Source of the DNA: Zygnema cylindricum
Taxonomy: Eukaryota > Streptophyta > Zygnematophyceae > Zygnematales > Zygnemataceae
Assembly (NCBI GenBank): GCA_037447655.1
Contig: JBBHKE010000549.1
Location: 195,010 to 259,009, forward strand
Reading direction: 5' to 3'
Length of the DNA stretch: 64,000 bases
The notes under the pieces are model-generated. The model was not told the origin of the DNA, did not search any database, and saw nothing but the letters and a program-made list of their open reading frames with translations. The position numbers and the translations under genes were made by a program. Shown in pieces: positions 1 through 64,000 of this stretch; position 1 is the stretch's first letter, and each line of letters opens with the position of its first letter.

Positions 1-1251
1 TCGCTAACAGTTTGTGTAAGTTAGGTAACCATTTTTGTTAGCTCTAACAGTTTGTGTAAGTTAGATAACAATTCCAGTTAGCGCTAACTGTTTGTGTAAT
101 TTAGGTAACATTTCTTGTTATCGCTAACTGTTTGTGTAATAAGGTAACAATTATTGTGATCGCTAACAGTTTGTGTAAGTTAAATAACAATTCATGTTAG
201 TGCTAACAATTTTTGTATTTATATTACAATTTTGTTATCGGTAACATTTTGTGTAATTTAGGTGACAATTCCTCTTATCACTTACAGTTTGTGTAAGTTA
301 GGTAACCATTTTTGTTAGCGCTAACAGTTTGTGTAATTTTGGGAACGATTCTTGTTAGCTCTAACTGTTTGTGTAATTTAGGTAACAATTCTTGTTATCG
401 TTAACTGTTTGTGTAATTTAGGTAACGGTTCTTATTATCGCTAACAATTTGAGTAATTTAGATAACAATTTTTGTTATCGCTATCTGTTTGTGTAATTTA
501 GGTAAGAATTTTTGTTATCGCTAACAGTTTTTGTAAGTTAGGTAACAATTCATGTTAGCGCTAACAGTTTGTGTAATTTAGATTACAATTCTGTGATTTC
601 TAACATTTTGTGTAATTTAGGTAACAATTCCTCTTATCACTTACAGTTTGTGTAAGTTAGGTAACCATTTTTGTAAGCTCTAACAGTTTGTGTAAGTTAG
701 ATAACAAGTGATGTTAGCGCTAACTGTTTGTGTAATTTAGGTAACAATTCTTGTTATCGTTAACTGTTTGTGTAATTTAGGTAACAGTTCTTATTATCGC
801 TAACACTTTGTGTAATTTAGATAACAATTTCTGTTATCGCTAACTGTTTGTATAATTTAGGTAAAATTTTTGTTATCGCTAACAGTTTTTGTAAGTTAGG
901 TAAAAATTCATGTTAGCGCTAACAAATTGTGTAATTTAGATTACAATTCCTGTTATTGCTAACATTTTGTGTAATTTTGGTAACAATTCCTCTTATCGCT
1001 AATTGTTTGTGTAAGTTAGGTAACCATTCTTGTTACCGCTAACAATTTGTGTAAGTAAAATAACAATTCCTGTTAGCGCTAACTATTTTTGTAATTTAGG
1101 TAACGATTCTTGTTATCGCTAACTGTTTTTGTAATTCAGGTAACAATTTCTGTAATCGCTAACAATTTGTGTAATTTAGGTAAGAATTTTTGTTATCGCT
1201 AACAGTTTGTGTAATTTAGGTAACAATTCCTGTTATCGCTAATGTTTGTGT
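1..1251. repeat. Sat1 satellite array (40-bp monomer), block 1
   Basis: About 31 tandem copies of a 40-bp monomer whose core reads GCGCTAACAGTTTGTGTAAT followed by TTAGATAACAATTCCTGTTA, with substitutions in every copy. Monomer ends meet at the palindrome TGTTAGCGCTAACA, though in this block TTATCGCTAAC is a common variant. A higher-order period is visible: the variant CCTCTTATC followed by the GTAACCATT-type monomer recurs at 271, 630 and 989, exactly 359 bp apart (nine monomers). There is no coding potential. The block is cut on the right by retrotransposon R1. Confidence 0.97.
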
Positions 1252-2034
1252 TGTTGTTCTATGACAGCTGGTGGAGCTCCAGCTGTTGTTGAAGTAGTAG
1301 CCATCACAGAACCAAAGATAGGAAGCACTCAAGACACTAACTTTGATCCACTGTATAAAATAGTCAATTTAGCCAAATGGCCCCAAACTGTATGAGATTA
1401 CAGTTTACCGCGTGTGCTGACAACTCACAAAGTTTCAAGCAAAACGCACTATTAAACCAAGAGATATAAACCACAGAATATCTCTTAAATTGCACATATG
1501 TGCTCCTTGAAACCTCATCAAAAAGGAATACATAAAAATACTAAGTCGTACAATTTATACTAATAAATTCTACTACTACCTTCCTAGCCAATCACAATGC
1601 TCGAAAGAGTCCTACGGTACTTTCTAACCGTACTCTAAAGTAATTTGACTATGTACCTGATGTATGTTAATTTAGTCAACGGTAAGTCTACTTGTTCCAT
1701 ACAAAAGGACAACCCTTAATTGTCTACGTCTAACTTTCACTAACTGTACATACTAATGAACAATGAACGTGAAGACAAAATCCCGTCTCCATAAGGTTAT
1801 CGCCGACATTCAGACTTTTATAAGCGACGAGATCCACCTCGTCGCTGTAATCCACTTTCAGATTCTGGTAAGTATTTGTCGGTCTGATTTTGTCCATCGG
1901 ACGGTATGTCATAATTTAGTAGTGTGCACTATTTCGGGATCTTTCTTTTCTTATGAACCGTCCGATGTGATCTCTAAGTTTAGTATTTTCCTCTCACATA
2001 ATATAGAGAGGACTAAAGCTTTTATAAACCAACA
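1252..2034 (-). repeat. 3' LTR of R1
   Basis: This 783-bp LTR begins TGTTGTTC and ends CCAACA on the plus strand. On the minus strand its last 52 nt carry the same gag ATG and leading codons as the 5' LTR, here running into Sat1. It contains a perfect stem-loop (AGCGACGAG, 6-nt loop, CTCGTCGCT) at 1823-1846. Confidence 0.93.
1823..1846. promoter_or_regulatory. Perfect 9-bp hairpin in R1 LTR
   Basis: AGCGACGAG and CTCGTCGCT flank the loop ATCCAC. The same hairpin sits in the other LTR at 6869-6892 and recurs in the pol linker (3792-4013). It could act in RNA structure or as a protein-binding site; the role is unknown. Confidence 0.75.
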
Positions 2035-2053
2035 CTCCCCTAAAGCTTTAGAC
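2035..2053 (-). other. Polypurine tract of R1
   Basis: On the minus strand GTCTAAAGCTTTAGGGGAG lies directly before the 3' LTR start TGTTGG. This is the expected priming site for plus-strand DNA synthesis. Closely related tracts precede the other family 1 LTRs in this window, for example at 14415, 28592 and 55746. Confidence 0.85.
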
Positions 2054-3791
2054 TCTTTCAACCACTTAACCCACAAGCATCTCTACAAAACTGTAACTTA
2101 GGAGCAGGTAAGGCCTTTGTCAACATGTCAGCCACCATTTTCTCATCCGGCAAATAACAAAGTTTCACAATTTTGGCAAAGACTTTTTCTCGAACAAAGT
2201 GAAGTCTGATATCCATATGCTTGCTCTTGAAATGATGTGCTGGATTAGATGCAATGGCAATGGCAGCTTGATTGTCACACCACAAAGTTTGCACACCAAT
2301 TTGCATGAACCCCAACTCTTGAAGCACAGATTTAACCCATAGCAATTCCTTGATGGCTGAGCATGCAGCCATGTATTCTGCCTCCATTGTTGACTGAGCA
2401 GTGATCTTTTGAAGCTTGCTGCTCCAGCAGCACGTTCCATTTCCTACTTGTAGAACATATCCCGTTGTTGATCGTCTGCTAGGCATCTCACCATAGCTGG
2501 CATCACTCCACGTTTGAAGTTTTACCTCGTCTCCGCCAAGAGTTAGCTTGAACTCTCGAGTCCCTGCCAAGTATCTTAAAACTCGTTTTGCTGCCTCCCA
2601 ATCTGATTTTCTTGGATTTTGAAGACTTCTGCTCAGAGCCCCTACTGCTGCAGCAATATCTGGACGTGTGCAATTCATAAAATATATTAGACTCCCAACG
2701 ATCTGTCGATAGGGAATCTTTTCCATAAATTCTGACTCCCCTATTTCTAGAATCTCTCCCACAATAATCCCAGAGTCTATTTCTGCTCCCTCTAATTTCT
2801 GTCTGAATTCCATAGGAGTGGCTGCTCCCTTTACATCCTTCTTGTCAAATTTTTCCAGCATATTCCCTATAGCTTCTTTCTGTGTGAGTCTAATAATTCT
2901 TTTACTTCTATCTCTCTCTACTTGTATACCCAAAATGTATTTTGCCTCACCTAAATCTTTCATTTCAAATCTAGAATTTAACGCTGTTTTGATTCTGTTA
3001 ACTCCCTCAATTGTTTTTGAAATAATCAATAAGTCATCGACATATACAGCAAGAAAGATTGTTCCATCCTCTCCTTCCATAACATAAACTGAGTGATCAG
3101 AGCTTATCCTATTAAAACCAAGACTAGTTAGATACTCATCTAATTTTAGATTCCATTGCCTCTGGGCCTGTTTAAGTCCATAGAGTGATTTCAGAAGTTT
3201 GCACACTAGATTTTCCTTTCCCTTCTCTTGGTACATTTCTGGTTGTTTCATATATATTACTTCTTCTACTTCCCCGTGTAAGAAGGCAGTTTTAACATCC
3301 ATTTGATGTATTTCCAAGTTTTCTATAGCTGCGAGTGTTAGTAGAATGCGGACAGTCGGAAATCTTACAACTGGTGAAAATGTCTCTTCATAGTCAATTC
3401 CTTCTTTTTGATTGTAACCCTTCGCTACTAGCCTAGCTTTATATCTTTTGATGGTATTATCTGGATTAAGTTTTACTTTAAAGACCCACTTACTCCCAAT
3501 TGCTTTTCGATCCGGAGGAAGTTCCACGAGTTCCCACGTTTGGGCCTCCATAATTGATTTCATTTCGTCATTTGCTGCTGCTATCCACTGTTCTTTTTCT
3601 GGTGTAGAGAAAGCTTGCTGAATGGTAAGAGGCTCCTCGGAATTTGTATTGAATGCATAGTGGTTTGTACTTGCATTTCGTCGACTACTTGTCCTTCTTC
3701 CCCCCGGAAATTCTGAGGCTGAAATTGACGGAAGTCGTACATTACGTTTCTGTGACATTGTCTGTCCATTTTCGTTTTGACGTGGTAAGTC

Positions 3792-4013
3792 AGCGACGAG
3801 TTGCTCTCGTCGCTCGTTCAGCGACGACGTTGTTTCGTCGCTAATTTGCATATTTCCGCCGATTCCTTGTTGGGCAATTGGATCAATTCGTCGTTGGTTC
3901 AAAGACGGGCAAATTTGGTCGCGTGGCGTGTTGACGTCTCCAGCTCCTACTGTCGAAGGATCAGCGACGACTCCATCTCGTCGCTGGTCTAGCGACGAGA
4001 CATTCTCGTCGCT
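3792..4013. repeat. Four hairpin-forming repeats in the R1 pol linker
   Basis: Stem-loops AGCGACGAG...CTCGTCGCT or shortened forms occur at 3792-3814, 3820-3842, 3963-3985 and 3991-4013, with 5-9-nt loops. They encode the peptide repeats between integrase and RT, and they are the same palindrome as the LTR hairpin at 1823 and 6869. Confidence 0.85.
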
Positions 4014-6281
4014 ATCCGTGTTTGGTATTTCATCTCTACTCGATGTCGGCCACGGTTTATGTTCCAAAATAACATATTCGGCAATTTTCTCAGCCTTTTT
4101 CTCTTCTGTCATTTGAAAGACATCAACTGACTTTTCTTCATCTTTAATTCTAATAGTTCTAGTAACAAATATTTTCTTTTTATCATGTACGTATACTCTA
4201 TACCCTTTTGATTGGTCATCGTAGCCTAGTAAGATTCCAGCTACACCTTTTGGCTCCATTTTCCATTTATGTGGAGAATTATCTAACATGACAACATTGC
4301 TTCCAAATACTCTAAAGTGACTAACTTCTGGTTTGGTTCCTGTCCATAATTCATACGGCGTCTTCCCTTTAACTGCTCTAGATTCTATTCTATTTTTAAT
4401 GTATGTCGCACAATTGAAGGCTTCAGCCCAGAATTTCGCATTTATATTTTTGTCTGCCAACATTGATCTAGCACTATTTGATAGTGTTCTGTTAACTCTC
4501 TCAGCTACACCATTCTGTTCTGGAGAATATGGCACCGTTAAATGACGAGAAATTCCCTTTTCTTTTAGATAGTTGATGAAGTCCCGTGATAGATACTCTC
4601 CGCCATTATCTGATCGTAATGTTAAGATAGGTACCCCGTGAATTTTCTCGCTCCATATCTTGAATTCTTTGAAATGAGAGAGCACCTCACTCTTCTCTTT
4701 CATAAAGTAGATTTTTGTGAATCTAGAATAGTCATCAGTAAATGTCACCATGAATCGAAATCCACCAGGTGATGGTATCAGAGCCGGTCCCCATACATCA
4801 GAGTGAATTACTTCTAACACTCTAGCTGCTCTATGGCTGCTTTCGGAAGGAAAAGGATTTTTATGAATCTTTCCAAGAGCACATCCATCACAAAAATGTT
4901 CTTCTTTGCTATTGATTTTAACTCCTGTAATTATACCCTCTTTAACCATTCTGTCAAGACTTTCATAGTGGACATGACCAAGTCTTTTATGCCATAAGTC
5001 ATTGTCAGATAGGACAGCCGAATACAAAACATCTTTTTCATTAATATTTGCAATATCAAGCCTATACATCAGGTTTGGACCTCGTGTTCCTACAAGTGCT
5101 ACTCTACCTTGTTTACTGACTACTTGCTTTCCATTTTTCAGCAGCACTTCAAAGCCTTTGCTTTCTACAAGCGAAGTGGAGAAAAGATTTTTCTTGAAGT
5201 CACTAACATAGAGGACATTGTTCAGTGTTCTTTCAACTTGTTTACCGTTAATGAGAACTTTGAGTGTTGCCGTGCCTTTAGCGTTAGATATGACAAACTG
5301 TCCATCCGCGTAATAAATTTTCTTCGGAGATATTGGGTGAAGATTATCAAAGTATGCTCTGTTCCAACACATATGTTGAGACGCACCGGTATCCATGATA
5401 CACCCAAAGTCCCTATCTCCTTCAGTTGTGTTGTTTAGCGCAAATAATTCTTTGTCGGATGGTTCGAAAAAATTGACAACTTCATCATCGTTTTTGTTCG
5501 TCACTGACGAGAAAGCCGACGTTTTTGCAGGTTGTCCAATTTTTGGTTTTCTGATAAACCATCCTTGTCGAAATACACCTGTCTCAGAAGCTTTTATATA
5601 ATCAGGGCAACTTCTGTATCCATGCCCTTTTGCATTACAATAATAACACATGTCAGGTTTGCGAGGAACTCGATTCTGACTATTCTGAAATTGTTCATTT
5701 TTAAAAGTCTGCGTGTTAAATGCTTCTGCCTGTCTAATACCTTTAAATGCTTCTTGACTAGACTCTTCATCTAAGACATACTGAATTGCTATTGCTAGAT
5801 TCCAATCAGTTTGTGCAAGTTTTTTCAGATTGTCAGATGCTCCTTTATATTCACTAGGAAGCCCTCTCATTAATAACAAAGCTTGTAGATCATCAGGAAA
5901 CGTACCACCTGAACATGCATTTTCTACTATAAGTGTTCTCAAACCATAACAATACTCAGCCATGGTACCGCCTGTATATTTATACTCCTAGATTTTCCCA
6001 GCCGTAATCATCTGGTGCTGCACATTAGTCTTGGTGTGCATCATTTTCAGAGAATTCCATATTTCTGACGCCTTTTTCATGTGAATATGCGCCATAGCGA
6101 GCTCCTTTGAAATAAGCATTTTAATAGTGTGAAGACACTGCAAGTTTTTCTTCTTCCAACTGGCGTCTGATTCCGCCAGAGATCCGTCCACCACGTCCAT
6201 CAAATTCGAATTAAGAAAGTACAGTTCCACCATATCCGCCCAATAGATATAGTCCTTGCCATCAAAGATAGGGATTCTTGA

Positions 6282-6297
6282 GGGAGGGCCCGTAACC
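6282..6297 (-). other. R1 primer binding site (tRNA-iMet anticodon arm)
   Basis: Minus strand GGTTACGGGCCCTCCC directly abuts the 5' LTR. It matches, with one mismatch in the first 12 nt, the complement of the anticodon stem-loop of initiator tRNA-Met (GGTTATGGGCCCAC). That is the half-tRNA priming site known from Drosophila copia. It is also coding sequence, in the gag frame as V-T-G-P. Confidence 0.8.
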
Positions 6298-7080
6298 TGT
6301 TGTTCTATGACAGCAGGTGGAGCTCCAGCTGTTGCTGAAGTAGTAGCCATCACAGAACCAAAGATAGGAAGCACTCAAGACACTAACTTTGATCCACTGT
6401 ATAAAATAGTCAATTTAGCCAAATGGCCCCAAACTGTATGAGATTACAGTTTACCGCATGTGCTGACAATTCACAAAGTTTCAAGCAAAACACACTAATA
6501 AACCAAGAGATATAAACCACATAATATCTCTTAAATTGCACATATGTGCTCCTTGAAACCTCATCAAAAAGGAATACATAAAAATACTAAGTTGTAGAAT
6601 TTATACTAATAAATTCTACTACTACCTTCCTAGCCAATCACAATGCTCCAAAGAGTCCTACGGTACTTTCTAACCGTACTCTAAAGTAATCTGATTATGT
6701 ACCTGATGTATGTTAATTTAGTCAACGGTACGTCTACTTGTTCCATACAAAAGGACAACCCTTAATTGTCTACGTCTAACTTTCACTAACTGTACATACT
6801 AATGAACAATGAACGTGAAGACAAAATCCCGTCTCCATAAGGTTATCGCCGACATTCAGACTTTTATAAGCGACGAGATCCACCTCGTCGCTGTTATCCA
6901 CTTTCAGATTCTGGTAAGTATTTGTCGGTCTGATTTTGTCCATCGGACGGTATGTCATAATTTAGTAGTGCGTACTATTTCGGGATCTTTCTTTTCTTAT
7001 GAACCGTCCGATGTGATCTCTAAGTTTATTATTTTCCTCTCACATAATATAGAGAGGACTAAAGCTTTTATAAACCAACA
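6298..7080 (-). repeat. 5' LTR of R1 (contains gag start codon)
   Basis: 783 bp, nearly identical to 1252-2034. The minus-strand terminal 52 nt contain ATG plus about 16 codons of gag before the LTR boundary at 6298. Hairpin at 6869-6892. Confidence 0.92.
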
Positions 7081-7655
7081 AGCATACCCAAATAGTTCGA
7101 GGTATGTCAAACTGAACAGATCTACACTAATAAACTAATTACCAAAAAGTCAAACCTATGTTGTACATAATACTTACACCGACATCTCCACAATCTTTGT
7201 ACGCCAAAAACCGAGCTACCACTAAGTAACCACTAAACAAATATCATTACTCATGATATATACGATATATAATATCCACAGCTACGTCAGCTGCTTTGTC
7301 CGTATGGATCATATCAAGGTAACCGCAGCTGCGTTGACTTGTCTGCGTCGCAGCTGCTCTGTACCGGCAACGCATATTCATCCAAAGTAACTGTAGCTGC
7401 GCTGTCCTGTTTGCATCGCAACTGCGCCGTATCGGCGGTGCCTGTTTCAACATTTAGTTTATTCCACATCGGATCGCTTCGCGATCCGGCATGTATTTGT
7501 CAATACTTGTACACTACACTCAATGAGTCTTCTACATCACTTAAATTATATCCGTTTGTTCGCTCCCCCAATCCATGAATCCATTCGAACCTCCACATTA
7601 AATTCCATGGCGCACGAACTGTTGCGTACGTACGAAACAAACTTTTCAAAACAAG
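7081..7655 (-). repeat. Truncated family 1 LTR, subfamily B
   Basis: Matches the right-hand (U3) part of the solo LTR at 24694-25634, including the motif GGATCGCTTCGCGATCC and the ACTTTTCAAAACAA end. Its left half is missing where R1 abuts. The right end lacks the last few bases and passes into another LTR. There is no coding content beyond chance ORFs. Confidence 0.8.
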
Positions 7656-8209
7656 AAGCACCGGCAACATTTATTGTACAAACGATATCTGTAAATATTT
7701 GGGAAACAAATATTTGTTGTTTAGCGCAATAAAAAATAGTGTTACAATAGTAGATTTGTTGCAGGAAGCAAATAGGGTTTAGGTAAGTACTTACGGAATA
7801 GTAAAGTACAGTTTAGATAGTTTGTTAGAACATAGAACAGTACCATAGTATAGGGAACATATTTAGTATGGTACAATAGATACTCACAGTGAGTATTTAG
7901 TTTAGGACTTAGTCAAAATTATGGATCCACTCTTGGGAATATAGTTTTTCTAAAGGCAGTTTACAAGATATTTGCAGAGACTATTTCTTATGGTTGAATA
8001 AGTCAATTGATCTGAAACTTTGTGAGTTGTCAGTTTATTATAAAGTGTAACACTGTGCTGAATTTGGTGCTAAGTGTCCTTTTCATTCACATTCTATGTT
8101 AGCTGAAAGTTGGCTGTTGGAGAAGGTACTTGATAGCTTCTGTTGGTTTTATGTCTACTTCCACTACAACAACTGGTTCTCCACTTGCGACGGTGGTTAT
8201 AGAACAACA
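7656..8209 (+). repeat. 5'-truncated family 1 LTR, subfamily C
   Basis: Similar to the second half of the LTR at 17649-18646. It ends with a gag-start segment (ATG at about 8150, encoding M-S-T-S-T-T-T-T-G-S-P) and the terminus AGAACAACA at 8209, directly followed by Sat1. The left boundary is approximate. Confidence 0.78.
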
Positions 8210-11200
8210 AATTCCTATTAGCGCGTACAGTTTGTGTAATTTAGATAACAATTTTTGTTAGCGCTAATAGTTTCTTTAATTTAGGTAACAATTCCTGTTA
8301 GCGCTAACAGTTTATGTAAATCAGGTGAGAAATTCTTTTAGCACTAACAATTTGTGTAAGTTAGGTAACAATTTTTGTTAGCTGTAACAGTTGTGTAAGA
8401 TAGATAAAAATTCTTGTTAGCGCTAATAGTTTGTGTAATTTAGATAACAATTATTGTTAGAGCTAACAGTTTGTGTAAGTTCGGTAACAATTCATGTTAG
8501 TGCTAATAGTTTGTGTAATTAGGTGACAATTTTTGTTAGCGCTAACAATTTGTATATGTTAGGTAACAATACTTGTTAGCACTAACAGTTTGTGTAAATA
8601 AGGTGAGAATTTCTTTAGCGCTAACAGTTTGTGTAGCTTAGGTGTCAAGTTATGTTAGCGCTAACAATTTGTGTAAGCTAGATAACAATTCCTATTATCG
8701 TTAATAGTTTGTGTAATTTACATAACAATTCCTGTTAGCACTAAAAATTTGTGTAAGTAAGGTGACAATTTCTTTTAGCGCTAACAGTTTTTTGTTATTT
8801 AGATAACAATTGTTGTTAGCGCTAACAGTTTGTGTAAATTAGGTGAGAATTCTTGTTAGCGCAAATAGTTTGTGTACCTTAGGTGACAATTCGTGTAAGC
8901 GCTAACAATTTGTGTAACTTAGGTAACACTTCTTGTTAGCGATAATAGTTTGTGTTACTTAGGTGACAATCCTTGTTAGCGCTAAAAGTTTATGTAATTT
9001 AGATAACTTTCTTGTTAGAGCTTACAATTTTTGTAAGTTCGGTAACAATTCTTGTTAGCGCTAATAGTTTGTGAAAAATTGGTGACAATTATTGTTAAAG
9101 CTAACGTTTATGTAATTTAGGTAACAATTCCTTTAGGCGCTAACAGTTTCTGTAATTTAGATAACAATTCTTGTTGGCGCTAATAGTTTGTGTAAATCAT
9201 GTGACTATTATTGTTGAAGCTAACACTTTGTGTAGTTTAGGTAACTATTCCTTTTAGCGCAAATAGTTTGTATAATTTAGATACCAATTCTTGGAAGCGG
9301 TAACAGTTTGTGTTATTTAGATAACAATTCATGTTAGCGTTAATAGTTTGTGTAAATTATGTAATAAGTTAAATTAGAGCTAGAAGTTTGTGTAATTTAG
9401 ATAACATTTGTTGTTAGCGCTAACAGTTTGTGTAAGTTAGGAAACAATTCATGTAAGCGCCAACAGTTTGTGTAATTTTGATAATAATACTTGTTACTGC
9501 TAACTGTTTCTGTAATTTAGATAACATTTCTTATTAGCGCTAACAATTTGTGTTAATTAGATGACTATTCCCGTTAGCGCTAACTGTTTGTGTAATTTAG
9601 ATAACAACTCCTGTTAGCGCTAACAGTTTATGTAAGTTAGTTACGAATTCTTGTTAGCTTTAACAATCTGTGTAAGTTAGGTAACAATTCCTGTTAGCGC
9701 TTACAGTTTGTGTAAATTAGGTTACAATTTTTTTTAGCGCTAACAGTTTGTGTAATTTAGATTACAATTTTGTTAGAGTGCTAATAGTTTTTGTTATTTA
9801 GATAGCATTTTTTAATTGTTAGCCAACAGTTTGTGTAAATTAGGTGACAATTCCTGTTAGAGTTAACTGTTTGTGTAATTTAGATAACAATTTATGTTAA
9901 CGCAAACAGTTTATGTAAGCTAGTTACAAATTCTTGTTAGCGCTAATAATCTGTGTAAGTTAGGTTTCAATTTCCTGTTAGCGCTTATAGTTTGTGCAAA
10001 TTAGGTTACATTTTTTTTTAGCGCTAACAGTTTGTGTAATTTAGATAACAATTTTTGTTAGCACTAACAGTTTGCCTTTTTTAGATAACAATTCCTGTTT
10101 GTGCTAACAGTTTGTGTAATGTAGATAACATTTCTTATAAGCATTAATATTTTGTGTATGTTGGTAACAATTATTGTTAGCGCTTACATTTTGTGTAAAT
10201 TAGGTTACAATTTTTTTAGCGCTAATTTTTTGTGTAATTTAGATAACAATTCTTGTTAACAGTAATAGTTTGTGTAACTTAGATAACAATTCCTATAAGC
10301 GCTAAGCGTTTGTGTAAGTTAGTTAACAATTCTTGTAAGTGTAACAGTTTGTGAAGTTTTGATAATAATTCTTGTTTGCGCTAACAGTTTGTGTAAGTTT
10401 GTTAACAATAATTGTTTGCGCTAATAGTTTGTGTAACTTAGATAACAATTCCTGTTAGCGCTATTTAATTGTGTAACTTTGGTGATAATTCCTGTTAGCG
10501 CTAAAAGTTTGACTAATTTAGATAACAATTCTTGTTAGCGCTAATAGTTTGTGTAACTTAAGTGTCAATTCGTGTTAGCGCTAACAAATTGTGCAAGTTA
10601 GGTAACAATTCTTGTAAGCGCTAACTGTTTGTGTAAATTAGGTGACAATTTGTGTTAGCGCTAACAGTTTGTGTAATTTAGATAACAATTCTTGTTTGCG
10701 CTAACTGTTTGTGTAAGTTAGGAAATATTCCTTTAAGCGCTAACAGTTTGTGTAAGTTAGGTAACTATTCTTGTAAGCGCTAAACGCTAACAGTTTGTAT
10801 AAATTAGGTGACAATTTTTGTTAGCGCTAGCATTTTGTGTAAATTTGATAACAATTCTTGTTAACCCTAACAGTTTGTGTAAGTTAGGTATCAATTCCTG
10901 TAAGCGCTAACAATTTGTGTAATTAGCGTGACAATTCCTGTTAGCGCTAACAGTTTGTGTAATTTAGATAACAATTCTTTTAAACCCTTACAGTTTGTGT
11001 AAATTAGGTGACAATTCATGTTAGCGCTAACAATTTATGTAAGTTAGTTAAAACACCCAATTAGCACAAACAGTCTGTCCAATATAGAAAACATTTCTTG
11101 TTATCGCTAACTGTTTGTGTAAGTTCTGTAAGAATTCCTGTTAGCGCTAACAGTTTGTGTAAATTAGGTAACGATTTCTAGTAAAGCTAACAATTTGTGT

Positions 11201-13595
11201 AATTTTGATATCATTTCTTGTAAGCGCTAACAGTTTATGTGAGTTAGGTAACAATTCTTTTAAGCGCTTAGAGTTTGTGTAAGTTAGGAAAAAATTCATG
11301 TTAGCGCTTATAGTTTGTGTAATTTATATAACAACTTTTGTTAGCGCTAGTAGTTTGTGTATTTTTGATAATAATTTTTGTTAGTGCTTACAGTTTCTGT
11401 AATTTAGATAACATTTCTTATTAGCGCTAACAGGTTGTGTAAATTAGGTGACAATTTCTGTTAGCGGTAACTATTTGTGTAATTTAGATAACAATTAATG
11501 TTTTTGCAAACAGTTTATGTAAGCTTGTTACGAATTCTTGTTAGCGATAACAATCTCTGTAATTTAGGTTAAAATTCTTGTTAGCGCTTACACTTTGTGT
11601 AAATTAGGTTACAATTTTTTTTAGTGATAACAGTTTGTGTAATTTAGATAACAATTTTTGTTAGCACTAACAGTTAGAGTTATTTTGATAACAATTCCTG
11701 TTAGTGGTAACAGTTTCTGTAATTTAGATAACATTTCTTATTAGCGCTAATAGTTTGTGTAAGTTGGTAACAATTCTTGTTAGCGTTTACAGTTTGTGTA
11801 AATTAGGTTACAATTTTTTTTTAGCGCTAACTTTTTGTGTAATTTAGATAACTATTTTTTTTAACGGTAACAATTGTGTAACTTAGATAACAATTCCTAT
11901 AAGCGCTAACTGTTTGTGTAAGTTAGTTAACAATTCTTGTTAGTGCTAACAGTTTGTGAAGTTTTGATAACAATTCTTGTTTGCGCTAACAGTTTGTGTA
12001 AGTTTGTTAACAATTATTGTTAGCGCTAACAGTTTGTGTAAATTAGAGGACAAATTCTGTAAGCACTAAGAGTTTGTGTAACTTAGATAACTATTCTTGT
12101 TAGCGCTAGCAGTTGCTGTAAGTTTGGTAACAATTTCTGTTAGCGCTAACAAGTTGTGTAGCTTTGGTGACAATTCCTGTTAGCGCTAATAGTTTGAGTA
12201 ATTTGTATAACAATTCTTGTAAGCGCAAATAGTTTGTTTAGGTTAGGTGACAATTCTTGTTAACGCTAAAAGTTTCTGTAACTTAGGTGACAATTCTTGT
12301 AACCGCTAACAATTTTAGTAAGTTAGGTAACAATTCATGTTAGCGCTAACTGTTTGTGTAATTTAGGTGACAATTTCTGTTAGCGCTAATAGTTTGTGTA
12401 ATTTAGATAACAATTCCTCTTAGCGCTAACAGTTTGAGTAATTTAGATAACAATTCCTGTTAGCGCTAACAGTTTGTGTAAGTTAGGTAAGAATTCTTAT
12501 TAGCCCTAACTATATGTGTAATTTAGATAACAATTCTTGTTCGCGCTAACATTTTGTGTAAGCTAGTTACGATTTCTTGTTAGCGCTAACAATGTGTGTA
12601 AATTAGGTGACAATTTATGTTACCGCTAATAGTTTGTGTAACTTAGATAACTATTTTTGTTAGCGCTAACAGTTATGTAAATTAGGTTACAATTTTTTTT
12701 AGCGCTAACAGTTTGTGTAATTTAGATAACAATTCTTGTTAACGGTAACAGTTTGTGTAATTTAGAAAACAATTCCTTTAAGCGCTAACCGTTTGTGTAA
12801 GTTAGGTAACAATTCTTGTTAGCGCCAATAGTTTGTGAAATTTAGAAAACAATTCTTGTTAGCGCCTATAGTTTGTTTAGGTTAGGTAACAATTTTTTTA
12901 GCGCTAATATTTTGAGTTATTTAGAAAACAATTTTTGTTAACGCTAATAGTTTGTTTAGGTTAGGTAACAATACTTGTAAGCGCTAACAATTTTAGTAAG
13001 TTAGGTCACAGTTTCTGTTACCGTTAATTGTTAGTGTAATTAAGGTGACAATTTCTGTTAGCGCTAATAGTTTGTGTAATTTAGATAACAATTCCTCTTA
13101 GCGCTAACCGTTTGTGTAAATTAAGTGACAATTTCTGTTAGCACTAACAATTTGTGTAATTAAGATAACAATTCGTGTTAGCGCTTACTGTTTGTGTAAG
13201 TTATGTAACATTTCCTGTAAGCGCTAGCAGTTTGTGTAATATAGATAACAAATCGTGTTAGCGCTTACAGTTTATGTAATTAGATATCAATTCTATTTAG
13301 AGCTAAAAGTTTGTGTCACTTAGATGACAATTCTTGTTTGTGCTAACAATTTGTGTAAGTTAGGTAACAACTCCAGTAAGCGCAAACAATTTATGTAATT
13401 TAAAAAACAATTTTTGTTAGCACTAACTGTTTGTGTAATTAAATAACAATTCCTTTTAGCGCTTACAGTTTGTGTAACATAGGTTACAATTTTGTTAATC
13501 TAACAGTTTTTAGAGAATAATTTGTTTGGGCCATTGATTGTGTAAGATAGGTAAGAATCCTGTTAGTGCCATTAGACGCAATTTAGTGATAATTT
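8210..13595. repeat. Sat1 satellite array, block 2
   Basis: About 134 copies of the 40-bp monomer, the longest uninterrupted block. Homogeneity is low: monomers differ at several positions, mostly in the GTAATTTAGATAAC segment. Internal segmental duplication is visible. The variant GTGAAGTTTTGATA with its neighbours occurs at 10351 and 11956 (offset 1605 bp), and the surrounding 500 bp or so are also alike. The last 100 bp before the LTR are degenerate. No ORF of note. Confidence 0.96.
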
Positions 13596-14414
13596 TGTTG
13601 CATTATTCTAATACTGGTGCTGAGGAGCAGCAATAGTGGTAGGTAGACATGATACACTCCTCAAAGCCTCAAGAATTGATCAAAAAGTTGCTTTCAAGTG
13701 CCCAAATCTTATAAAGCATCCAAATTCACAAAACTCTATTAGATTATAGAGTATTATAAATACTGACAACTCTTAAAGTTTACGCACTATTGACGAGACA
13801 ACACTTAGGATATAATACTCAAAAGTTTCCTAAATAGTGTATGAAGTTTACTACTTGGAAGTCTGGATACATAAAAAGCTCTAAGTCCTTAGTCTTATAC
13901 TTTCGGTGTTCTATCGCCGATACAAGGGTACCTGAGAGGTACGTCAAAATATCAGCCTACCTACTGAGATCTATGTGTTCCTAATCGTGCCAACCTAATC
14001 AATCATCGTACAGTCAATATTACTCAGAATCTATATTACGTGATTCTACAAATACTTGTCGGCTAAGTCACTTGTGATACTCTTATGAATCTCGTCCGTT
14101 GACCTGATTCGTATCAATCTAAGCTGCGTTGTCCCGTATTATTTCACATTCACATCACCCGCGGCTACAATGTCTTGCACCGAATCATATCCAAGATAGC
14201 AGCAGCTGCGTTGTCTGTACGGATCATATCCAAAGTAACCGCAGCTACGTTTGTCCTGTTTGTCTCCCAGCTTCGCTACTGTGCTACTCTCTGCATAGCA
14301 GCTGCGTTGTCCTGTACTACACTCAAGTGATGACGCATATCCTTACGCTACAAATTACTACCTTTTCTACCGTCATACTAATATACCGAGATTTAAAGTT
14401 TTTCGAAATCAACA
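13596..14414 (-). repeat. 3' LTR of a truncated family 1 copy
   Basis: An 819-bp LTR that starts TGTTG and ends ATCAACA on the plus strand. The minus-strand gag-start segment is present but damaged near 13600-13660. The U3 side holds repeated CAGCTGCG and GCATAGCAGC motifs (about 14180-14320). It is preceded by the polypurine tract on its right. Confidence 0.82.
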
Positions 14415-14757
14415 CTCCCCTAAAGCTTTAGACTCAGTGTATCAGCGCAACTGCGATGTCGCACTTAGTGCATCATGGTAGGATAGCAGGGCAGTCATAG
14501 CAGTGCACCATAGCAGCGCAACATGACAACATAGCAGTGCAGCAAACCAACTAATCACTTGGGTCCACTACATCCTAATTTTGGGCTATCGCAGCATGGC
14601 AGTATCGCACTGGAGCTACTCACCTATTCACTTAATCCCACTGCGTTCCTACAATACTTCAGCTTAGGAGCATGGAGGGCTTTAGTGAGCATATTAGCAA
14701 TTATTTTTGCATCTAGCAAATAACATAATTTAATCACTTTAGAGAACACTTTTTCGC
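14415..14757 (-). pseudogene. 3' end of a family 1 pol, then breakpoint
   Basis: Contains the polypurine tract (14415-14433) and an AGCA-rich untranslated stretch. The C-terminal end of RNase H follows, at about 14640-14757, equivalent to the L-C-Y-L-P-D...A-D-M-L-T-K-A-L region. It ends abruptly inside the RNase H coding region, where a plus-strand copia fragment begins head-to-head. It cannot encode a functional product. Confidence 0.8.
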
Positions 14758-17648
14758 AGTAACAGGAACTAGAGATGCTAGCAAAATGTACCAAATGGAC
14801 ATGGTGAATATATAGAAAATGATGTTCTCTACTCCAGTGTCGAATCTGATAATGAGTTGTGGCATTAGAGATTAGGACACATGAATTATGATAGTCTAAA
14901 GAAAATGGTGAACTCGGGAAAAGTTGATGGAGTTTCTCTCACATCTCATCCTATAAAAACATGTGACTGTTGTTCACTTGGCAAGATTCACAAATTGCCA
15001 TTTCCACAGAAAACAGACCATAGATCATAAAAAGTTGTGCAGCTCATCCATTCTGATGTTCTCGGTCCTTCACAAGTGGCTTCGGCTGGAGGTGTCCACT
15101 ATATGGTCACATTCACAGATGACTACTCAAGGGTCACCAAAGTTTACTTCATACAACATAAGAGTGAAGTAATTAATCACTTCAAATAGTTAAAGTGTGG
15201 GCGAAAAAGCTTCCAAGAGTTCCAATATTGGCGCTAAGATCGAACAACGAGGAGAATACACATCGAAGGAATTCAAAGAATTTCTCCTTCAAGAAGGTAT
15301 CAGTCACAATGTTACATTTCCATATACAACGGAACAAAATGGTGTTTCTGAGAGATTAAATAGGACATTGACAGAGAGTGCTCGGTCCATGCTTGCAGAT
15401 AAAGGGCTAGATTTGAAATCCTGGGCTGAAGCGCTTAACTGTGCTATTTATATTAAAAATAGAATTGCTTATAGGTCTGTTATCACTACACCTTATGAGC
15501 TTTGGACAGGGGAAAAACCTGATGATAGTCACTTTAAAATCTTTGGCAGCAAGTGTTTTATTTTAAATACTTCACAGGATAGATGGAAAATGGAGGCTAA
15601 AGGCTTACCTGGGATTTTCATGGGGTATGATGATAATGCAAAAGGATATAGAGTTTTTGTACTTGAGAAACAAAAAGTGATTGTTTCTAGAAATATGCAG
15701 ATTAAAGATGAACAGGATTCGGTTGACCTTTTTAAAGTGCCAGAACAACGTGCAAAGGAAAAACAAGAATATGCCATTTTTCACCATACGCAGCGAGTCT
15801 ACTTTCCACCGGCAAGTGGGACACCTCTTCTTTCAGTTCCTCTGGTGCCTTTACAAGATGCTTCACCACAAGCTACATCGCAGGTGGAAGGAACTACTAC
15901 ACATTCTGTACCAGATCACGTTACGAGTCAAACTAAACAGAAAAATCAGAAGTTGCCAACAATCTTAGCCTCAGAATTTCCGAGGGGAAAGATATCTAGC
16001 AGCCGTCTGCAAGCAAGCTCTCACTTTGTTTTTTCTGCAGCTACAAAGGAACCTCTTACGATCCAGGAGGCCTTCTCATCACCTAAGAGAAATCAGTGGA
16101 TCCAGGCGGCAAACGATGAAATGAAGTCCATTATAGAGGCACAAACATGGGAGCTAGTGGATCTTCCTCCGGGCAGGAAAGCCATCGGCAGCAAATGGGT
16201 ATTTAAGGTGGAGCTAAACGCCGACAATACCATCGAAAGGTATAAGGCCAGACTAGTGGCTAAGGGATATAATCAAAAAGAAGGTATTGACTTTGAGGAA
16301 ACCTTCTCCCTAGTTGTTAGATTTCCCACTGTCAGAATTTTGCTAAGTCTAACGGCTATAGAGAATATGGAAATACATCAGATGGATATTTAAACTGCTT
16401 TCTTGCATGGAGTGTTAGAAGAAACAATTTATATGAAACAACCTGAAATGTATGTTGAAAAGGGAAAGGAAAAATTAGTGTGTAAATTGATGAAATCTTT
16501 GTATGGGCTAAAACAAGCCCCGCGTCAGTGGAATCTGAAGTTAGACGAGTTTTTAATTGGGCTAGGTTTTAAGAGAACTAGCTCAAATCATTCTATATAT
16601 GTTCTACAAGGAGAAGATGGGGTAATTTACATTGTTGTATATGTGGATGATCTATTATTTATAAGTAAGTCAATGAATGAAATAAACCGCATTAAAGCGG
16701 CTTTAAGGTCTAGGTTCGAGATGAAGGACCTCGGTGAGGCCAAATATATCTTAGGAATACAGGTAGAAGGACACAAAAACAAGAGGCTGATTATGTTGAC
16801 CCAGAAAGAAGCAATAGGTAACATGCTAGAGAGATTTGAAATGAAAGATGTGAAAGATCCGTAACTCCCATGGAATTTAGGCAGAAATTGGAAAGAATTG
16901 ATACAGATTCAGGCATAATTGTTTGTGAGAGTCTAGAAATAGGGGAGGAAGAGTTTATGGCTTCAAAGCCATATAGACAGGTTGTTGGAAGTCTTATACA
17001 TTTTATGAATTGTACGAGACCCAACATTGCGGCAGTTGTGGGAGTCTTGAGTAGAAGTCTCCAAAATTCTTAAAGGGCAAATTGGGAAGCAGCGAAAAGA
17101 GTGTTGAAATATCTTGTAAGTACTCGAAATCTCAAGCTTGTTCTCGGAAGAGGAGAGGTGAAAATCCAGACGTGGAGCGATGCTAGCTATGGGGACATGC
17201 CAAGCCGAAAATCAACGACAAGCTTCGTACTAAAGATTGGAGATGGAACTTGCTGCTGGAGTAGCAAATAACAAAAGGTTACAGCTCAATCCACAATGGA
17301 GTCATAATATATGGCAGCAGCTTCCGCCCTGAAGGAGCTCCTATGGGTCAAGTCCATTCTACAAAAACTTCGGTATATGCAAACTGGCCCTCAAGCTATC
17401 TGGTGTGACAATCAAGCTACCATAGCAATTGCCTCTAACCCCAGCCATCACTTTAAGAGCAAACACATGGATGTTATATTTCACTTTGTTAGATAAAAAG
17501 TACTTGCAAAAGTCGTTAAATTCTGTTATTTACCAGATGAGAATATGGTGGCTGACATGTTAACAAAAGCCCTTCGTGCTCCTAAGTTACAGTTTTGCGG
17601 AGATGCTGTTGGACTAAGAGAGTAACTGAGTCTAAAGATTTAGGGGAG
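14758..17648 (+). pseudogene. 5'-truncated family 1 gag-pol remnant
   Basis: Begins in the GAG-pre-integrase domain (STRDASKMYQMDMVN) and runs through HHCC, integrase core, RT and RNase H, with several disruptions. There are stops in the pre-integrase part, a frameshift near 15190-15250 just before the second integrase aspartate, a stop at 16391-16393 and breaks near 16862 and 17073. The longest open segment is 15197-16393 (398 codons), covering the integrase C-terminus and the RT fingers up to QMDI. A second segment (16403-16864) contains YVDDLL. It ends with a polypurine tract (CTAAAGATTTAGGGGAG). Gag, PBS and 5' LTR are missing. Confidence 0.9.
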
Positions 17649-18646
17649 TGTTGTAATTTATAAATCTTTATTTCAGTTTATAGGGGTAAAAAAAACTTAG
17701 GATATTTTTTCTAGTAATACTTACCTTAATCAATGTTACAGTAGCAAAAGGTACAGTAGAGTGTATTCTACTTTTGCAGGGACACGTGTTGACAAAAAAA
17801 CGTATGCAAGTTTTTCCGAGTAGCGCCGACAGTCAAGCATATGTGTCAAAAAGATGACGATGCGATTCACATGATCGGACGAACGGGATCTGTCCCGAGT
17901 ATTCCGGAAACATATGGTACAGCTCGACGGTACCATCGTCAATCGAATATTTTCCAACGGACGCGATTCACTTGGGACCACCAGCGTGATTAACGAGGGA
18001 CCACAAGCGTGATTCGCGTGGGACCACAAATGACGAAGCACTCAAGTGCTTCGTACTACACGACCACATTCAACTAGACTTTAGTGGTCACCGTTGACTA
18101 AGCATTTGGAACGTTTTGTGTACGGTTCAATTTTTGTAAATATTTGAATAACATTAGTTTGTTGTTTAGTGTGATATAAAACAGTGTTCTATTAATCAAG
18201 TTTTTAGAAAATAGTAATTAGGGTTTTGAGGTACAGTGACGTACGGGTAGGATGCTTTGTCGTTAGTCAGCATAATAACCGTAGTAAGGGTTACCCAAAT
18301 TAGTGTAGATCAATAGATACACACTGTGAGTATATAAATTAGGACTTAGCCAATTTTGTAGTATCTTGTTTTGGGAATATGATTTTATAAGGGCAATTTT
18401 TTGGGAAACTTCCAGACATCATATCTTATGGTTTACAAGGTCATTTCGGCTCTAATTTTGGGAACTGTCAGTTTACTGTATTTTGTATCACTGTGTCATA
18501 TTTAAAACATATTGGGTTTCTGAGTCATATTTTGTGTCAATTCAAAGTTGGCTGTTGAGAAGGTACTTTGATAGTTTCTGTTGTTTTTCCATGTCTACTT
18601 CTACTACTACAAGTGGTTCTCCGCCTGCAACAGTAGATGTGATCAG
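17649..18646 (+). repeat. Family 1 LTR, subfamily C (3' LTR of the preceding copy)
   Basis: Starts TGTTGTAATTTATAAATC directly after the polypurine tract. It contains a gag-start segment (ATGTCTACTTCTACTACTAC near 18590) and ends about ten bases short of the expected GAACAACA, where minus-strand pol sequence begins. About 1.0 kb. Confidence 0.85.
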
Positions 18647-21600
18647 AACTTTTCTTTTGAAATCCTAGACTGGTCAAGAATTCATCAAGCTTCATATTCT
18701 ATTGCCTAGGGGCATGTTTTAGGCCGTACAAGGATTTTAACAACTTGCATACTAAGTGCTCTTTTCCTGGTTCTGCATACTTTTCAGGCTGCTGCATGTA
18801 AATGGTCTCTTCTAGTTCTCCATGCAAAAAGGTCGTCTTTACATCCATCTGATGAATTTCCATATCTTCTAAGCAGCTAAGGACAGCAAAATGCTAAATT
18901 GTTGGAAATCTTACAACCAGAGAAAATGTTTCTTCAAAATTGATTCCTTTGTTTTGATTATAACCCTTCGCCACAAATCTGGCCTTATAGCGTTCAATGG
19001 TGTTATCGGGATTTAACTTCACCTTGAATACCCATTTGCTGTCGATCGCTTTTCGGTCCGGAGGAAGGTCCACAAGCTCCCATGTTTGAGCCTCCATGAT
19101 CGACTTCATTTCGTCGTTTGCTGACTCAATCCAGTGATTCCGCTCTCGTGAGGAGAAGGCCTCTTGGATGGTCAAGGGCTTCCCCGAGGTTGCCGAGTAA
19201 GAAAAGTGAGAGTATGCTTGCAGGCGGTTGCTGGATCTTCTTCCCCCCGAAAATTTAGAGGCTGAGATCGTCGGATGTCGCGCATTGCGCTGATTGCGTT
19301 GATTGCGCTGGTTGCGATCCGTGTGTATTGACTGCTGTTGGTCCGGTTGGAACTGAACGGATTGAGGATTTTAGAGAGAGTCCGATTTAGGAGTCACCAC
19401 CGGAGAATGTTGCACCTGCGGGACAATTTTTTGCATGCAATCTAAGATGACATACTCTTGTACTTTTTGCTACTTTTGTTGCTCTGTCATTTGAAATAAA
19501 TCTATGGAGTCTAGTTCATCTTTGACAATAATATTCCTTGCTAGAACTATTTTCTGCCTCTCAAATACAAAGACTATGTAACCTTTAGAGTGATCAACAT
19601 ATTCTAACAAAATACTTGGTAATCCTTTCGGTTCCATTTTTCATCAGTCCGTAGACGTATCCAAGATAAAGCATTGACTACCAAAGACTTTGAAATGACT
19701 AACATCTGGTTTGCTACCTGTCCAGATCTCGTAAGAAGTAGATTCTACTGATTTTGATCCTATTCTATTATTAATTTAAACCGCACAATTTAGAGCCTCA
19801 GCCCAGAATTTCGGATCCACATTTTTATCAGCGAGCATCAACCTAGAGCTCTCCGTGAGAGTTCTATTTAATCTCTCTGACACCCCATTTTGTTCCGAGG
19901 AATGTGGAACAGTTAGTAGATGACTTATTCCTTCCTCGAGAAAAAGGTTTCAAATTCCTTCGCTGTATATTCACCACTATTGTCCGATCTGAGAAGGAAG
20001 ATAGGTAAATCATGAAGTTTTTCAGCCCATGATTTATAGTGTTTGAAGTGACCAAACACTTCACTCTTCTCCTTCATGAAGTAAGCTTTTGTAAACTTGG
20101 AGAAATCATCTGTGAATGTGACCATATATATCATTCCTCTGGCAAATGGAACCTTCGCAGGACCAAAAACATCCGAATGAATTTGTTGTAAAAGTTTTGG
20201 GACCGATGCTCAGACTCTTTAGGAAATGGCAGTCTGTGGATTTTGCCCAACGCGCAGCCGTCACATGTTTTGACCGGCTGATGTGTGATTGATACACCTT
20301 CTATGTTTCCAGCAATGTCCATTTTCCTCAAACTATTATGGTTTACATGGCCTAATCTTTTATGCCACAACTCATCTGAGTGCAAAACACCGGAGTACAG
20401 AACATCATTCTCCTTGGTATTAGCCATATCCATTCGGTACATCTTGCTATTATCTCTTGTACTTGTTATTGCGATTTTGCCATTCTTGCTAACATTTTGT
20501 CTACCATTTTTCAAATTAACCTCAAAGCCTTTACTCTCTACTAAAGACGTAGAAAACATATATTTCTTAAAGTCAGGCACAAACAAGACATTGTGAAGAG
20601 TTCTTTCAGTTGCTTTGCCCTCCACATCCATTAGCAAAGACACATCACCCACAGCACGAGTCTGAACACTCATTCCACAAGCATAATAAATATTTTTCTC
20701 CGGCGTTGTTTTCAGATTTTTGAAGATGGCTTTGTTCCAGCACATATGGGCTGACGCTCTTGTATCCATTATCTATCCAGGGTCCTTCGCGCCCTCCATC
20801 GCTGCCGCCATAGCGAATAGATCCGTTTCATCCTCCTCTGAAAATGTCAAAGTCTCATCCTGGAGTGATGAAGACGCTGAAAATAGTGCATTTCCACGAG
20901 GTGTAGACCCCGTGAAGTTTTTGTAAAACTGACTTTGTTGCCATCCCGGCCTGTATAAACCTGTATCGTTAGCTTTTTTAAGCTTAGGACAAAATTTGTA
21001 TCCATGACCTCTCTCACTACAAGAAAAACATGCATTGTTGGATTGTCTATTCCCACCCTGATTAAACTGTCTGAACTAATTAAACTGATTTCTTAGCTGA
21101 TTAAACTGTCATTTCCTCTCAAAGTCTGAATTAAAAGCCTCTACCTGGTCAAAATTGAGAATATTAGATGTAGCTTCCTCTTCTAGCAAAATATAGATAG
21201 CTAACTGTAAAGTCCAGCTAGCTTTATCTTTCTGTTTGAGCATATCAGATGCTCCTTTTATACTATGAGGGAGACCTCTCATGAGCAACGCTGCCTGTTG
21301 AAACTGAGGAAACTCCCCACTTGCACAAGCATGTGCATCTACAAGGATGCGAAACATGTTAGAATATTCAACCATTGTACCGCCAGTGTACTTATAGTCC
21401 CAAATTTTTCCAGCCAATAAGAGTTCTTCCTGGACATTAGCTTTTTCATAATCATTTTTAAGAGATTTCTAGATATCAATTACTTTTTTCATTTTTATCC
21501 GAGACATAGCTAAGTCCTCAGATATACAGAATTTTAGAATAGAACGAGCTTGCGTATTTTTCTTAGACCATGACGGATCAGATTCATCCAGAGAATCATC

Positions 21601-21709
21601 CAATATGTTCAAGAGATTGACATTCTCAAAATGTGTCTCCACCATATCCGCCCAGTAAACATGCTTTTCACCGAAAAAGATAGGAATTCTTGATAGCATG
21701 CCCATAACC
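18647..21709 (-). pseudogene. 3'-truncated family 1 gag-pol remnant
   Basis: On the minus strand: gag from the PBS inwards (MGMLSRIPIF, then the segment with TGGTMVEYSNMF), CCHC knuckle (CFSCSERGHGYKFC, about 21000), protease with D-T-R-A in place of D-T-G-A (about 20765), GAG-pre-integrase with intact HHCC (LWHKRLGHVNHNSL, CDGCALGK), integrase with frameshifts near 20130 and 19930, and the N-terminal part of RT ending near 18647. The rest of RT, RNase H and the 3' LTR are absent. The protease change and several stops make it non-functional. Confidence 0.9.
21700..21709 (-). other. PBS remnant, anticodon-arm type
   Basis: GGTTATGGGC on the minus strand directly abuts an LTR start TGTTGTTCTACGACC at 21710. 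The first ten nucleotides match the initiator tRNA-Met anticodon arm complement; the following bases have diverged. Confidence 0.7.
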
Positions 21710-21733
21710 TGTTGTTCTACGACCACTGTCATG

Positions 21734-22030
21734 CCGCATCGCGTCGGTTGCCCGCGCACACGATATCATGCCTGCACGCGCGATATTCGGCGTGTGCGCA
21801 CGATATAATGCACGCACGCGCGGTATTGTGCACGCACGCGCGGTATTCTGCACGCACGCGCAATATTTCTCACGCACGCGCAGTATTTCTCACGCACGCG
21901 CGGTATTTTGCACGCACGCGCGGTATTTTATATGCACGCGCAGTTTTATGCACGCGCGCGCGGTTTTATGCACGCACTCACGATTTTGGCACGCGCGCAT
22001 AATTTTCGTTCGCACGTGCAATTTAATTCC
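21734..22030. repeat. GC-rich 20-bp minisatellite
   Basis: About 14 copies of a 20-bp unit of type TGCACGCACGCGCGGTATTG, replacing the LTR that should follow the stub at 21710-21733. The alternating purine-pyrimidine core (GCACGCACGCGCG) contrasts sharply with the AT-rich surroundings. Open frames through it are products of the repeat. Confidence 0.9.
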
Positions 22031-23184
22031 GATTCATATTTTTAGGTTTTATTGAATAGTACTAATTTCGTGCGATATGTTTCATTTCGTGCGTAGGTAC
22101 ACGATTTTCAAAGTTGGACGCGAAACATTGTTTGAGCGACGTGACGCAATTTCGAGTATTTCGTGCTAGACCTTTTATTTCGTGCGGTATGCTTCGATTC
22201 GTGCTTATGCACCCGATTTCGAAGTATGTGCGCGGAGTATCGTTTGGAGGCGTATCGCGATTTTCGGGCTACGCTTCGATACATATATTTATTTAAGTTG
22301 CGATCCCATGTAGGTTCGCGCATACATGTAGTTAGGGAGGGTTTTTACCCTTGGACGGTGGATTTTTGTCAGGCGTACGGCACACGATGTTGGCCGCCTA
22401 TTGGCCAACATCTAAAGTAGTTTCATGCATGTGAAGTAGACTAGAGGTAGGCTAATTTTGCTTAGGCCTAGCGTAGCTCTTACTTAGCCTAATTCTCAGA
22501 TTTAGAGAATTTAGCTTTCGGACAAGAATTTTCTATTGGCAGCGGAGCTTTTCTCTTGCTCTCTCTCTCACCGATTGCCCACGTGTCTTTCTTCTCCTTG
22601 CTAGCTAGCTGTAGAGGCTAGATATAGTAAGACTATTCTCCTTGTTTTTCTGCCCTCGTTTTTAATCCACACGGTCTAAGGCCACGCCTGGAAGGTTTCC
22701 CTCCAAACTTGGTCTTTTGGTGGAAGTGTGGAATTGGAGATCGTGGGGGAGTACATCTGTACCTTGCTGTGCCTTCCGCGGGCAGCTTGACGGTTTGGTT
22801 GTGTGTTTGTGTTTGGTTGTGTGTTTGTGTCTTGTTTGTATTTCGGTTGGCTTGAAAGGAGTGTATTTTTGATCGGATTTGGATTTTCCCTTGTTCCATT
22901 GGAATATTTCTTGCTTTGCTGTCGTAACGGGATAACTCTTGTAGGGAATGTGATAAAGACCAGAGAGCCAAGTGGCTACCTCCTGGCTTAGCATAAATTA
23001 TTGGGTTCACTTCTCTCTAGGGGAGTATTCTTCCCCTTCTTTCTCGGGTCATTTTCACCTTTGTTCCTTCTCATGGTGTATATATTTTATTGACTTTTCA
23101 TATTTATTTTTGTTGTTGTATATGTTTGTGAGCATGACTTTGCTTGTTGTGATGCATGTTTGCTTGCTTGCCTCTCATGCACAA
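22031..23184. other. Unassigned stretch with hairpin
   Basis: About 1.15 kb that I could not match to any other part of the window. The left part has degenerate TTTCGTGCG motifs related to the minisatellite. A perfect hairpin lies at 22386-22412. Pyrimidine-rich sequence occurs at about 22540-22640 and TTGTGTGTTTGTG repeats at about 22795-22835. ORFs are short (up to 125 codons) and show no recognisable domain. It ends at ATGCACAACA, directly followed by Sat1, so it may be the end of an unrelated LTR. No gene is called. Confidence 0.5.
22386..22412. other. Perfect inverted repeat
   Basis: GATGTTGGCC, a 7-nt loop GCCTATT, then GGCCAACATC. It is the only strong hairpin in the unassigned stretch. 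No U-tract follows, so it is not a bacterial-type terminator. Confidence 0.8.
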
Positions 23185-24693
23185 CAGCGCTAATAGTTTG
23201 GGTAGTTTAGATAAAAATTCCTACTAGCGCTAACAGTTTGTGTCATATAGGTTACAATTCTTGTTAGCGCTAGCTGTTTCTGTAATTTAGGTAACAATTC
23301 TTGTTAGCGATAACAGTTTTTGTAGTTTGGATAACAATTATTGTTAGCGCTAATAGTTTGTGTAAGATAGGTTACAATTCTTGTTAGCGCTTACAGTTTA
23401 TGTAATTTAGGTACCAATTCCTATCAGCGCTAACAGTTTGTGTAGTTTAGATAACAATTCATGTAAGCGCTAACAGTTTGTGTAGTTTAGATAACAATTC
23501 CTATTAGCGCTAATAGTTTGGGTATTTTAGATAAAAATTCATACTAGCGCTAACAGTTTGTGTAGTTTAGATAAAAATTCTTGTTAATTCTAACATTTTG
23601 TGTAGTTTAGATAACAATTCCAGTTAGCGCTAACTAATTATGTAGTTCTCGATAACAAGTCTTGTTAGCGCTAACATTTTGTTTAATTTAGGTAATAGTT
23701 CTCTTTAGCGTTAAGAGTTAGTGTAAGTAAGGTAACAATTCTTGTTAGCGCTAACAGTTTGAGTAGTTAAGATAACAATAAATGTTAACACTAACAGTTT
23801 GTGTAGTTTAGATAACAATTCTTGTTAGCGCAAACAGTTTGTGTAAGTTAGGTTACAATTTCTGTTAGCGCTAACAGTTTGTGTAGTTTAGGTTACAATT
23901 CTTGTTAGCGCTAACAGTTTGTGTAAGTTAGGTTACAATTCTTGTTAGCGCTAACAGTTTGTGTAAGTTAGGTAACAATTTCATTTAGCGCTAACTGATT
24001 GTGTAATTTAGATAACAATTCCTGTTAGCTATAACAATTTGTGTTAGTTAAGTAACAATTCCTATTAGTGCTAAAATGTGTAAGTTAGGTAACAATTCCT
24101 GTTAGCGCTAACAGTGTGTGTAATTAAGATAACAATTCTAGTTAGCGCTAACAGTTTGTGTTAGTTAGGTAACAATTTATGTTAGCGCTAACTTTTTGTG
24201 TAAGTTAGGTAACAATTCTGTTAGTGCTAACAGTTTGTGTAATTTAGATAGGAATTCTTGTTAGCGCTATCAGTTTGTGTAAGTTAGGTAACAATTTGTG
24301 TTAGCGCTAACAGTTTGTGTAAGTTAGGTAACAATTCCTGTTAGCGCTAACACTTTGTGAAAATTAGGTATCAATTTCTGTTAGCGCAAACAGTTTGTGT
24401 GGTTTAGATAACAATTCTTGTTAGCGCTAACAGTTTCTTTAGGTTTAGAAAACAATTCATGTTAACGCTAACAGTTTGTGTAGTTTAGTTAACAATTCCC
24501 TGTTAGGGCTGACAGTTTGTGTAAGTTAGGTTACAATTCCTATTAGCGAAAATAGTTTGTGAAGTCTATATAATAATTCCCGTTAGCGCTAAAAGTTTTT
24601 GTAGTTTAGATAACAATTCATGTTAGCGCTAACAGTTTGTGTAGTTTAGATAACAATTCTTGTTAGCGATAACATTTGTGTAAGTTAGGTTAC
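23185..24693. repeat. Sat1 satellite array, block 3a
   Basis: About 38 monomers of 40 bp, more homogeneous than block 2. Many read GCGCTAACAGTTTGTGTAGT followed by TTAGATAACAATTCTTGTTA, with GTAAGTTAGGTTAC as the other common form. It ends with GTTAC (24689-24693), one copy of the target duplication of the solo LTR. Confidence 0.96.
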
Positions 24694-25634
24694 TGTTGTC
24701 CATAGCCTATTTCAACCATGGATTACTCACGGAAACACCCACAGACTACCTCAAAAACAGCTGTGTTACAGACAGTACAGATTACTCCACAATATATAGA
24801 ATCACTTCAAACTGCTCCAATATGCAGTATACCATATACACTGTAAACTCCCAAAAGTTACAGCCATATCCACCAAGGCATCTAGAAGATATAAGCTCTA
24901 GAGTTTCACAAAAACTTTAGACAGCTTCACAAACTAACCACTTAGACTGCTCACAGAATCTTACAGATATACCGGAATACAATGAAACCTCACATACATA
25001 TATATTCTATATCATTGAATAACTCCACAAAGTTTCACATGAAAGCACCAAAAATATTGATCACACCAACAAGTCAAAGATGCAGAAAACAGTTTGCCAT
25101 TGCTTTGATAAACTTGACTGCGATACACAAAATATTCTAAGTCCTACAAGTTATACTCAGAGATTTCACTCCTGAATGTACGGAGGCATACCAGCCGTAC
25201 GGTATCTACCATCTACCTAAACTATTGTAAGTTTACCCGAATAGTTCAAGGTATGTCAGTCTGAACAAATCTACACTAATAAACAAATTAGCAAAAAGAC
25301 AAACCAATGTTGCTCAAGATATTTACACCGACATCTCCGTAATCAATATAGGTCATATATTCCGCAGCTGCGTTGTCTTGACTGCGTCACAGCTGCTCCG
25401 TACCAGCGGCGCGTATTTCATTATTACGTTTATTTTACATCGGATCGCTTCGCGATCCGCTGTCCATTTGTCACAGCCTGTCCACACCACTGAATGAGTC
25501 TTTTACGTCACTTTAATTATATCAATCCGTTCGCTCCCCCAATCCGTGAATCTATTCAAACCTTCATATTAAATCCAATTAGCAGTTACGCACAAACTGT
25601 CTTGTAGGCACGAAACTGACTTTTCAAAACAACA
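24694..25634 (-). mobile_element. Solo LTR, family 1 subfamily B, TSD GTTAC
   Basis: A 941-bp LTR with TGTTG...CAACA ends, flanked by GTTAC at 24689-24693 and 25635-25639. Sat1 continues in phase on both sides. This shows that the element inserted into a pre-existing satellite array and was then reduced to one LTR. Minus orientation is inferred from similarity to R1-type LTRs. It contains the inverted repeat GGATCGCTTCGCGATCC and CAGCTGCG motifs on the U3 side. Confidence 0.93.
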
Positions 25635-27837
25635 GTTACAATTCTTGTTAACGCTAACAGTTTGTGTATTTTAAGTAACAATTCCTGTTAGCACTAACAG
25701 TTTGTGTAAGTTAGGTTACAATTCATGTTAGGGCTAACAGTTTGTGTAGTTAAGATAACAATTCCTGTTAACGCTGACAGTGTGTGTAGTCTAGATAACA
25801 ATTCATGTTAGCGCTAACAGTTGTGTAAGTTAGGTTACAAATATTGTTAACGCTAACAGTTTTTGAAATTTAGATAACAATTCCTATTAGCCCAAACAGT
25901 TTGTGTAAGTTAGGTTACAATTCATGTTAAGGCTAACAGTTTGTGTAGTTAAGATAACAATTCCTATTAGCGAAAATAGTTTGTGTAGTCTAGATAACAA
26001 TTCATGTTAGCGCTAACAGTTGTGTAAGTTAGGTTATAATTATTGTTAACGCTAACAATTTGTGTGAGTTAGGTAACAATTCCTGTTAGTGTTAACAGCT
26101 TGTGTAATTTAGGTAACAATTCCTGTTAGCACTAACAGTATTTGTAAATTAGGTTGTAAATTTTGTCAGCGCTAACAGTTTTTGTAATTTAGAATCAATT
26201 CATGTTAGCGATATTAGTTTTGTAAGTTATGTTACAATTCTTGTTAGCGCTGACAGTTTGTGTAAGTTAGGTAACAATTATTGTTAGCGCTAACAATTTG
26301 TGTAGTTTAGATATCAATTCATGTTAGCGATATTAGTTGTGTAAGTTATGTTACAATTCTTGTTAGCGCTGACAGTTTGTGTAAGTTAGGTAACAATTCT
26401 TCTAAGCGCTAACAATTTGTGTAGTTTAGATAACAATTCAAGTTAGCGCTAAAATTTTGTGTAGTTTAGATAACAATTTCTGTTAGCACTAACAGTTGTG
26501 TAAGTTAGGTTAAATTTTTTGTTAGCGCTAATAGTTTGTGTAGTTTAGATAACAATTCTTGTTAACACTAACAAGTTGTGTAGTTTAGATAACAATTCTT
26601 GTTTACGGTAACAGTTTGTGTAATTTAGGTAGCAGCCTACTTGTGGCTAGCAGGTTGAGTAGTTTAGATATCAATTCACATTACTTAGTAGCGGTTTGTG
26701 TAATTTCAATAACAATATATGTTAGCGATAAGAGTTGTGTAAGTTAGGTTACAATTCTTGTTGGCATAGCAGTTGTGTAAGTAAGGTTAAAAATTCTTTT
26801 AAGCATAACGGGTTGTGTATTTTAGATATCAATTCCTGTTAGCGCTAACAGTTTGTGTAGTTTAGATATCAATTCCTATTAACGATAAGAGTTTGTGTAG
26901 TTTAGATAACAATTTTTGTTAGAGTTGACAACTTGTGTAGTTTAGATAACAATACCTATTAACGCTAACAATTTGTGTAAGTTAGGTTATAATTCTTGCT
27001 TGCGTTAACAGTTTGTGTAAGTTATGTTATAATTCCTGTGAGCGCTAACAATTTATGTAGTTTAGATTACAATTTTTGTTAATGCTAACAGTTTGTGTTG
27101 TTTAGATAGCAATTTGTTAGCATTAACTTTTTGTGTAATTAAGGTAACAATACTTGTTAGCGCTAACAATTTCTGTAAGTTTGGTTAGAATTATTGTTAG
27201 CGCTTACAGTTTATGTAATTTAGGTAATAATTCTCGTTAGCGCTAATAGTTTGTGTAGTTTAGAAAACAATTCATGTTAACGCTAAAAGTTTGTGTAGTT
27301 TAGTTAACAATTCCTGTTAGCATAACAGCTTGTGTAAGATAGGTTACAATTCCTATGAGCGAAAATAGTTTGTGTAGTCTAGATAAGAATTCTTGTTAGC
27401 GCTAAAAGTTTGTGTAGTTTAGATAACAATTCATGTTAGCGCTAACAGTTTGTGTTATATAGGTAACAATTCGTGTTAGCCCTTACTTTTTGTGTAGTTT
27501 AGATAACAATTCCTGTTATTGCTAACAGTTTATGTAGTTTATATCAGAATTTTTGTTAAAGCTAATAGTTTGTGTAATTTAGATAACAATTCTTGTTAGC
27601 GATAACATTTGTGTAAGTTAGGTTACAATTTTTGTTAACGCTAACAGTTTGTGTAATTTAAGTAACAATTCCTGTTAGCAATAATAGTTTGTGTAAGTTA
27701 GGTTACAATTCATGTAAGGGCTAACAGTTTGTGTGGTTAAAATAACAATTCCTGTAAACGCTAACAGTTTGTGTAGTCTAGATTACAATTCATGTTAGCG
27801 TTAACAGTTGTGTAAGTTAGGTTACAATTCTTGTTAA
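25635..27837. repeat. Sat1 satellite array, block 3b
   Basis: Continuation of block 3a beyond the solo LTR, about 55 monomers. Local duplications are visible: GTTAGCGATATTAG with its flanks occurs near 26205 and 26325, about 120 bp (three monomers) apart. It ends at the LTR starting at 27838. Confidence 0.95.
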
Positions 27838-28591
27838 TGTTGTTCTACGACACCGGTGCAGGTGGATGAGCAGCAGTAGCAGTAGAAATAGACATGATAC
27901 ACTCTCAAAAGCTCTAAAGAATCCTACAAAACAGCTATTTTCAAGTGCTCACCAATTCTTACACAAGCATCCAAAACTCACAAAACTCTATTAGAATATA
28001 GAGTAGCATAATGACTGACAACTCCCAAAGTTTCAGCACAATTGACTAGACAACACTCAAGATATAATACTCAGAAGTTTCCCAAAAATTGTTTGCAGTT
28101 TTAGTACTTGGAAGTCTGGATACAAGATGTGTACTGAGTTCTAAGTCTTATACTTGTGTTCTACTGGCAATACCACTGTACCTGAGAGGTACGTCAATCT
28201 ACTAGGCTAATACTAATCTGTCAAGCTACCACTGAGCTACCACTAAGCTACCACTAGCTACCACTGAGCTACCACTGAGCTACCCACTAAATTGAAGTCC
28301 GTTGACCTGATCCAAAGTAACCGCAGCTGCGTTTTTCTTGTCTGTTTCGCAGCTTCATTGCTACGCTGCTCTGTCTGCATAGCAGCTGCACTACTCTGTC
28401 TGCATAGCATTTGCGCTGTCTGCATAGCAGCTGCACTGCTCTGTCTGCATAGCATTTGCGCTGCTCTGTATGCATAGCAGCTGCGTTGTCCTCAAGTGAT
28501 GACGCTTATCTTTATGAAACTTACGCTACAAATTACTACCTTTTTGTCCTCCTACTAATCTGCTGAGACTGATAGCTTTCCAAAAACAACA
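27838..28591 (-). repeat. 3' LTR of a truncated family 1 copy
   Basis: 754 bp, TGTTGTTCTACGACACC on the left and CAAAAACAACA on the right. The minus-strand gag-start segment lies at its left end (initiator at about 27893). The U3 side carries at least four imperfect copies of GCTCTGTCTGCATAGCAGCTGC (about 28370-28490). Confidence 0.88.
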
Positions 28592-30051
28592 CTCCCCTAA
28601 AGCTTTAGACTCAGTATACTGGCGCAGCTGCGATGACAAACTAGCGTAGCATCGCAGCATAGCAATATAGCAATTAGCAAGTCACCCTATCCTACTACAT
28701 TTCAATGGTGGACTTATAGCACTCTGGCAGTATAGCGGTACAACAATTCAACTATTCACTTAATCCCAGTGCGTTCCTACAATACCTCAGCTTAGGAGCA
28801 GGAAGAGCTTTAGTGAGCATATAAGCAATCATTTTTGCATTTGGCAAATAACATAATTTAATCAGTCTAGAGAACACTTTTTCTCTTACAAAGTGTAATC
28901 TTACATCCATGTGCTTCCTTTTGAAGTGATGACATGGGTTAGAAGCAATGGCAATGGCAGCCTGGTTATCACACCAGATCACCTGTGGACCAACCTGCAT
29001 GTATCCTAGTACTTGTAACATGGATTTTACCCATTAGAGTTCTTTGAGGGCCGAGCGTTCTGCCATATATTCCGACTCCATTGTCGACTGTGGTGTCACC
29101 TTTTGAAGTTTGCTGCTCCAACAGCAAGTACCGTTCCCAATTTGTAGAACGAATCCCGTGGTGGATTTTCCGGCTTGGCATGTCGCCATAGCTTGCATCA
29201 CTCCACGTTTGCAGTTTTACTTCTCCTCTGCCTAGTGTGAGTTTGAGGTCTTTGGTTCCGGCCAAATATCTTAAGACTCTCCTTGCTGCATCAAAGTCAG
29301 ATTTTCTCGGATTCTCTAGACTCCTGCTCAGTACCCCGACTTCTGCAGCAATGTCAAGACGGGTACAATTCATGAAATATATTTAGCTTCCCACTATCTG
29401 TCTGTAAGGTATTTGTGTCATAGATCATTCCCCTCTGATTCTAAATACTCGCTAACAATGACACCTGGTTTTGTCTCTTCTCCCTCTAACTTCTACCGAA
29501 ACTCCATTGGAGTTAGACATCCTTTTGCCCACCGCATTCCGTACTCATCTAACATGTTTCCAATAGCCTCCTTTTGAGTCAGTTTTATTTTTTTCTTATT
29601 CTTGTCCCTCTCTACCTGGTTACCCAAAATATATTTTGCCTCACCGAGGTCTTTCATCTCGAACCGTGAGTTTAGAGCAGTTTTAATTTTGTTAATTTCA
29701 GCCATTGATTTGCTAATTAATAGTAAATCATCTACATACAGCGCTATATATACTATCCCATTTTCACCCTTTAGAACGTAGACAGAGTGATCATAACTTA
29801 TCCTTTGAAAAGCTAGGCTAGTTTGGAATTCATCAAGCTTTTGATTCCACTATCTGGGGGCCTGTTTTAGGCCGTGCAGATATTTTAGCAACTTGCATAC
29901 TAAGTGCTATTTTCTTGGTTCCACATACTTTTCAGGCTGCTGCAGATAATTGGTCTTTTCTAGTTATCCGTGAAAAAAGGCCGTCTTTACATCCATCTGA
30001 TGTATTTCCGTATCTTTTATAGCAGCTAGGGACAACAAAATCCTAACTGTC
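28592..30051 (-). pseudogene. 3' part of a family 1 pol
   Basis: Polypurine tract, then RNase H (CDNQAAIAIASNP, WSDASYGDMPSRK) and the C-terminal half of RT (MAEINKIKTALNSRFEMKDLGEAKYILG), read on the minus strand. A frameshift in the RNase H and stops in RT disrupt it. It stops near 30051 in the RT fingers region, where a plus-strand family 2 fragment starts head-to-head. Gag, protease and integrase are missing. Confidence 0.87.
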
Positions 30052-30663
30052 GTCCAGGGTGTATTTTTTGAAAAATAAGTCAGAGGCTCATGAATGTTTT
30101 AAACATTAGAAAGTATGGAGTGAAAAACTTCATGAAACGTCAATCAGAAGAGTAAGGAGTGTAGATGGTGGAGAGTATACCTCTAACCAGTTTGAGGATT
30201 TTTTGAGAGAAGATGGAGTGCAACACCAAAAGACAGTTCTTGAAAATCTTGAGCATAATGGTGTAGCTGAAAGATTAAATAGAACACTGAGTGATAGTGC
30301 TAAGAGTATGCTGTCAGATAAGAAGATAGCAAAGAAGTTTTGGGCCAAAGCAATGAACTGTGTAAATTATCTCAAAAATAGAGTTATTACTTCAGTAGTA
30401 AAAGGCCGAACACCTTAGGAGAGATAGACAGGCAGAAAACCAGATGTTTCACTTTTAAAGGTTTTCGGTAGTCAAGTGCTCAGTTTAGACAAAGATCGAT
30501 CAAACTGGAAGTTAGATCCAAAAGGAAAACCAGGATATCTACTAGGATATGATGAAGATGTAAAAGGATATAGAGTCTATGATCTCAAAAGAGAGGATAT
30601 TATCTTAGTGAAGCATCTAGTGGTTATGGATGAAAGGAAATCTATAGATCCCTTTAAGCATAC
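30052..30663 (+). pseudogene. Family 2 integrase fragment
   Basis: Plus-strand segment matching residues about 612-815 of the intact family 2 polyprotein: VYFLKNKSEA, DGGEYTSNQFEDF, GVAERLNRT and then GYLLGYDEDVKGYRVYDLK. It covers the integrase core from the second aspartate through the catalytic glutamate and the C-terminal domain. In-frame stops occur near 30110 and 30417. Both ends are breakpoints, so it is a dead fragment. Confidence 0.9.
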
Positions 30664-31501
30664 AATCACTGTTGTTAAGAAAGCTGCTCACGTCCTCCTC
30701 CTTAAGTTTGTTGAAGGGAGCAGTTGGTCATCCACCTCAAACAAAAGGAACCCGGCTTTCATCCCAGCCAAAACAAAATTTTCCTATGGCTTTTGGTCTC
30801 TTGTAGGCATTACACATTTTGAAAACATGCCCTTTTTCATCACAATAATAGCAGGTTAATAGTGACCTTCTAAGACCACTACCTCTGCCACTCCCACTGC
30901 CATTTTTAGAGTCTGAAAATTGGTTAGCTAGTGCGTGCACAGACTTACTACAACCACTTTGTGAAATCTGGTTAGCTTCTTTGATTAAAATAAATTGAAT
31001 TGCTAATGCTATATTCCATTGACGTTGTGGAAGAGCCCTAAGCCTATCCCTGGCTCCCTTATATTCATCGGGCAAAGTTCTCATCAACAACATAGCCTGC
31101 TGAGGTGGTAAAAAATCCCCACCTGCACTTGTACTCTGAAGGAACAACCTTTTCATAGAATTACAATGATTTGACATACTACTTGCAAAATACTTAAATT
31201 CAAAAATATGAGTGGCTATGTTAGCCTTGACAGTAACATCTAGTTGAATATATATAGCACGTACTCTGAACCAAAATTCAAATGATTTCTTCATCTCAAG
31301 ATACGATATTACCAAGTCTTTTGTCATTGATTGTTTCAAGACGTTGAGGCAATAGAGATTCTTCTTTCTCCAATCTGGTGGAGTCACATCGGCAGTTCAT
31401 TCCACAACGAGTGACACGTCCCTCTCCTCGAAATATGAGCTCAATATTTCTTCCCAATAAAAGTAGTCCATTCAATCAAAAATAGGCAATTTGGGCAGTG
31501 G
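30664..31501 (-). pseudogene. Family 3 copia gag remnant
   Basis: The open segment 30737-31387 (216 codons) encodes a copia Gag with the UBN2-like capsid signature (LLMRTLPDEYKGARDRL) and a CCHC knuckle (CYYCDEKGHVFKMC). Upstream sequence towards 31500 encodes L-P-I-F-D and a YFYWEE motif, as in the gag N-terminus of the other families, but with stops. Sequence divergence from families 1 and 2 marks it as a third family. Pol is missing from about 30664 leftwards. Confidence 0.82.
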
Positions 31502-32130
31502 GCCTACAACGTGTTAAAGGTTATGGGCACTTTGACTTGATTGTGATCCGATAGCACTCGGCGTCACAGTTGCACTGGTATATTCGTTCCAATAGTAGGT
31601 GCGAGAGGAGCACTTGGGCCCGCATGGACTGAGCCACTAGTAGACATGATAGCTGAAGCGAAACCAAAGATAAGTAGCTCCAAATGAAAGAGGTCTTTCA
31701 ACTAGAGACACATGTCCTACAGCTAAATCAAGAAGAATAGAAAATAACACAACTTAAAGTGCACTTAGTGCTCTCATTTCCTTAACTCTGTGTAGAATTT
31801 ACATTCTGTGTTAATGTGATTGTTTCTAATTGAAAGAAATACTAACAAGATCTAGAAAACATCTAAAACGTATGTAAAGGGTTCACTTGAAAATCTACTA
31901 ACAAAAATCTAAGTACTTGGACCAGAATTGTCTAGTAGCAGTATCTACACCCTAAATATCCGTGAGATATTTATCACGTCTACATTCATAGGCGGCCGTA
32001 CACCCTAATTTACTCAAAGATAACTACTTGAGTAGATACCAACAATCCACACTAAATATAGTTAATAATGAATTGTTGGTGGTCCAAAATATATTAAGTC
32101 CTAAACTGTAATTTTTAAAACTTACTAAAG
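31502..32130 (-). repeat. Family 3 PBS remnant and partial 5' LTR
   Basis: GTTGTAGGCCCACTGC on the minus strand (31502-31517) is a decayed form of the anticodon-arm PBS. The LTR starts at about 31519 (TGTTAAAGG). On the minus strand it carries a gag-like start (MSTSGSVHAGPSAP) near 31647, separated from the PBS by stops. The right end of the LTR is not clear. Confidence 0.55.
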
Positions 32131-32873
32131 CCTACTTTCCAATAGTTTTTGCACTTTTTTCTGAAAAACATAGGTTTTTCCTCCAAAAATATATAATCTT
32201 TCTTCTCATATATACGCTCATTAAACACATCTACTCTTTTTTCTTTCATCTTTCACTATGATGTTGTTAGATACAATAACTTTATTTCCCTTAGTGTCAT
32301 ACACTCTATAACCTTTGGCATGATTATCATACCCTAGAAATAACCCTAGTATGCCTTATTGCTCTAACTTCCATTTCTACGGATCATTATCTAGCATGAA
32401 AATCTTACTTCCAAAAAACGTTGAAGTGACTTACATCTAGTTTTTTTTCCTGTCCACATTTCGTAGGGAGTTTTATCTTTTATTGCTCTTGTTTTTAACT
32501 TGTTTCTGACATAGGCGGCACAATTCACAACATCTTCCCAAAATCTGAAATCTATGTTCATATCAACCATCATTGCCGTAGCACATTGTGATATGGTCCT
32601 ATTCATCCTCTCTGACAAACCGTTTTGCTATGGAGAATGAGGCACAGTTAGCTGACGTGAGATTCCATGCAATTTTAATAATTCCGCAAACTCATTAGAA
32701 ATGTATTCCCCTCCGTTATCAGATCTTAATCCTCCTATCTTTCCCTCATGCAAGTTTTCACCTCAAGGCTTATACATTTTAAATTTCGAAAAGACTTCAT
32801 CCTTACTTTTCAAAAAATAAACTGTAGTAAATCTACTACAGTCATCTGTAAAGGTAAGCATAAACTTAACACC

Positions 32874-33246
32874 TGAAACTCTGAGACCTACATTGGTCCT
32901 AAGAGTAGGCAAGTCACAAGAAGCTTATATAGAAAGTGCCGACTTCAAGTTTATTTAAAACCTAAATGATTGACCCATTGACAATCAGAACCCCATAATA
33001 TCTTCACCCCTGTGAAATAAGATTTTATGTGTGCTCAGTTCCACCACAGAAATGCAAAGTTAGAATATGACTTTTGGATAACATTCCCCACTTTGACTTT
33101 CCCTTAGAAATGCAGCCACCATGGCAAGCAAACACTCTGACCGACTACACCTATGTGTAGCTTGGACTCCCTTGAGTTTGCAGCAAAAAAAATCGCTGAA
33201 AATGGTCAACAAACGAATTGATATTAAATGGCAAAGTTTGCCGATT
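32874..33246 (-). repeat. Partial family 2b LTR inside integrase
   Basis: Begins TGAAACTCTGAGACC and matches the first 360 bp or so of the solo LTR at 34387. It is truncated on the right. The host integrase sequence on its two sides is not contiguous, so a deletion accompanied or followed insertion. Confidence 0.8.
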
Positions 33247-34386
33247 TTTACAGATGCTCACAAACTGATATGTGAGAGAAACACCTTGAACTTTCCTAGC
33301 ATTCACCATCTTTTTCAGACTCTCATAATTAATATGGCCTAACCTTTTATGCCATAACTCATTCTCAGATGACACACTGGAATACAAAACATCGTTCTAT
33401 TTGCATTCAACCATATCCATCTTGTACATCTTCCGGGTATCTCAAGTTCTCATCGTTATTTTGCCTAACTTACTAACATTGTTTCCCGTGTGATCTGAAA
33501 TCCTACTCTCTACCAAAGAAGTAGATAGAGATTCTTTTCTAAATTGAACATATATAACATTTCGAGGTATTTTTTACCCACATCTACCATTATTGATATA
33601 TCACCGTGGGCTCCAGACTGGACACTCATGCCACACGCATAGTAGATATTTTTTGGAAGAGTGTGTTTCAAATTTGTAAAAATAGTCTTGTTCCAGCACA
33701 TGTGGGCCGAACCCCCGGTGTCCATGATCCATCTACCGTCTTTGGGACCTTCCATTGCTGCCTCCATATCAAATAACTGTCTCCTCTTGCTCATTCAAGC
33801 TCAAAGATGAATCTGCATCATCTCCAAAAGCTGAGAAAAGTGCACTTCCTCGTGAAGGATTGGTAGAAAAGCCTTGGTGAAACTGACTTTATTTTCTACT
33901 AGGCCTGTTTAAACCAGTTTCATTTGCCTTTTTAAGTTTGGGACAATACCTGTATCCATGTCCCTTATCAGGGCAATAAAAATAAGCATTAGAAGATTGC
34001 CTATTTAACCTCTGACTGCCCTAATTAAATTGTTTCTGATTCTGGTTAAACTTGTTTCTGTTCTGGTTAAACTGATTTTTCCTCTCAAAATTTGAAGAGA
34101 AAACCTCTACTTTATTTTCGCCATCAAGGACCTTACTTGTAGACTCTTTTTCCAATATAAGATTATAAGCTAACTGAAAAGTCCAGCTAGACTTATCATG
34201 ACATTTCAAGTTTGTAGATACTCCCTTCATATGACTAGAGAGACCTTTAACAACCAAGGCAACTTGCTGAAACTGTGGAAATATTCCACCAGCTGACGAG
34301 TGTGCATCAATGAGTTCCCGAAACCTATCGCAATACTTGGCCATAGATACCTCGAGTATTTGTAGTCCCATATTTGTGAAGCTACC

Positions 34387-35565
34387 TGAAACTCTGAGAC
34401 CTCCATTGGCCCTCAGAGTATGCAGATCCAAAAGAAGCTAATCTAGATAGTGCCGACTCCAAGTTAATATAAACCCAAGTGACTGACCCCTTGACAGTCA
34501 GAACCCCAATATTGATTACCCCTGTGAAATAACACTTTCTGTGTGCTCAGTTCCACCACAAAATGCAAAGTTAGAATATGAGATTTGGACACATTCACCC
34601 ACTTTGACTTTCCCTTAGAAATGCAGCCACCCTGGTAGACAAAAACTCTGACCGACTACACCCCTGTGTAGCCTGGACTCCCCTGAGTCCGCAGCAAAAA
34701 GAATCACTGAAAATGGTCAAGTAAATTGATAGTTATGGCTGGCCAAAGTTTGCCATTTATACAAGGTGCTCTCTGGGAGAGGCAGCTACTTACCCAGAAT
34801 TTTCTAAGTCCTATCCCCCCCTCTAAAACTCTATCTACTGAAGTACGGCACCAATTAAAATACTGTGTCGTACATAAAAGTACAGGTGCCGGTGTACTTT
34901 ATGTACGGCCATCGTACGACATGGCAAAAATGTTGACACATGTCATATCGGGATTCGTTTCCGTAATCTCCGGAGTTGCCGCAATCCAATGTGGTTTTGC
35001 CACGTGTCATTCGATGTGGCGGTGATCGCAAACCGCCAAAATCCTATTCCGCGATCTCGGCATCTTTCGCGGCCGTCCGATCAAATCCGGATTTCAATCG
35101 TAGCCGTCATAAATACTTGCGCGGTATTCTTTTTGATGTTTAACAAAATGCGCGGTATTTATTTCGTAACCGTATCCTACTTCGTACTTTATATAACTGT
35201 ATCTATGCACTACGTATACATTTATAGTTAAATGATAAAGTCTACGTGAAACTAAATAAATACGTATCAAACCTAATATATCCTAGTACTAGCGCTAGAC
35301 TAGACGGTTAAAGCTACCGACTGTTACCGGTTGCCAGACGACAGGTTCCAGGATCAATTCCTAGAACCGTCAGCTAACTTTTGGTAAGAGTACCTAACTT
35401 ACCCCTTGTTTACTCTAGAGAGCTTAGGCAGCCATGGCTCTAGCTCCCTATCCAGCCTTCAGTGACTACAACAAGTGTGGGGGCTTGGAAAGGGGAGTTA
35501 GAGGCAGACCGCCTCAGCTCTTTTTCTATCCTAATACAGACCTAGAAAATACTCGAATATCAACA
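34387..35565 (-). mobile_element. Solo LTR, family 2 subfamily b, TSD CTACC
   Basis: 1179 bp from TGAAACTCTGAGACC to TATCAACA, flanked by CTACC at 34382-34386 and 35566-35570. It lies within the gag sequence of the subfamily D element. It is clearly related to, but diverged from, the 1041-bp LTRs of the intact family 2 copy. A plus-strand open frame inside it (34726-35025) resembles the one at 47303-47602. Confidence 0.92.
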
Positions 35566-35861
35566 CTACCAAGAGATCCTCCTGAACATTCGCCTTTTCA
35601 TGAGAAGTTGTCATTGAAGTCCTAATTTCACTTGCCTTTTTCATCTTGAATCGAGACATATCCAGATTTTATAAAATGCAAAAAATGAAATTTTTTCGAG
35701 CGAGAGAGTTTTTTTTTGCCCAGCTCGGATCCGTTTCCGCAATAGAGCCATCCAAAACTCCTAGCAAGTCTGCAATTTCAAAAAAGGATTCGACCATAGC
35801 TGCCCAGTACACATACTTTTGACCATTAAAGATAGGAATTGTGGGCGAAAAGCCCATAACC

Positions 35862-36840
35862 TGTTTCTCTACAACCACAGTTGCACGAGAAGAACCAGCA
35901 AGTAGTAGTAGATGTAGACATAAACTTCAGTTGAAGCGACCATAAATTTTAACAAACAACAAACTGTCATACAACATAGAAAGTAACCCAAGTGTCTAAA
36001 TAACACAAAAATCCACACTAATACAGTATCACAAATGTTATGTCTCCCAAAAATGCAGCCCAATTGACGAAGTAAACCATAAGATATAACACTTGGAAGT
36101 TTCCCCAAAATTGTCCATTGGAGAGTTAGATCTCAATACTGGATAATACCGATTTGTCTAAGTCCTAAACTGTATAATCACAGTGGGTATCTACTGGTCA
36201 CACTATTTGAGGTGATTGTACTACAGTACCGTACTATGCTACGAGAAGGAACAGGAATCGTACTTCATTGTACCATGAGTATTTCCAAAACCTAATTTGT
36301 AACTTCTCTAAAAACTGAATAATACGACACTATTTACTTATGGGCTAGACTACAAAATAATTTTCTTCAGATATATAGAGATAGAGAACGTACAAAAAAA
36401 TTTTCAGGTGTTTAGTTAGCAGTGGTCACTACTGTTCAGTTGAATGTAGTCGTGTAGTACGAAGCACGTGAGTCCGTACTAATGTGCTTTGTCACTTGTG
36501 GTCCCAAATAAATCCCGTCCGTCAATAAGATACCAATCAATGACAAATATAGTTTAGTGTACTGTTCATTCCCAGATATGTGGTTTGTACTCTGTCCGTC
36601 CGATTTTGTCAATCCGCCCGTCAAATGCATGACGCGTGTAAAAGGTCCTCGGCGCTATCCTAAAAACTTGCATAGTCATTCGTCTGCCGACGCGTGTCCC
36701 TGTAGACGTACAATACATTTACTTGCCCTTTGTCCCTATAACACTAATAGAGGTAAGTATTACAATATTACATTTCTTAAAATATTTTAAGTCCTTATTT
36801 CCACCTCACATCTACATCTACTAAAGATTTAATTTCAACA
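35862..36840 (-). repeat. 5' LTR of the subfamily D element
   Basis: 979 bp, from TGTTTCTCTACAACC next to the PBS to AATTTCAACA. On the minus strand it should hold the gag ATG near 35920, but that codon reads ATA, so the start is probably lost. It is followed by ATTAT and Sat2. Confidence 0.85.
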
Positions 36841-37265
36841 ATTATTATCACAAAAAAACAATAAAGAGAAATATAAACTATTTTTACAACACAAATTTGT
36901 CTTTGTGTTAAAAACAAAACTACTATGAACAAATTTTATTGTTAGCACGAAAGATAGTTAAATAAAATCCTAACGATGTTTTTATCACAAATTTGAGTTT
37001 GCACAAACAATGGTATTTGTAACTAATAACGTTAATGATCCGCGCTCACAAAATGAGGTAAAATGAACTTCGAACCATGTTTGTAACACAAAATTATATT
37101 TGTGCTAATAACAATATTCGCAGCAAGTACTATTTACTGTTAGCGCTCACAAAAATAGTTCAAATAAACTCTCAACCATGTTTTTAACTCAAATTTGTGT
37201 TTGCACTAACAATAAATTATTGTATCGATCAACGTTTAATACTACGCTAAAAAAACAATAAAAAA
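36841..37265. repeat. Sat2 satellite, block 1
   Basis: About four copies of a monomer of roughly 100 bp. The landmark AACCATGTTT occurs at 37073 and 37174 (101 bp apart). Typical segments are GTTAGCGCTCACAAA, AACCATGTTTGTAACACAAA and TTTGTGTTTGCACTAACAATA. The right boundary is set where an apparent LTR begins. Confidence 0.85.
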
Positions 37266-37712
37266 TGTATGTGGAGGCAGAGTACAATAGCTCCTATGGT
37301 TGTGAAATCAGAATAGCGCAGCAAAGCAACGTAGTATAACAACATAGGAGCGTAGTATAGCAACATCGCAGTGGAGCAGGATCAAGAGTGAACGGAATTG
37401 TTCAGGAACCTGGATGTGGTTGATTGAAATTGTCCACATGTACATAGTTGTTTAGTTGTAGTACTAGGATGACTAGCAGCTAGCTTGTTTAAATAGTTAA
37501 GAAGACTTAGTCAAAGGGAATCTTTTGCAAGTGGAATTCAAACAGCGAGCATTCAATCTTGTAATATCTTTCTTCCTAATTAAAAAACCTCAAGCTCTCC
37601 CTTGTGTACACCGTGTGACCATCTTGTTACTACAAGTGAATCTCTGGGAATATTCCGCTCTGCATTGTGGACTTGATGTTCGGAGTTACCCGTTTTACAT
37701 TGGTATCGGAGC
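37266..37712 (+). repeat. Probable 5' LTR and PBS of a plus-strand gypsy fragment
   Basis: TGGTATCGGAGC at 37701-37712 matches the 3' end of plant initiator tRNA-Met with one mismatch, so an LTR should end just before it at TTTTACA (37699). The left end is placed at TGTATGTGG, where Sat2 stops, giving about 434 bp; this end is a guess. Confidence 0.55.
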
Positions 37713-37748
37713 TCCCCCTTGTGACCCTATAGCATAGAAGGTCATGGC

Positions 37749-38054
37749 GTGTCCACGGCTGATATGTTAGAGCGAATACTTCGAAAATTAGAGAATGTCA
37801 GATTGCAAAATGCTCACCTGAGTGACTGCGTCGTAACCTTGGAATCTCGTCTTGGTGATTCGATACACAAAAGCATGGAGAGAGATTTGCGCAGACCAAA
37901 GTTACCACTTCCCGATGAGTTTGACCCTGCCAAGCATATGAATCTGGATGCGTGGTTGTTTTCGATAGCGAATTCTTTGAAGAACTTCCCTAGCCTATCT
38001 CATCTGTCAAGCGTGCCTGAGGAACATGAGAGAAGGGCCCACTGCCCAAAGTAG
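37749..38054 (+). pseudogene. Gypsy-type gag N-terminus, 3'-truncated
   Basis: A 101-codon open segment, 37 nt after the PBS. It contains a coiled-coil-like start (MLERILRKLENVRLQNAHLSD) and a PKLPLPDEFDPAKHMNLDAWLFSIANSL segment, which resembles the beginning of the capsid region in Ty3/gypsy Gag proteins. The frame ends at a junction with a minus-strand gypsy LTR. Assignment rests on position after a PBS and on general resemblance, not on a decisive motif. Confidence 0.55.
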
Positions 38055-38300
38055 TCGGCAACGGAGTCCTTCAAATAACCCCCAAAATGCGAATGTTTCC
38101 CATAAAAATGATTATGCTCACTGTTGCCCGCATCCCTCCCATAGACATGCATGCAAAATAGGGGGGACAATCGAACAGGTAATAGGAATGAGGGCATGGG
38201 AGGGCAAAAAGGATTCTCCACCCCCTTCCTTTCCCCACCTGATCGGGGAAAGGGATTGGGTTCTTGGTAATTGAGCCAGTGTCCCAATTTCCCCCCCTCT
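38055..38300 (-). repeat. Gypsy polypurine tract and truncated 3' LTR
   Basis: On the minus strand AGAGGGGGGGAAAT is followed by TGGGACACTGG, the LTR start at 38286. The LTR is cut at about 38055 by the plus-strand gag fragment. Confidence 0.7.
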
Positions 38301-38599
38301 AAGTCAATCGTGACTAAGACATAATGATAATTGCCCGCCCAATTCGACGTTCCCGCAGAACCAACTGCTGAAGGGTAAAGTGCGTGGTTCCCAGGAGGAG
38401 GGGAGACAGGCTGGATGCTAACACTGACCGTATTGATGGCACATCAAGACGTGGCCTCGCTGAGAAGACAGGCTGCATGCTGATGAATAGGAAGGAGGAT
38501 TGGCAAAGTAAGTTAAGTGAAAAGTGGGTTCGTCCTCCAATCCTCGAAGATGGCAAGGGGCCACATTGATTTGATCCCCTCCAGTGTAAGAACTCCGTT

Positions 38600-39560
38600 G
38601 TTTCAAACTTCTATCACTTTCAAAATCACCCGCCCTGCAAAAATATCAAGCGTGTCCTTCTTTTGTTGCATCCGATATACAAAGTCCCCCGGCATAAATC
38701 GTCTTTGCCGAGTCATATAATTCCCGCTCCGGCGCTGAGAATACCACAAGTGATCCTTGTGTTGAGCCGCCTGTAAATTCGCCATAGTGAGAGGCATCTC
38801 TTGGTGGAAGATCTTGGCCTTATCGGCGATCAGTTTTTCGACTGTTCCCTTGTCATCCATCACCGGGAGGACCACCGCTGGGGCTGAGGCAGTCTAGGGA
38901 GGATGAGATGCCGTTCGAATAAAATGAAGTAAGGGCTATAAGAGTGGAGAGAAGCTTGTCTGCTGAATTTGTATCCCATGGCGATCCAAGGCACCCTTCG
39001 GTCCCACTCTCCCAAATCTTCTTCCACTGCATATTAACGTAGTGACCATTTCACTGTCTGTACGCACCTTTCAGCCAAACCGTCGGCTTGAGGATGATCG
39101 CGGCTTGTCAGTCGATGATCAATGAGGCATTTCTCCAAAAGATTGGTAAATTCTCTAGCAAATTCGGATCCTTGGTCAGTTAGAACCTTTACTGGCGCCC
39201 CAAATTATGTCAACACCCTCTGCAAAAAGGCATCTGCAATTCACTTGGATTTCTTCCGAGGCAAAACCACAAACTCTATTCGTTTTGAAAAATGTTCAAT
39301 CATGACCAGCAAAAAACAAATCCCCCGTCTGCTAGTCGAAAGAGGTCCCTAAAGATCTAAAGACTATCGATAAAACATCCCCCGGATAGGAAGAGGATAA
39401 AGCTCAGTTCCGCTTTTTTTGTCAAAAGCTACCTTGACTCGATCGCATGGAAAGCAAGTCTACACAATGTGATTGACTTGGGCCCGCAATCCGTGCCACC
39501 AATAAGAGCATCTAACCAGGAAAGTGGTCCGCTTCTGCCCGAAGTGTCCACATTGCTGAT
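38600..39560 (-). pseudogene. Gypsy integrase
   Basis: The core domain is recognisable on the minus strand between about 39400 and 39060. It includes VLTDQGSEFAREF (second catalytic aspartate) and, later, SRDHPQADGLAER (catalytic glutamate). The C-terminal part at 38603-38875 (A-D-K-A-K...R-R-F-M-P-G-D-F-V-Y-R) matches the region before the GPY/F module. Remains of the N-terminal zinc-binding domain lie at about 39560-39430 (C-F-P-C). Stops occur in the core. The domain would insert cDNA into the genome; I see no chromodomain after it. Confidence 0.83.
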
Positions 39561-40019
39561 GGAGATGGGAAATCAAAGTTTTATGAGCTGAGAGGGGGGG
39601 AACCACTTTCCTTATACCGTTTGACCATTTCCGGAGGAGAATGCCTCGGTCCCAATCATCAACGTCATCCGGTTATGCACCCGAGATAATTGAACTGTAG
39701 CCAAGTGGGGAATAGGAGACCATTGCTGGATAGATTTGAGAGCACCGGGGTCGTTCCACATATCCTATCGTCCGGCTCCTATGGGCACATGCCCCTCCAC
39801 GTTCGCCGCGAAAGGTGATAGCTCCCCTCCAGATTGGGGAAGACAGATTAAGGCGAAAGACGCTCGAATGAGTCCCAAACTGATTTCCGGGTCCTCATCA
39901 TGCCGAGCCCCGGTATAATCCAAGGTAGAGGGATCGGGATTTTGGCTAAATCCGTCGGCATTCCCATGGATTTCCTTAGCCCTCTAAACAATACTGAAAT
40001 CATATTCCTGCAGGATAAG

Positions 40020-41252
40020 AACCCATCTAGCGAGTTTGCCGGTTAACTTACTATTTTCCATGATTCATTTCAAGGGTTGGTGGTAAGTAATCAGGGTGAA
40101 ATGGACCCCGTATAAATAAGGCCCGAAACGTTGGATTGCCCAAACAGCTGCGAGGAGCTCTCCGTGGTAACTACTATAATTTCCCTTTGCTAGGTTATTG
40201 CTCTTGCTGGCGTAAGCCACCACAAATTTAGCTCCGGCATCATCGACTTGAGCCAAAACCGCTCCCAATCCAAACTTGCTCCAATCAGTTTAAAGGAGGA
40301 AAGGCCTTTGGTGATCACGCATCGGAAGCACGGGGTGTTGTTTCAGAGCATCTTTCAAGAACTGGAAGGCGATCTGTTGCTCTTTGGCCCATTGCCATTA
40401 TTGGTCCTTCAGCAATAACTGATTGAGGGGCTGGGCGTGACTACTGAACTCGGGGATAAACATCCGATAGTAGTTGGCCAAGCCTAGAAAGGTGCTAAGG
40501 GCCGAGATGTCCTGCGGTGGGGGAAAAGCGTCAAGGGATGCCACCTTGACCATGTGGGGACCCACAGTCTCGGGAGTCACCTCATGTTCGAGTTAAATGA
40601 TTTTCTGTACCCCAAAAATGCCTTTGCCCGGGTGACATTTCAAGCCCGCGGCTTGGAGTGCCCGAAGAACAATCTGGATATGCTGCAAGTATTCCTCAAA
40701 AGTCTTTAAGAATATGATCACATCATCAATATAGCACCGAGCATAATCAATTCCTCGAAGCGCTTCGTCCATTACCCGTTCGAATTTGGCCGGTGCATTC
40801 TTCAGCCCGAAGGGCATGTAAATCTATTCATACAACCGCGAACATGCCCAAAATGTCGTTCGCTCCCGCTGCTTCGGTTTCATGACGATTTGGTGGAAAC
40901 CGTTCTTCATGTCCAGAGTAGCAAAAAAGTCGAATATCTCTTTTGGAGTTTGCATTGGATACCGGTCAGAGATGAGCATGCGATAATCTCCACACATTCG
41001 GAAATCTACAATTTTTCCAGACGAGTCTTTCTTGGGAGGGAAAATTGTCAGGGAAGCAAACCCATGGAGTCCTGTACTTTCTTGAACCAATCCGGCTTCC
41101 ACCAAAATCTGGACTTTAGCCGTGATGAATTCCCTTTCCTTAAAACTGAGAGGATACTGCTTCTGCCAAACAGTAGTCGTCTCGTCGATTAAATCGATTC
41201 GAAAAGGGGTTCTTTTGTAGATGCCGACATCGGTTTCTGACCATGAGAACAC
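40020..41252 (-). pseudogene. Gypsy reverse transcriptase-RNase H
   Basis: RT is read in two open segments. 41252-40824 holds the fingers and palm start, with the DMKNGFHQI motif containing the first catalytic aspartate. 40817-40593 holds MPFGLKNAPAKFERVMDEAL and YIDDVIIF, the Y-x-D-D box. Connection and RNase H sequence follow, with FLGLANYYRMFIPEFS near 40500 and LGAVLAQVDDAGAKFVVAYASK...YSSYHGELLAAVWAIQRF at 40268-40065. The Y-E-x-E box of typical gypsy RNase H is represented by Y-H-G-E. Frame changes separate the pieces, so no functional enzyme is made here. Confidence 0.92.
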
Positions 41253-41629
41253 CTACTTGTTTGTGGCCAATATTTCGGAGAGCCGCGCCTTCTGCTGAGG
41301 GTCCAACCGCTCCCCCAAGGTCCATTCGATTTTCCCTGGCTCAACAACAGCCCGAGCTTCAAGCGGTCTACCCCAAAGGTTAATGGCGAACTCCAACCCT
41401 ACCGGTGGATCTACCTCTACCCCTCCGGCTAGGACACTACTGCTGACAACTTCCGCTAAGCTGTCGCCATCTGAGCCGCCGCCCCCCCCCCACTGGAAAA
41501 ACTTGCGTTGGTGAAATGTGAATTTTTCTCCTCTCTCTCCCACGCTCAAGCTGCAAAGTTGTTTGTATTGCCAACAATTGAGGAGCTTGAAGGTAAAAAG
41601 CCCAAGACTTTGGAGATTAAAGACCTGAA

Positions 41630-42590
41630 AAGGCGAGAGCATGTTTGATTACCCATGTTATTGCATTGAGATCCATACTTTGCCCGATTAAGCTGCACCT
41701 CTGGAGGTCTGAAATACCTGATGCGGCCGTTGTGTCCGGAAGGAATCCCATTGCATGTTCTCTTTTGGTGACTGTCCGTGTCGTCCTGAGACCTGTCTTA
41801 CTATCAAAGATCATTCCGCTGCTCTTTTTCGATATGCGTGGCTGGATAGAAAGGAGATCAAGGTGGGGAGTGCTATGCGTGGAAATATTAGCTTGTTGCA
41901 CCTGAAAAACAGAGAGCGGTCTATTTTTGTTCAGGTGTTGCCGTCCTTCACTTCCCTAAGATCTGTTCCACAAAGTTTCAGGAGTCTGGGATCTGCTGTT
42001 TTAAGAATTTCTGAAGGACGAGGAGCAGAATCAAATTGGTCTAATAAGCCCTTACTCTGTGTGCCCTACATCCCATTTGCGCCGCGTCAAAAACTATAAG
42101 ACTTCCTAAAATCAGGGTCACCTTATTCCAGTTGTTGACAACCTGTTTCTGTTGGTCGTTCCCCCGGGTGGACATTCTCCAAAACGTACCCCACTGGTGT
42201 ATCGTGAAGCTGTTGTATCCTTGAGATGACTTGAATCATCTGAAAAATGTTCTACTCTTGCTGTCCCTATGCCCCCTCCCTTGTCCTTCTAGGGAGTATC
42301 CCTGACAAGGTCATCCAGCCACTACCAGATCCACCCTTCCAAGACTGGCTATATGAGGTGTCATTATATTTTCCACATTCAGGGGAAGATTGCGGTGGGC
42401 TTTGGAAAAGGCGTGCACATGATGCTGTTGAGGGTATAGGTGGTGGAGCTGTTGCAAGCGATGCTCGCTGACCGCTTCTGCTTTACGCGATATTTCCACG
42501 GTTGTATAGGATTCTACCTGATATCGTGCTTTCAAAATGGTTTCCAGATCTATACTGATTCCAGAAAATAGAGATAAAATTCGGAGGCCT
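41630..42590 (-). pseudogene. Cytosine-5 DNA methyltransferase domain in the gypsy pol
   Basis: A compact C5-methyltransferase domain of about 320 codons, broken by stops and frameshifts. Motifs in order on the minus strand: motif I LRILSLFSG (42560-42586, SAM-binding F-S-G); motif II with E in YTTVEIS; motif IV DLVVAG, a TGA codon, then PCQG in the same frame (catalytic Cys codon at 42305-42307); LEGQGRG...SRTFF; after a frameshift, motif VI YVLENV (42168-42185); motif VIII-like FDAAQMGCRAHRVRAY, stop, TNL (about 42050-42105); and motif IX-X REHAMGF...IGQSMDLNAITWV (41650-41760). The AHRxRxY-TNL and FSGI features resemble the DNMT3 type more than CMT or MET1. It lies between protease and RT in the element's reading direction, so it belongs to the retrotransposon rather than to a host gene. 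Confidence 0.85.
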
Positions 42591-42720
42591 GAATTAGGAA
42601 CCTTCAACGACACCACTTGTCGGTTGAATTTTTTTTGTTCGGATATGGTCCCTGAAACATCAAACTGAAGGTTTGGAACTGTTTCCTTTAGTAATAAAGC
42701 TGAGAATGTCTGTTCCACTT

Positions 42721-43040
42721 TACACTAGAGTTTGGCCACCTGTAATAATCTTTCATTGTATTCCTCTTCCCACCTCTTGGAAATAAGGAAAATTGCTAGA
42801 TTTCCTCAGCTATATCTTTTGAGCTGGCAAAAATTTCCGCCGGAGAGGATGTAGCATACACCAGGTAGCAGCTAGACACCGAGACATTAGTCTTCCCCCG
42901 GTTCCATAAGTCGAAAGAAACCACCACTTTGGTTTCTTTCAGATTTATGGGGTCCCGAACGGTAGATTGTTCTTTCCACACGCTTAACCCCATATTCATC
43001 CGTGGTTGGGGAGCGCTCCGGTGTCGACCACAACGTCCTA
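42721..43040 (-). pseudogene. Gypsy aspartic protease region
   Basis: The minus strand encodes V-V-V-D-T-G-A at about 43014-43034, the active-site signature of a retropepsin. The open segment 42999-42796 follows after a frame change (VWKEQ...KVVVSFDLWNRGKTNVSVSSCYLVYATSS). It would process the polyprotein. The link to the downstream methyltransferase is through about 70 further codons with a frame change near 42720. Confidence 0.7.
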
Positions 43041-43199
43041 ATATCCTCCGTACCCGTTGAGTTTGAAATTTCTTGTTCGGTTTAGTATAAGAGCCACTGA
43101 TAAGGCTTTGTAGACCCTATCCACCATAGGGTTTTTCGGATTGGTAGACAAAAAAAACGGCTATTGGCGGAGTTGCTTTGTCGACTCTCTCTTTCCCAA

Positions 43200-46100
43200 A
43201 ATGTATTTATTCTCCCAATGCCTGAATGAGGATTTCTTCGGGCAAATTGTGGGAGGTTGCCAGAGTTTTGACGTGGGTTAGGGCGTAGGGCATGAGGTGT
43301 CGGACTAGCATGACGGGCGGCTTAGAGGAAGGAAGTTTAGCTTTTGGTGAAGATGTTGAGAAATGTGGTTCCTGCTGATCTTGCTCCTTTCCTTCCTTTT
43401 CGTCACTCTCGGAGCTGGTATCTAGTGTTGGTGGAGTATGGGGAGTGTCATCGTCCGGGCGTTCTGCCATGTACCTCTCAAACCAATCTTTATTGCTTTG
43501 TTTTTCTCTTTCCAGTGACTCCTTTTCTAGCTGTTGTTTCTCGCTCTTGTAGTTTTTGAAACCGAAGGCAGTTTAGGTTTGGTAGGAAAAAATGGCGGAT
43601 GAGTGTGTTTGATTCTAACGCCGATGTCGTTGTTGAGGATCACCGCCCGGGGAGTGAATGACAAAGGCCCGGTAGCCTTCCGGTTGTGGACTTTCTGACC
43701 CATTCGCTGTTTGTCTTTTCTTTGCTCCAAGGTAGAATGGCGGAGTTGTCGCCGGTTATCTGCCACCCCAACATTCAAAGCTCCGGACAGAAATGTTCGT
43801 GCATGGTGGACATTTGGAGGTTCCAAATCCCAACCCATTAAGTCATTATCGTTTTTACCCGCTATGTCTTGAAGTTCTAGCTCCGCAAGCTTTTGTAAAA
43901 AATCGTGTTTTTCTTTCTGGAGTCTTTGTGCTGCAGTGAGAGGAGCAGCCCGAGAGGGAGATCGCAAGCGGAGGGCAGCCAATTCTGCTGCCATTTTAGC
44001 CAATGGCTGACTCTCCTGCTGGGTGATTCTTTCCAGTGTTAGCTTTTGCGGAATAACTGGTGCTCGTTCCGATTCCTCTGGTGTAGGCGGGACTCAAAGG
44101 CCCCAAGGATAGAGGAGTTGGAGTGGAAGAGGAGTTACAGCGATTTCACCTTATCCAGTGAACAGGGCAAAATGCATCATCTCTTTAGGGAATCCATTTT
44201 TACAAAAACACTGTTCCTCTTGATGCCTCATAAAGCCACAGGCTACACATTAAGATCCTTCGGTGGTGTATTTTCCCCTCAACTCGTTAGACACCCGAGC
44301 ATCATCAAATTTAAGAAGCTTAATTTGCCTCAGCTGTGATTGAGACATTTTTGTTGTTTCGGACTGAAAAGTTGGTCAATACGTTTCCTTGTTCACTGGG
44401 GATTTCCCCCCCCCTCCCACTTTATTTTTGTTCCAATTGCTTTTGAGTCCGCTCAGCACGTTCTTTCTCCCATTCTTTTTGTTTGATTGCGAGCTCAGGT
44501 TTGAGTTTCTTGGGGCAACCTTTCCACCTATGTCTAGTTTGGTGGGAATTCATGCAATTAAACAAAATCATCCTATCATCAGCCCTTTTGGCTGGTTTTG
44601 ATCCGTTATCAGCCTCCTGTTTGCCTTTAATCTTCCGCAAAGCTTGAAGTTCCTCTTGTTCCTGATTGCTTAAAGAGGTTTCTCCGGCATATCCGTCAAA
44701 ATTTGCTCTAGCATTGCCGGTGACAGCCTTTTCCCGAGCCTCGCTATGGACGAAGTGGTCGTACAGTTTCATAGCTACCAAAGAGATTTCCTTAGCCGAG
44801 GGATTAATTTATTCGATTGCTTGCCCTGCAATCCAATTATCTATAGCTGTTTGCCGAGTAGGTCGAAACAAATTTCGGACAGCTATAAAATATTTGGTTG
44901 TCATTGCTGGAAGGTCAATAGTTGACAGTTTTGTCTTCTGGCAGAGGCGTGAGAGCCTATTAAAAAGGGTTTGCAGTGTCTCATTATTCAAGCATCGAAA
45001 TTCTATGAACTCCTTGATGGCAGACTGGTTTCTCTCTGTGTATAGAAGCCTCCATATGTTCAAAAGAGAAGTGCAAGGGTTGGGATCTGCGACCATTCGA
45101 GTTGCAACCCGCGCGGCTTGAGTAGCTTGCAGCTGGTTGACATAGGCTATGCCTGCAGCTTCATATCATCTGTAAAATTTGTTATTGCAGGTGTTGCCGC
45201 CGCTGCAGCCAAGTTAACTTCTGCTTGTAAAACTGCTGCATCAAGAGGAGGGTCCGAAATCTTGATGCTAGGAGCCATCAAGAGTAGTTGTCGCTCCTTG
45301 TAATCCGCCAAAGCACCTTGTGAAAGATAGTTTTACCATCATTGGGAAAAGAGTGGTCTCGAATTCATCAGGAATGGCCCCGCCCCTATATTTATTGATT
45401 TCAGACTGGGTGAAAGATTTCCACAGCAATTCAAAATCAGAGAAAGTGATCCCCGAGCTATCTCTCGTAAAGATCCTTATGTCCCGCATTTCTTTTTCCT
45501 CCTCAGCAAGGTTGGTGAACTGTGGAGAGGCTGGTCTGGTGGGGCTCACAAATTGAGCCGGTGAAATTGCTACGGGATTTGCCCCTTTTATAACCGAACC
45601 TCTTTCTACTCCGGGTGTAACAGGTGGGATCCCCCCCGCACTGAGGTTGGTCTTGCTTTCAAAAGAGGTGTGGACTTTCTAGCTCCTATATATTTGGGAG
45701 AGTATTGTTCCTCCCTTACAACTGTCTCCACCTATGGGATGTGGAGACAAGGTCTCTTCAAGGCTTTTGTGGAATGGACGGTGGCGGAGACGGAGACAGA
45801 GACTGCTAGGGCCTTGTATGAAAAGGAGTATGTCTCCTGGTTTGCCTCCTAGATGTCTTAGGAGGTGGATTTCTTGAGCTGGAAGAGGAAGAACGTTTGT
45901 GAGGAGGTGAGTAGGCGGGTACGTCGTGTTTGTAGGGTAAAATAAGCGGGTCCGGTGACCCACGAACTGCTAGAGCAGGAGAAAGGGATGGCGAAGAAGA
46001 GGAGGCGTGAGGTGGTGATGGTGGAGGAGTGGACACTCCGAAGAAAATGTGTTGTCTCCGGTGGGGTTGTTGTTGCACCACGGCCACCACAGTAGAAGAT

Positions 46101-46260
46101 CTCGCCACTGAGACCAAGGTAGGATGCTTAGTGGTAGCGGCTGCAAAGTTACCCGATAGATCTGTACCCAACCCCTCTCCGTTATGCCCTATTGTTTCCT
46201 CCCCTTCCTGCTCAAGAGGAGATTCTGGTCTAGGTCCCGGTGAAGTCATGGGAGCTTGCG
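43200..46260 (-). pseudogene. Gypsy gag
   Basis: Starts at 46249 (MTSPGPRPESPLEQEGEETIG) with a long Pro/Ser/Arg-rich N-terminal region to about 45806. Capsid-like sequence at 45549-45268 and 45096-44809 (L-F-N-R-L-S-R-L-C-Q-K-T-K-L...Y-F-I-A-V-R-N-L-F) resembles the retrotransposon gag domain. A decayed zinc knuckle (FNCMNSHQTRHRWKGCPKK, first Cys replaced) lies at about 44580-44520, followed by a charged helix. A further 900 bp (44003-43207) encode low-complexity acidic and basic segments that lead into protease. Several frame changes; not functional. Confidence 0.75.
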
Positions 46261-46283
46261 TCCCAATAAGAGTTGCCTGACCT

Positions 46284-46780
46284 TGAGGTTGCCCTCAAGC
46301 AGAGGGACCTATCCTATGACGATGAGCATATGCGAAGCCGCCGTTCCACCACCAGATTTATTTTGAAGATTGGAAGTGGAACATGCTGTTGGAGCAGCAA
46401 AATTCATAAGGTAATAGCTCAGTCTATAATGGAGGCTGATTATATGGCAGCAAGCTTAGTTGTCAAGGAGTTATTGTGGGTAAAGTCTCTCCTTCAAGAA
46501 CTTCATTTTATGTAATCTAAACCTCAAATAGTGTGGTGTGATAACCAAGCAGCTATTGCGATTTCATCTAACCGAGTCATCACTTCAAAAGCAAGCACAT
46601 TGATATCAAGTTGCATTTTGTGAGAAAGATAGTGATGAACAAAAATTTGAAACTCAGTTATTTGCCGGATGAGATGATGGTAGCCGATATGATGACTAAG
46701 GCTTTACCAGCACCTAAATTGAAGTTTTGCAGAGAGGAATGTGGACTTAGTGGCTAAGAGAGTCTAAAGGTTTAGCGGAG
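46284..46780 (+). pseudogene. RNase H fragment of a plus-strand family 1 copy
   Basis: Begins abruptly inside RNase H (MRSRRSTTRFILKIGSGTCCWSS, AQSIMEADYMAAS, VWCDNQAAIAISSN) and runs to the pol stop and a polypurine tract (GTCTAAAGGTTTAGCGGAG). A stop at 46513 and a one-base deletion near 46571 disrupt it. It is joined head-to-head to the gypsy gag. The 3' LTR follows. Confidence 0.85.
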
Positions 46781-46975
46781 TGTCGTTTTTGAAACCTTTA
46801 GTCCTCTTTATATCTCGTGTGTGAGAAAGAGGTTTCGGATGTTCATTTTTGTGTGCAAGCTGATTTGTTGTGGAAAGGTTTTTGGTGTTGTATGTAAGAT
46901 CGAAGGGAGTACACGGGTTGAGTACACTTCAGGCACATGTGTCGGTCCGTGGTGAAGTTAAGATTGTGTGTTCCG
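46781..46975 (+). repeat. 3' LTR (subfamily E), left part
   Basis: Starts TGTCGTTTTTGAAACC after the polypurine tract and is interrupted at 46975 by the complete family 2 element. Its last five bases, TTCCG, are the target duplication. It resumes at 53410. Confidence 0.82.
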
Positions 46976-48016
46976 TGAAACTCTGAGACCTCCATAAGTC
47001 CTCAGAGTAGACAGCTTCCAAGAAGCCTCTAGGATAATTCTGACCCCTTTGTGTTCCAGCAAAAATAACTGCCACCCTGGCAGACAAATACCCTGACCAA
47101 CTGCACCCCTGTGAAGACAAGACTCCCCTGAGTCGGTAGCAAAAAGAATCTCTGAATTTGCTCCCCTGAGCAGTAAGTTATGGAGGGTCAAAGTTGACCT
47201 TTTGTACAGAAGCTCTCTGGGAGAGAGGGTCCTATCTTCTAATTTTTCTAAGTCCTATCTCTCTCACAGACTCTATCTACTGATGTACGGAACCAATCAG
47301 AATTGAGTTCCGTACGTAAAAGTACAGCCGCCGGTGTACTTTATGTACGGACATTGTACGACATGGCCAAAATGTCGACACATGTCAAATCCGGATTCGG
47401 TGCCGTAATCTCCGGAGATTCCACAATCCAACGGAATTTCGCCACGCGTCATCCGATGTGGCGATGGCCACAAACCGCCGAAATCTTCCTCCGCGATCTC
47501 GGCGCTAATCCCGGCCGTCCGATTAAATTCAGATTTAATCGTGGCCGTAATAAATACATGCGCGGTATTTATTTCACTTCCGAAACAAATGCGCGGTATT
47601 GATTCGTAATCCGTATCGTTATCCGTACCGGATCTATGTATCCCGTAATCCGTAACAGTTAAATGAATTTATCGTACGTGTACACATTTAAATAATTATC
47701 GAACTATATAGTACCTAACACTAATCCTAGACTTAACGGCTAAGGCTACCGGCTACTTCCCATCTGCCGGCCGGTAGCTACAGTGATCAAATCCCGCCGC
47801 CGGCACATATCTTTTAGATAAATAAATAAACCCTAGAATAAAATTCCCGTAAACCTTAGGATAGCCAAGGTAGCCATGGCTCTAGCTTCCTCTCCAATGT
47901 CTCAGTGACTGCGACAAGTTTGAGAGTTGGAGAGAGAAGTTAGAGGTAGACTGCCTCGGCTTCTTTCTATTTCTATTTAGACCTAGAAAATACTAATAAA
48001 TCCATTAGTTTCTACA
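46976..48016 (-). repeat. 3' LTR of R2
   Basis: TGAAACTCTGAGACC to TTAGTTTCTACA on the plus strand. On the minus strand its final 20 nt are ATGGAGGTCTCAGAGTTTCA, the same start codon used for gag at the 5' end. Confidence 0.97.
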
Positions 48017-48032
48017 CTCCCCTTATTTTCTA
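48017..48032 (-). other. R2 polypurine tract
   Basis: Minus strand TAGAAAATAAGGGGAG immediately before the LTR start TGTAGAAAC; overlaps the gag-pol stop. Confidence 0.85.
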
Positions 48033-51000
48033 GTCAATCTTTAATTTCAGACCACACTTCTCCCTGCAAAAAATTAGCTTAGGGGAAGGCACAGGTTTGG
48101 TCATCATATCTGCTACCATCTCACTATCTGGTCTGTACTCTAAACTGATTATTTTGTTTTCTACTTTCTCTCTAACAAAGCTGAGTCTGATGTCCATGTG
48201 TTTGGCTTTAAAATGGTGTTTAGGATTAGCAGAAATAGCGATTGCTGCCTGATTATCACAAAATATTTTCTGCACACCACTCTTAAGGTGACCAAGCTCA
48301 CCAAGCAAAGACTTGACCCACATCAATTCTTTTACAGCAGAGCAAGAGGCCATATACTCAGCCTCCATGGTGGACTGAGCAATAACCTTTTGCTGTTTGC
48401 TACTCCAACAGCAAGCCCCATCACCCACATATAATACATATCCAGAAGTACATCTCCTCATCGGAGCATCACCATAACTGGCATCACTCCAAGTAGTGAT
48501 GTCAGTATTCTCCCCACCCAAATGCAACCATAGATCTCTAGTTCCTACCAAATATCTAAGGACTCTCTTAGCTGCCTCCCAGTCCTTCTTAGTGGGAGCA
48601 TTTAGACTTCTACTCAGCACTCCTACAGCTGCAGCTAAATCCGGCCGGGTACAATTCATAAAATATATTAGACTTCCCACTACTTGCCTGTAAGGAATAG
48701 TCTGCATGAACTTCTGTTCATCAGGAGATAATTCCTCGTCTAAGACTATGACTCCTTCTTCCTCACTCCCCTCACTTCCCTTCTTCAACTCCATTGGAGT
48801 TGTACAACTATTAGCTTTATCCATTTGAAATTTTTCAAGCATGTTCCCTATTGCTTCCTTTTGAGTCAGTTTTATAATTTTCCTTTTCCGGTCTCTCTCT
48901 ACTTGAATTCCCAAAATATATCTTGCTTCTCCCATATCCTTCATTTCAAATCTCCCCTTAAGATCGGTTTTCAGTTTGTTAATTTTTTCCATTGATTTAC
49001 TTAATACAAGCAAATCATCAACATAAATTGCAATAAATATCAAACCTTCCTCATCTTCAAAAACATAGATTGAGTGATCTGAGCTGATCCGAATATATCC
49101 CAGACCGGTAAGAAACTCATCAAGCTTCTTATTCCATTGTCGAGGTGCCTGTTTCAAACCATAAAGAGATTTAATCAGCCGGCATACCTTACTCTCCTCT
49201 CCTTCCTCCACAAAACCTTCGGGTTGTCGCATGAAGATCTCCTCTTCCAATTCTCCATGCAGAAAGGCTGTCTTGATGTCCATCTGATGCACTTCCATGT
49301 CTTCCGCCGCTGCTAAACTGAGAAGTATGCGGACGGAGGGAAATCTGACCACCGGGGCAAAGGTTTCCTCGTAGTCAATTCCTTCCTTTTGTGTAAATCC
49401 CTTTGCCACTAATCTGGCCTTGTAGCGTTCGATTGTGTTATCTGGGTTCAGTTTTAATTTGAAGACCCACTTACAACCGATTGGTTTTCGGTTAGGTGGA
49501 CAGTCCACCAGCTCCCAAGTATCGGCTGCCATGATTGAAGCCATCTCCTCATTGATGGCTGTCTTCCACCGGTTTCTTTCTGGACAAGTCATCGCCTCTC
49601 TATAAGATTGAGGTTCATCTTGATGAGATAGTTTAGTTACCTTGTTATTAACCTGTTTTTCTTGCAGTCTTTTGCTACTTCTCCTCCCCCCCTCAAAATC
49701 TGATGCCGGAATAGATGGTTCTCGTGGATTCTTTCGAACAAACTCAGCTTCTCCCCTATCCCTTGATTCCGAATCAATTTCCACCACGTCTTCCGCTTCG
49801 AGTAGAGTTGTCACTGGAGTTTCCACAGCCGAGTCCTTTTCGGTCTGATTTGTTCCTGCAAGAATGTCATCTTCTCTAAAACCTGGATAGTTAGGAAGCT
49901 CAAAGTCATCGGAATTTTCTGACTCAAATCTGATTTTTACTGACTTTGTATATTTGAAGGGATCCACAGACTTTCCTTCATCCATAACTACTAGATGTTT
50001 TACTAAGATTATATCTTCCCCTTTTAAGTCATAAACTCTATATCCTTTAACATCTTCATCATATCCTAATAAGTATCCCGGTTTTCCTTTAGGATCTAGC
50101 TTCCAATTGGACCGATCAGTATCTAGACTGAATACTTGACTGCCGAAAACCTTTAAGTGAGATATGTCTGGTTTCCGGCCTGTCCATCTCTCATAAGGTG
50201 TTTGATCTTTTATAGCTGAAGTAAGAACTCTATTCTTGAGGTAATTAGCACAGTTCATTGCTTCTGCCCAAAACCTTTTTCCTATCTTTTTATCTGACAA
50301 CATACTTCTAGCACTATCACTTAGTGTTCTATTTAACCTTTCAGCTACCCCATTCTGTTCCGGATTTTCTGGAACTGTCTTTTGGTGTTGAACCCCATCT
50401 TCCCTCAGAAAATCCTCAAACTGGTTAGAAGTATACTCTCCACCATTGTCACTCCTTACTCTCTTGATTGGAGTTTCATGGAGTTTTTCGCTCCATGCTT
50501 TATATTGTCTAAAACAATCCTCAGCTTCGGACTTGTTTTTCAAAAAATATACCCGGGAATACCGAGACCAATCATCAGTTATAGTCATCATAAATCTCTT
50601 CCCCCCCGGTGAGGGCACTCTAGCCGGTCCCCAAATATCTGTGTGTACTAGATCTAGAAGTTTTTCTCCCTTATAGGTGGCTGTTTTAGGAAAGGGTAAT
50701 CTGTGTGCTTTACCTTGAGCACATCCACTACAATCACTTATATCATCACTCTCACTGAACTGAATCCCATCCACCACTCCCATCTTTTTCATCTCTCTTA
50801 ACTTATCTAGATTCACATGCCCAAGCCTCTTATGCCACATCATAATATCATGAACACCAGCATAGTAAAGTTTCTTCTTTTCATTACTTAATATCAGCCT
50901 AAACATCCCATGGCTACCTTTCTCAGCAATGAAATAGACATCATCCTCAAAACTAGCAGTAAAGACTCCTTCCCTAGTGCTAGTAAAAAAACCCTTATCA

Positions 51001-52388
51001 TCTAATACTGATGTAGAGATAAGATTTTTGTTCAGCTCCGGAATAAACAATACATCGGAGAATGTTAATATGGATGTCTTTCCTTTTACTAACACTTTTA
51101 GATCTACCGATCCTACAAGAGTAGTGGTGACTATCCTCCCATCCCCGTACTCTATCTCTACGGTGGGAATCTTTCTTATCTTAGTGAACAGGTGTCTATC
51201 CTTACACATGTGCATGGAGGCACCTGAATCTACAATCCAGCCTGCTTCACCTTTCAATCCACCGTAAGCACATTTCTGCCTCCGTGGAATTTCGACCTCA
51301 TTTTTCGCCTCCAACTCCTCATCCAAAAGGAGCTCATCGTCCTCGTCCTCGGATTCAGCCTCAAGTACCTGTGTGACAAGGGCCTTTTTCTTTCCTCTCG
51401 GGGTACCACCGGTCTGCCCCTCCTTTAACCGAAGCACGGTTAGCTTTGTGCACTCTGCCATATAGTGCCCCGGTTTCTTACAAAAATGACATAGACCTTT
51501 GGGAGCCCTTGGTTCGAACTCATCTGCTTGTTTTTTCTGCTCCCTACCCCCATAGTTTCCGACCGGTTTTCGGGAATCCCTGTTCCTCCAATCAGTCGTT
51601 GTTGCCAAGGCTTGGCCACTCTTTCCTCCCCTTCGGATCTCAATTGTATTTTCTTGAACGAGGATCATCCCTACCACTGAGTTCCATATCCACCTTGAGT
51701 CAGGCAAGTCCTGCACACGGTAAACTATGTTCACGAACTCATCAGGTAACTTCATCAGTAAACAGTTAACCTTTTCTTTTTCACTAAAGGCTTTTCCCGC
51801 ACTCTCTAGCTCCATGAAGAGTGTAGCAAGCTCATTGCAAAAATCCAACATATTTCCCCCTTTGTATACATACTCCTTAACTTTCTGATCAGCCAACTGT
51901 TGTTGCTGAATCGTACCACTTCGGTACATCTCTATGAGAGCCATCCAAAGATCGGATGCCCTTTCTACCTGCAAATGAGGACATGCAAGTCCTTGAGTGA
52001 GATGGCGTAGGATGAAGTGCTTTGCCGCCATATTGTTGAAGTCCCAGGTTTCAGTATCATTCTCCTCATTCCTCGGAATAGGTGACATGAATGTGGAACC
52101 AGTTGCTATTGGTGTGGTCGTCTCCTTCTCCTTTCCTTTGTCCACCACCTCTCCTTCCTTTGTTTCCTCCGTTGAAGGTGGGTCCTCTTTCCTGGTGAAT
52201 CTGGTTCCTCCAAACCCTGGAGGAATTCCAAGACTTGATGGACGCCCCAACCGTCCACTCACTATCCCCCAAAACCTTTTTTCGCATAGAGCTCCTATCA
52301 TCATACTTTCCCAGTATATGAAGCCAGTTCCATTAAAGATTGGTACCCTAGAGTGTGGGCCCATAACCTGAAACTCTGAGACCTCCAT
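48030..52388 (-). CDS. R2 gag-pol polyprotein, 1452 aa, intact
   Basis: Complete copia polyprotein in one frame, with gag and pol not separated by a stop or frameshift. Residues: gag 1-300 with UBN2-type segment (CNELATLFMELES, about 183-196); CCHC knuckle C300-C303-H308-C313; acidic linker 345-365; protease D387-S-G; HHCC H519-H524-C553-C556; integrase D584, D647, E683 (D,D-35-E); integrase C-terminus to about 815; RT about 955-1200 with QMDIKTAFLHG (D1037) and YVDD 1122-1125; RNase H from about 1300 (WSDASYGDAPMRR, STMEAEYMASCSAVKEL, CDNQAAIAISANP). All catalytic residues are present. The start ATG (52386-52388) lies inside the 5' LTR, and codons 7-12 are encoded by the PBS. It is the first in-frame Met and upstream frame sequence is LTR, which supports this start. 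Confidence 0.97.
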   Translation of the reverse strand: MEVSEFQVMGPHSRVPIFNGTGFIYWESMMIGALCEKRFWGIVSGRLGRPSSLGIPPGFGGTRFTRKEDPPSTEETKEGEVVDKGKEKETTTPIATGSTFMSPIPRNEENDTETWDFNNMAAKHFILRHLTQGLACPHLQVERASDLWMALIEMYRSGTIQQQQLADQKVKEYVYKGGNMLDFCNELATLFMELESAGKAFSEKEKVNCLLMKLPDEFVNIVYRVQDLPDSRWIWNSVVGMILVQENTIEIRRGGKSGQALATTTDWRNRDSRKPVGNYGGREQKKQADEFEPRAPKGLCHFCKKPGHYMAECTKLTVLRLKEGQTGGTPRGKKKALVTQVLEAESEDEDDELLLDEELEAKNEVEIPRRQKCAYGGLKGEAGWIVDSGASMHMCKDRHLFTKIRKIPTVEIEYGDGRIVTTTLVGSVDLKVLVKGKTSILTFSDVLFIPELNKNLISTSVLDDKGFFTSTREGVFTASFEDDVYFIAEKGSHGMFRLILSNEKKKLYYAGVHDIMMWHKRLGHVNLDKLREMKKMGVVDGIQFSESDDISDCSGCAQGKAHRLPFPKTATYKGEKLLDLVHTDIWGPARVPSPGGKRFMMTITDDWSRYSRVYFLKNKSEAEDCFRQYKAWSEKLHETPIKRVRSDNGGEYTSNQFEDFLREDGVQHQKTVPENPEQNGVAERLNRTLSDSARSMLSDKKIGKRFWAEAMNCANYLKNRVLTSAIKDQTPYERWTGRKPDISHLKVFGSQVFSLDTDRSNWKLDPKGKPGYLLGYDEDVKGYRVYDLKGEDIILVKHLVVMDEGKSVDPFKYTKSVKIRFESENSDDFELPNYPGFREDDILAGTNQTEKDSAVETPVTTLLEAEDVVEIDSESRDRGEAEFVRKNPREPSIPASDFEGGRRSSKRLQEKQVNNKVTKLSHQDEPQSYREAMTCPERNRWKTAINEEMASIMAADTWELVDCPPNRKPIGCKWVFKLKLNPDNTIERYKARLVAKGFTQKEGIDYEETFAPVVRFPSVRILLSLAAAEDMEVHQMDIKTAFLHGELEEEIFMRQPEGFVEEGEESKVCRLIKSLYGLKQAPRQWNKKLDEFLTGLGYIRISSDHSIYVFEDEEGLIFIAIYVDDLLVLSKSMEKINKLKTDLKGRFEMKDMGEARYILGIQVERDRKRKIIKLTQKEAIGNMLEKFQMDKANSCTTPMELKKGSEGSEEEGVIVLDEELSPDEQKFMQTIPYRQVVGSLIYFMNCTRPDLAAAVGVLSRSLNAPTKKDWEAAKRVLRYLVGTRDLWLHLGGENTDITTWSDASYGDAPMRRCTSGYVLYVGDGACCWSSKQQKVIAQSTMEAEYMASCSAVKELMWVKSLLGELGHLKSGVQKIFCDNQAAIAISANPKHHFKAKHMDIRLSFVREKVENKIISLEYRPDSEMVADMMTKPVPSPKLIFCREKCGLKLKID
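52353..52368 (-). other. R2 PBS, complementary to tRNA-iMet anticodon arm
   Basis: Minus strand GGTTATGGGCCCACAC directly follows the LTR end GTTTCA. The first 14 nt are the exact complement of the plant initiator tRNA-Met anticodon stem-loop (around CCCATAA), as I recall that tRNA. This implies priming by an internal tRNA half, as in Drosophila copia, rather than by the tRNA 3' end. It is translated as V-M-G-P-H in gag. Confidence 0.85.
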
Positions 52389-53409
52389 AAGTCCTCAGAG
52401 TAGACAGCTTCCAAGAAGCCTCTAGGATAATTCTGACCCCTTTGTGTTCCAGCAAAAATAACTGCCACCCTGGCAGACAAATACCCTGACCAACTGCACC
52501 CCTGTGAAGACAAGACTCCCCTGAGTCGGTAGCAAAAAGAATCTCTAAATTTGCTCCCCTGAGCAGTAAGTTATGGAGGGTCAAAGTTGACCTTTTGTAC
52601 AGAAGCTCTCTGGGAGAGAGGGTCCTATCTTCTAATTTTTCTAAGTCCTATCTCTCTCACAGACTCTATCTACTGATGTACGGAACCAATCAGAATTGAG
52701 TTCCGTACGTAAAAGTACAGCCGCCGGTGTACTTTATGTACGGACATTGTACGACATGGCCAAAATGTCGACACATGTCAAATCCGGATTCGGTGCCGTA
52801 ATCTCCGGAGATTCCACAATCCAACGGAATTTCGCCACGCGTCATCCGATGTGGCGATGGCCACAAACCGCCGAAATCTTCCTCCGCGATCTCGGCGCTA
52901 ATCCCGGCCGTCCGATTAAATTCAGATTTAATCGTGGCCGTAATAAATACATGCGCGGTATTTATTTCACTTCCGAAACAAATGCGCGGTATTGATTCGT
53001 AATCCGTATCGTTATCCGTACCGGATCTATGTATCCCGTAATCCGTAACAGTTAAATGAATTTATCGTACGTGTACACATTTAAATAATTATCGAACTAT
53101 ATAGTACCTAACACTAATCCTAGACTTAACGGCTAAGGCTACCGGCTACTTCCCATCTGCCGGCCGGTAGGTACAGTGATCAAATCCCGCCGCCGGCACA
53201 TATCTTTTAGATAAATAAATAAACCCTAGAATAAAATTCCCGTAAACCTTAGGATAGCCAAGGTAGCCATGGCTCTAGCTTCCTCTCCAATGTCTCAGTG
53301 ACTGCGACAAGTTTGAGAGTTGGAGAGAGAAGTTAGAGGTAGACTGCCTCGGCTTCTTTCTATTTCTATTTAGACCTAGAAAATACTAATAAATCCATTA
53401 GTTTCTACA
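52369..53409 (-). repeat. 5' LTR of R2 (contains gag ATG)
   Basis: 1041 bp. The transcript leader must lie in the minus-strand 3' part of this LTR. The 20 nt at 52369-52388 are both LTR and coding sequence. Confidence 0.97.
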
Positions 53410-54016
53410 TTCCGGATGATGAAAGTACAGTTTTGTTTGGGGATCAAGTTTACACGTGGTGGTTCATCTTCGGTGATGAAAAAATGCACGGACGGCATAC
53501 GGAGTCTGCCGTAATTTTTGGAAGAGGAATATTGACTGCGGCGTCATTTCAACGGGCAAACTTTGACCGCGTACTATTTCATTTTAGCAGCTGTTAGTTT
53601 TAAGTTGTTGTAAATATTTGTGTACGGTTCACGGCGAGGTTTTGTTTTGAGAAGGTATAGTGTACCGGTCAACCAACGATGTAGACGAGCTGCATGTTCA
53701 CTAGTATATCTTGGACTTATAATTTTTTGGAGTTAGGAATTCCTTGTATTCAAAAATTGCGAAGGAATTTTTTTTGGGTGTCTTTGAATTTCAAGTTCAT
53801 TGTGATCTTTAAAAAAAACCTTATGAAATTATGCATGTGATATTTTTGTTGTATAGTTATATTGTGGCAAATTTGTTGACCTAGGGTGTTTCTGGTTTGC
53901 TTGGGGGTTCATTGTGAAGTTGAACTTTTGTGGGTTTTATGTGAGAGTTTCCTCTTTGTGTATTAATTATTATGGCAACTGTCGTGCTTCTTCTTCTTCT
54001 TCTTCTTCTTCTACAA
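53410..54016 (+). repeat. 3' LTR (subfamily E), right part
   Basis: Resumes the LTR interrupted at 46975. It contains GTGTACGGTTCACGG and other segments shared with plus-strand family 1 LTRs. It ends after ATGGCAACTGTCGTG and a (CTT)n run at 53988-54012, where Sat2 begins; the exact end is uncertain. Confidence 0.7.
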
Positions 54017-54207
54017 AAAAGGGTAAAATAAACTCCGAACCATGTTTGTATTACAACTTTGTGTTTGCGCTACCAACAATATTGGTAACAAACACTTTAT
54101 ATTCTTAGCGCTCACAAAAATAGTTCAAATGAATTCTCAACCATGTTTATAACTCAAAGTTGTGTTTGCGCTGACATTAAATTCTTATGAAAAACAATGT
54201 TTATTAT
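54017..54207. repeat. Sat2 satellite, block 2
   Basis: About two monomers (AACTCCGAACCATGTTTGTA, TTTGTGTTTGCGCTACC, TTAGCGCTCACAAAAATAG). Ends GTTTATTAT directly before an LTR start. Confidence 0.85.
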
Positions 54208-54555
54208 TGTTGTTCTACAACCACTATTGCATGAGGAGAACCAACAATAGTAGTGGGAGTAGACATGAAAAACAACAGAAGTTATTAGTCACCAAATCAA
54301 CAGCCAACTTTTAGCTAACACAAAATGTAATTTAAAAAGTCAATTTGCCCCAAATTCACCACAATAATACACAACACAATAAACTAACAATTCTCAAAAT
54401 TGCAGCCCAAATGAGCTACTAAACCATAAGATATAATGTGTGGAAGTTTCCCAAAAAATGCCCTTAGATTATCATAATTCCAAAACAGGATACTTAAAAT
54501 TTGTCTAAGTCCTAAATTATATGCTTACAGTGAGTATCTACTGAGTTTTATCCAA
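54208..54555 (-). repeat. Truncated subfamily D LTR
   Basis: Starts TGTTGTTCTACAACCAC with the minus-strand gag start segment (ATG at about 54267) and matches the left third of the LTR at 35862. It stops at about 54555, where a family 2 pol fragment begins. Confidence 0.8.
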
Positions 54556-54894
54556 TCAGATGTTTGTTGTCCAAATGCACATGTCCTAACCGCTTATTCC
54601 ATATCATTATCTCCGGAACACCAACATAGAAAGCATTCTTTTTTTCGTTATTCAAGTTAAGCCTAAATATTCCTTGGCTACTTTTTTCGCGGTAAAATAG
54701 GTCTCATGATCATATTTTGCTGTGAAAGTTCCCTTTCTAGTATTTTTCTCAAAATATTTATCATCCAAGACTGAGATAGAAATACGATTCTTGCTTAACT
54801 GAGGTATATAGAGAACAACTGAGAAAGTCACTATGGATGTCTAACCCTCCACTAGTACCTTTAGATCTACCGATCTAACTAGATCTGTAGTTAC
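54556..54894 (-). pseudogene. Old family 2 element (2c), pre-integrase fragment
   Basis: The minus strand encodes T-D-L-V-R-S-V-D-L-K-V-L-V-E-G through S-V-L-D-D-K-Y to KRLGHVHLDN, equivalent to residues about 421-530 of R2, with stops. It is the continuation of the fragment at 59059-60304. The coding sequence is exactly contiguous across the insertion 54895-59058 once one copy of GTTAC is removed. Confidence 0.88.
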
Positions 54895-55745
54895 TATTGT
54901 TCTACAACCACCGGTGCAGGTGGAGGAGCAGCAGTAGTAGTAGAAGTAGACATGATACACTTTCGGAAGCTATCAAGAGTCCTACCAAACAGCTGTTTAC
55001 AAGTGCTCACCAAATCTTATACAAGCATCCAAACTTCACAAATCTCTATCAAAATATAGAGCAGCATAAACACTGACAACTCCCAAAGTTTCAGTACAAT
55101 TGACCTAACAACACTCAAGATATAATACTTAGTAGTTTCCCAAAAATTGTATGCAGTTTTACTACTTGACAGTCTGGATACATAAAATGCTCTAAGTCCT
55201 AAGTCTTATACTCTCGGTGTTCCATCGCCGATACAAGGGCACTTGAGAGGTACATCCAAAATCAACCCACCTACTGAGATCTACGTGTTCCTAATCCTGC
55301 TAACCCAATCTATCATCTCATAGTCAATATTACTCATAATCTATATTAAGTGATTGTACAAATACTTGTCGGCTAAGTCACTTGTGATACTCTTATGAAT
55401 CTCGTCTGTTGAATTGATTCGTATTAATCGCAACTGCGTTGTCACGTAACGAATCATATCCAAGATAACAGCAGTTGCGTTGTCGATACGGATCATATCC
55501 TAAGTAAACGCAGTTGCGTTGTCCTGTCTATGTCACAGCTTCACTGGTGCGCTGCTCTGTCTGCATAGCAGCTTCGCTACTGCGCTGCTCTGTCTGCATA
55601 GCAGCTGCGCTGCTGCGCTGTCCCTTCTGCGTCGCAGTTGCGTTGTCCTGTACTGCACTAAAGTGATGACGCATGTTCTTGTGAAACTTACACTACAAAT
55701 TACTACCTTCCTACCGTCCTACTAATTAGCTTTCCAAAAACAACA
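54895..55745 (-). repeat. 3' LTR of a 5'-truncated family 1 copy
   Basis: 851 bp. The left terminus reads TATTGTTC where TGTTGTTC is expected, one transition; the right end is AAAACAACA. It abuts the target duplication copy GTTAC at 54890-54894. The gag-start segment (ATG at about 54953) lies at the left. The U3 side has repeated CTGTCTGCATAGCAGC and CAGCTGCG units (about 55530-55650). Confidence 0.87.
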
Positions 55746-58660
55746 CTCCCCTAAAGCTTTAGACTCAGTATATCGACGCAGCTGCGATGACAAACTAGCG
55801 CAGCATCGCAGCATAGCAATGTAGCAATTAGCAAGTCACCCAGTCCCACTGCATCTCAATGTTGGACTTATCGCAACGTGGCAGTATAGCAGTACAGCAA
55901 TCCAGCTATTCACTTAATCCCACAACGTCCCTACAATACTTCAGCTTAGGAGTATGAAGGGCTTTAGTGAGCATATCAGCAATCGTTTTTGCATCTGGCA
56001 AATAACATAATTTAATCACTCCAAATAACACTTTTTTTTCTCTTACAAAGTGTAATCTTACATCAATGTGCTTGCTTTTGAAGTGGTGACTTGGGTTAGA
56101 GGCAATGGCAATGGCAGCCTGGTTATCACACCAGATCACCTGTGGACCAACCTGCATGTATCCCAATTCTTGCAACATGGATTTCACCCATAGGAGTTCT
56201 TTGAGGGCCGAGCTCGCTGCCATATATTCCCAATTCTTGCAACATGGATTTCACCCATAGGAGTTCTTTGAGGGCCGAGCTAGCTGCCATATATTCTGAC
56301 TTCATTGTCGACTATGCTGTAACCTTTTGAAGTTTGCGGCTCCAGCAGCAAGTCCCGTTCCCAATTTGCAAAATGAATCCCGTGGTGGACTTCCGGCTTG
56401 GCATGTCGCCAAAGCTTGCATCACTCCACGTTTGCAGTTTTACTTTTCCTCCGCCTAGTGTGAGTTTGAGGTCTTTGGTCCCTGCCAAATATCTTAAGAC
56501 TCTCCTTGCTGCATCAAAATCAGATTTTCTCGGATTCTCTTGACTTTTGATCAGTACCCCCACCTGCTGCAGCAATGTCAGGATGGGTACAGTTCATGAA
56601 ATATATTAAGCTTCCCAGTAGTATGTCTATAAGGTATTAGTGTCATAGGATCATTCTCCCCTGACTCTAAATACTCGCTAACAATGACACCCGGTTCTGT
56701 CTCTTCTCCCCCTAACTTCTGCCAAAACTCCATTGGAGTTAAACATTCTTTTGCCCCCCGCATTCCATACTCATCTAACATGTTTCCAATAGCCTCCTTT
56801 TGTGTTAATTTTATTACTTTCTTATTTTTGTCCCTCTCTACCTGAATACCCAAAATATACTTTGCCTCACCGAGGTCTTTCATCTCGAACCGTGAGTTTA
56901 GAGCAGTTTTGATTTTGTTAATTTCAGCCATTGATTTGCTAATTAATAGCAAATCATCTACATACGCTGCTATATACACTATCCCATTTTCACCTTTTAG
57001 AACGTCGACAGAGTGATCAGAACTTATCCTTTGAAATCCTAGATTGGTCAAGAATTCATCAAGCTTCAGATTCCATTGCCTAGGGGTCTGTTTTAGGCTG
57101 TACAAAGATTTTAGCAACTTGCATACTAAGTGCTCTTTTCTTGGTTCTGCATACTTTTCAGGCCGCTGCATGTAAATGGTCTCTTTTAGTTCTCCATGCA
57201 AAAAGGCCGTCTTTACATCCATCTGATGAATTTCCATATCTTCTATAACAGCTAGGGACAACAAAATCCTATTTGTCGGAAATCTTACAACCGGAGAAAA
57301 TGTTTCTTCAAAATCAATTCCTTCCTTTTGATTATACCCCTTTGCCACAAGTCTGGCCTTATAGCGTTCAATGGTGTTATCGGCATTTAACTTCACCTTG
57401 AATACCCATTTGCTGCCGATCGCTTTTCGGTCCGGAAGAAGGTCCACAAGCTCCCATGTTTGAGCCTCTATGATGGACTTCATTTCGTCATTTGCCGCCT
57501 CAATCCAATGATTTCGCTCCGGTGATGACGAGGCCTCTTGGAGGGTCAAAGGCTCCTTTGAGGTTGCCGAGTAGGCAAAGTGAGAGCTTGCTTGCAGGCG
57601 GCTGCTGGATCTTCTTACCCCCGAAAATTTTGAGGCTGAGATCGTTAGATGCCGCGCATTGCGCTGATTGGGTTGGTTGCGATCCGTGTGTATTGACCGC
57701 TGTCGGTCTGGTTGGAACTGAACTTGTTGAGGAACTTGGAGAGAGGCAGACTCCGTAGTCACCACCGGAGAATTTTGCACCTGTGGGACTATTTCGTGCA
57801 TACAATCTAAAATGACATATTCTTGTACTGTTTGCTGCTGTTGTTGCTCTTTCATTTGAAATAAATCTATGGAGTCAAGCTCATCCTTTACAATAATATT
57901 CCGTGCTACAACTATTTTCTGCCTCTCAAACACAAAGACTCTATAACCTTTTGAGTGATCATCATATCCTAACAGAATACGCGGTAATCCCTTTGGTTCC
58001 ATTTTCCATCTATATGTAGACGTATCCAAGATAAAGCATTGACTACCAAAGACCTTGAAATGGCTAACATCTGGTTTGATACCTGTCCATATCCCGTAAG
58101 GAGTAGTTTCTACCGATCTTGATCCTATCCTATTCTTAATATAAACTGCACAATTTAGAGCCTCAGCCCAGAAATTCAAATCCACAATTTTATCTGCGAG
58201 CATCGACTTAGAGCTCTCCGTGAGAGTTCTATTTAATCTCTCCGACACCCCATTTTGTTCCGGTGAATATGGAACAGTCAACAGATGACTTTTACCATCC
58301 TCGAGTGAAAACGTTTCAAATTTCTTTGATGTATATTCACAACCATTGTCCGATCTGAGCTGCAAAATAGGTAAATTATGAAGCTTTTCAACCCATGCTT
58401 TATAGTGTTTGAAGTGACTGAATACTTCACTTTTTTCTTTCATGAAGTAAAATTTTGTAAACCTGGAGAAATCATCTGTGAATGTGACCATATAATTCAT
58501 CCCCCCGGCAGATGGAACCTTCGCAGGACCAAAAACATCCGAATGAATTTGTTGTAAAAGTTTTGTTGACTGATGCTCAGACTCTTTAGGAAATGGCAGT
58601 TTGTGGATTTTGCCTAAAGCACACCAATCACATGTTTTGACTGGGTTTTCTGTGATTGAT
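55746..58660 (-). pseudogene. 5'-truncated family 1 pol
   Basis: Polypurine tract and untranslated AGCA-rich stretch (55746-55905), then RNase H, RT, integrase and part of the HHCC domain on the minus strand. The longest frame covers 58660-56578: CDWCALGKIHKLPFP, HSDVFGPAKVP, DNGCEY, GVSERLNRT, QMDVKTAFLHG, YVDDLL. RNase H is broken by a stop at 56577, a frame change and a 67-bp tandem duplication (56161-56227 repeated at 56228-56294), which shifts the frame. The sequence stops at about 58660 in the pre-integrase domain, where a TRIM element is joined in opposite orientation. The open frame continues by chance into the TRIM. Confidence 0.9.
56161..56294. repeat. 67-bp tandem duplication inside RNase H
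   Basis: Two adjacent copies of 67 bp with one substitution (GCTCGCTG against GCTAGCTG). The length is not a multiple of three, so RNase H is frameshifted. Confidence 0.95.
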
Positions 58661-59058
58661 ACAGTGGGAGAGCGTTCGCAGCTGAAGTGAAAGGTCCCAG
58701 GTTCGAACCCTGGCCGGCTCAATTTTCCCAAGTGTGGGACATGCCGAATCTCAGATTTCAAGGAAATCTAACATGGTATCAGAGCCAGCGGGATTGCCGA
58801 TGGTTTGACCGGCTTTCCCGTGAGGGGGGGTGTTGGATTGGCACGTGAAGCCGGTCCAATACGGGGTAGAATATGGAATATCCATACTCGAGCCGCCCGT
58901 AATAAATGGGTACGGACCCGCCAGTCTCTACATCGAGCTGGTTGCACAGTGGTAGTGCGTTCGCAGCTGAAGTGAAAGGTCCCAGGTTCGAACCCTGGCC
59001 GGCTCAATTTTCCCAAGTGTGGGACATGCCGAATCCCGGATTCCAAGGAAATCTAACA
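58661..59058 (+). mobile_element. TRIM element with tRNA-like LTR, 5'-truncated
   Basis: Partial 5' LTR (58661-58773), PBS TGGTATCAGAGCC (58774-58786), an internal region of only 57 bp ending in the polypurine tract GTGAGGGGGGG (58820-58830), then a complete 228-bp 3' LTR (58831-59058, TGTTGGATTGG...ATCTAACA). A full copy would be about 513 bp. It has no coding capacity, so it must use enzymes of other elements. Its PBS is the standard 3'-end type, unlike the copia elements here. The right end abuts the target duplication GTTAC (59059-59063). Confidence 0.9.
58935..59006 (+). other. tRNA-like cloverleaf inside the TRIM LTR
   Basis: A 72-nt sequence that folds as a full tRNA: acceptor GAGCTGG/CCGGCTC (7 bp, one G-T), D-stem GCAC/GTGC, anticodon stem TTCGC/GTGAA, T-stem CCAGG/CCTGG with loop TTCGAAC, and discriminator A. 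It contains A-box-like TGGTAGTGCG and B-box GGTTCGAACCC, so an internal RNA polymerase III promoter is plausible. The anticodon loop AGCTGAA lacks U33, so a working tRNA is unlikely. A copy lacking the acceptor 5' strand and part of the D-arm is in the truncated 5' LTR (58661-58720). Confidence 0.85.
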
Positions 59059-60304
59059 GTTACCACTCTCCCATCCTTATACTCTATCTCTACAGTGAGA
59101 ATCTTTCTCAACTTAGTAAACAATTGATCCTCACGGTACATATATATTGAAGCACCCAAATGAATAATCCATCCTTCCTTCGAAGCTTCTGGGACAGCTC
59201 CGATTGCACATTTTTGTCTTTGTGGGATCTCCTTCTCCTCCAGCTTCTCATTTAGAAGAAATTCTTCATCCTCCTCATTCGAGGTCTCCTCTTCCCCTTG
59301 CTCCCCTTTCACTTGTGTCGTTACAAGTGCCTTTTTTTTTGCATCCTGAAAGCCCACCAAATTGACTCTCTTTGAGCAGCATCTTCATGAGCTTGGTACA
59401 CTCTGCCATATAGTGACCAGGATTCTTGCAAAAATTACAAAGTTCTTTTGAGGTCCTCGATCCTCCAAGCTGATTTCCTCCTCCGCCGAAACTTCCATAG
59501 GGATTCTGCATGTCATTGTTCCACCGATCTGTCCTGATAGCTAAAGCCTGTACACTCTTCCCTCCTTTTCGGATCTCAATAGTGTTCTCTTAAACAAGTA
59601 TCATTTCTACAAGTGTGTTCCAGATCCACAAGTGGTCGTCAAGATCTTGCACTCCGTTGACCACATTCTCATATTCAACCGGTAGTTTCATGATCAGTTT
59701 GTTGACCTTGGCTTTCATGGTTCCCATCCAACTGGAACTTTCTAACTCTATAGACAAGGAGCCTAAATCATTACAGTAGTCTAGCATCTTTCCTTTTTTG
59801 TAAGAGTATGCATTCAATTTCTGCTCAACTAGTTGTTACTCGTGAATAGTCCCACCTTAGTAGATATCTACCAAGGTTACCCACTGATCCGTAACTCTAA
59901 CTACGTTAACATGAGATGTTGCCCAACCCTAAGTGAGATGTCTCAGAACAAAGTATCTCGTTGCTGTGTTGTTGTGTTCCCATGTGAGAGTATCATTCTC
60001 CTTTGTTTTGAGACCCGATGACTCTATCGCAAGAGCGATAGGAGTAAGTGGCTCCTTCCTTTTCTCCTTTGCTCCCTTCGAAACATTGCTTTCCCCTTCA
60101 TCTTCTTCCTTGGTTGGACCAGATGATGTTCCAGGAAATCTGACTCCCCCAAACCCTAATGGAGTCCTTGGAGATGGACGTCTCACTTGTCGACTTACAA
60201 TTCTCCAATTTCGCTTCTCACACAGTGCACCGATCATCATCGTTTCCTAATTGATGAATCCTGCTCCATTGAAAATGGGCACCCTAGAGGGTGGGCCCAT
60301 AACT
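59059..60304 (-). pseudogene. Old family 2 element (2c), gag and protease part
   Basis: Minus-strand gag begins after a PBS with one mutated base (AGTTATGGGCCCACCC, 60289-60304). Segments: gag N-terminus (MMIGALCEKRNWRIVS, 60240-59929), capsid-like (LDYCNDLGSLSIELES, 59817-59590), CCHC knuckle (CNFCKNPGHYMAEC, about 59450) and protease with H-L-G-A in place of D-S-G-A (about 59170). Frame changes separate the parts. The coding sequence then continues at 54894 beyond the nested insertion. Confidence 0.88.
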
Positions 60305-61347
60305 TGCAATTTTGTGTCCCCCATAGCATCACAGAATTCCCTTTTGTGTATAAAGCCTCTAGTGAATTTTCAATGGCATCCGTTGTGTAAGATCAACTGC
60401 CACCATAGCAGACAAAGTATATCACCGACTACACCACTACGTAGTCTGGTTTCTTGTGAGTCCACAGAAGAATAAATCTCTAAAAATGCCCAACCAGGCG
60501 ATTAATTATTAGGAGGCAAAAATGCCTATTTGTACAAAGGCACACTTGGAGAGAGGCGGCTATCCTAAGATATTCCTAAGTCCTAAAACCCTCTTAACCC
60601 CTATATACTGTTATACAACACGAATCACAAGACTGTACCGTATAAGAAGGCACGGGTTCCGTTATACCTTCTATACTGTGAGTGTAAGGCATAGCCATAG
60701 TGAGGACGTTTGTTACACTTAAAATCGCCCAAATGCTTCCCAAAGATTCCGCTTTTCGATGATGTTGAGCCACGTGACATTAGGTGACGTAACATTCATA
60801 AACCTCCAAAATGGCCATTCCGTGATACCGGCTTGGATATCCGCCGTCCGATCTTTATAGATGTTTGACGTCCGCCGTCCAAATTAATGTCCGATCAATT
60901 TGTTTAGTGCGGTGTTGGCTTGATACGAAATCTGCTTCTGTTCTATGCGAGATTTCTCGTATATACAGGTAATCGGTTTATCCCGCATGTTTATCTTTAA
61001 GTGGTTATGGAACCCTAAGTATCTCAACACAGGTCCTAGACTATAGGACAAGGTCGCCGGCTATTCCGGCGAACGGTAGGGACCAGGATCAAATCCTAGG
61101 TGGATGGTATCTTTTTGGTACAGTCTACTAAAACAGTCCTCTGCCCTCTTTAACTATTTAGGATGCTTGCAGCCATGGATCTATCTCTCTCTTTCTTCGG
61201 TCATCAGTGACTACAACAAGTGTGGAGACCAAGGAGAGAGAGGTTAGAGCCTAGCTAAAACCTTTTATTTTGTTTTTTTAGAGATGATAAGAGAAAATTA
61301 CAAAAACAACCTAGAAAATACCAAAAACAAATACACATATTTTAACA
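60305..61347 (-). repeat. 5' LTR of the old family 2 element
   Basis: About 1043 bp from TGCAATTTTGTG to ATTTTAACA. Several segments match the R2 LTR in order (for example GGGAGAGAGG-like and GACCTAGAAAATAC-like motifs), but divergence is high. It is directly followed by Sat2. Confidence 0.78.
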
Positions 61348-61523
61348 TTAACAATAAAAATATTTACGAACAAAGTTTATTGTTAACGCACACAAAGAGA
61401 TATAAAAAAACCCTAAACCATGTATCTATCACAAATTTAAGTTTGTGGTAACAAAGATATTTGTAAGAAACAACGTTCATTTTTCGCGCTCACAAGAAAG
61501 GGTAAAATTAACTTCGCACCTGC
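61348..61523. repeat. Sat2 satellite, block 3
   Basis: Nearly two monomers of about 100 bp (TAACAATAAAAATATTTACG at the left, ACCATGTATCTATCACAAAT, then CGCGCTCACAAGAAAGGG). Confidence 0.85.
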
Positions 61524-62420
61524 TGTTTTTAGAAGCTTTAGTTCTCTCTATAATTTGTGAGAAATTCTCGAGACTTAAAAATATTTTCAAGGTTGTCATT
61601 TGACAATACGAATTACTTTGATGTAGGAAGACGTCACTACACTATGTTTTGTGACAAGACGTACGCCGTGACGAGATTTACTAAAAATTCTTATCGGACA
61701 ATATGTATGTAATACGAAAATCGTGGAATGGCGCTAGACACATTTTTCTAACATATCGTCCGATATACAAGATTGGACCGACATAGAGTTAACACAAACT
61801 TCAAGTGGACCAATATCACGTAACGAATCTCGTCGCGCTGAACTTTCAGTGTCGGTGAAAACTTTATTAAAACATGACTTTGTCTTCACGTGTAATTGTT
61901 TATTAGTGTGTACAGTTAGTATGAGTCGTTCTTAGACAATTAGGGTTTGTCCGATTGTAAGGAACAGTATACGTACTGTTGACTAATTTAGCGTACATCA
62001 GATACCTAGTCAAATTTCATTATCGTACCGTTAGACATTTTTGTAAAATACATCTCAGTGCTGTGATTGGCTAAGATAGACAGTAGTAGAATCTATTTGT
62101 ATAAATTATAGAACTTAGTGATTTTCATATATTCCTTGTACAAGGTTTCAAAGAGCACATTTCTGCATTTTAAAAGATATTTTTTGGGCTATATCTCTTA
62201 GTTTGATTGAGCGTTTCAATTGAAACTTTGTGAGTTGTCAACACAAATTGCAAACTATACTTTCGCATATTGTAAGGCCAATTTACTTGTTTGACTACAT
62301 TCAATAGTGGTGTAAAGATGCTAATATGGAAGTGGTATCTTGAGTGATTTCTTTTTTTGGTTCGGTGATGGCTACTACTTCAGCAACAGCTGGTGCGGCA
62401 CCGACTGTCACAGAACAATA
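61524..62420 (+). mobile_element. Solo LTR, family 1, in Sat2
   Basis: 897 bp from TGTTTTTAGAAGC to AGAACAATA, plus-oriented, with the gag-start segment MATTSATAG (ATG at 62368-62370), the same peptide as in R1. Sat2 continues in phase on both sides. Clean 5-bp duplications are not visible; the termini and flanks carry mutations. Confidence 0.8.
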
Positions 62421-62626
62421 GAACTATGTTTGTCACAACTTTGTGATAAAGGTAGCAACCATAGTGGTAATAAACACTTTATATTGTTAGTGCCCACAAA
62501 AATTGTTAAAATAAACTCTTAACCATGTTTATAACTCAAATTTGTGTGTGTGCTAACAATATCTTTTTGTAACGAACAACGTTTATTATTACACGCCCAA
62601 AAATAGTAAACTAAAACCTTAAACTT
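62421..62626. repeat. Sat2 satellite, block 4
   Basis: About two monomers (GAACTATGTTTGTCACAACT, ATTGTTAGTGCCCACAAAAA, AACCATGTTTATAACTCAAA). Confidence 0.85.
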
Positions 62627-63105
62627 TGTTTTGGAAGCTTTAGTTCCTCTATACCTGGATGTAGGGAGAGGAATTCGGACTTGAATGTTTTAGTAAGTCG
62701 GTTCAATACAAACCATAGGTGGGTGTTCAATTACTCGAGGAATTACCAGATGTACAAATCTAGGGACCGTGTCGTCAAGGAAGAATGTATTCGGAATGTC
62801 TGTCAGTTGGGTACAGTGAGAGAGAAATGACATGGTGGTTCACCTACAAATCTTAATGTGATGTCAGGGGCCCGGAGACCGTAGATAGGATTGGTTAAGT
62901 AGATCATGTACATGGTGATCTGACGTAGAATACGGCATCTTATGTAGTTGGAAATATTTGTTTGAATTGGTCTTTGTCTATATTTGATTAGTGAATTAAT
63001 GTAGGATTCCTTTGTTTAACATACCTTGTCATTTCGGGTATACGTAAAGTATTTGGTGTTTTAGGTTGTTAGATGTACGATAAGTATTTTTTTGTACGTG
63101 CAGTA
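62627..63105 (+). repeat. Truncated family 1 LTR, subfamily E
   Basis: Starts TGTTTTGGAAGCTTTAGTTCC in Sat2. It resembles the LTR at 46781 and is interrupted at 63105 by a family 2 LTR fragment. Confidence 0.75.
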
Positions 63106-63255
63106 TGACTCGGAGACCTCCATAGATCCTCAGAGTAGGCAGCTTACACGAAACCTCTAGGATAGCCTTGCCCTTTCTCAAGTTGTTCAACTCTGCCACC
63201 ATCATGGCAGACAAATAACTAGCTTGACTTCACCCCTGTGAAGGCAAGACTCCCC
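63106..63255 (-). repeat. Family 2 LTR fragment
   Basis: TGACTCGGAGACCTCC onwards matches the first 150 bp of the R2 LTR, up to AAGACTCCCC, where a further LTR starts. Confidence 0.8.
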
Positions 63256-64000
63256 TGTTGGTTTTAAAGATTTATCCCCAGTAGTTAGAGCTGTGAAAGG
63301 AGGTTTAGGTCTTAAAATATTTTGGTCCAAACTTGTTGTAATACTTACCCAAAATAGTGTGACAATGAAATAGTGACTCTAGAGTAATTTGTATGGTCAC
63401 AAAGACACGCGTCAGCATTTAAAGATAGCGCATGTATTGTGGAATGGTCCTGAACACATGTCAAACATCAAACGCGTAAATTCAACGAATCGGAAGGACG
63501 GAAAGCAAACTACGCATCTGAAAAATCAATTGTACCAGACAAGTATCAGAATCATATTTTAACGAAACGGACGGTTGCGATCCAAGTGGGGACCACAACT
63601 GACGAGCTGCCGAGTAGGCACTCTAGATATTTGTACAAAGATTACCACAGCCGGTTGGACTTATTTGACTGTTGCTGACTAAGCAACAACATTATATGTA
63701 CGGCGCCATATTGAGAATAATTGATGAAAAAGGTTTTTGTATTGTTGCATATTACAAAATAGTGTTTTATTATTCAATATTAAGCTAATTGTAAATTTGA
63801 TTTTGGAAGTACATTAGGTACTCCGTTGTACTATTGTACAGTACTGCTACTATACGTTAAGACACCTGATAGGTCGGTAAGCGGTTATACTCACTTAATG
63901 TATAAATTTTTAGAACTTAAGAATTTCTTCTATCTAGTTTTGGGATATTAGGATTTTAAGGGCGGTTTTTATGGAAAACTTGCAAGTCTTATATCTTATG
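63256..64000 (+). repeat. Family 1 LTR, subfamily C, running off the window
   Basis: Starts TGTTGGTTTTAAAGATTTATC and matches the LTR at 17649-18646 along its length, including GTGGGACCACAA-like and AAATAGTGTTTTATTA-like segments. It continues past the window end, so either a solo LTR or a whole element starts here. Confidence 0.8.

Follow-up and report, generated by a model that had tools for sequence, protein, structure and literature searches.

A decayed Ty3/gypsy retrotransposon of Zygnema cylindricum with a cytosine methyltransferase inside Pol and a conserved stop codon ahead of it

Positions 42590-41630 of the window, by which we mean the whole 64-kb stretch of Zygnema cylindricum DNA analysed, encode a broken C5-cytosine methyltransferase (MTase), and this domain lies within a Ty3/gypsy retrotransposon. 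On the reading that we regard as fairly likely from comparison of the copies, the element is a dead, truncated member of a large and long-lived Ty3/gypsy group that carries an MTase in Pol, probably makes it by readthrough of a UAG stop codon, and would use it to methylate its own cDNA or its landing site. The parts of the element are listed in Table 1.

Table 1. Features of the window, in window coordinates
Feature	Coordinates	Strand	Evidence
Whole gypsy element	38503..46291	-	blastn to L018, L019, L028, L030-L033; gag to integrase C-terminal tail
Gag region	44101..46291	-	aligned to gag-side stretches of L018/L019/L028
Retropepsin-type protease (PR)	43005..43333	-	aligned to PR of L018/L019/L028/L030/L032
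TAG stop conserved between PR and MTase, with CAA as next codon; presumed site of readthrough	42796..42798	-	comparison of family A and C copies
C5-cytosine methyltransferase (MTase), motifs I, II, IV, VI, VIII, IX, X	41632..42586	-	motifs, profiles, HMM
Reverse transcriptase (YIDD) and RNase H, single frame with stops	40002..41252	-	PF00078 1.1e-16, PF17917 4.9e-30, PF17919 1.5e-28
Integrase: H2C2 zinc finger and catalytic core	39091..39597	-	PF17921 3.3e-12, PF00665 6.4e-10
Integrase C-terminal tail	38503..38893	-	blastn 38575-38503 = L018 8887-8959; ORF 38603-38893
40-bp satellite arrays	1-1251, 8210-13509, 23186-24688, 25638-27836		

The initial annotation had read C5-MTase motifs from the minus strand, and all of them were recovered: LRILSLFSG (from 42586 on), TTVEIS, DLVVAG-TGA-PCQG, YVLENV, AHRVRAY-stop-TNL and the motif X piece GQSMDLNAITWV, which ends at about 41632. 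These motifs are spread over three frames with several stops and frameshifts, and their order is canonical. A search with PF00145 bears out the assignment: the pieces, stitched together with X at the breaks, match at 3.7e-7 (30.3 bits, with the cut-off at 22), and a single frame with its stops read as X scores 2.4e-4 (21.1 bits), slightly under the cut-off. Two short open pieces of the domain, taken alone, are without an MTase match in Pfam. The stitched domain also matches TIGR00675 (1.5e-10 and 41.2 bits, under that model's cut-off) and the PHROG DNA methyltransferases (8.5e-12 and 1.2e-10). Chance is ruled out without any hand stitching, because a six-frame scan of the 64 kb with an HMM of six phage MTases has its top match at 42586-42212 (E 4.7e-14). 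The second separate place in that scan, 41991-41632, covers motifs IX-X on the same strand directly downstream, and with an E-value of 0.28 is not significant by itself. Five full-length phage MTases have 55 columns in which they do not vary; 30 of these are retained in the window copy, against 3.2 expected from composition. A significant PF00145 match, together with motifs I-X in order, is found likewise in relatives from the same assembly, namely L015 (2e-11), L018 (2.2e-11) and L019 (8.2e-13).

The MTase sits, as first proposed, between the retropepsin and the reverse transcriptase (RT) of a minus-strand gypsy element, with the protease DTGA (43025-43014, minus strand) upstream and RT, RNase H, H2C2 finger and integrase core downstream on the same strand. 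In the window and its relatives, Pol has the order PR-RT-RNaseH-integrase with domains of gypsy type, which places the element in Ty3/gypsy. Judged by blastn pieces against relatives and by domain search, it is a truncated and decayed member of what we call family A, with ~70-78% DNA identity to other members in most listed pieces and 82-88% in a few short ones; its RT is 88% identical to that of L019. The gag region of the window has no significant Pfam match, and a degenerate zinc-knuckle-like cluster of Cys and His is visible by eye at ~44.5 kb. In family A the protease falls slightly under the PF13650 cut-off (1.7e-4 in L018, 2.1e-4 in L019). At its 3' end, homology to the window stops short of the PHD finger, which in L018 occupies residues 1477-1521 of its frame, and neither an LTR nor a PHD finger of the gypsy copy was found in the 64-kb window. 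The annotation's description of the copy as dead agrees with its stops, frameshifts and truncation; one stop that might be counted with them, the TAG at 42798-42796, is instead a conserved feature of the family and not a mark of decay.

Two candidates for the LTRs of the gypsy copy were rejected. A young copia element (46976-53409) accounts for the LTR-like repeats at 47.0-48.0 and 52.4-53.4 kb; it has LTRs of ~1.04 kb that are 99.7% identical, a 5-bp target duplication TTCCG, and its pol on the minus strand; a repeat at 34.6 kb is 73% similar to the LTR of the same copia. A copia-type fragment on the plus strand lies upstream of the end of the gypsy homology (46291). On the other side, an LTR element appears by eye to start near 37.7 kb and to face the truncated gypsy 3' end, its visible part (~37690-38054, plus strand) consisting of an LTR-like end, a primer-site-like TTGGTATCGGAGC and a gag-like frame. 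Elsewhere, tandem satellite arrays with a 40-bp unit like AGCGCTAACAGTTTGTGTAATTTAGATAACAATTCCTGTT take up ~10 kb of the window. A tRNA-Gln (CTG) is predicted among repeats at 58935-59006 (+) and may be due to chance or be a tRNA-derived repeat; an Rfam search of the window returned nothing at gathering thresholds.

Relatives were sought in the whole assembly (352,776,454 bases in 2689 contigs), which contains three families of MTase-bearing gypsy elements: A, the type present in the window, B and C. With the MTase of L018 as query, family A gives at least 118 matches (118 scored among 1887 candidates, 119 rows), at identities to the query from 100 to 61%; these counts are lower bounds that leave out the window copy and may include haplotype contigs, as several equal-score matches, for example in the contig pairs C1920/C1974, C507/C1662 and C839/C2519, may be. 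Twenty-one of the 119 rows are without an inner stop. A PF00145 profile search of the assembly scored 123 matches among 782 candidates, many within long open frames. Eight PF00145 loci were retrieved, comprising four of family A, two of B, one of C and one chromomethylase-like sequence. The last of these, L013 on contig C514, looks like a chromomethylase-like exon of a host enzyme. Its best PDB matches (4.5e-28 to 4.8e-28, including 4fsx, 4ft2 and 4ft4, vs 3.5e-11 for the next group) are all labelled DNA (cytosine-5)-methyltransferase 1, and 4fsx is the maize chromomethylase ZMET2; neither a chromodomain nor a BAH domain was seen in the three L013 frames scanned. Such an exon fits a streptophyte host. 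CMT-like enzymes are mentioned in haptophytes too (PMC12344493).

In all, 40 stretches were retrieved, half of them 9.9 kb long and the other half no longer than 3.4 kb, and they are silent on the share of gypsy copies that lack an MTase, because all were picked for holding one. The intact relatives foreseen by the annotation do exist, in that L015, L018 and L019 have long intact frames. The family B locus L015 has a single frame of 2395 codons that starts with gag, continues to integrase and includes a PHD finger; in it the MTase, RT, RNase H, H2C2 finger, integrase core and PHD finger (1.5e-9) score above their Pfam cut-offs; the zinc knuckle (0.0086) and protease (0.012) lie below theirs and were assigned by motifs. 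Family A has a different layout, with PR, a stop, and then MTase-RT-RNaseH-IN-PHD in the frame of PR (1525 codons in L018, 1520 in L019), and the frame of gag relative to PR varies among its copies. Its PHD finger scores under the Pfam cut-off (2.4e-4 in L018, 0.0044 in L019), and that of the one B copy scanned is clear. PWWP, ADD and DUF3444 are absent from the seven frames scanned. Pieces of LTR were seen in family B (366 bp at 99.7% identity in L021, 262 bp at 100% in L022), and none was found for family A in the retrieved loci or the window. Family C (L009, L025) is nearer to A, its MTase being 49-61% identical to that of A in separate aligned stretches and its RT (from L025 only) 79% identical. 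Families A and B are further apart, sharing 38-43% of residues in the MTase and 46-55% in RT.

Within the window no second copy of the element was found by DNA or by RT comparison, and the window taken alone would be compatible with a separate gene or element having inserted by chance into a single gypsy copy. The relatives make such an origin exceedingly improbable. The order PR-MTase-RT on one strand occurs in 18 of the 20 long loci, all of them picked for the MTase (the exceptions are L026, without a PR motif, and L031, without RT), and L015 has one open frame across all three domains. No convincing repeats flank the domain, the longest exact match there being nine bases. The recurring order refutes a nested insertion and implies that the gypsy Pol regularly includes the MTase as one of its domains, in keeping with the initial proposal that it was built into the element.

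A stop codon separates PR from the MTase in all 24 copies that are readable at this point (21 of family A, the window copy and two of family C); left out of this count are L052, which has other sequence at the site, and L035, L036, L043, L046 and L051, which end before it. The stop is TAG in 23 copies and TAA in L033, and the codon that follows is CAA in 23 and TAA in L028. The 11 letters TAGCAATTCCC are unchanged in 18 of the 24, the family C locus L009 among them, and altered by one or a few letters in L025, L028, L033, L049, L053 and the window. PR and MTase are in the same frame in all six copies examined for this; a frameshift between stop and MTase occurs in L042, L049, L053, L054 and the window. 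Families A and C thus have what marks a readthrough site, a same-frame stop in a context kept across copies. The frame of L015, from family B, has no stop at this junction. The context UAG-CAA-UUC resembles the tobamovirus-type readthrough signal, UAG-CAR-YYA, with a mismatch at the last place. A downstream RNA structure was also considered as a stimulator of readthrough and is a weak candidate: the short stem 3' of the stop, in an alignment of 16 chosen copies, shows little covariation. From the conservation of TAG and CAA we infer that families A and C probably make a Pol polyprotein by readthrough, with the MTase at its front.

The same stop might be no readthrough signal at all, if the MTase-Pol frame restarted behind it or if the host read UAG as an amino acid. 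Methionines that could serve a new start do occur behind the stop, for example in LVQMATLRRE. A restart, however, would leave TAGCAATTCCC noncoding, and yet it is kept in three-quarters of the readable copies, nor would it call for the frame that PR and MTase share. Nor is the absence of in-frame UAG from the long frames of L015, L018 and L019 what a reassigned code would produce. We therefore judge this alternative improbable and keep to readthrough as the preferred account of the conserved stop.

Selection on the MTase was gauged from Nei-Gojobori Ka/Ks ratios among 16 stop-free family A sequences (L036 and L037 were dropped), with 64 of the 120 pairs falling in Ks bins between 0.02 and 2.5 and the remaining 56, saturated or nearly identical, excluded; the pairs share history and are not independent, and stop-free copies are a preselected set. 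The median ratio is 0.242 at Ks 0.1-0.4 (27 pairs), 0.153 at Ks 0.4-1.0 (12 pairs) and 0.101 at Ks 1.0-2.5 (22 pairs). Three very close pairs lie at 0.32-0.62, as expected for copies decaying after insertion, and no usable pair reaches 1. As a control, the frame was shifted by one or two bases in the 34 pairs at Ks 0.4-2.5, and the median, 0.12 in the true frame, became 1.30 and 2.49, respectively. In family B the ratio is 0.24 in two usable pairs. By these substitution patterns the MTase is under purifying selection, with a Ka/Ks of about 0.1-0.15 in diverged family A pairs. It is less constrained than RT, for which family A gives 0.08-0.16 (three pairs) and ~0.02 at high Ks, the latter figure coming from two pairs only.

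As for the residues of the catalytic motifs, most rows of family A keep PCQG, ENV, R.R and a motif X of GQSMD type; two A rows have DNV. The Pro-Cys of motif IV is present in every family A row listed (20 of 26) and in L009 and L025 of family C. Family B has ECQG instead, Glu for Pro, in 12 of 12 distinct loci (L015, L016, L017, L020-L024, L026, L027, L029 and L034), and keeps the Cys, EN(V/I), R.R and motif X in most rows listed. We know of no other conserved MTase family with ECQ. The replacement of an otherwise conserved proline throughout B, along with the weaker constraint on MTase than on RT, could be taken to mean that the domain, above all in family B, has lost its methylating activity and is retained for binding or for structure. 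This we consider unlikely, in view of the Cys, the EN(V/I) glutamate, R.R and motif X that remain in most listed rows of both families, and of the purifying selection seen in A and in the few usable pairs of B.

In a tree of 43 MTase sequences, families A, B and C fall together and apart from phage MTases and human DNMT3A/B (support 100/100), with A plus the window copy supported at 89/94 (26 rows), B at 100/99 (8 rows) and C at 100/99 (2 rows, both partial). Long branches are flagged in this tree, and its DNMT3 rows are human only, with no plant DNMT3; it omits copies with more than one stop (e.g. L033 and L020) as well as L005, a short phage protein. An RT tree of 20 rows separates A plus C from B, again at 100/100. 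MTase and RT thus show the same split, which suggests that the elements already carried the MTase when families A and B parted.

The initial annotation had called the domain DNMT3-like, and this holds in part. The unrearranged motif order fits, as does the ranking of solved structures, in which the L018 MTase matches DNMT3A at 2.8e-13, DNMT3C at 2e-11, DNMT3B at 5.5e-9, HhaI at 1.7e-5 and DRM2 at only 0.0014, and the family B enzyme matches DNMT3A at 1.5e-10 and HhaI at 0.003. What does not fit is motif IV, which is PCQG in A and C (ECQG in B) vs PCND in DNMT3A/3B, and the tree, which groups the retroelement MTases with one another and does not place them with human DNMT3A/B. DRM enzymes, also C5-MTases of streptophytes, differ by a rearranged motif order, that of the retroelement MTases being I, II, IV, VI, VIII, IX, X. 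A phage or bacterial gene, in place of a eukaryotic DNMT3, has to be weighed here as the source of the domain: motif IV reads PCQG(Y/F)S as in phage enzymes, the stitched window copy matches phage enzymes at up to 64 bits (6e-9), and midpoint rooting puts the retroelement MTases outside a group of phage and DNMT3 sequences. Against it stand the top rank of DNMT3A over HhaI for both A and B and a motif VIII, AHR.R, that resembles DNMT3. The structure ranking cannot separate the two ancestries, because a phage MTase likewise has DNMT3A as its top solved-structure match, and the tree has long branches; a phage or bacterial source seems to us doubtful. Viral contigs, scanned with the MTase and with a piece of the RT, gave no relative.

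Such elements are already known, and the annotation's mention of captured DNMTs in Klebsormidium and in dinoflagellates matches a published account. De Mendoza et al. (2018; PMC5890265) describe DNMT3-bearing gypsy elements from Klebsormidium nitens, and from Symbiodinium elements of DIRS and LINE type that carry DNMTs; CpG methylation in yeast was shown for DIRS-type retroelement DNMTs, and the LINE and Klebsormidium gypsy enzymes gave no methylation there, a result which the authors regard as inconclusive. KnitGypsy-Dnmt3 resembles the present element in being an LTR gypsy of a streptophyte whose Pol includes an MTase related to DNMT3, and purifying selection acts on both (Ka/Ks < 0.2 there and about 0.1-0.15 in diverged pairs here); it differs in that its repeats are described as DIRS-like in arrangement (PMC5890265). 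SymbioDIRS-Dnmt3 and SymbioLINE-Dnmt share with our families a retrotransposon C5-MTase, many copies and purifying selection, and differ in having DIRS and LINE backbones instead of a gypsy one (PMC5890265). The main text of that paper has no mention of PHD, plant homeodomain, readthrough or motif IV. A 2019 opinion article portrays land plants as without transposons encoding DNA methylases (PMC6338049). Readthrough of a stop between Gag and Pol is known from murine leukaemia virus (PMC10085805, PMC5009743) and from the fission yeast gypsy elements Tj1 and Tosmo1-3 (PMC10085805). The latter are alike in having an in-frame stop with conserved context within the polyprotein, and differ in its place and kind, TGA-CT between Gag and PR-RT-IN as opposed to UAG-CAA behind PR and directly before the MTase (PMC10085805). 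Among open-licence papers in PMC, no title or abstract found reports MTase, PHD finger and readthrough stop together in a gypsy element. As far as open papers tell, four things are added here: where the readthrough stop is placed, the ECQG branch, the PHD finger as partner, and how large the expansion is.

Several steps would make up the proposed mechanism. Products upstream of the stop would be made in bulk, and ribosomes would read through the UAG in a minority of passages. The MTase would be made only as the first domain of an MTase-RT-RNaseH-IN-PHD fusion and so be packed with the replication machinery, where it could methylate new double-stranded cDNA or the DNA of the landing site, such that new copies enter the genome marked. 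The marking may protect the cDNA or keep a fresh copy quiet and tolerated, and the PHD finger would steer the fusion complex to chromatin. Through the conserved stop, small amounts of MTase would be bound to the replication complex; this speaks for an enzyme that acts on cDNA or at the integration site and against one that is free in the nucleus.

Depletion of CpG was examined as a possible footprint of self-methylation and is not supported as such. Two A frames have an observed/expected ratio of 0.62-0.63 and two B frames one of 0.89-0.92, vs 0.46 inside the copia, which carries no MTase (0.68 with its LTRs); the whole window stands at 0.72. Given ratios that do not speak for strong CpG self-methylation, the target of the MTase may be a non-CG context, may be methylated transiently, or may be other than the DNA of the element.

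Retroelements are usually victims of DNA methylation. A broader reading, which we offer tentatively and hold to be possible rather than probable, is that this group fused a methylation writer, the MTase, to a chromatin reader, the PHD finger, with UAG readthrough in two families imprinting the cDNA or landing site at birth, and that family B, stop-free and with Glu-Cys in motif IV, possibly has altered chemistry or substrate. Divergence of the MTase to about 40% identity between families while under selection would mean that the group as a whole has carried it for long. With the ECQG family, a catalytic motif usually regarded as invariable can be put to a natural test, and the elements of Z. 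cylindricum make it testable what a parasite may gain from methylating DNA.
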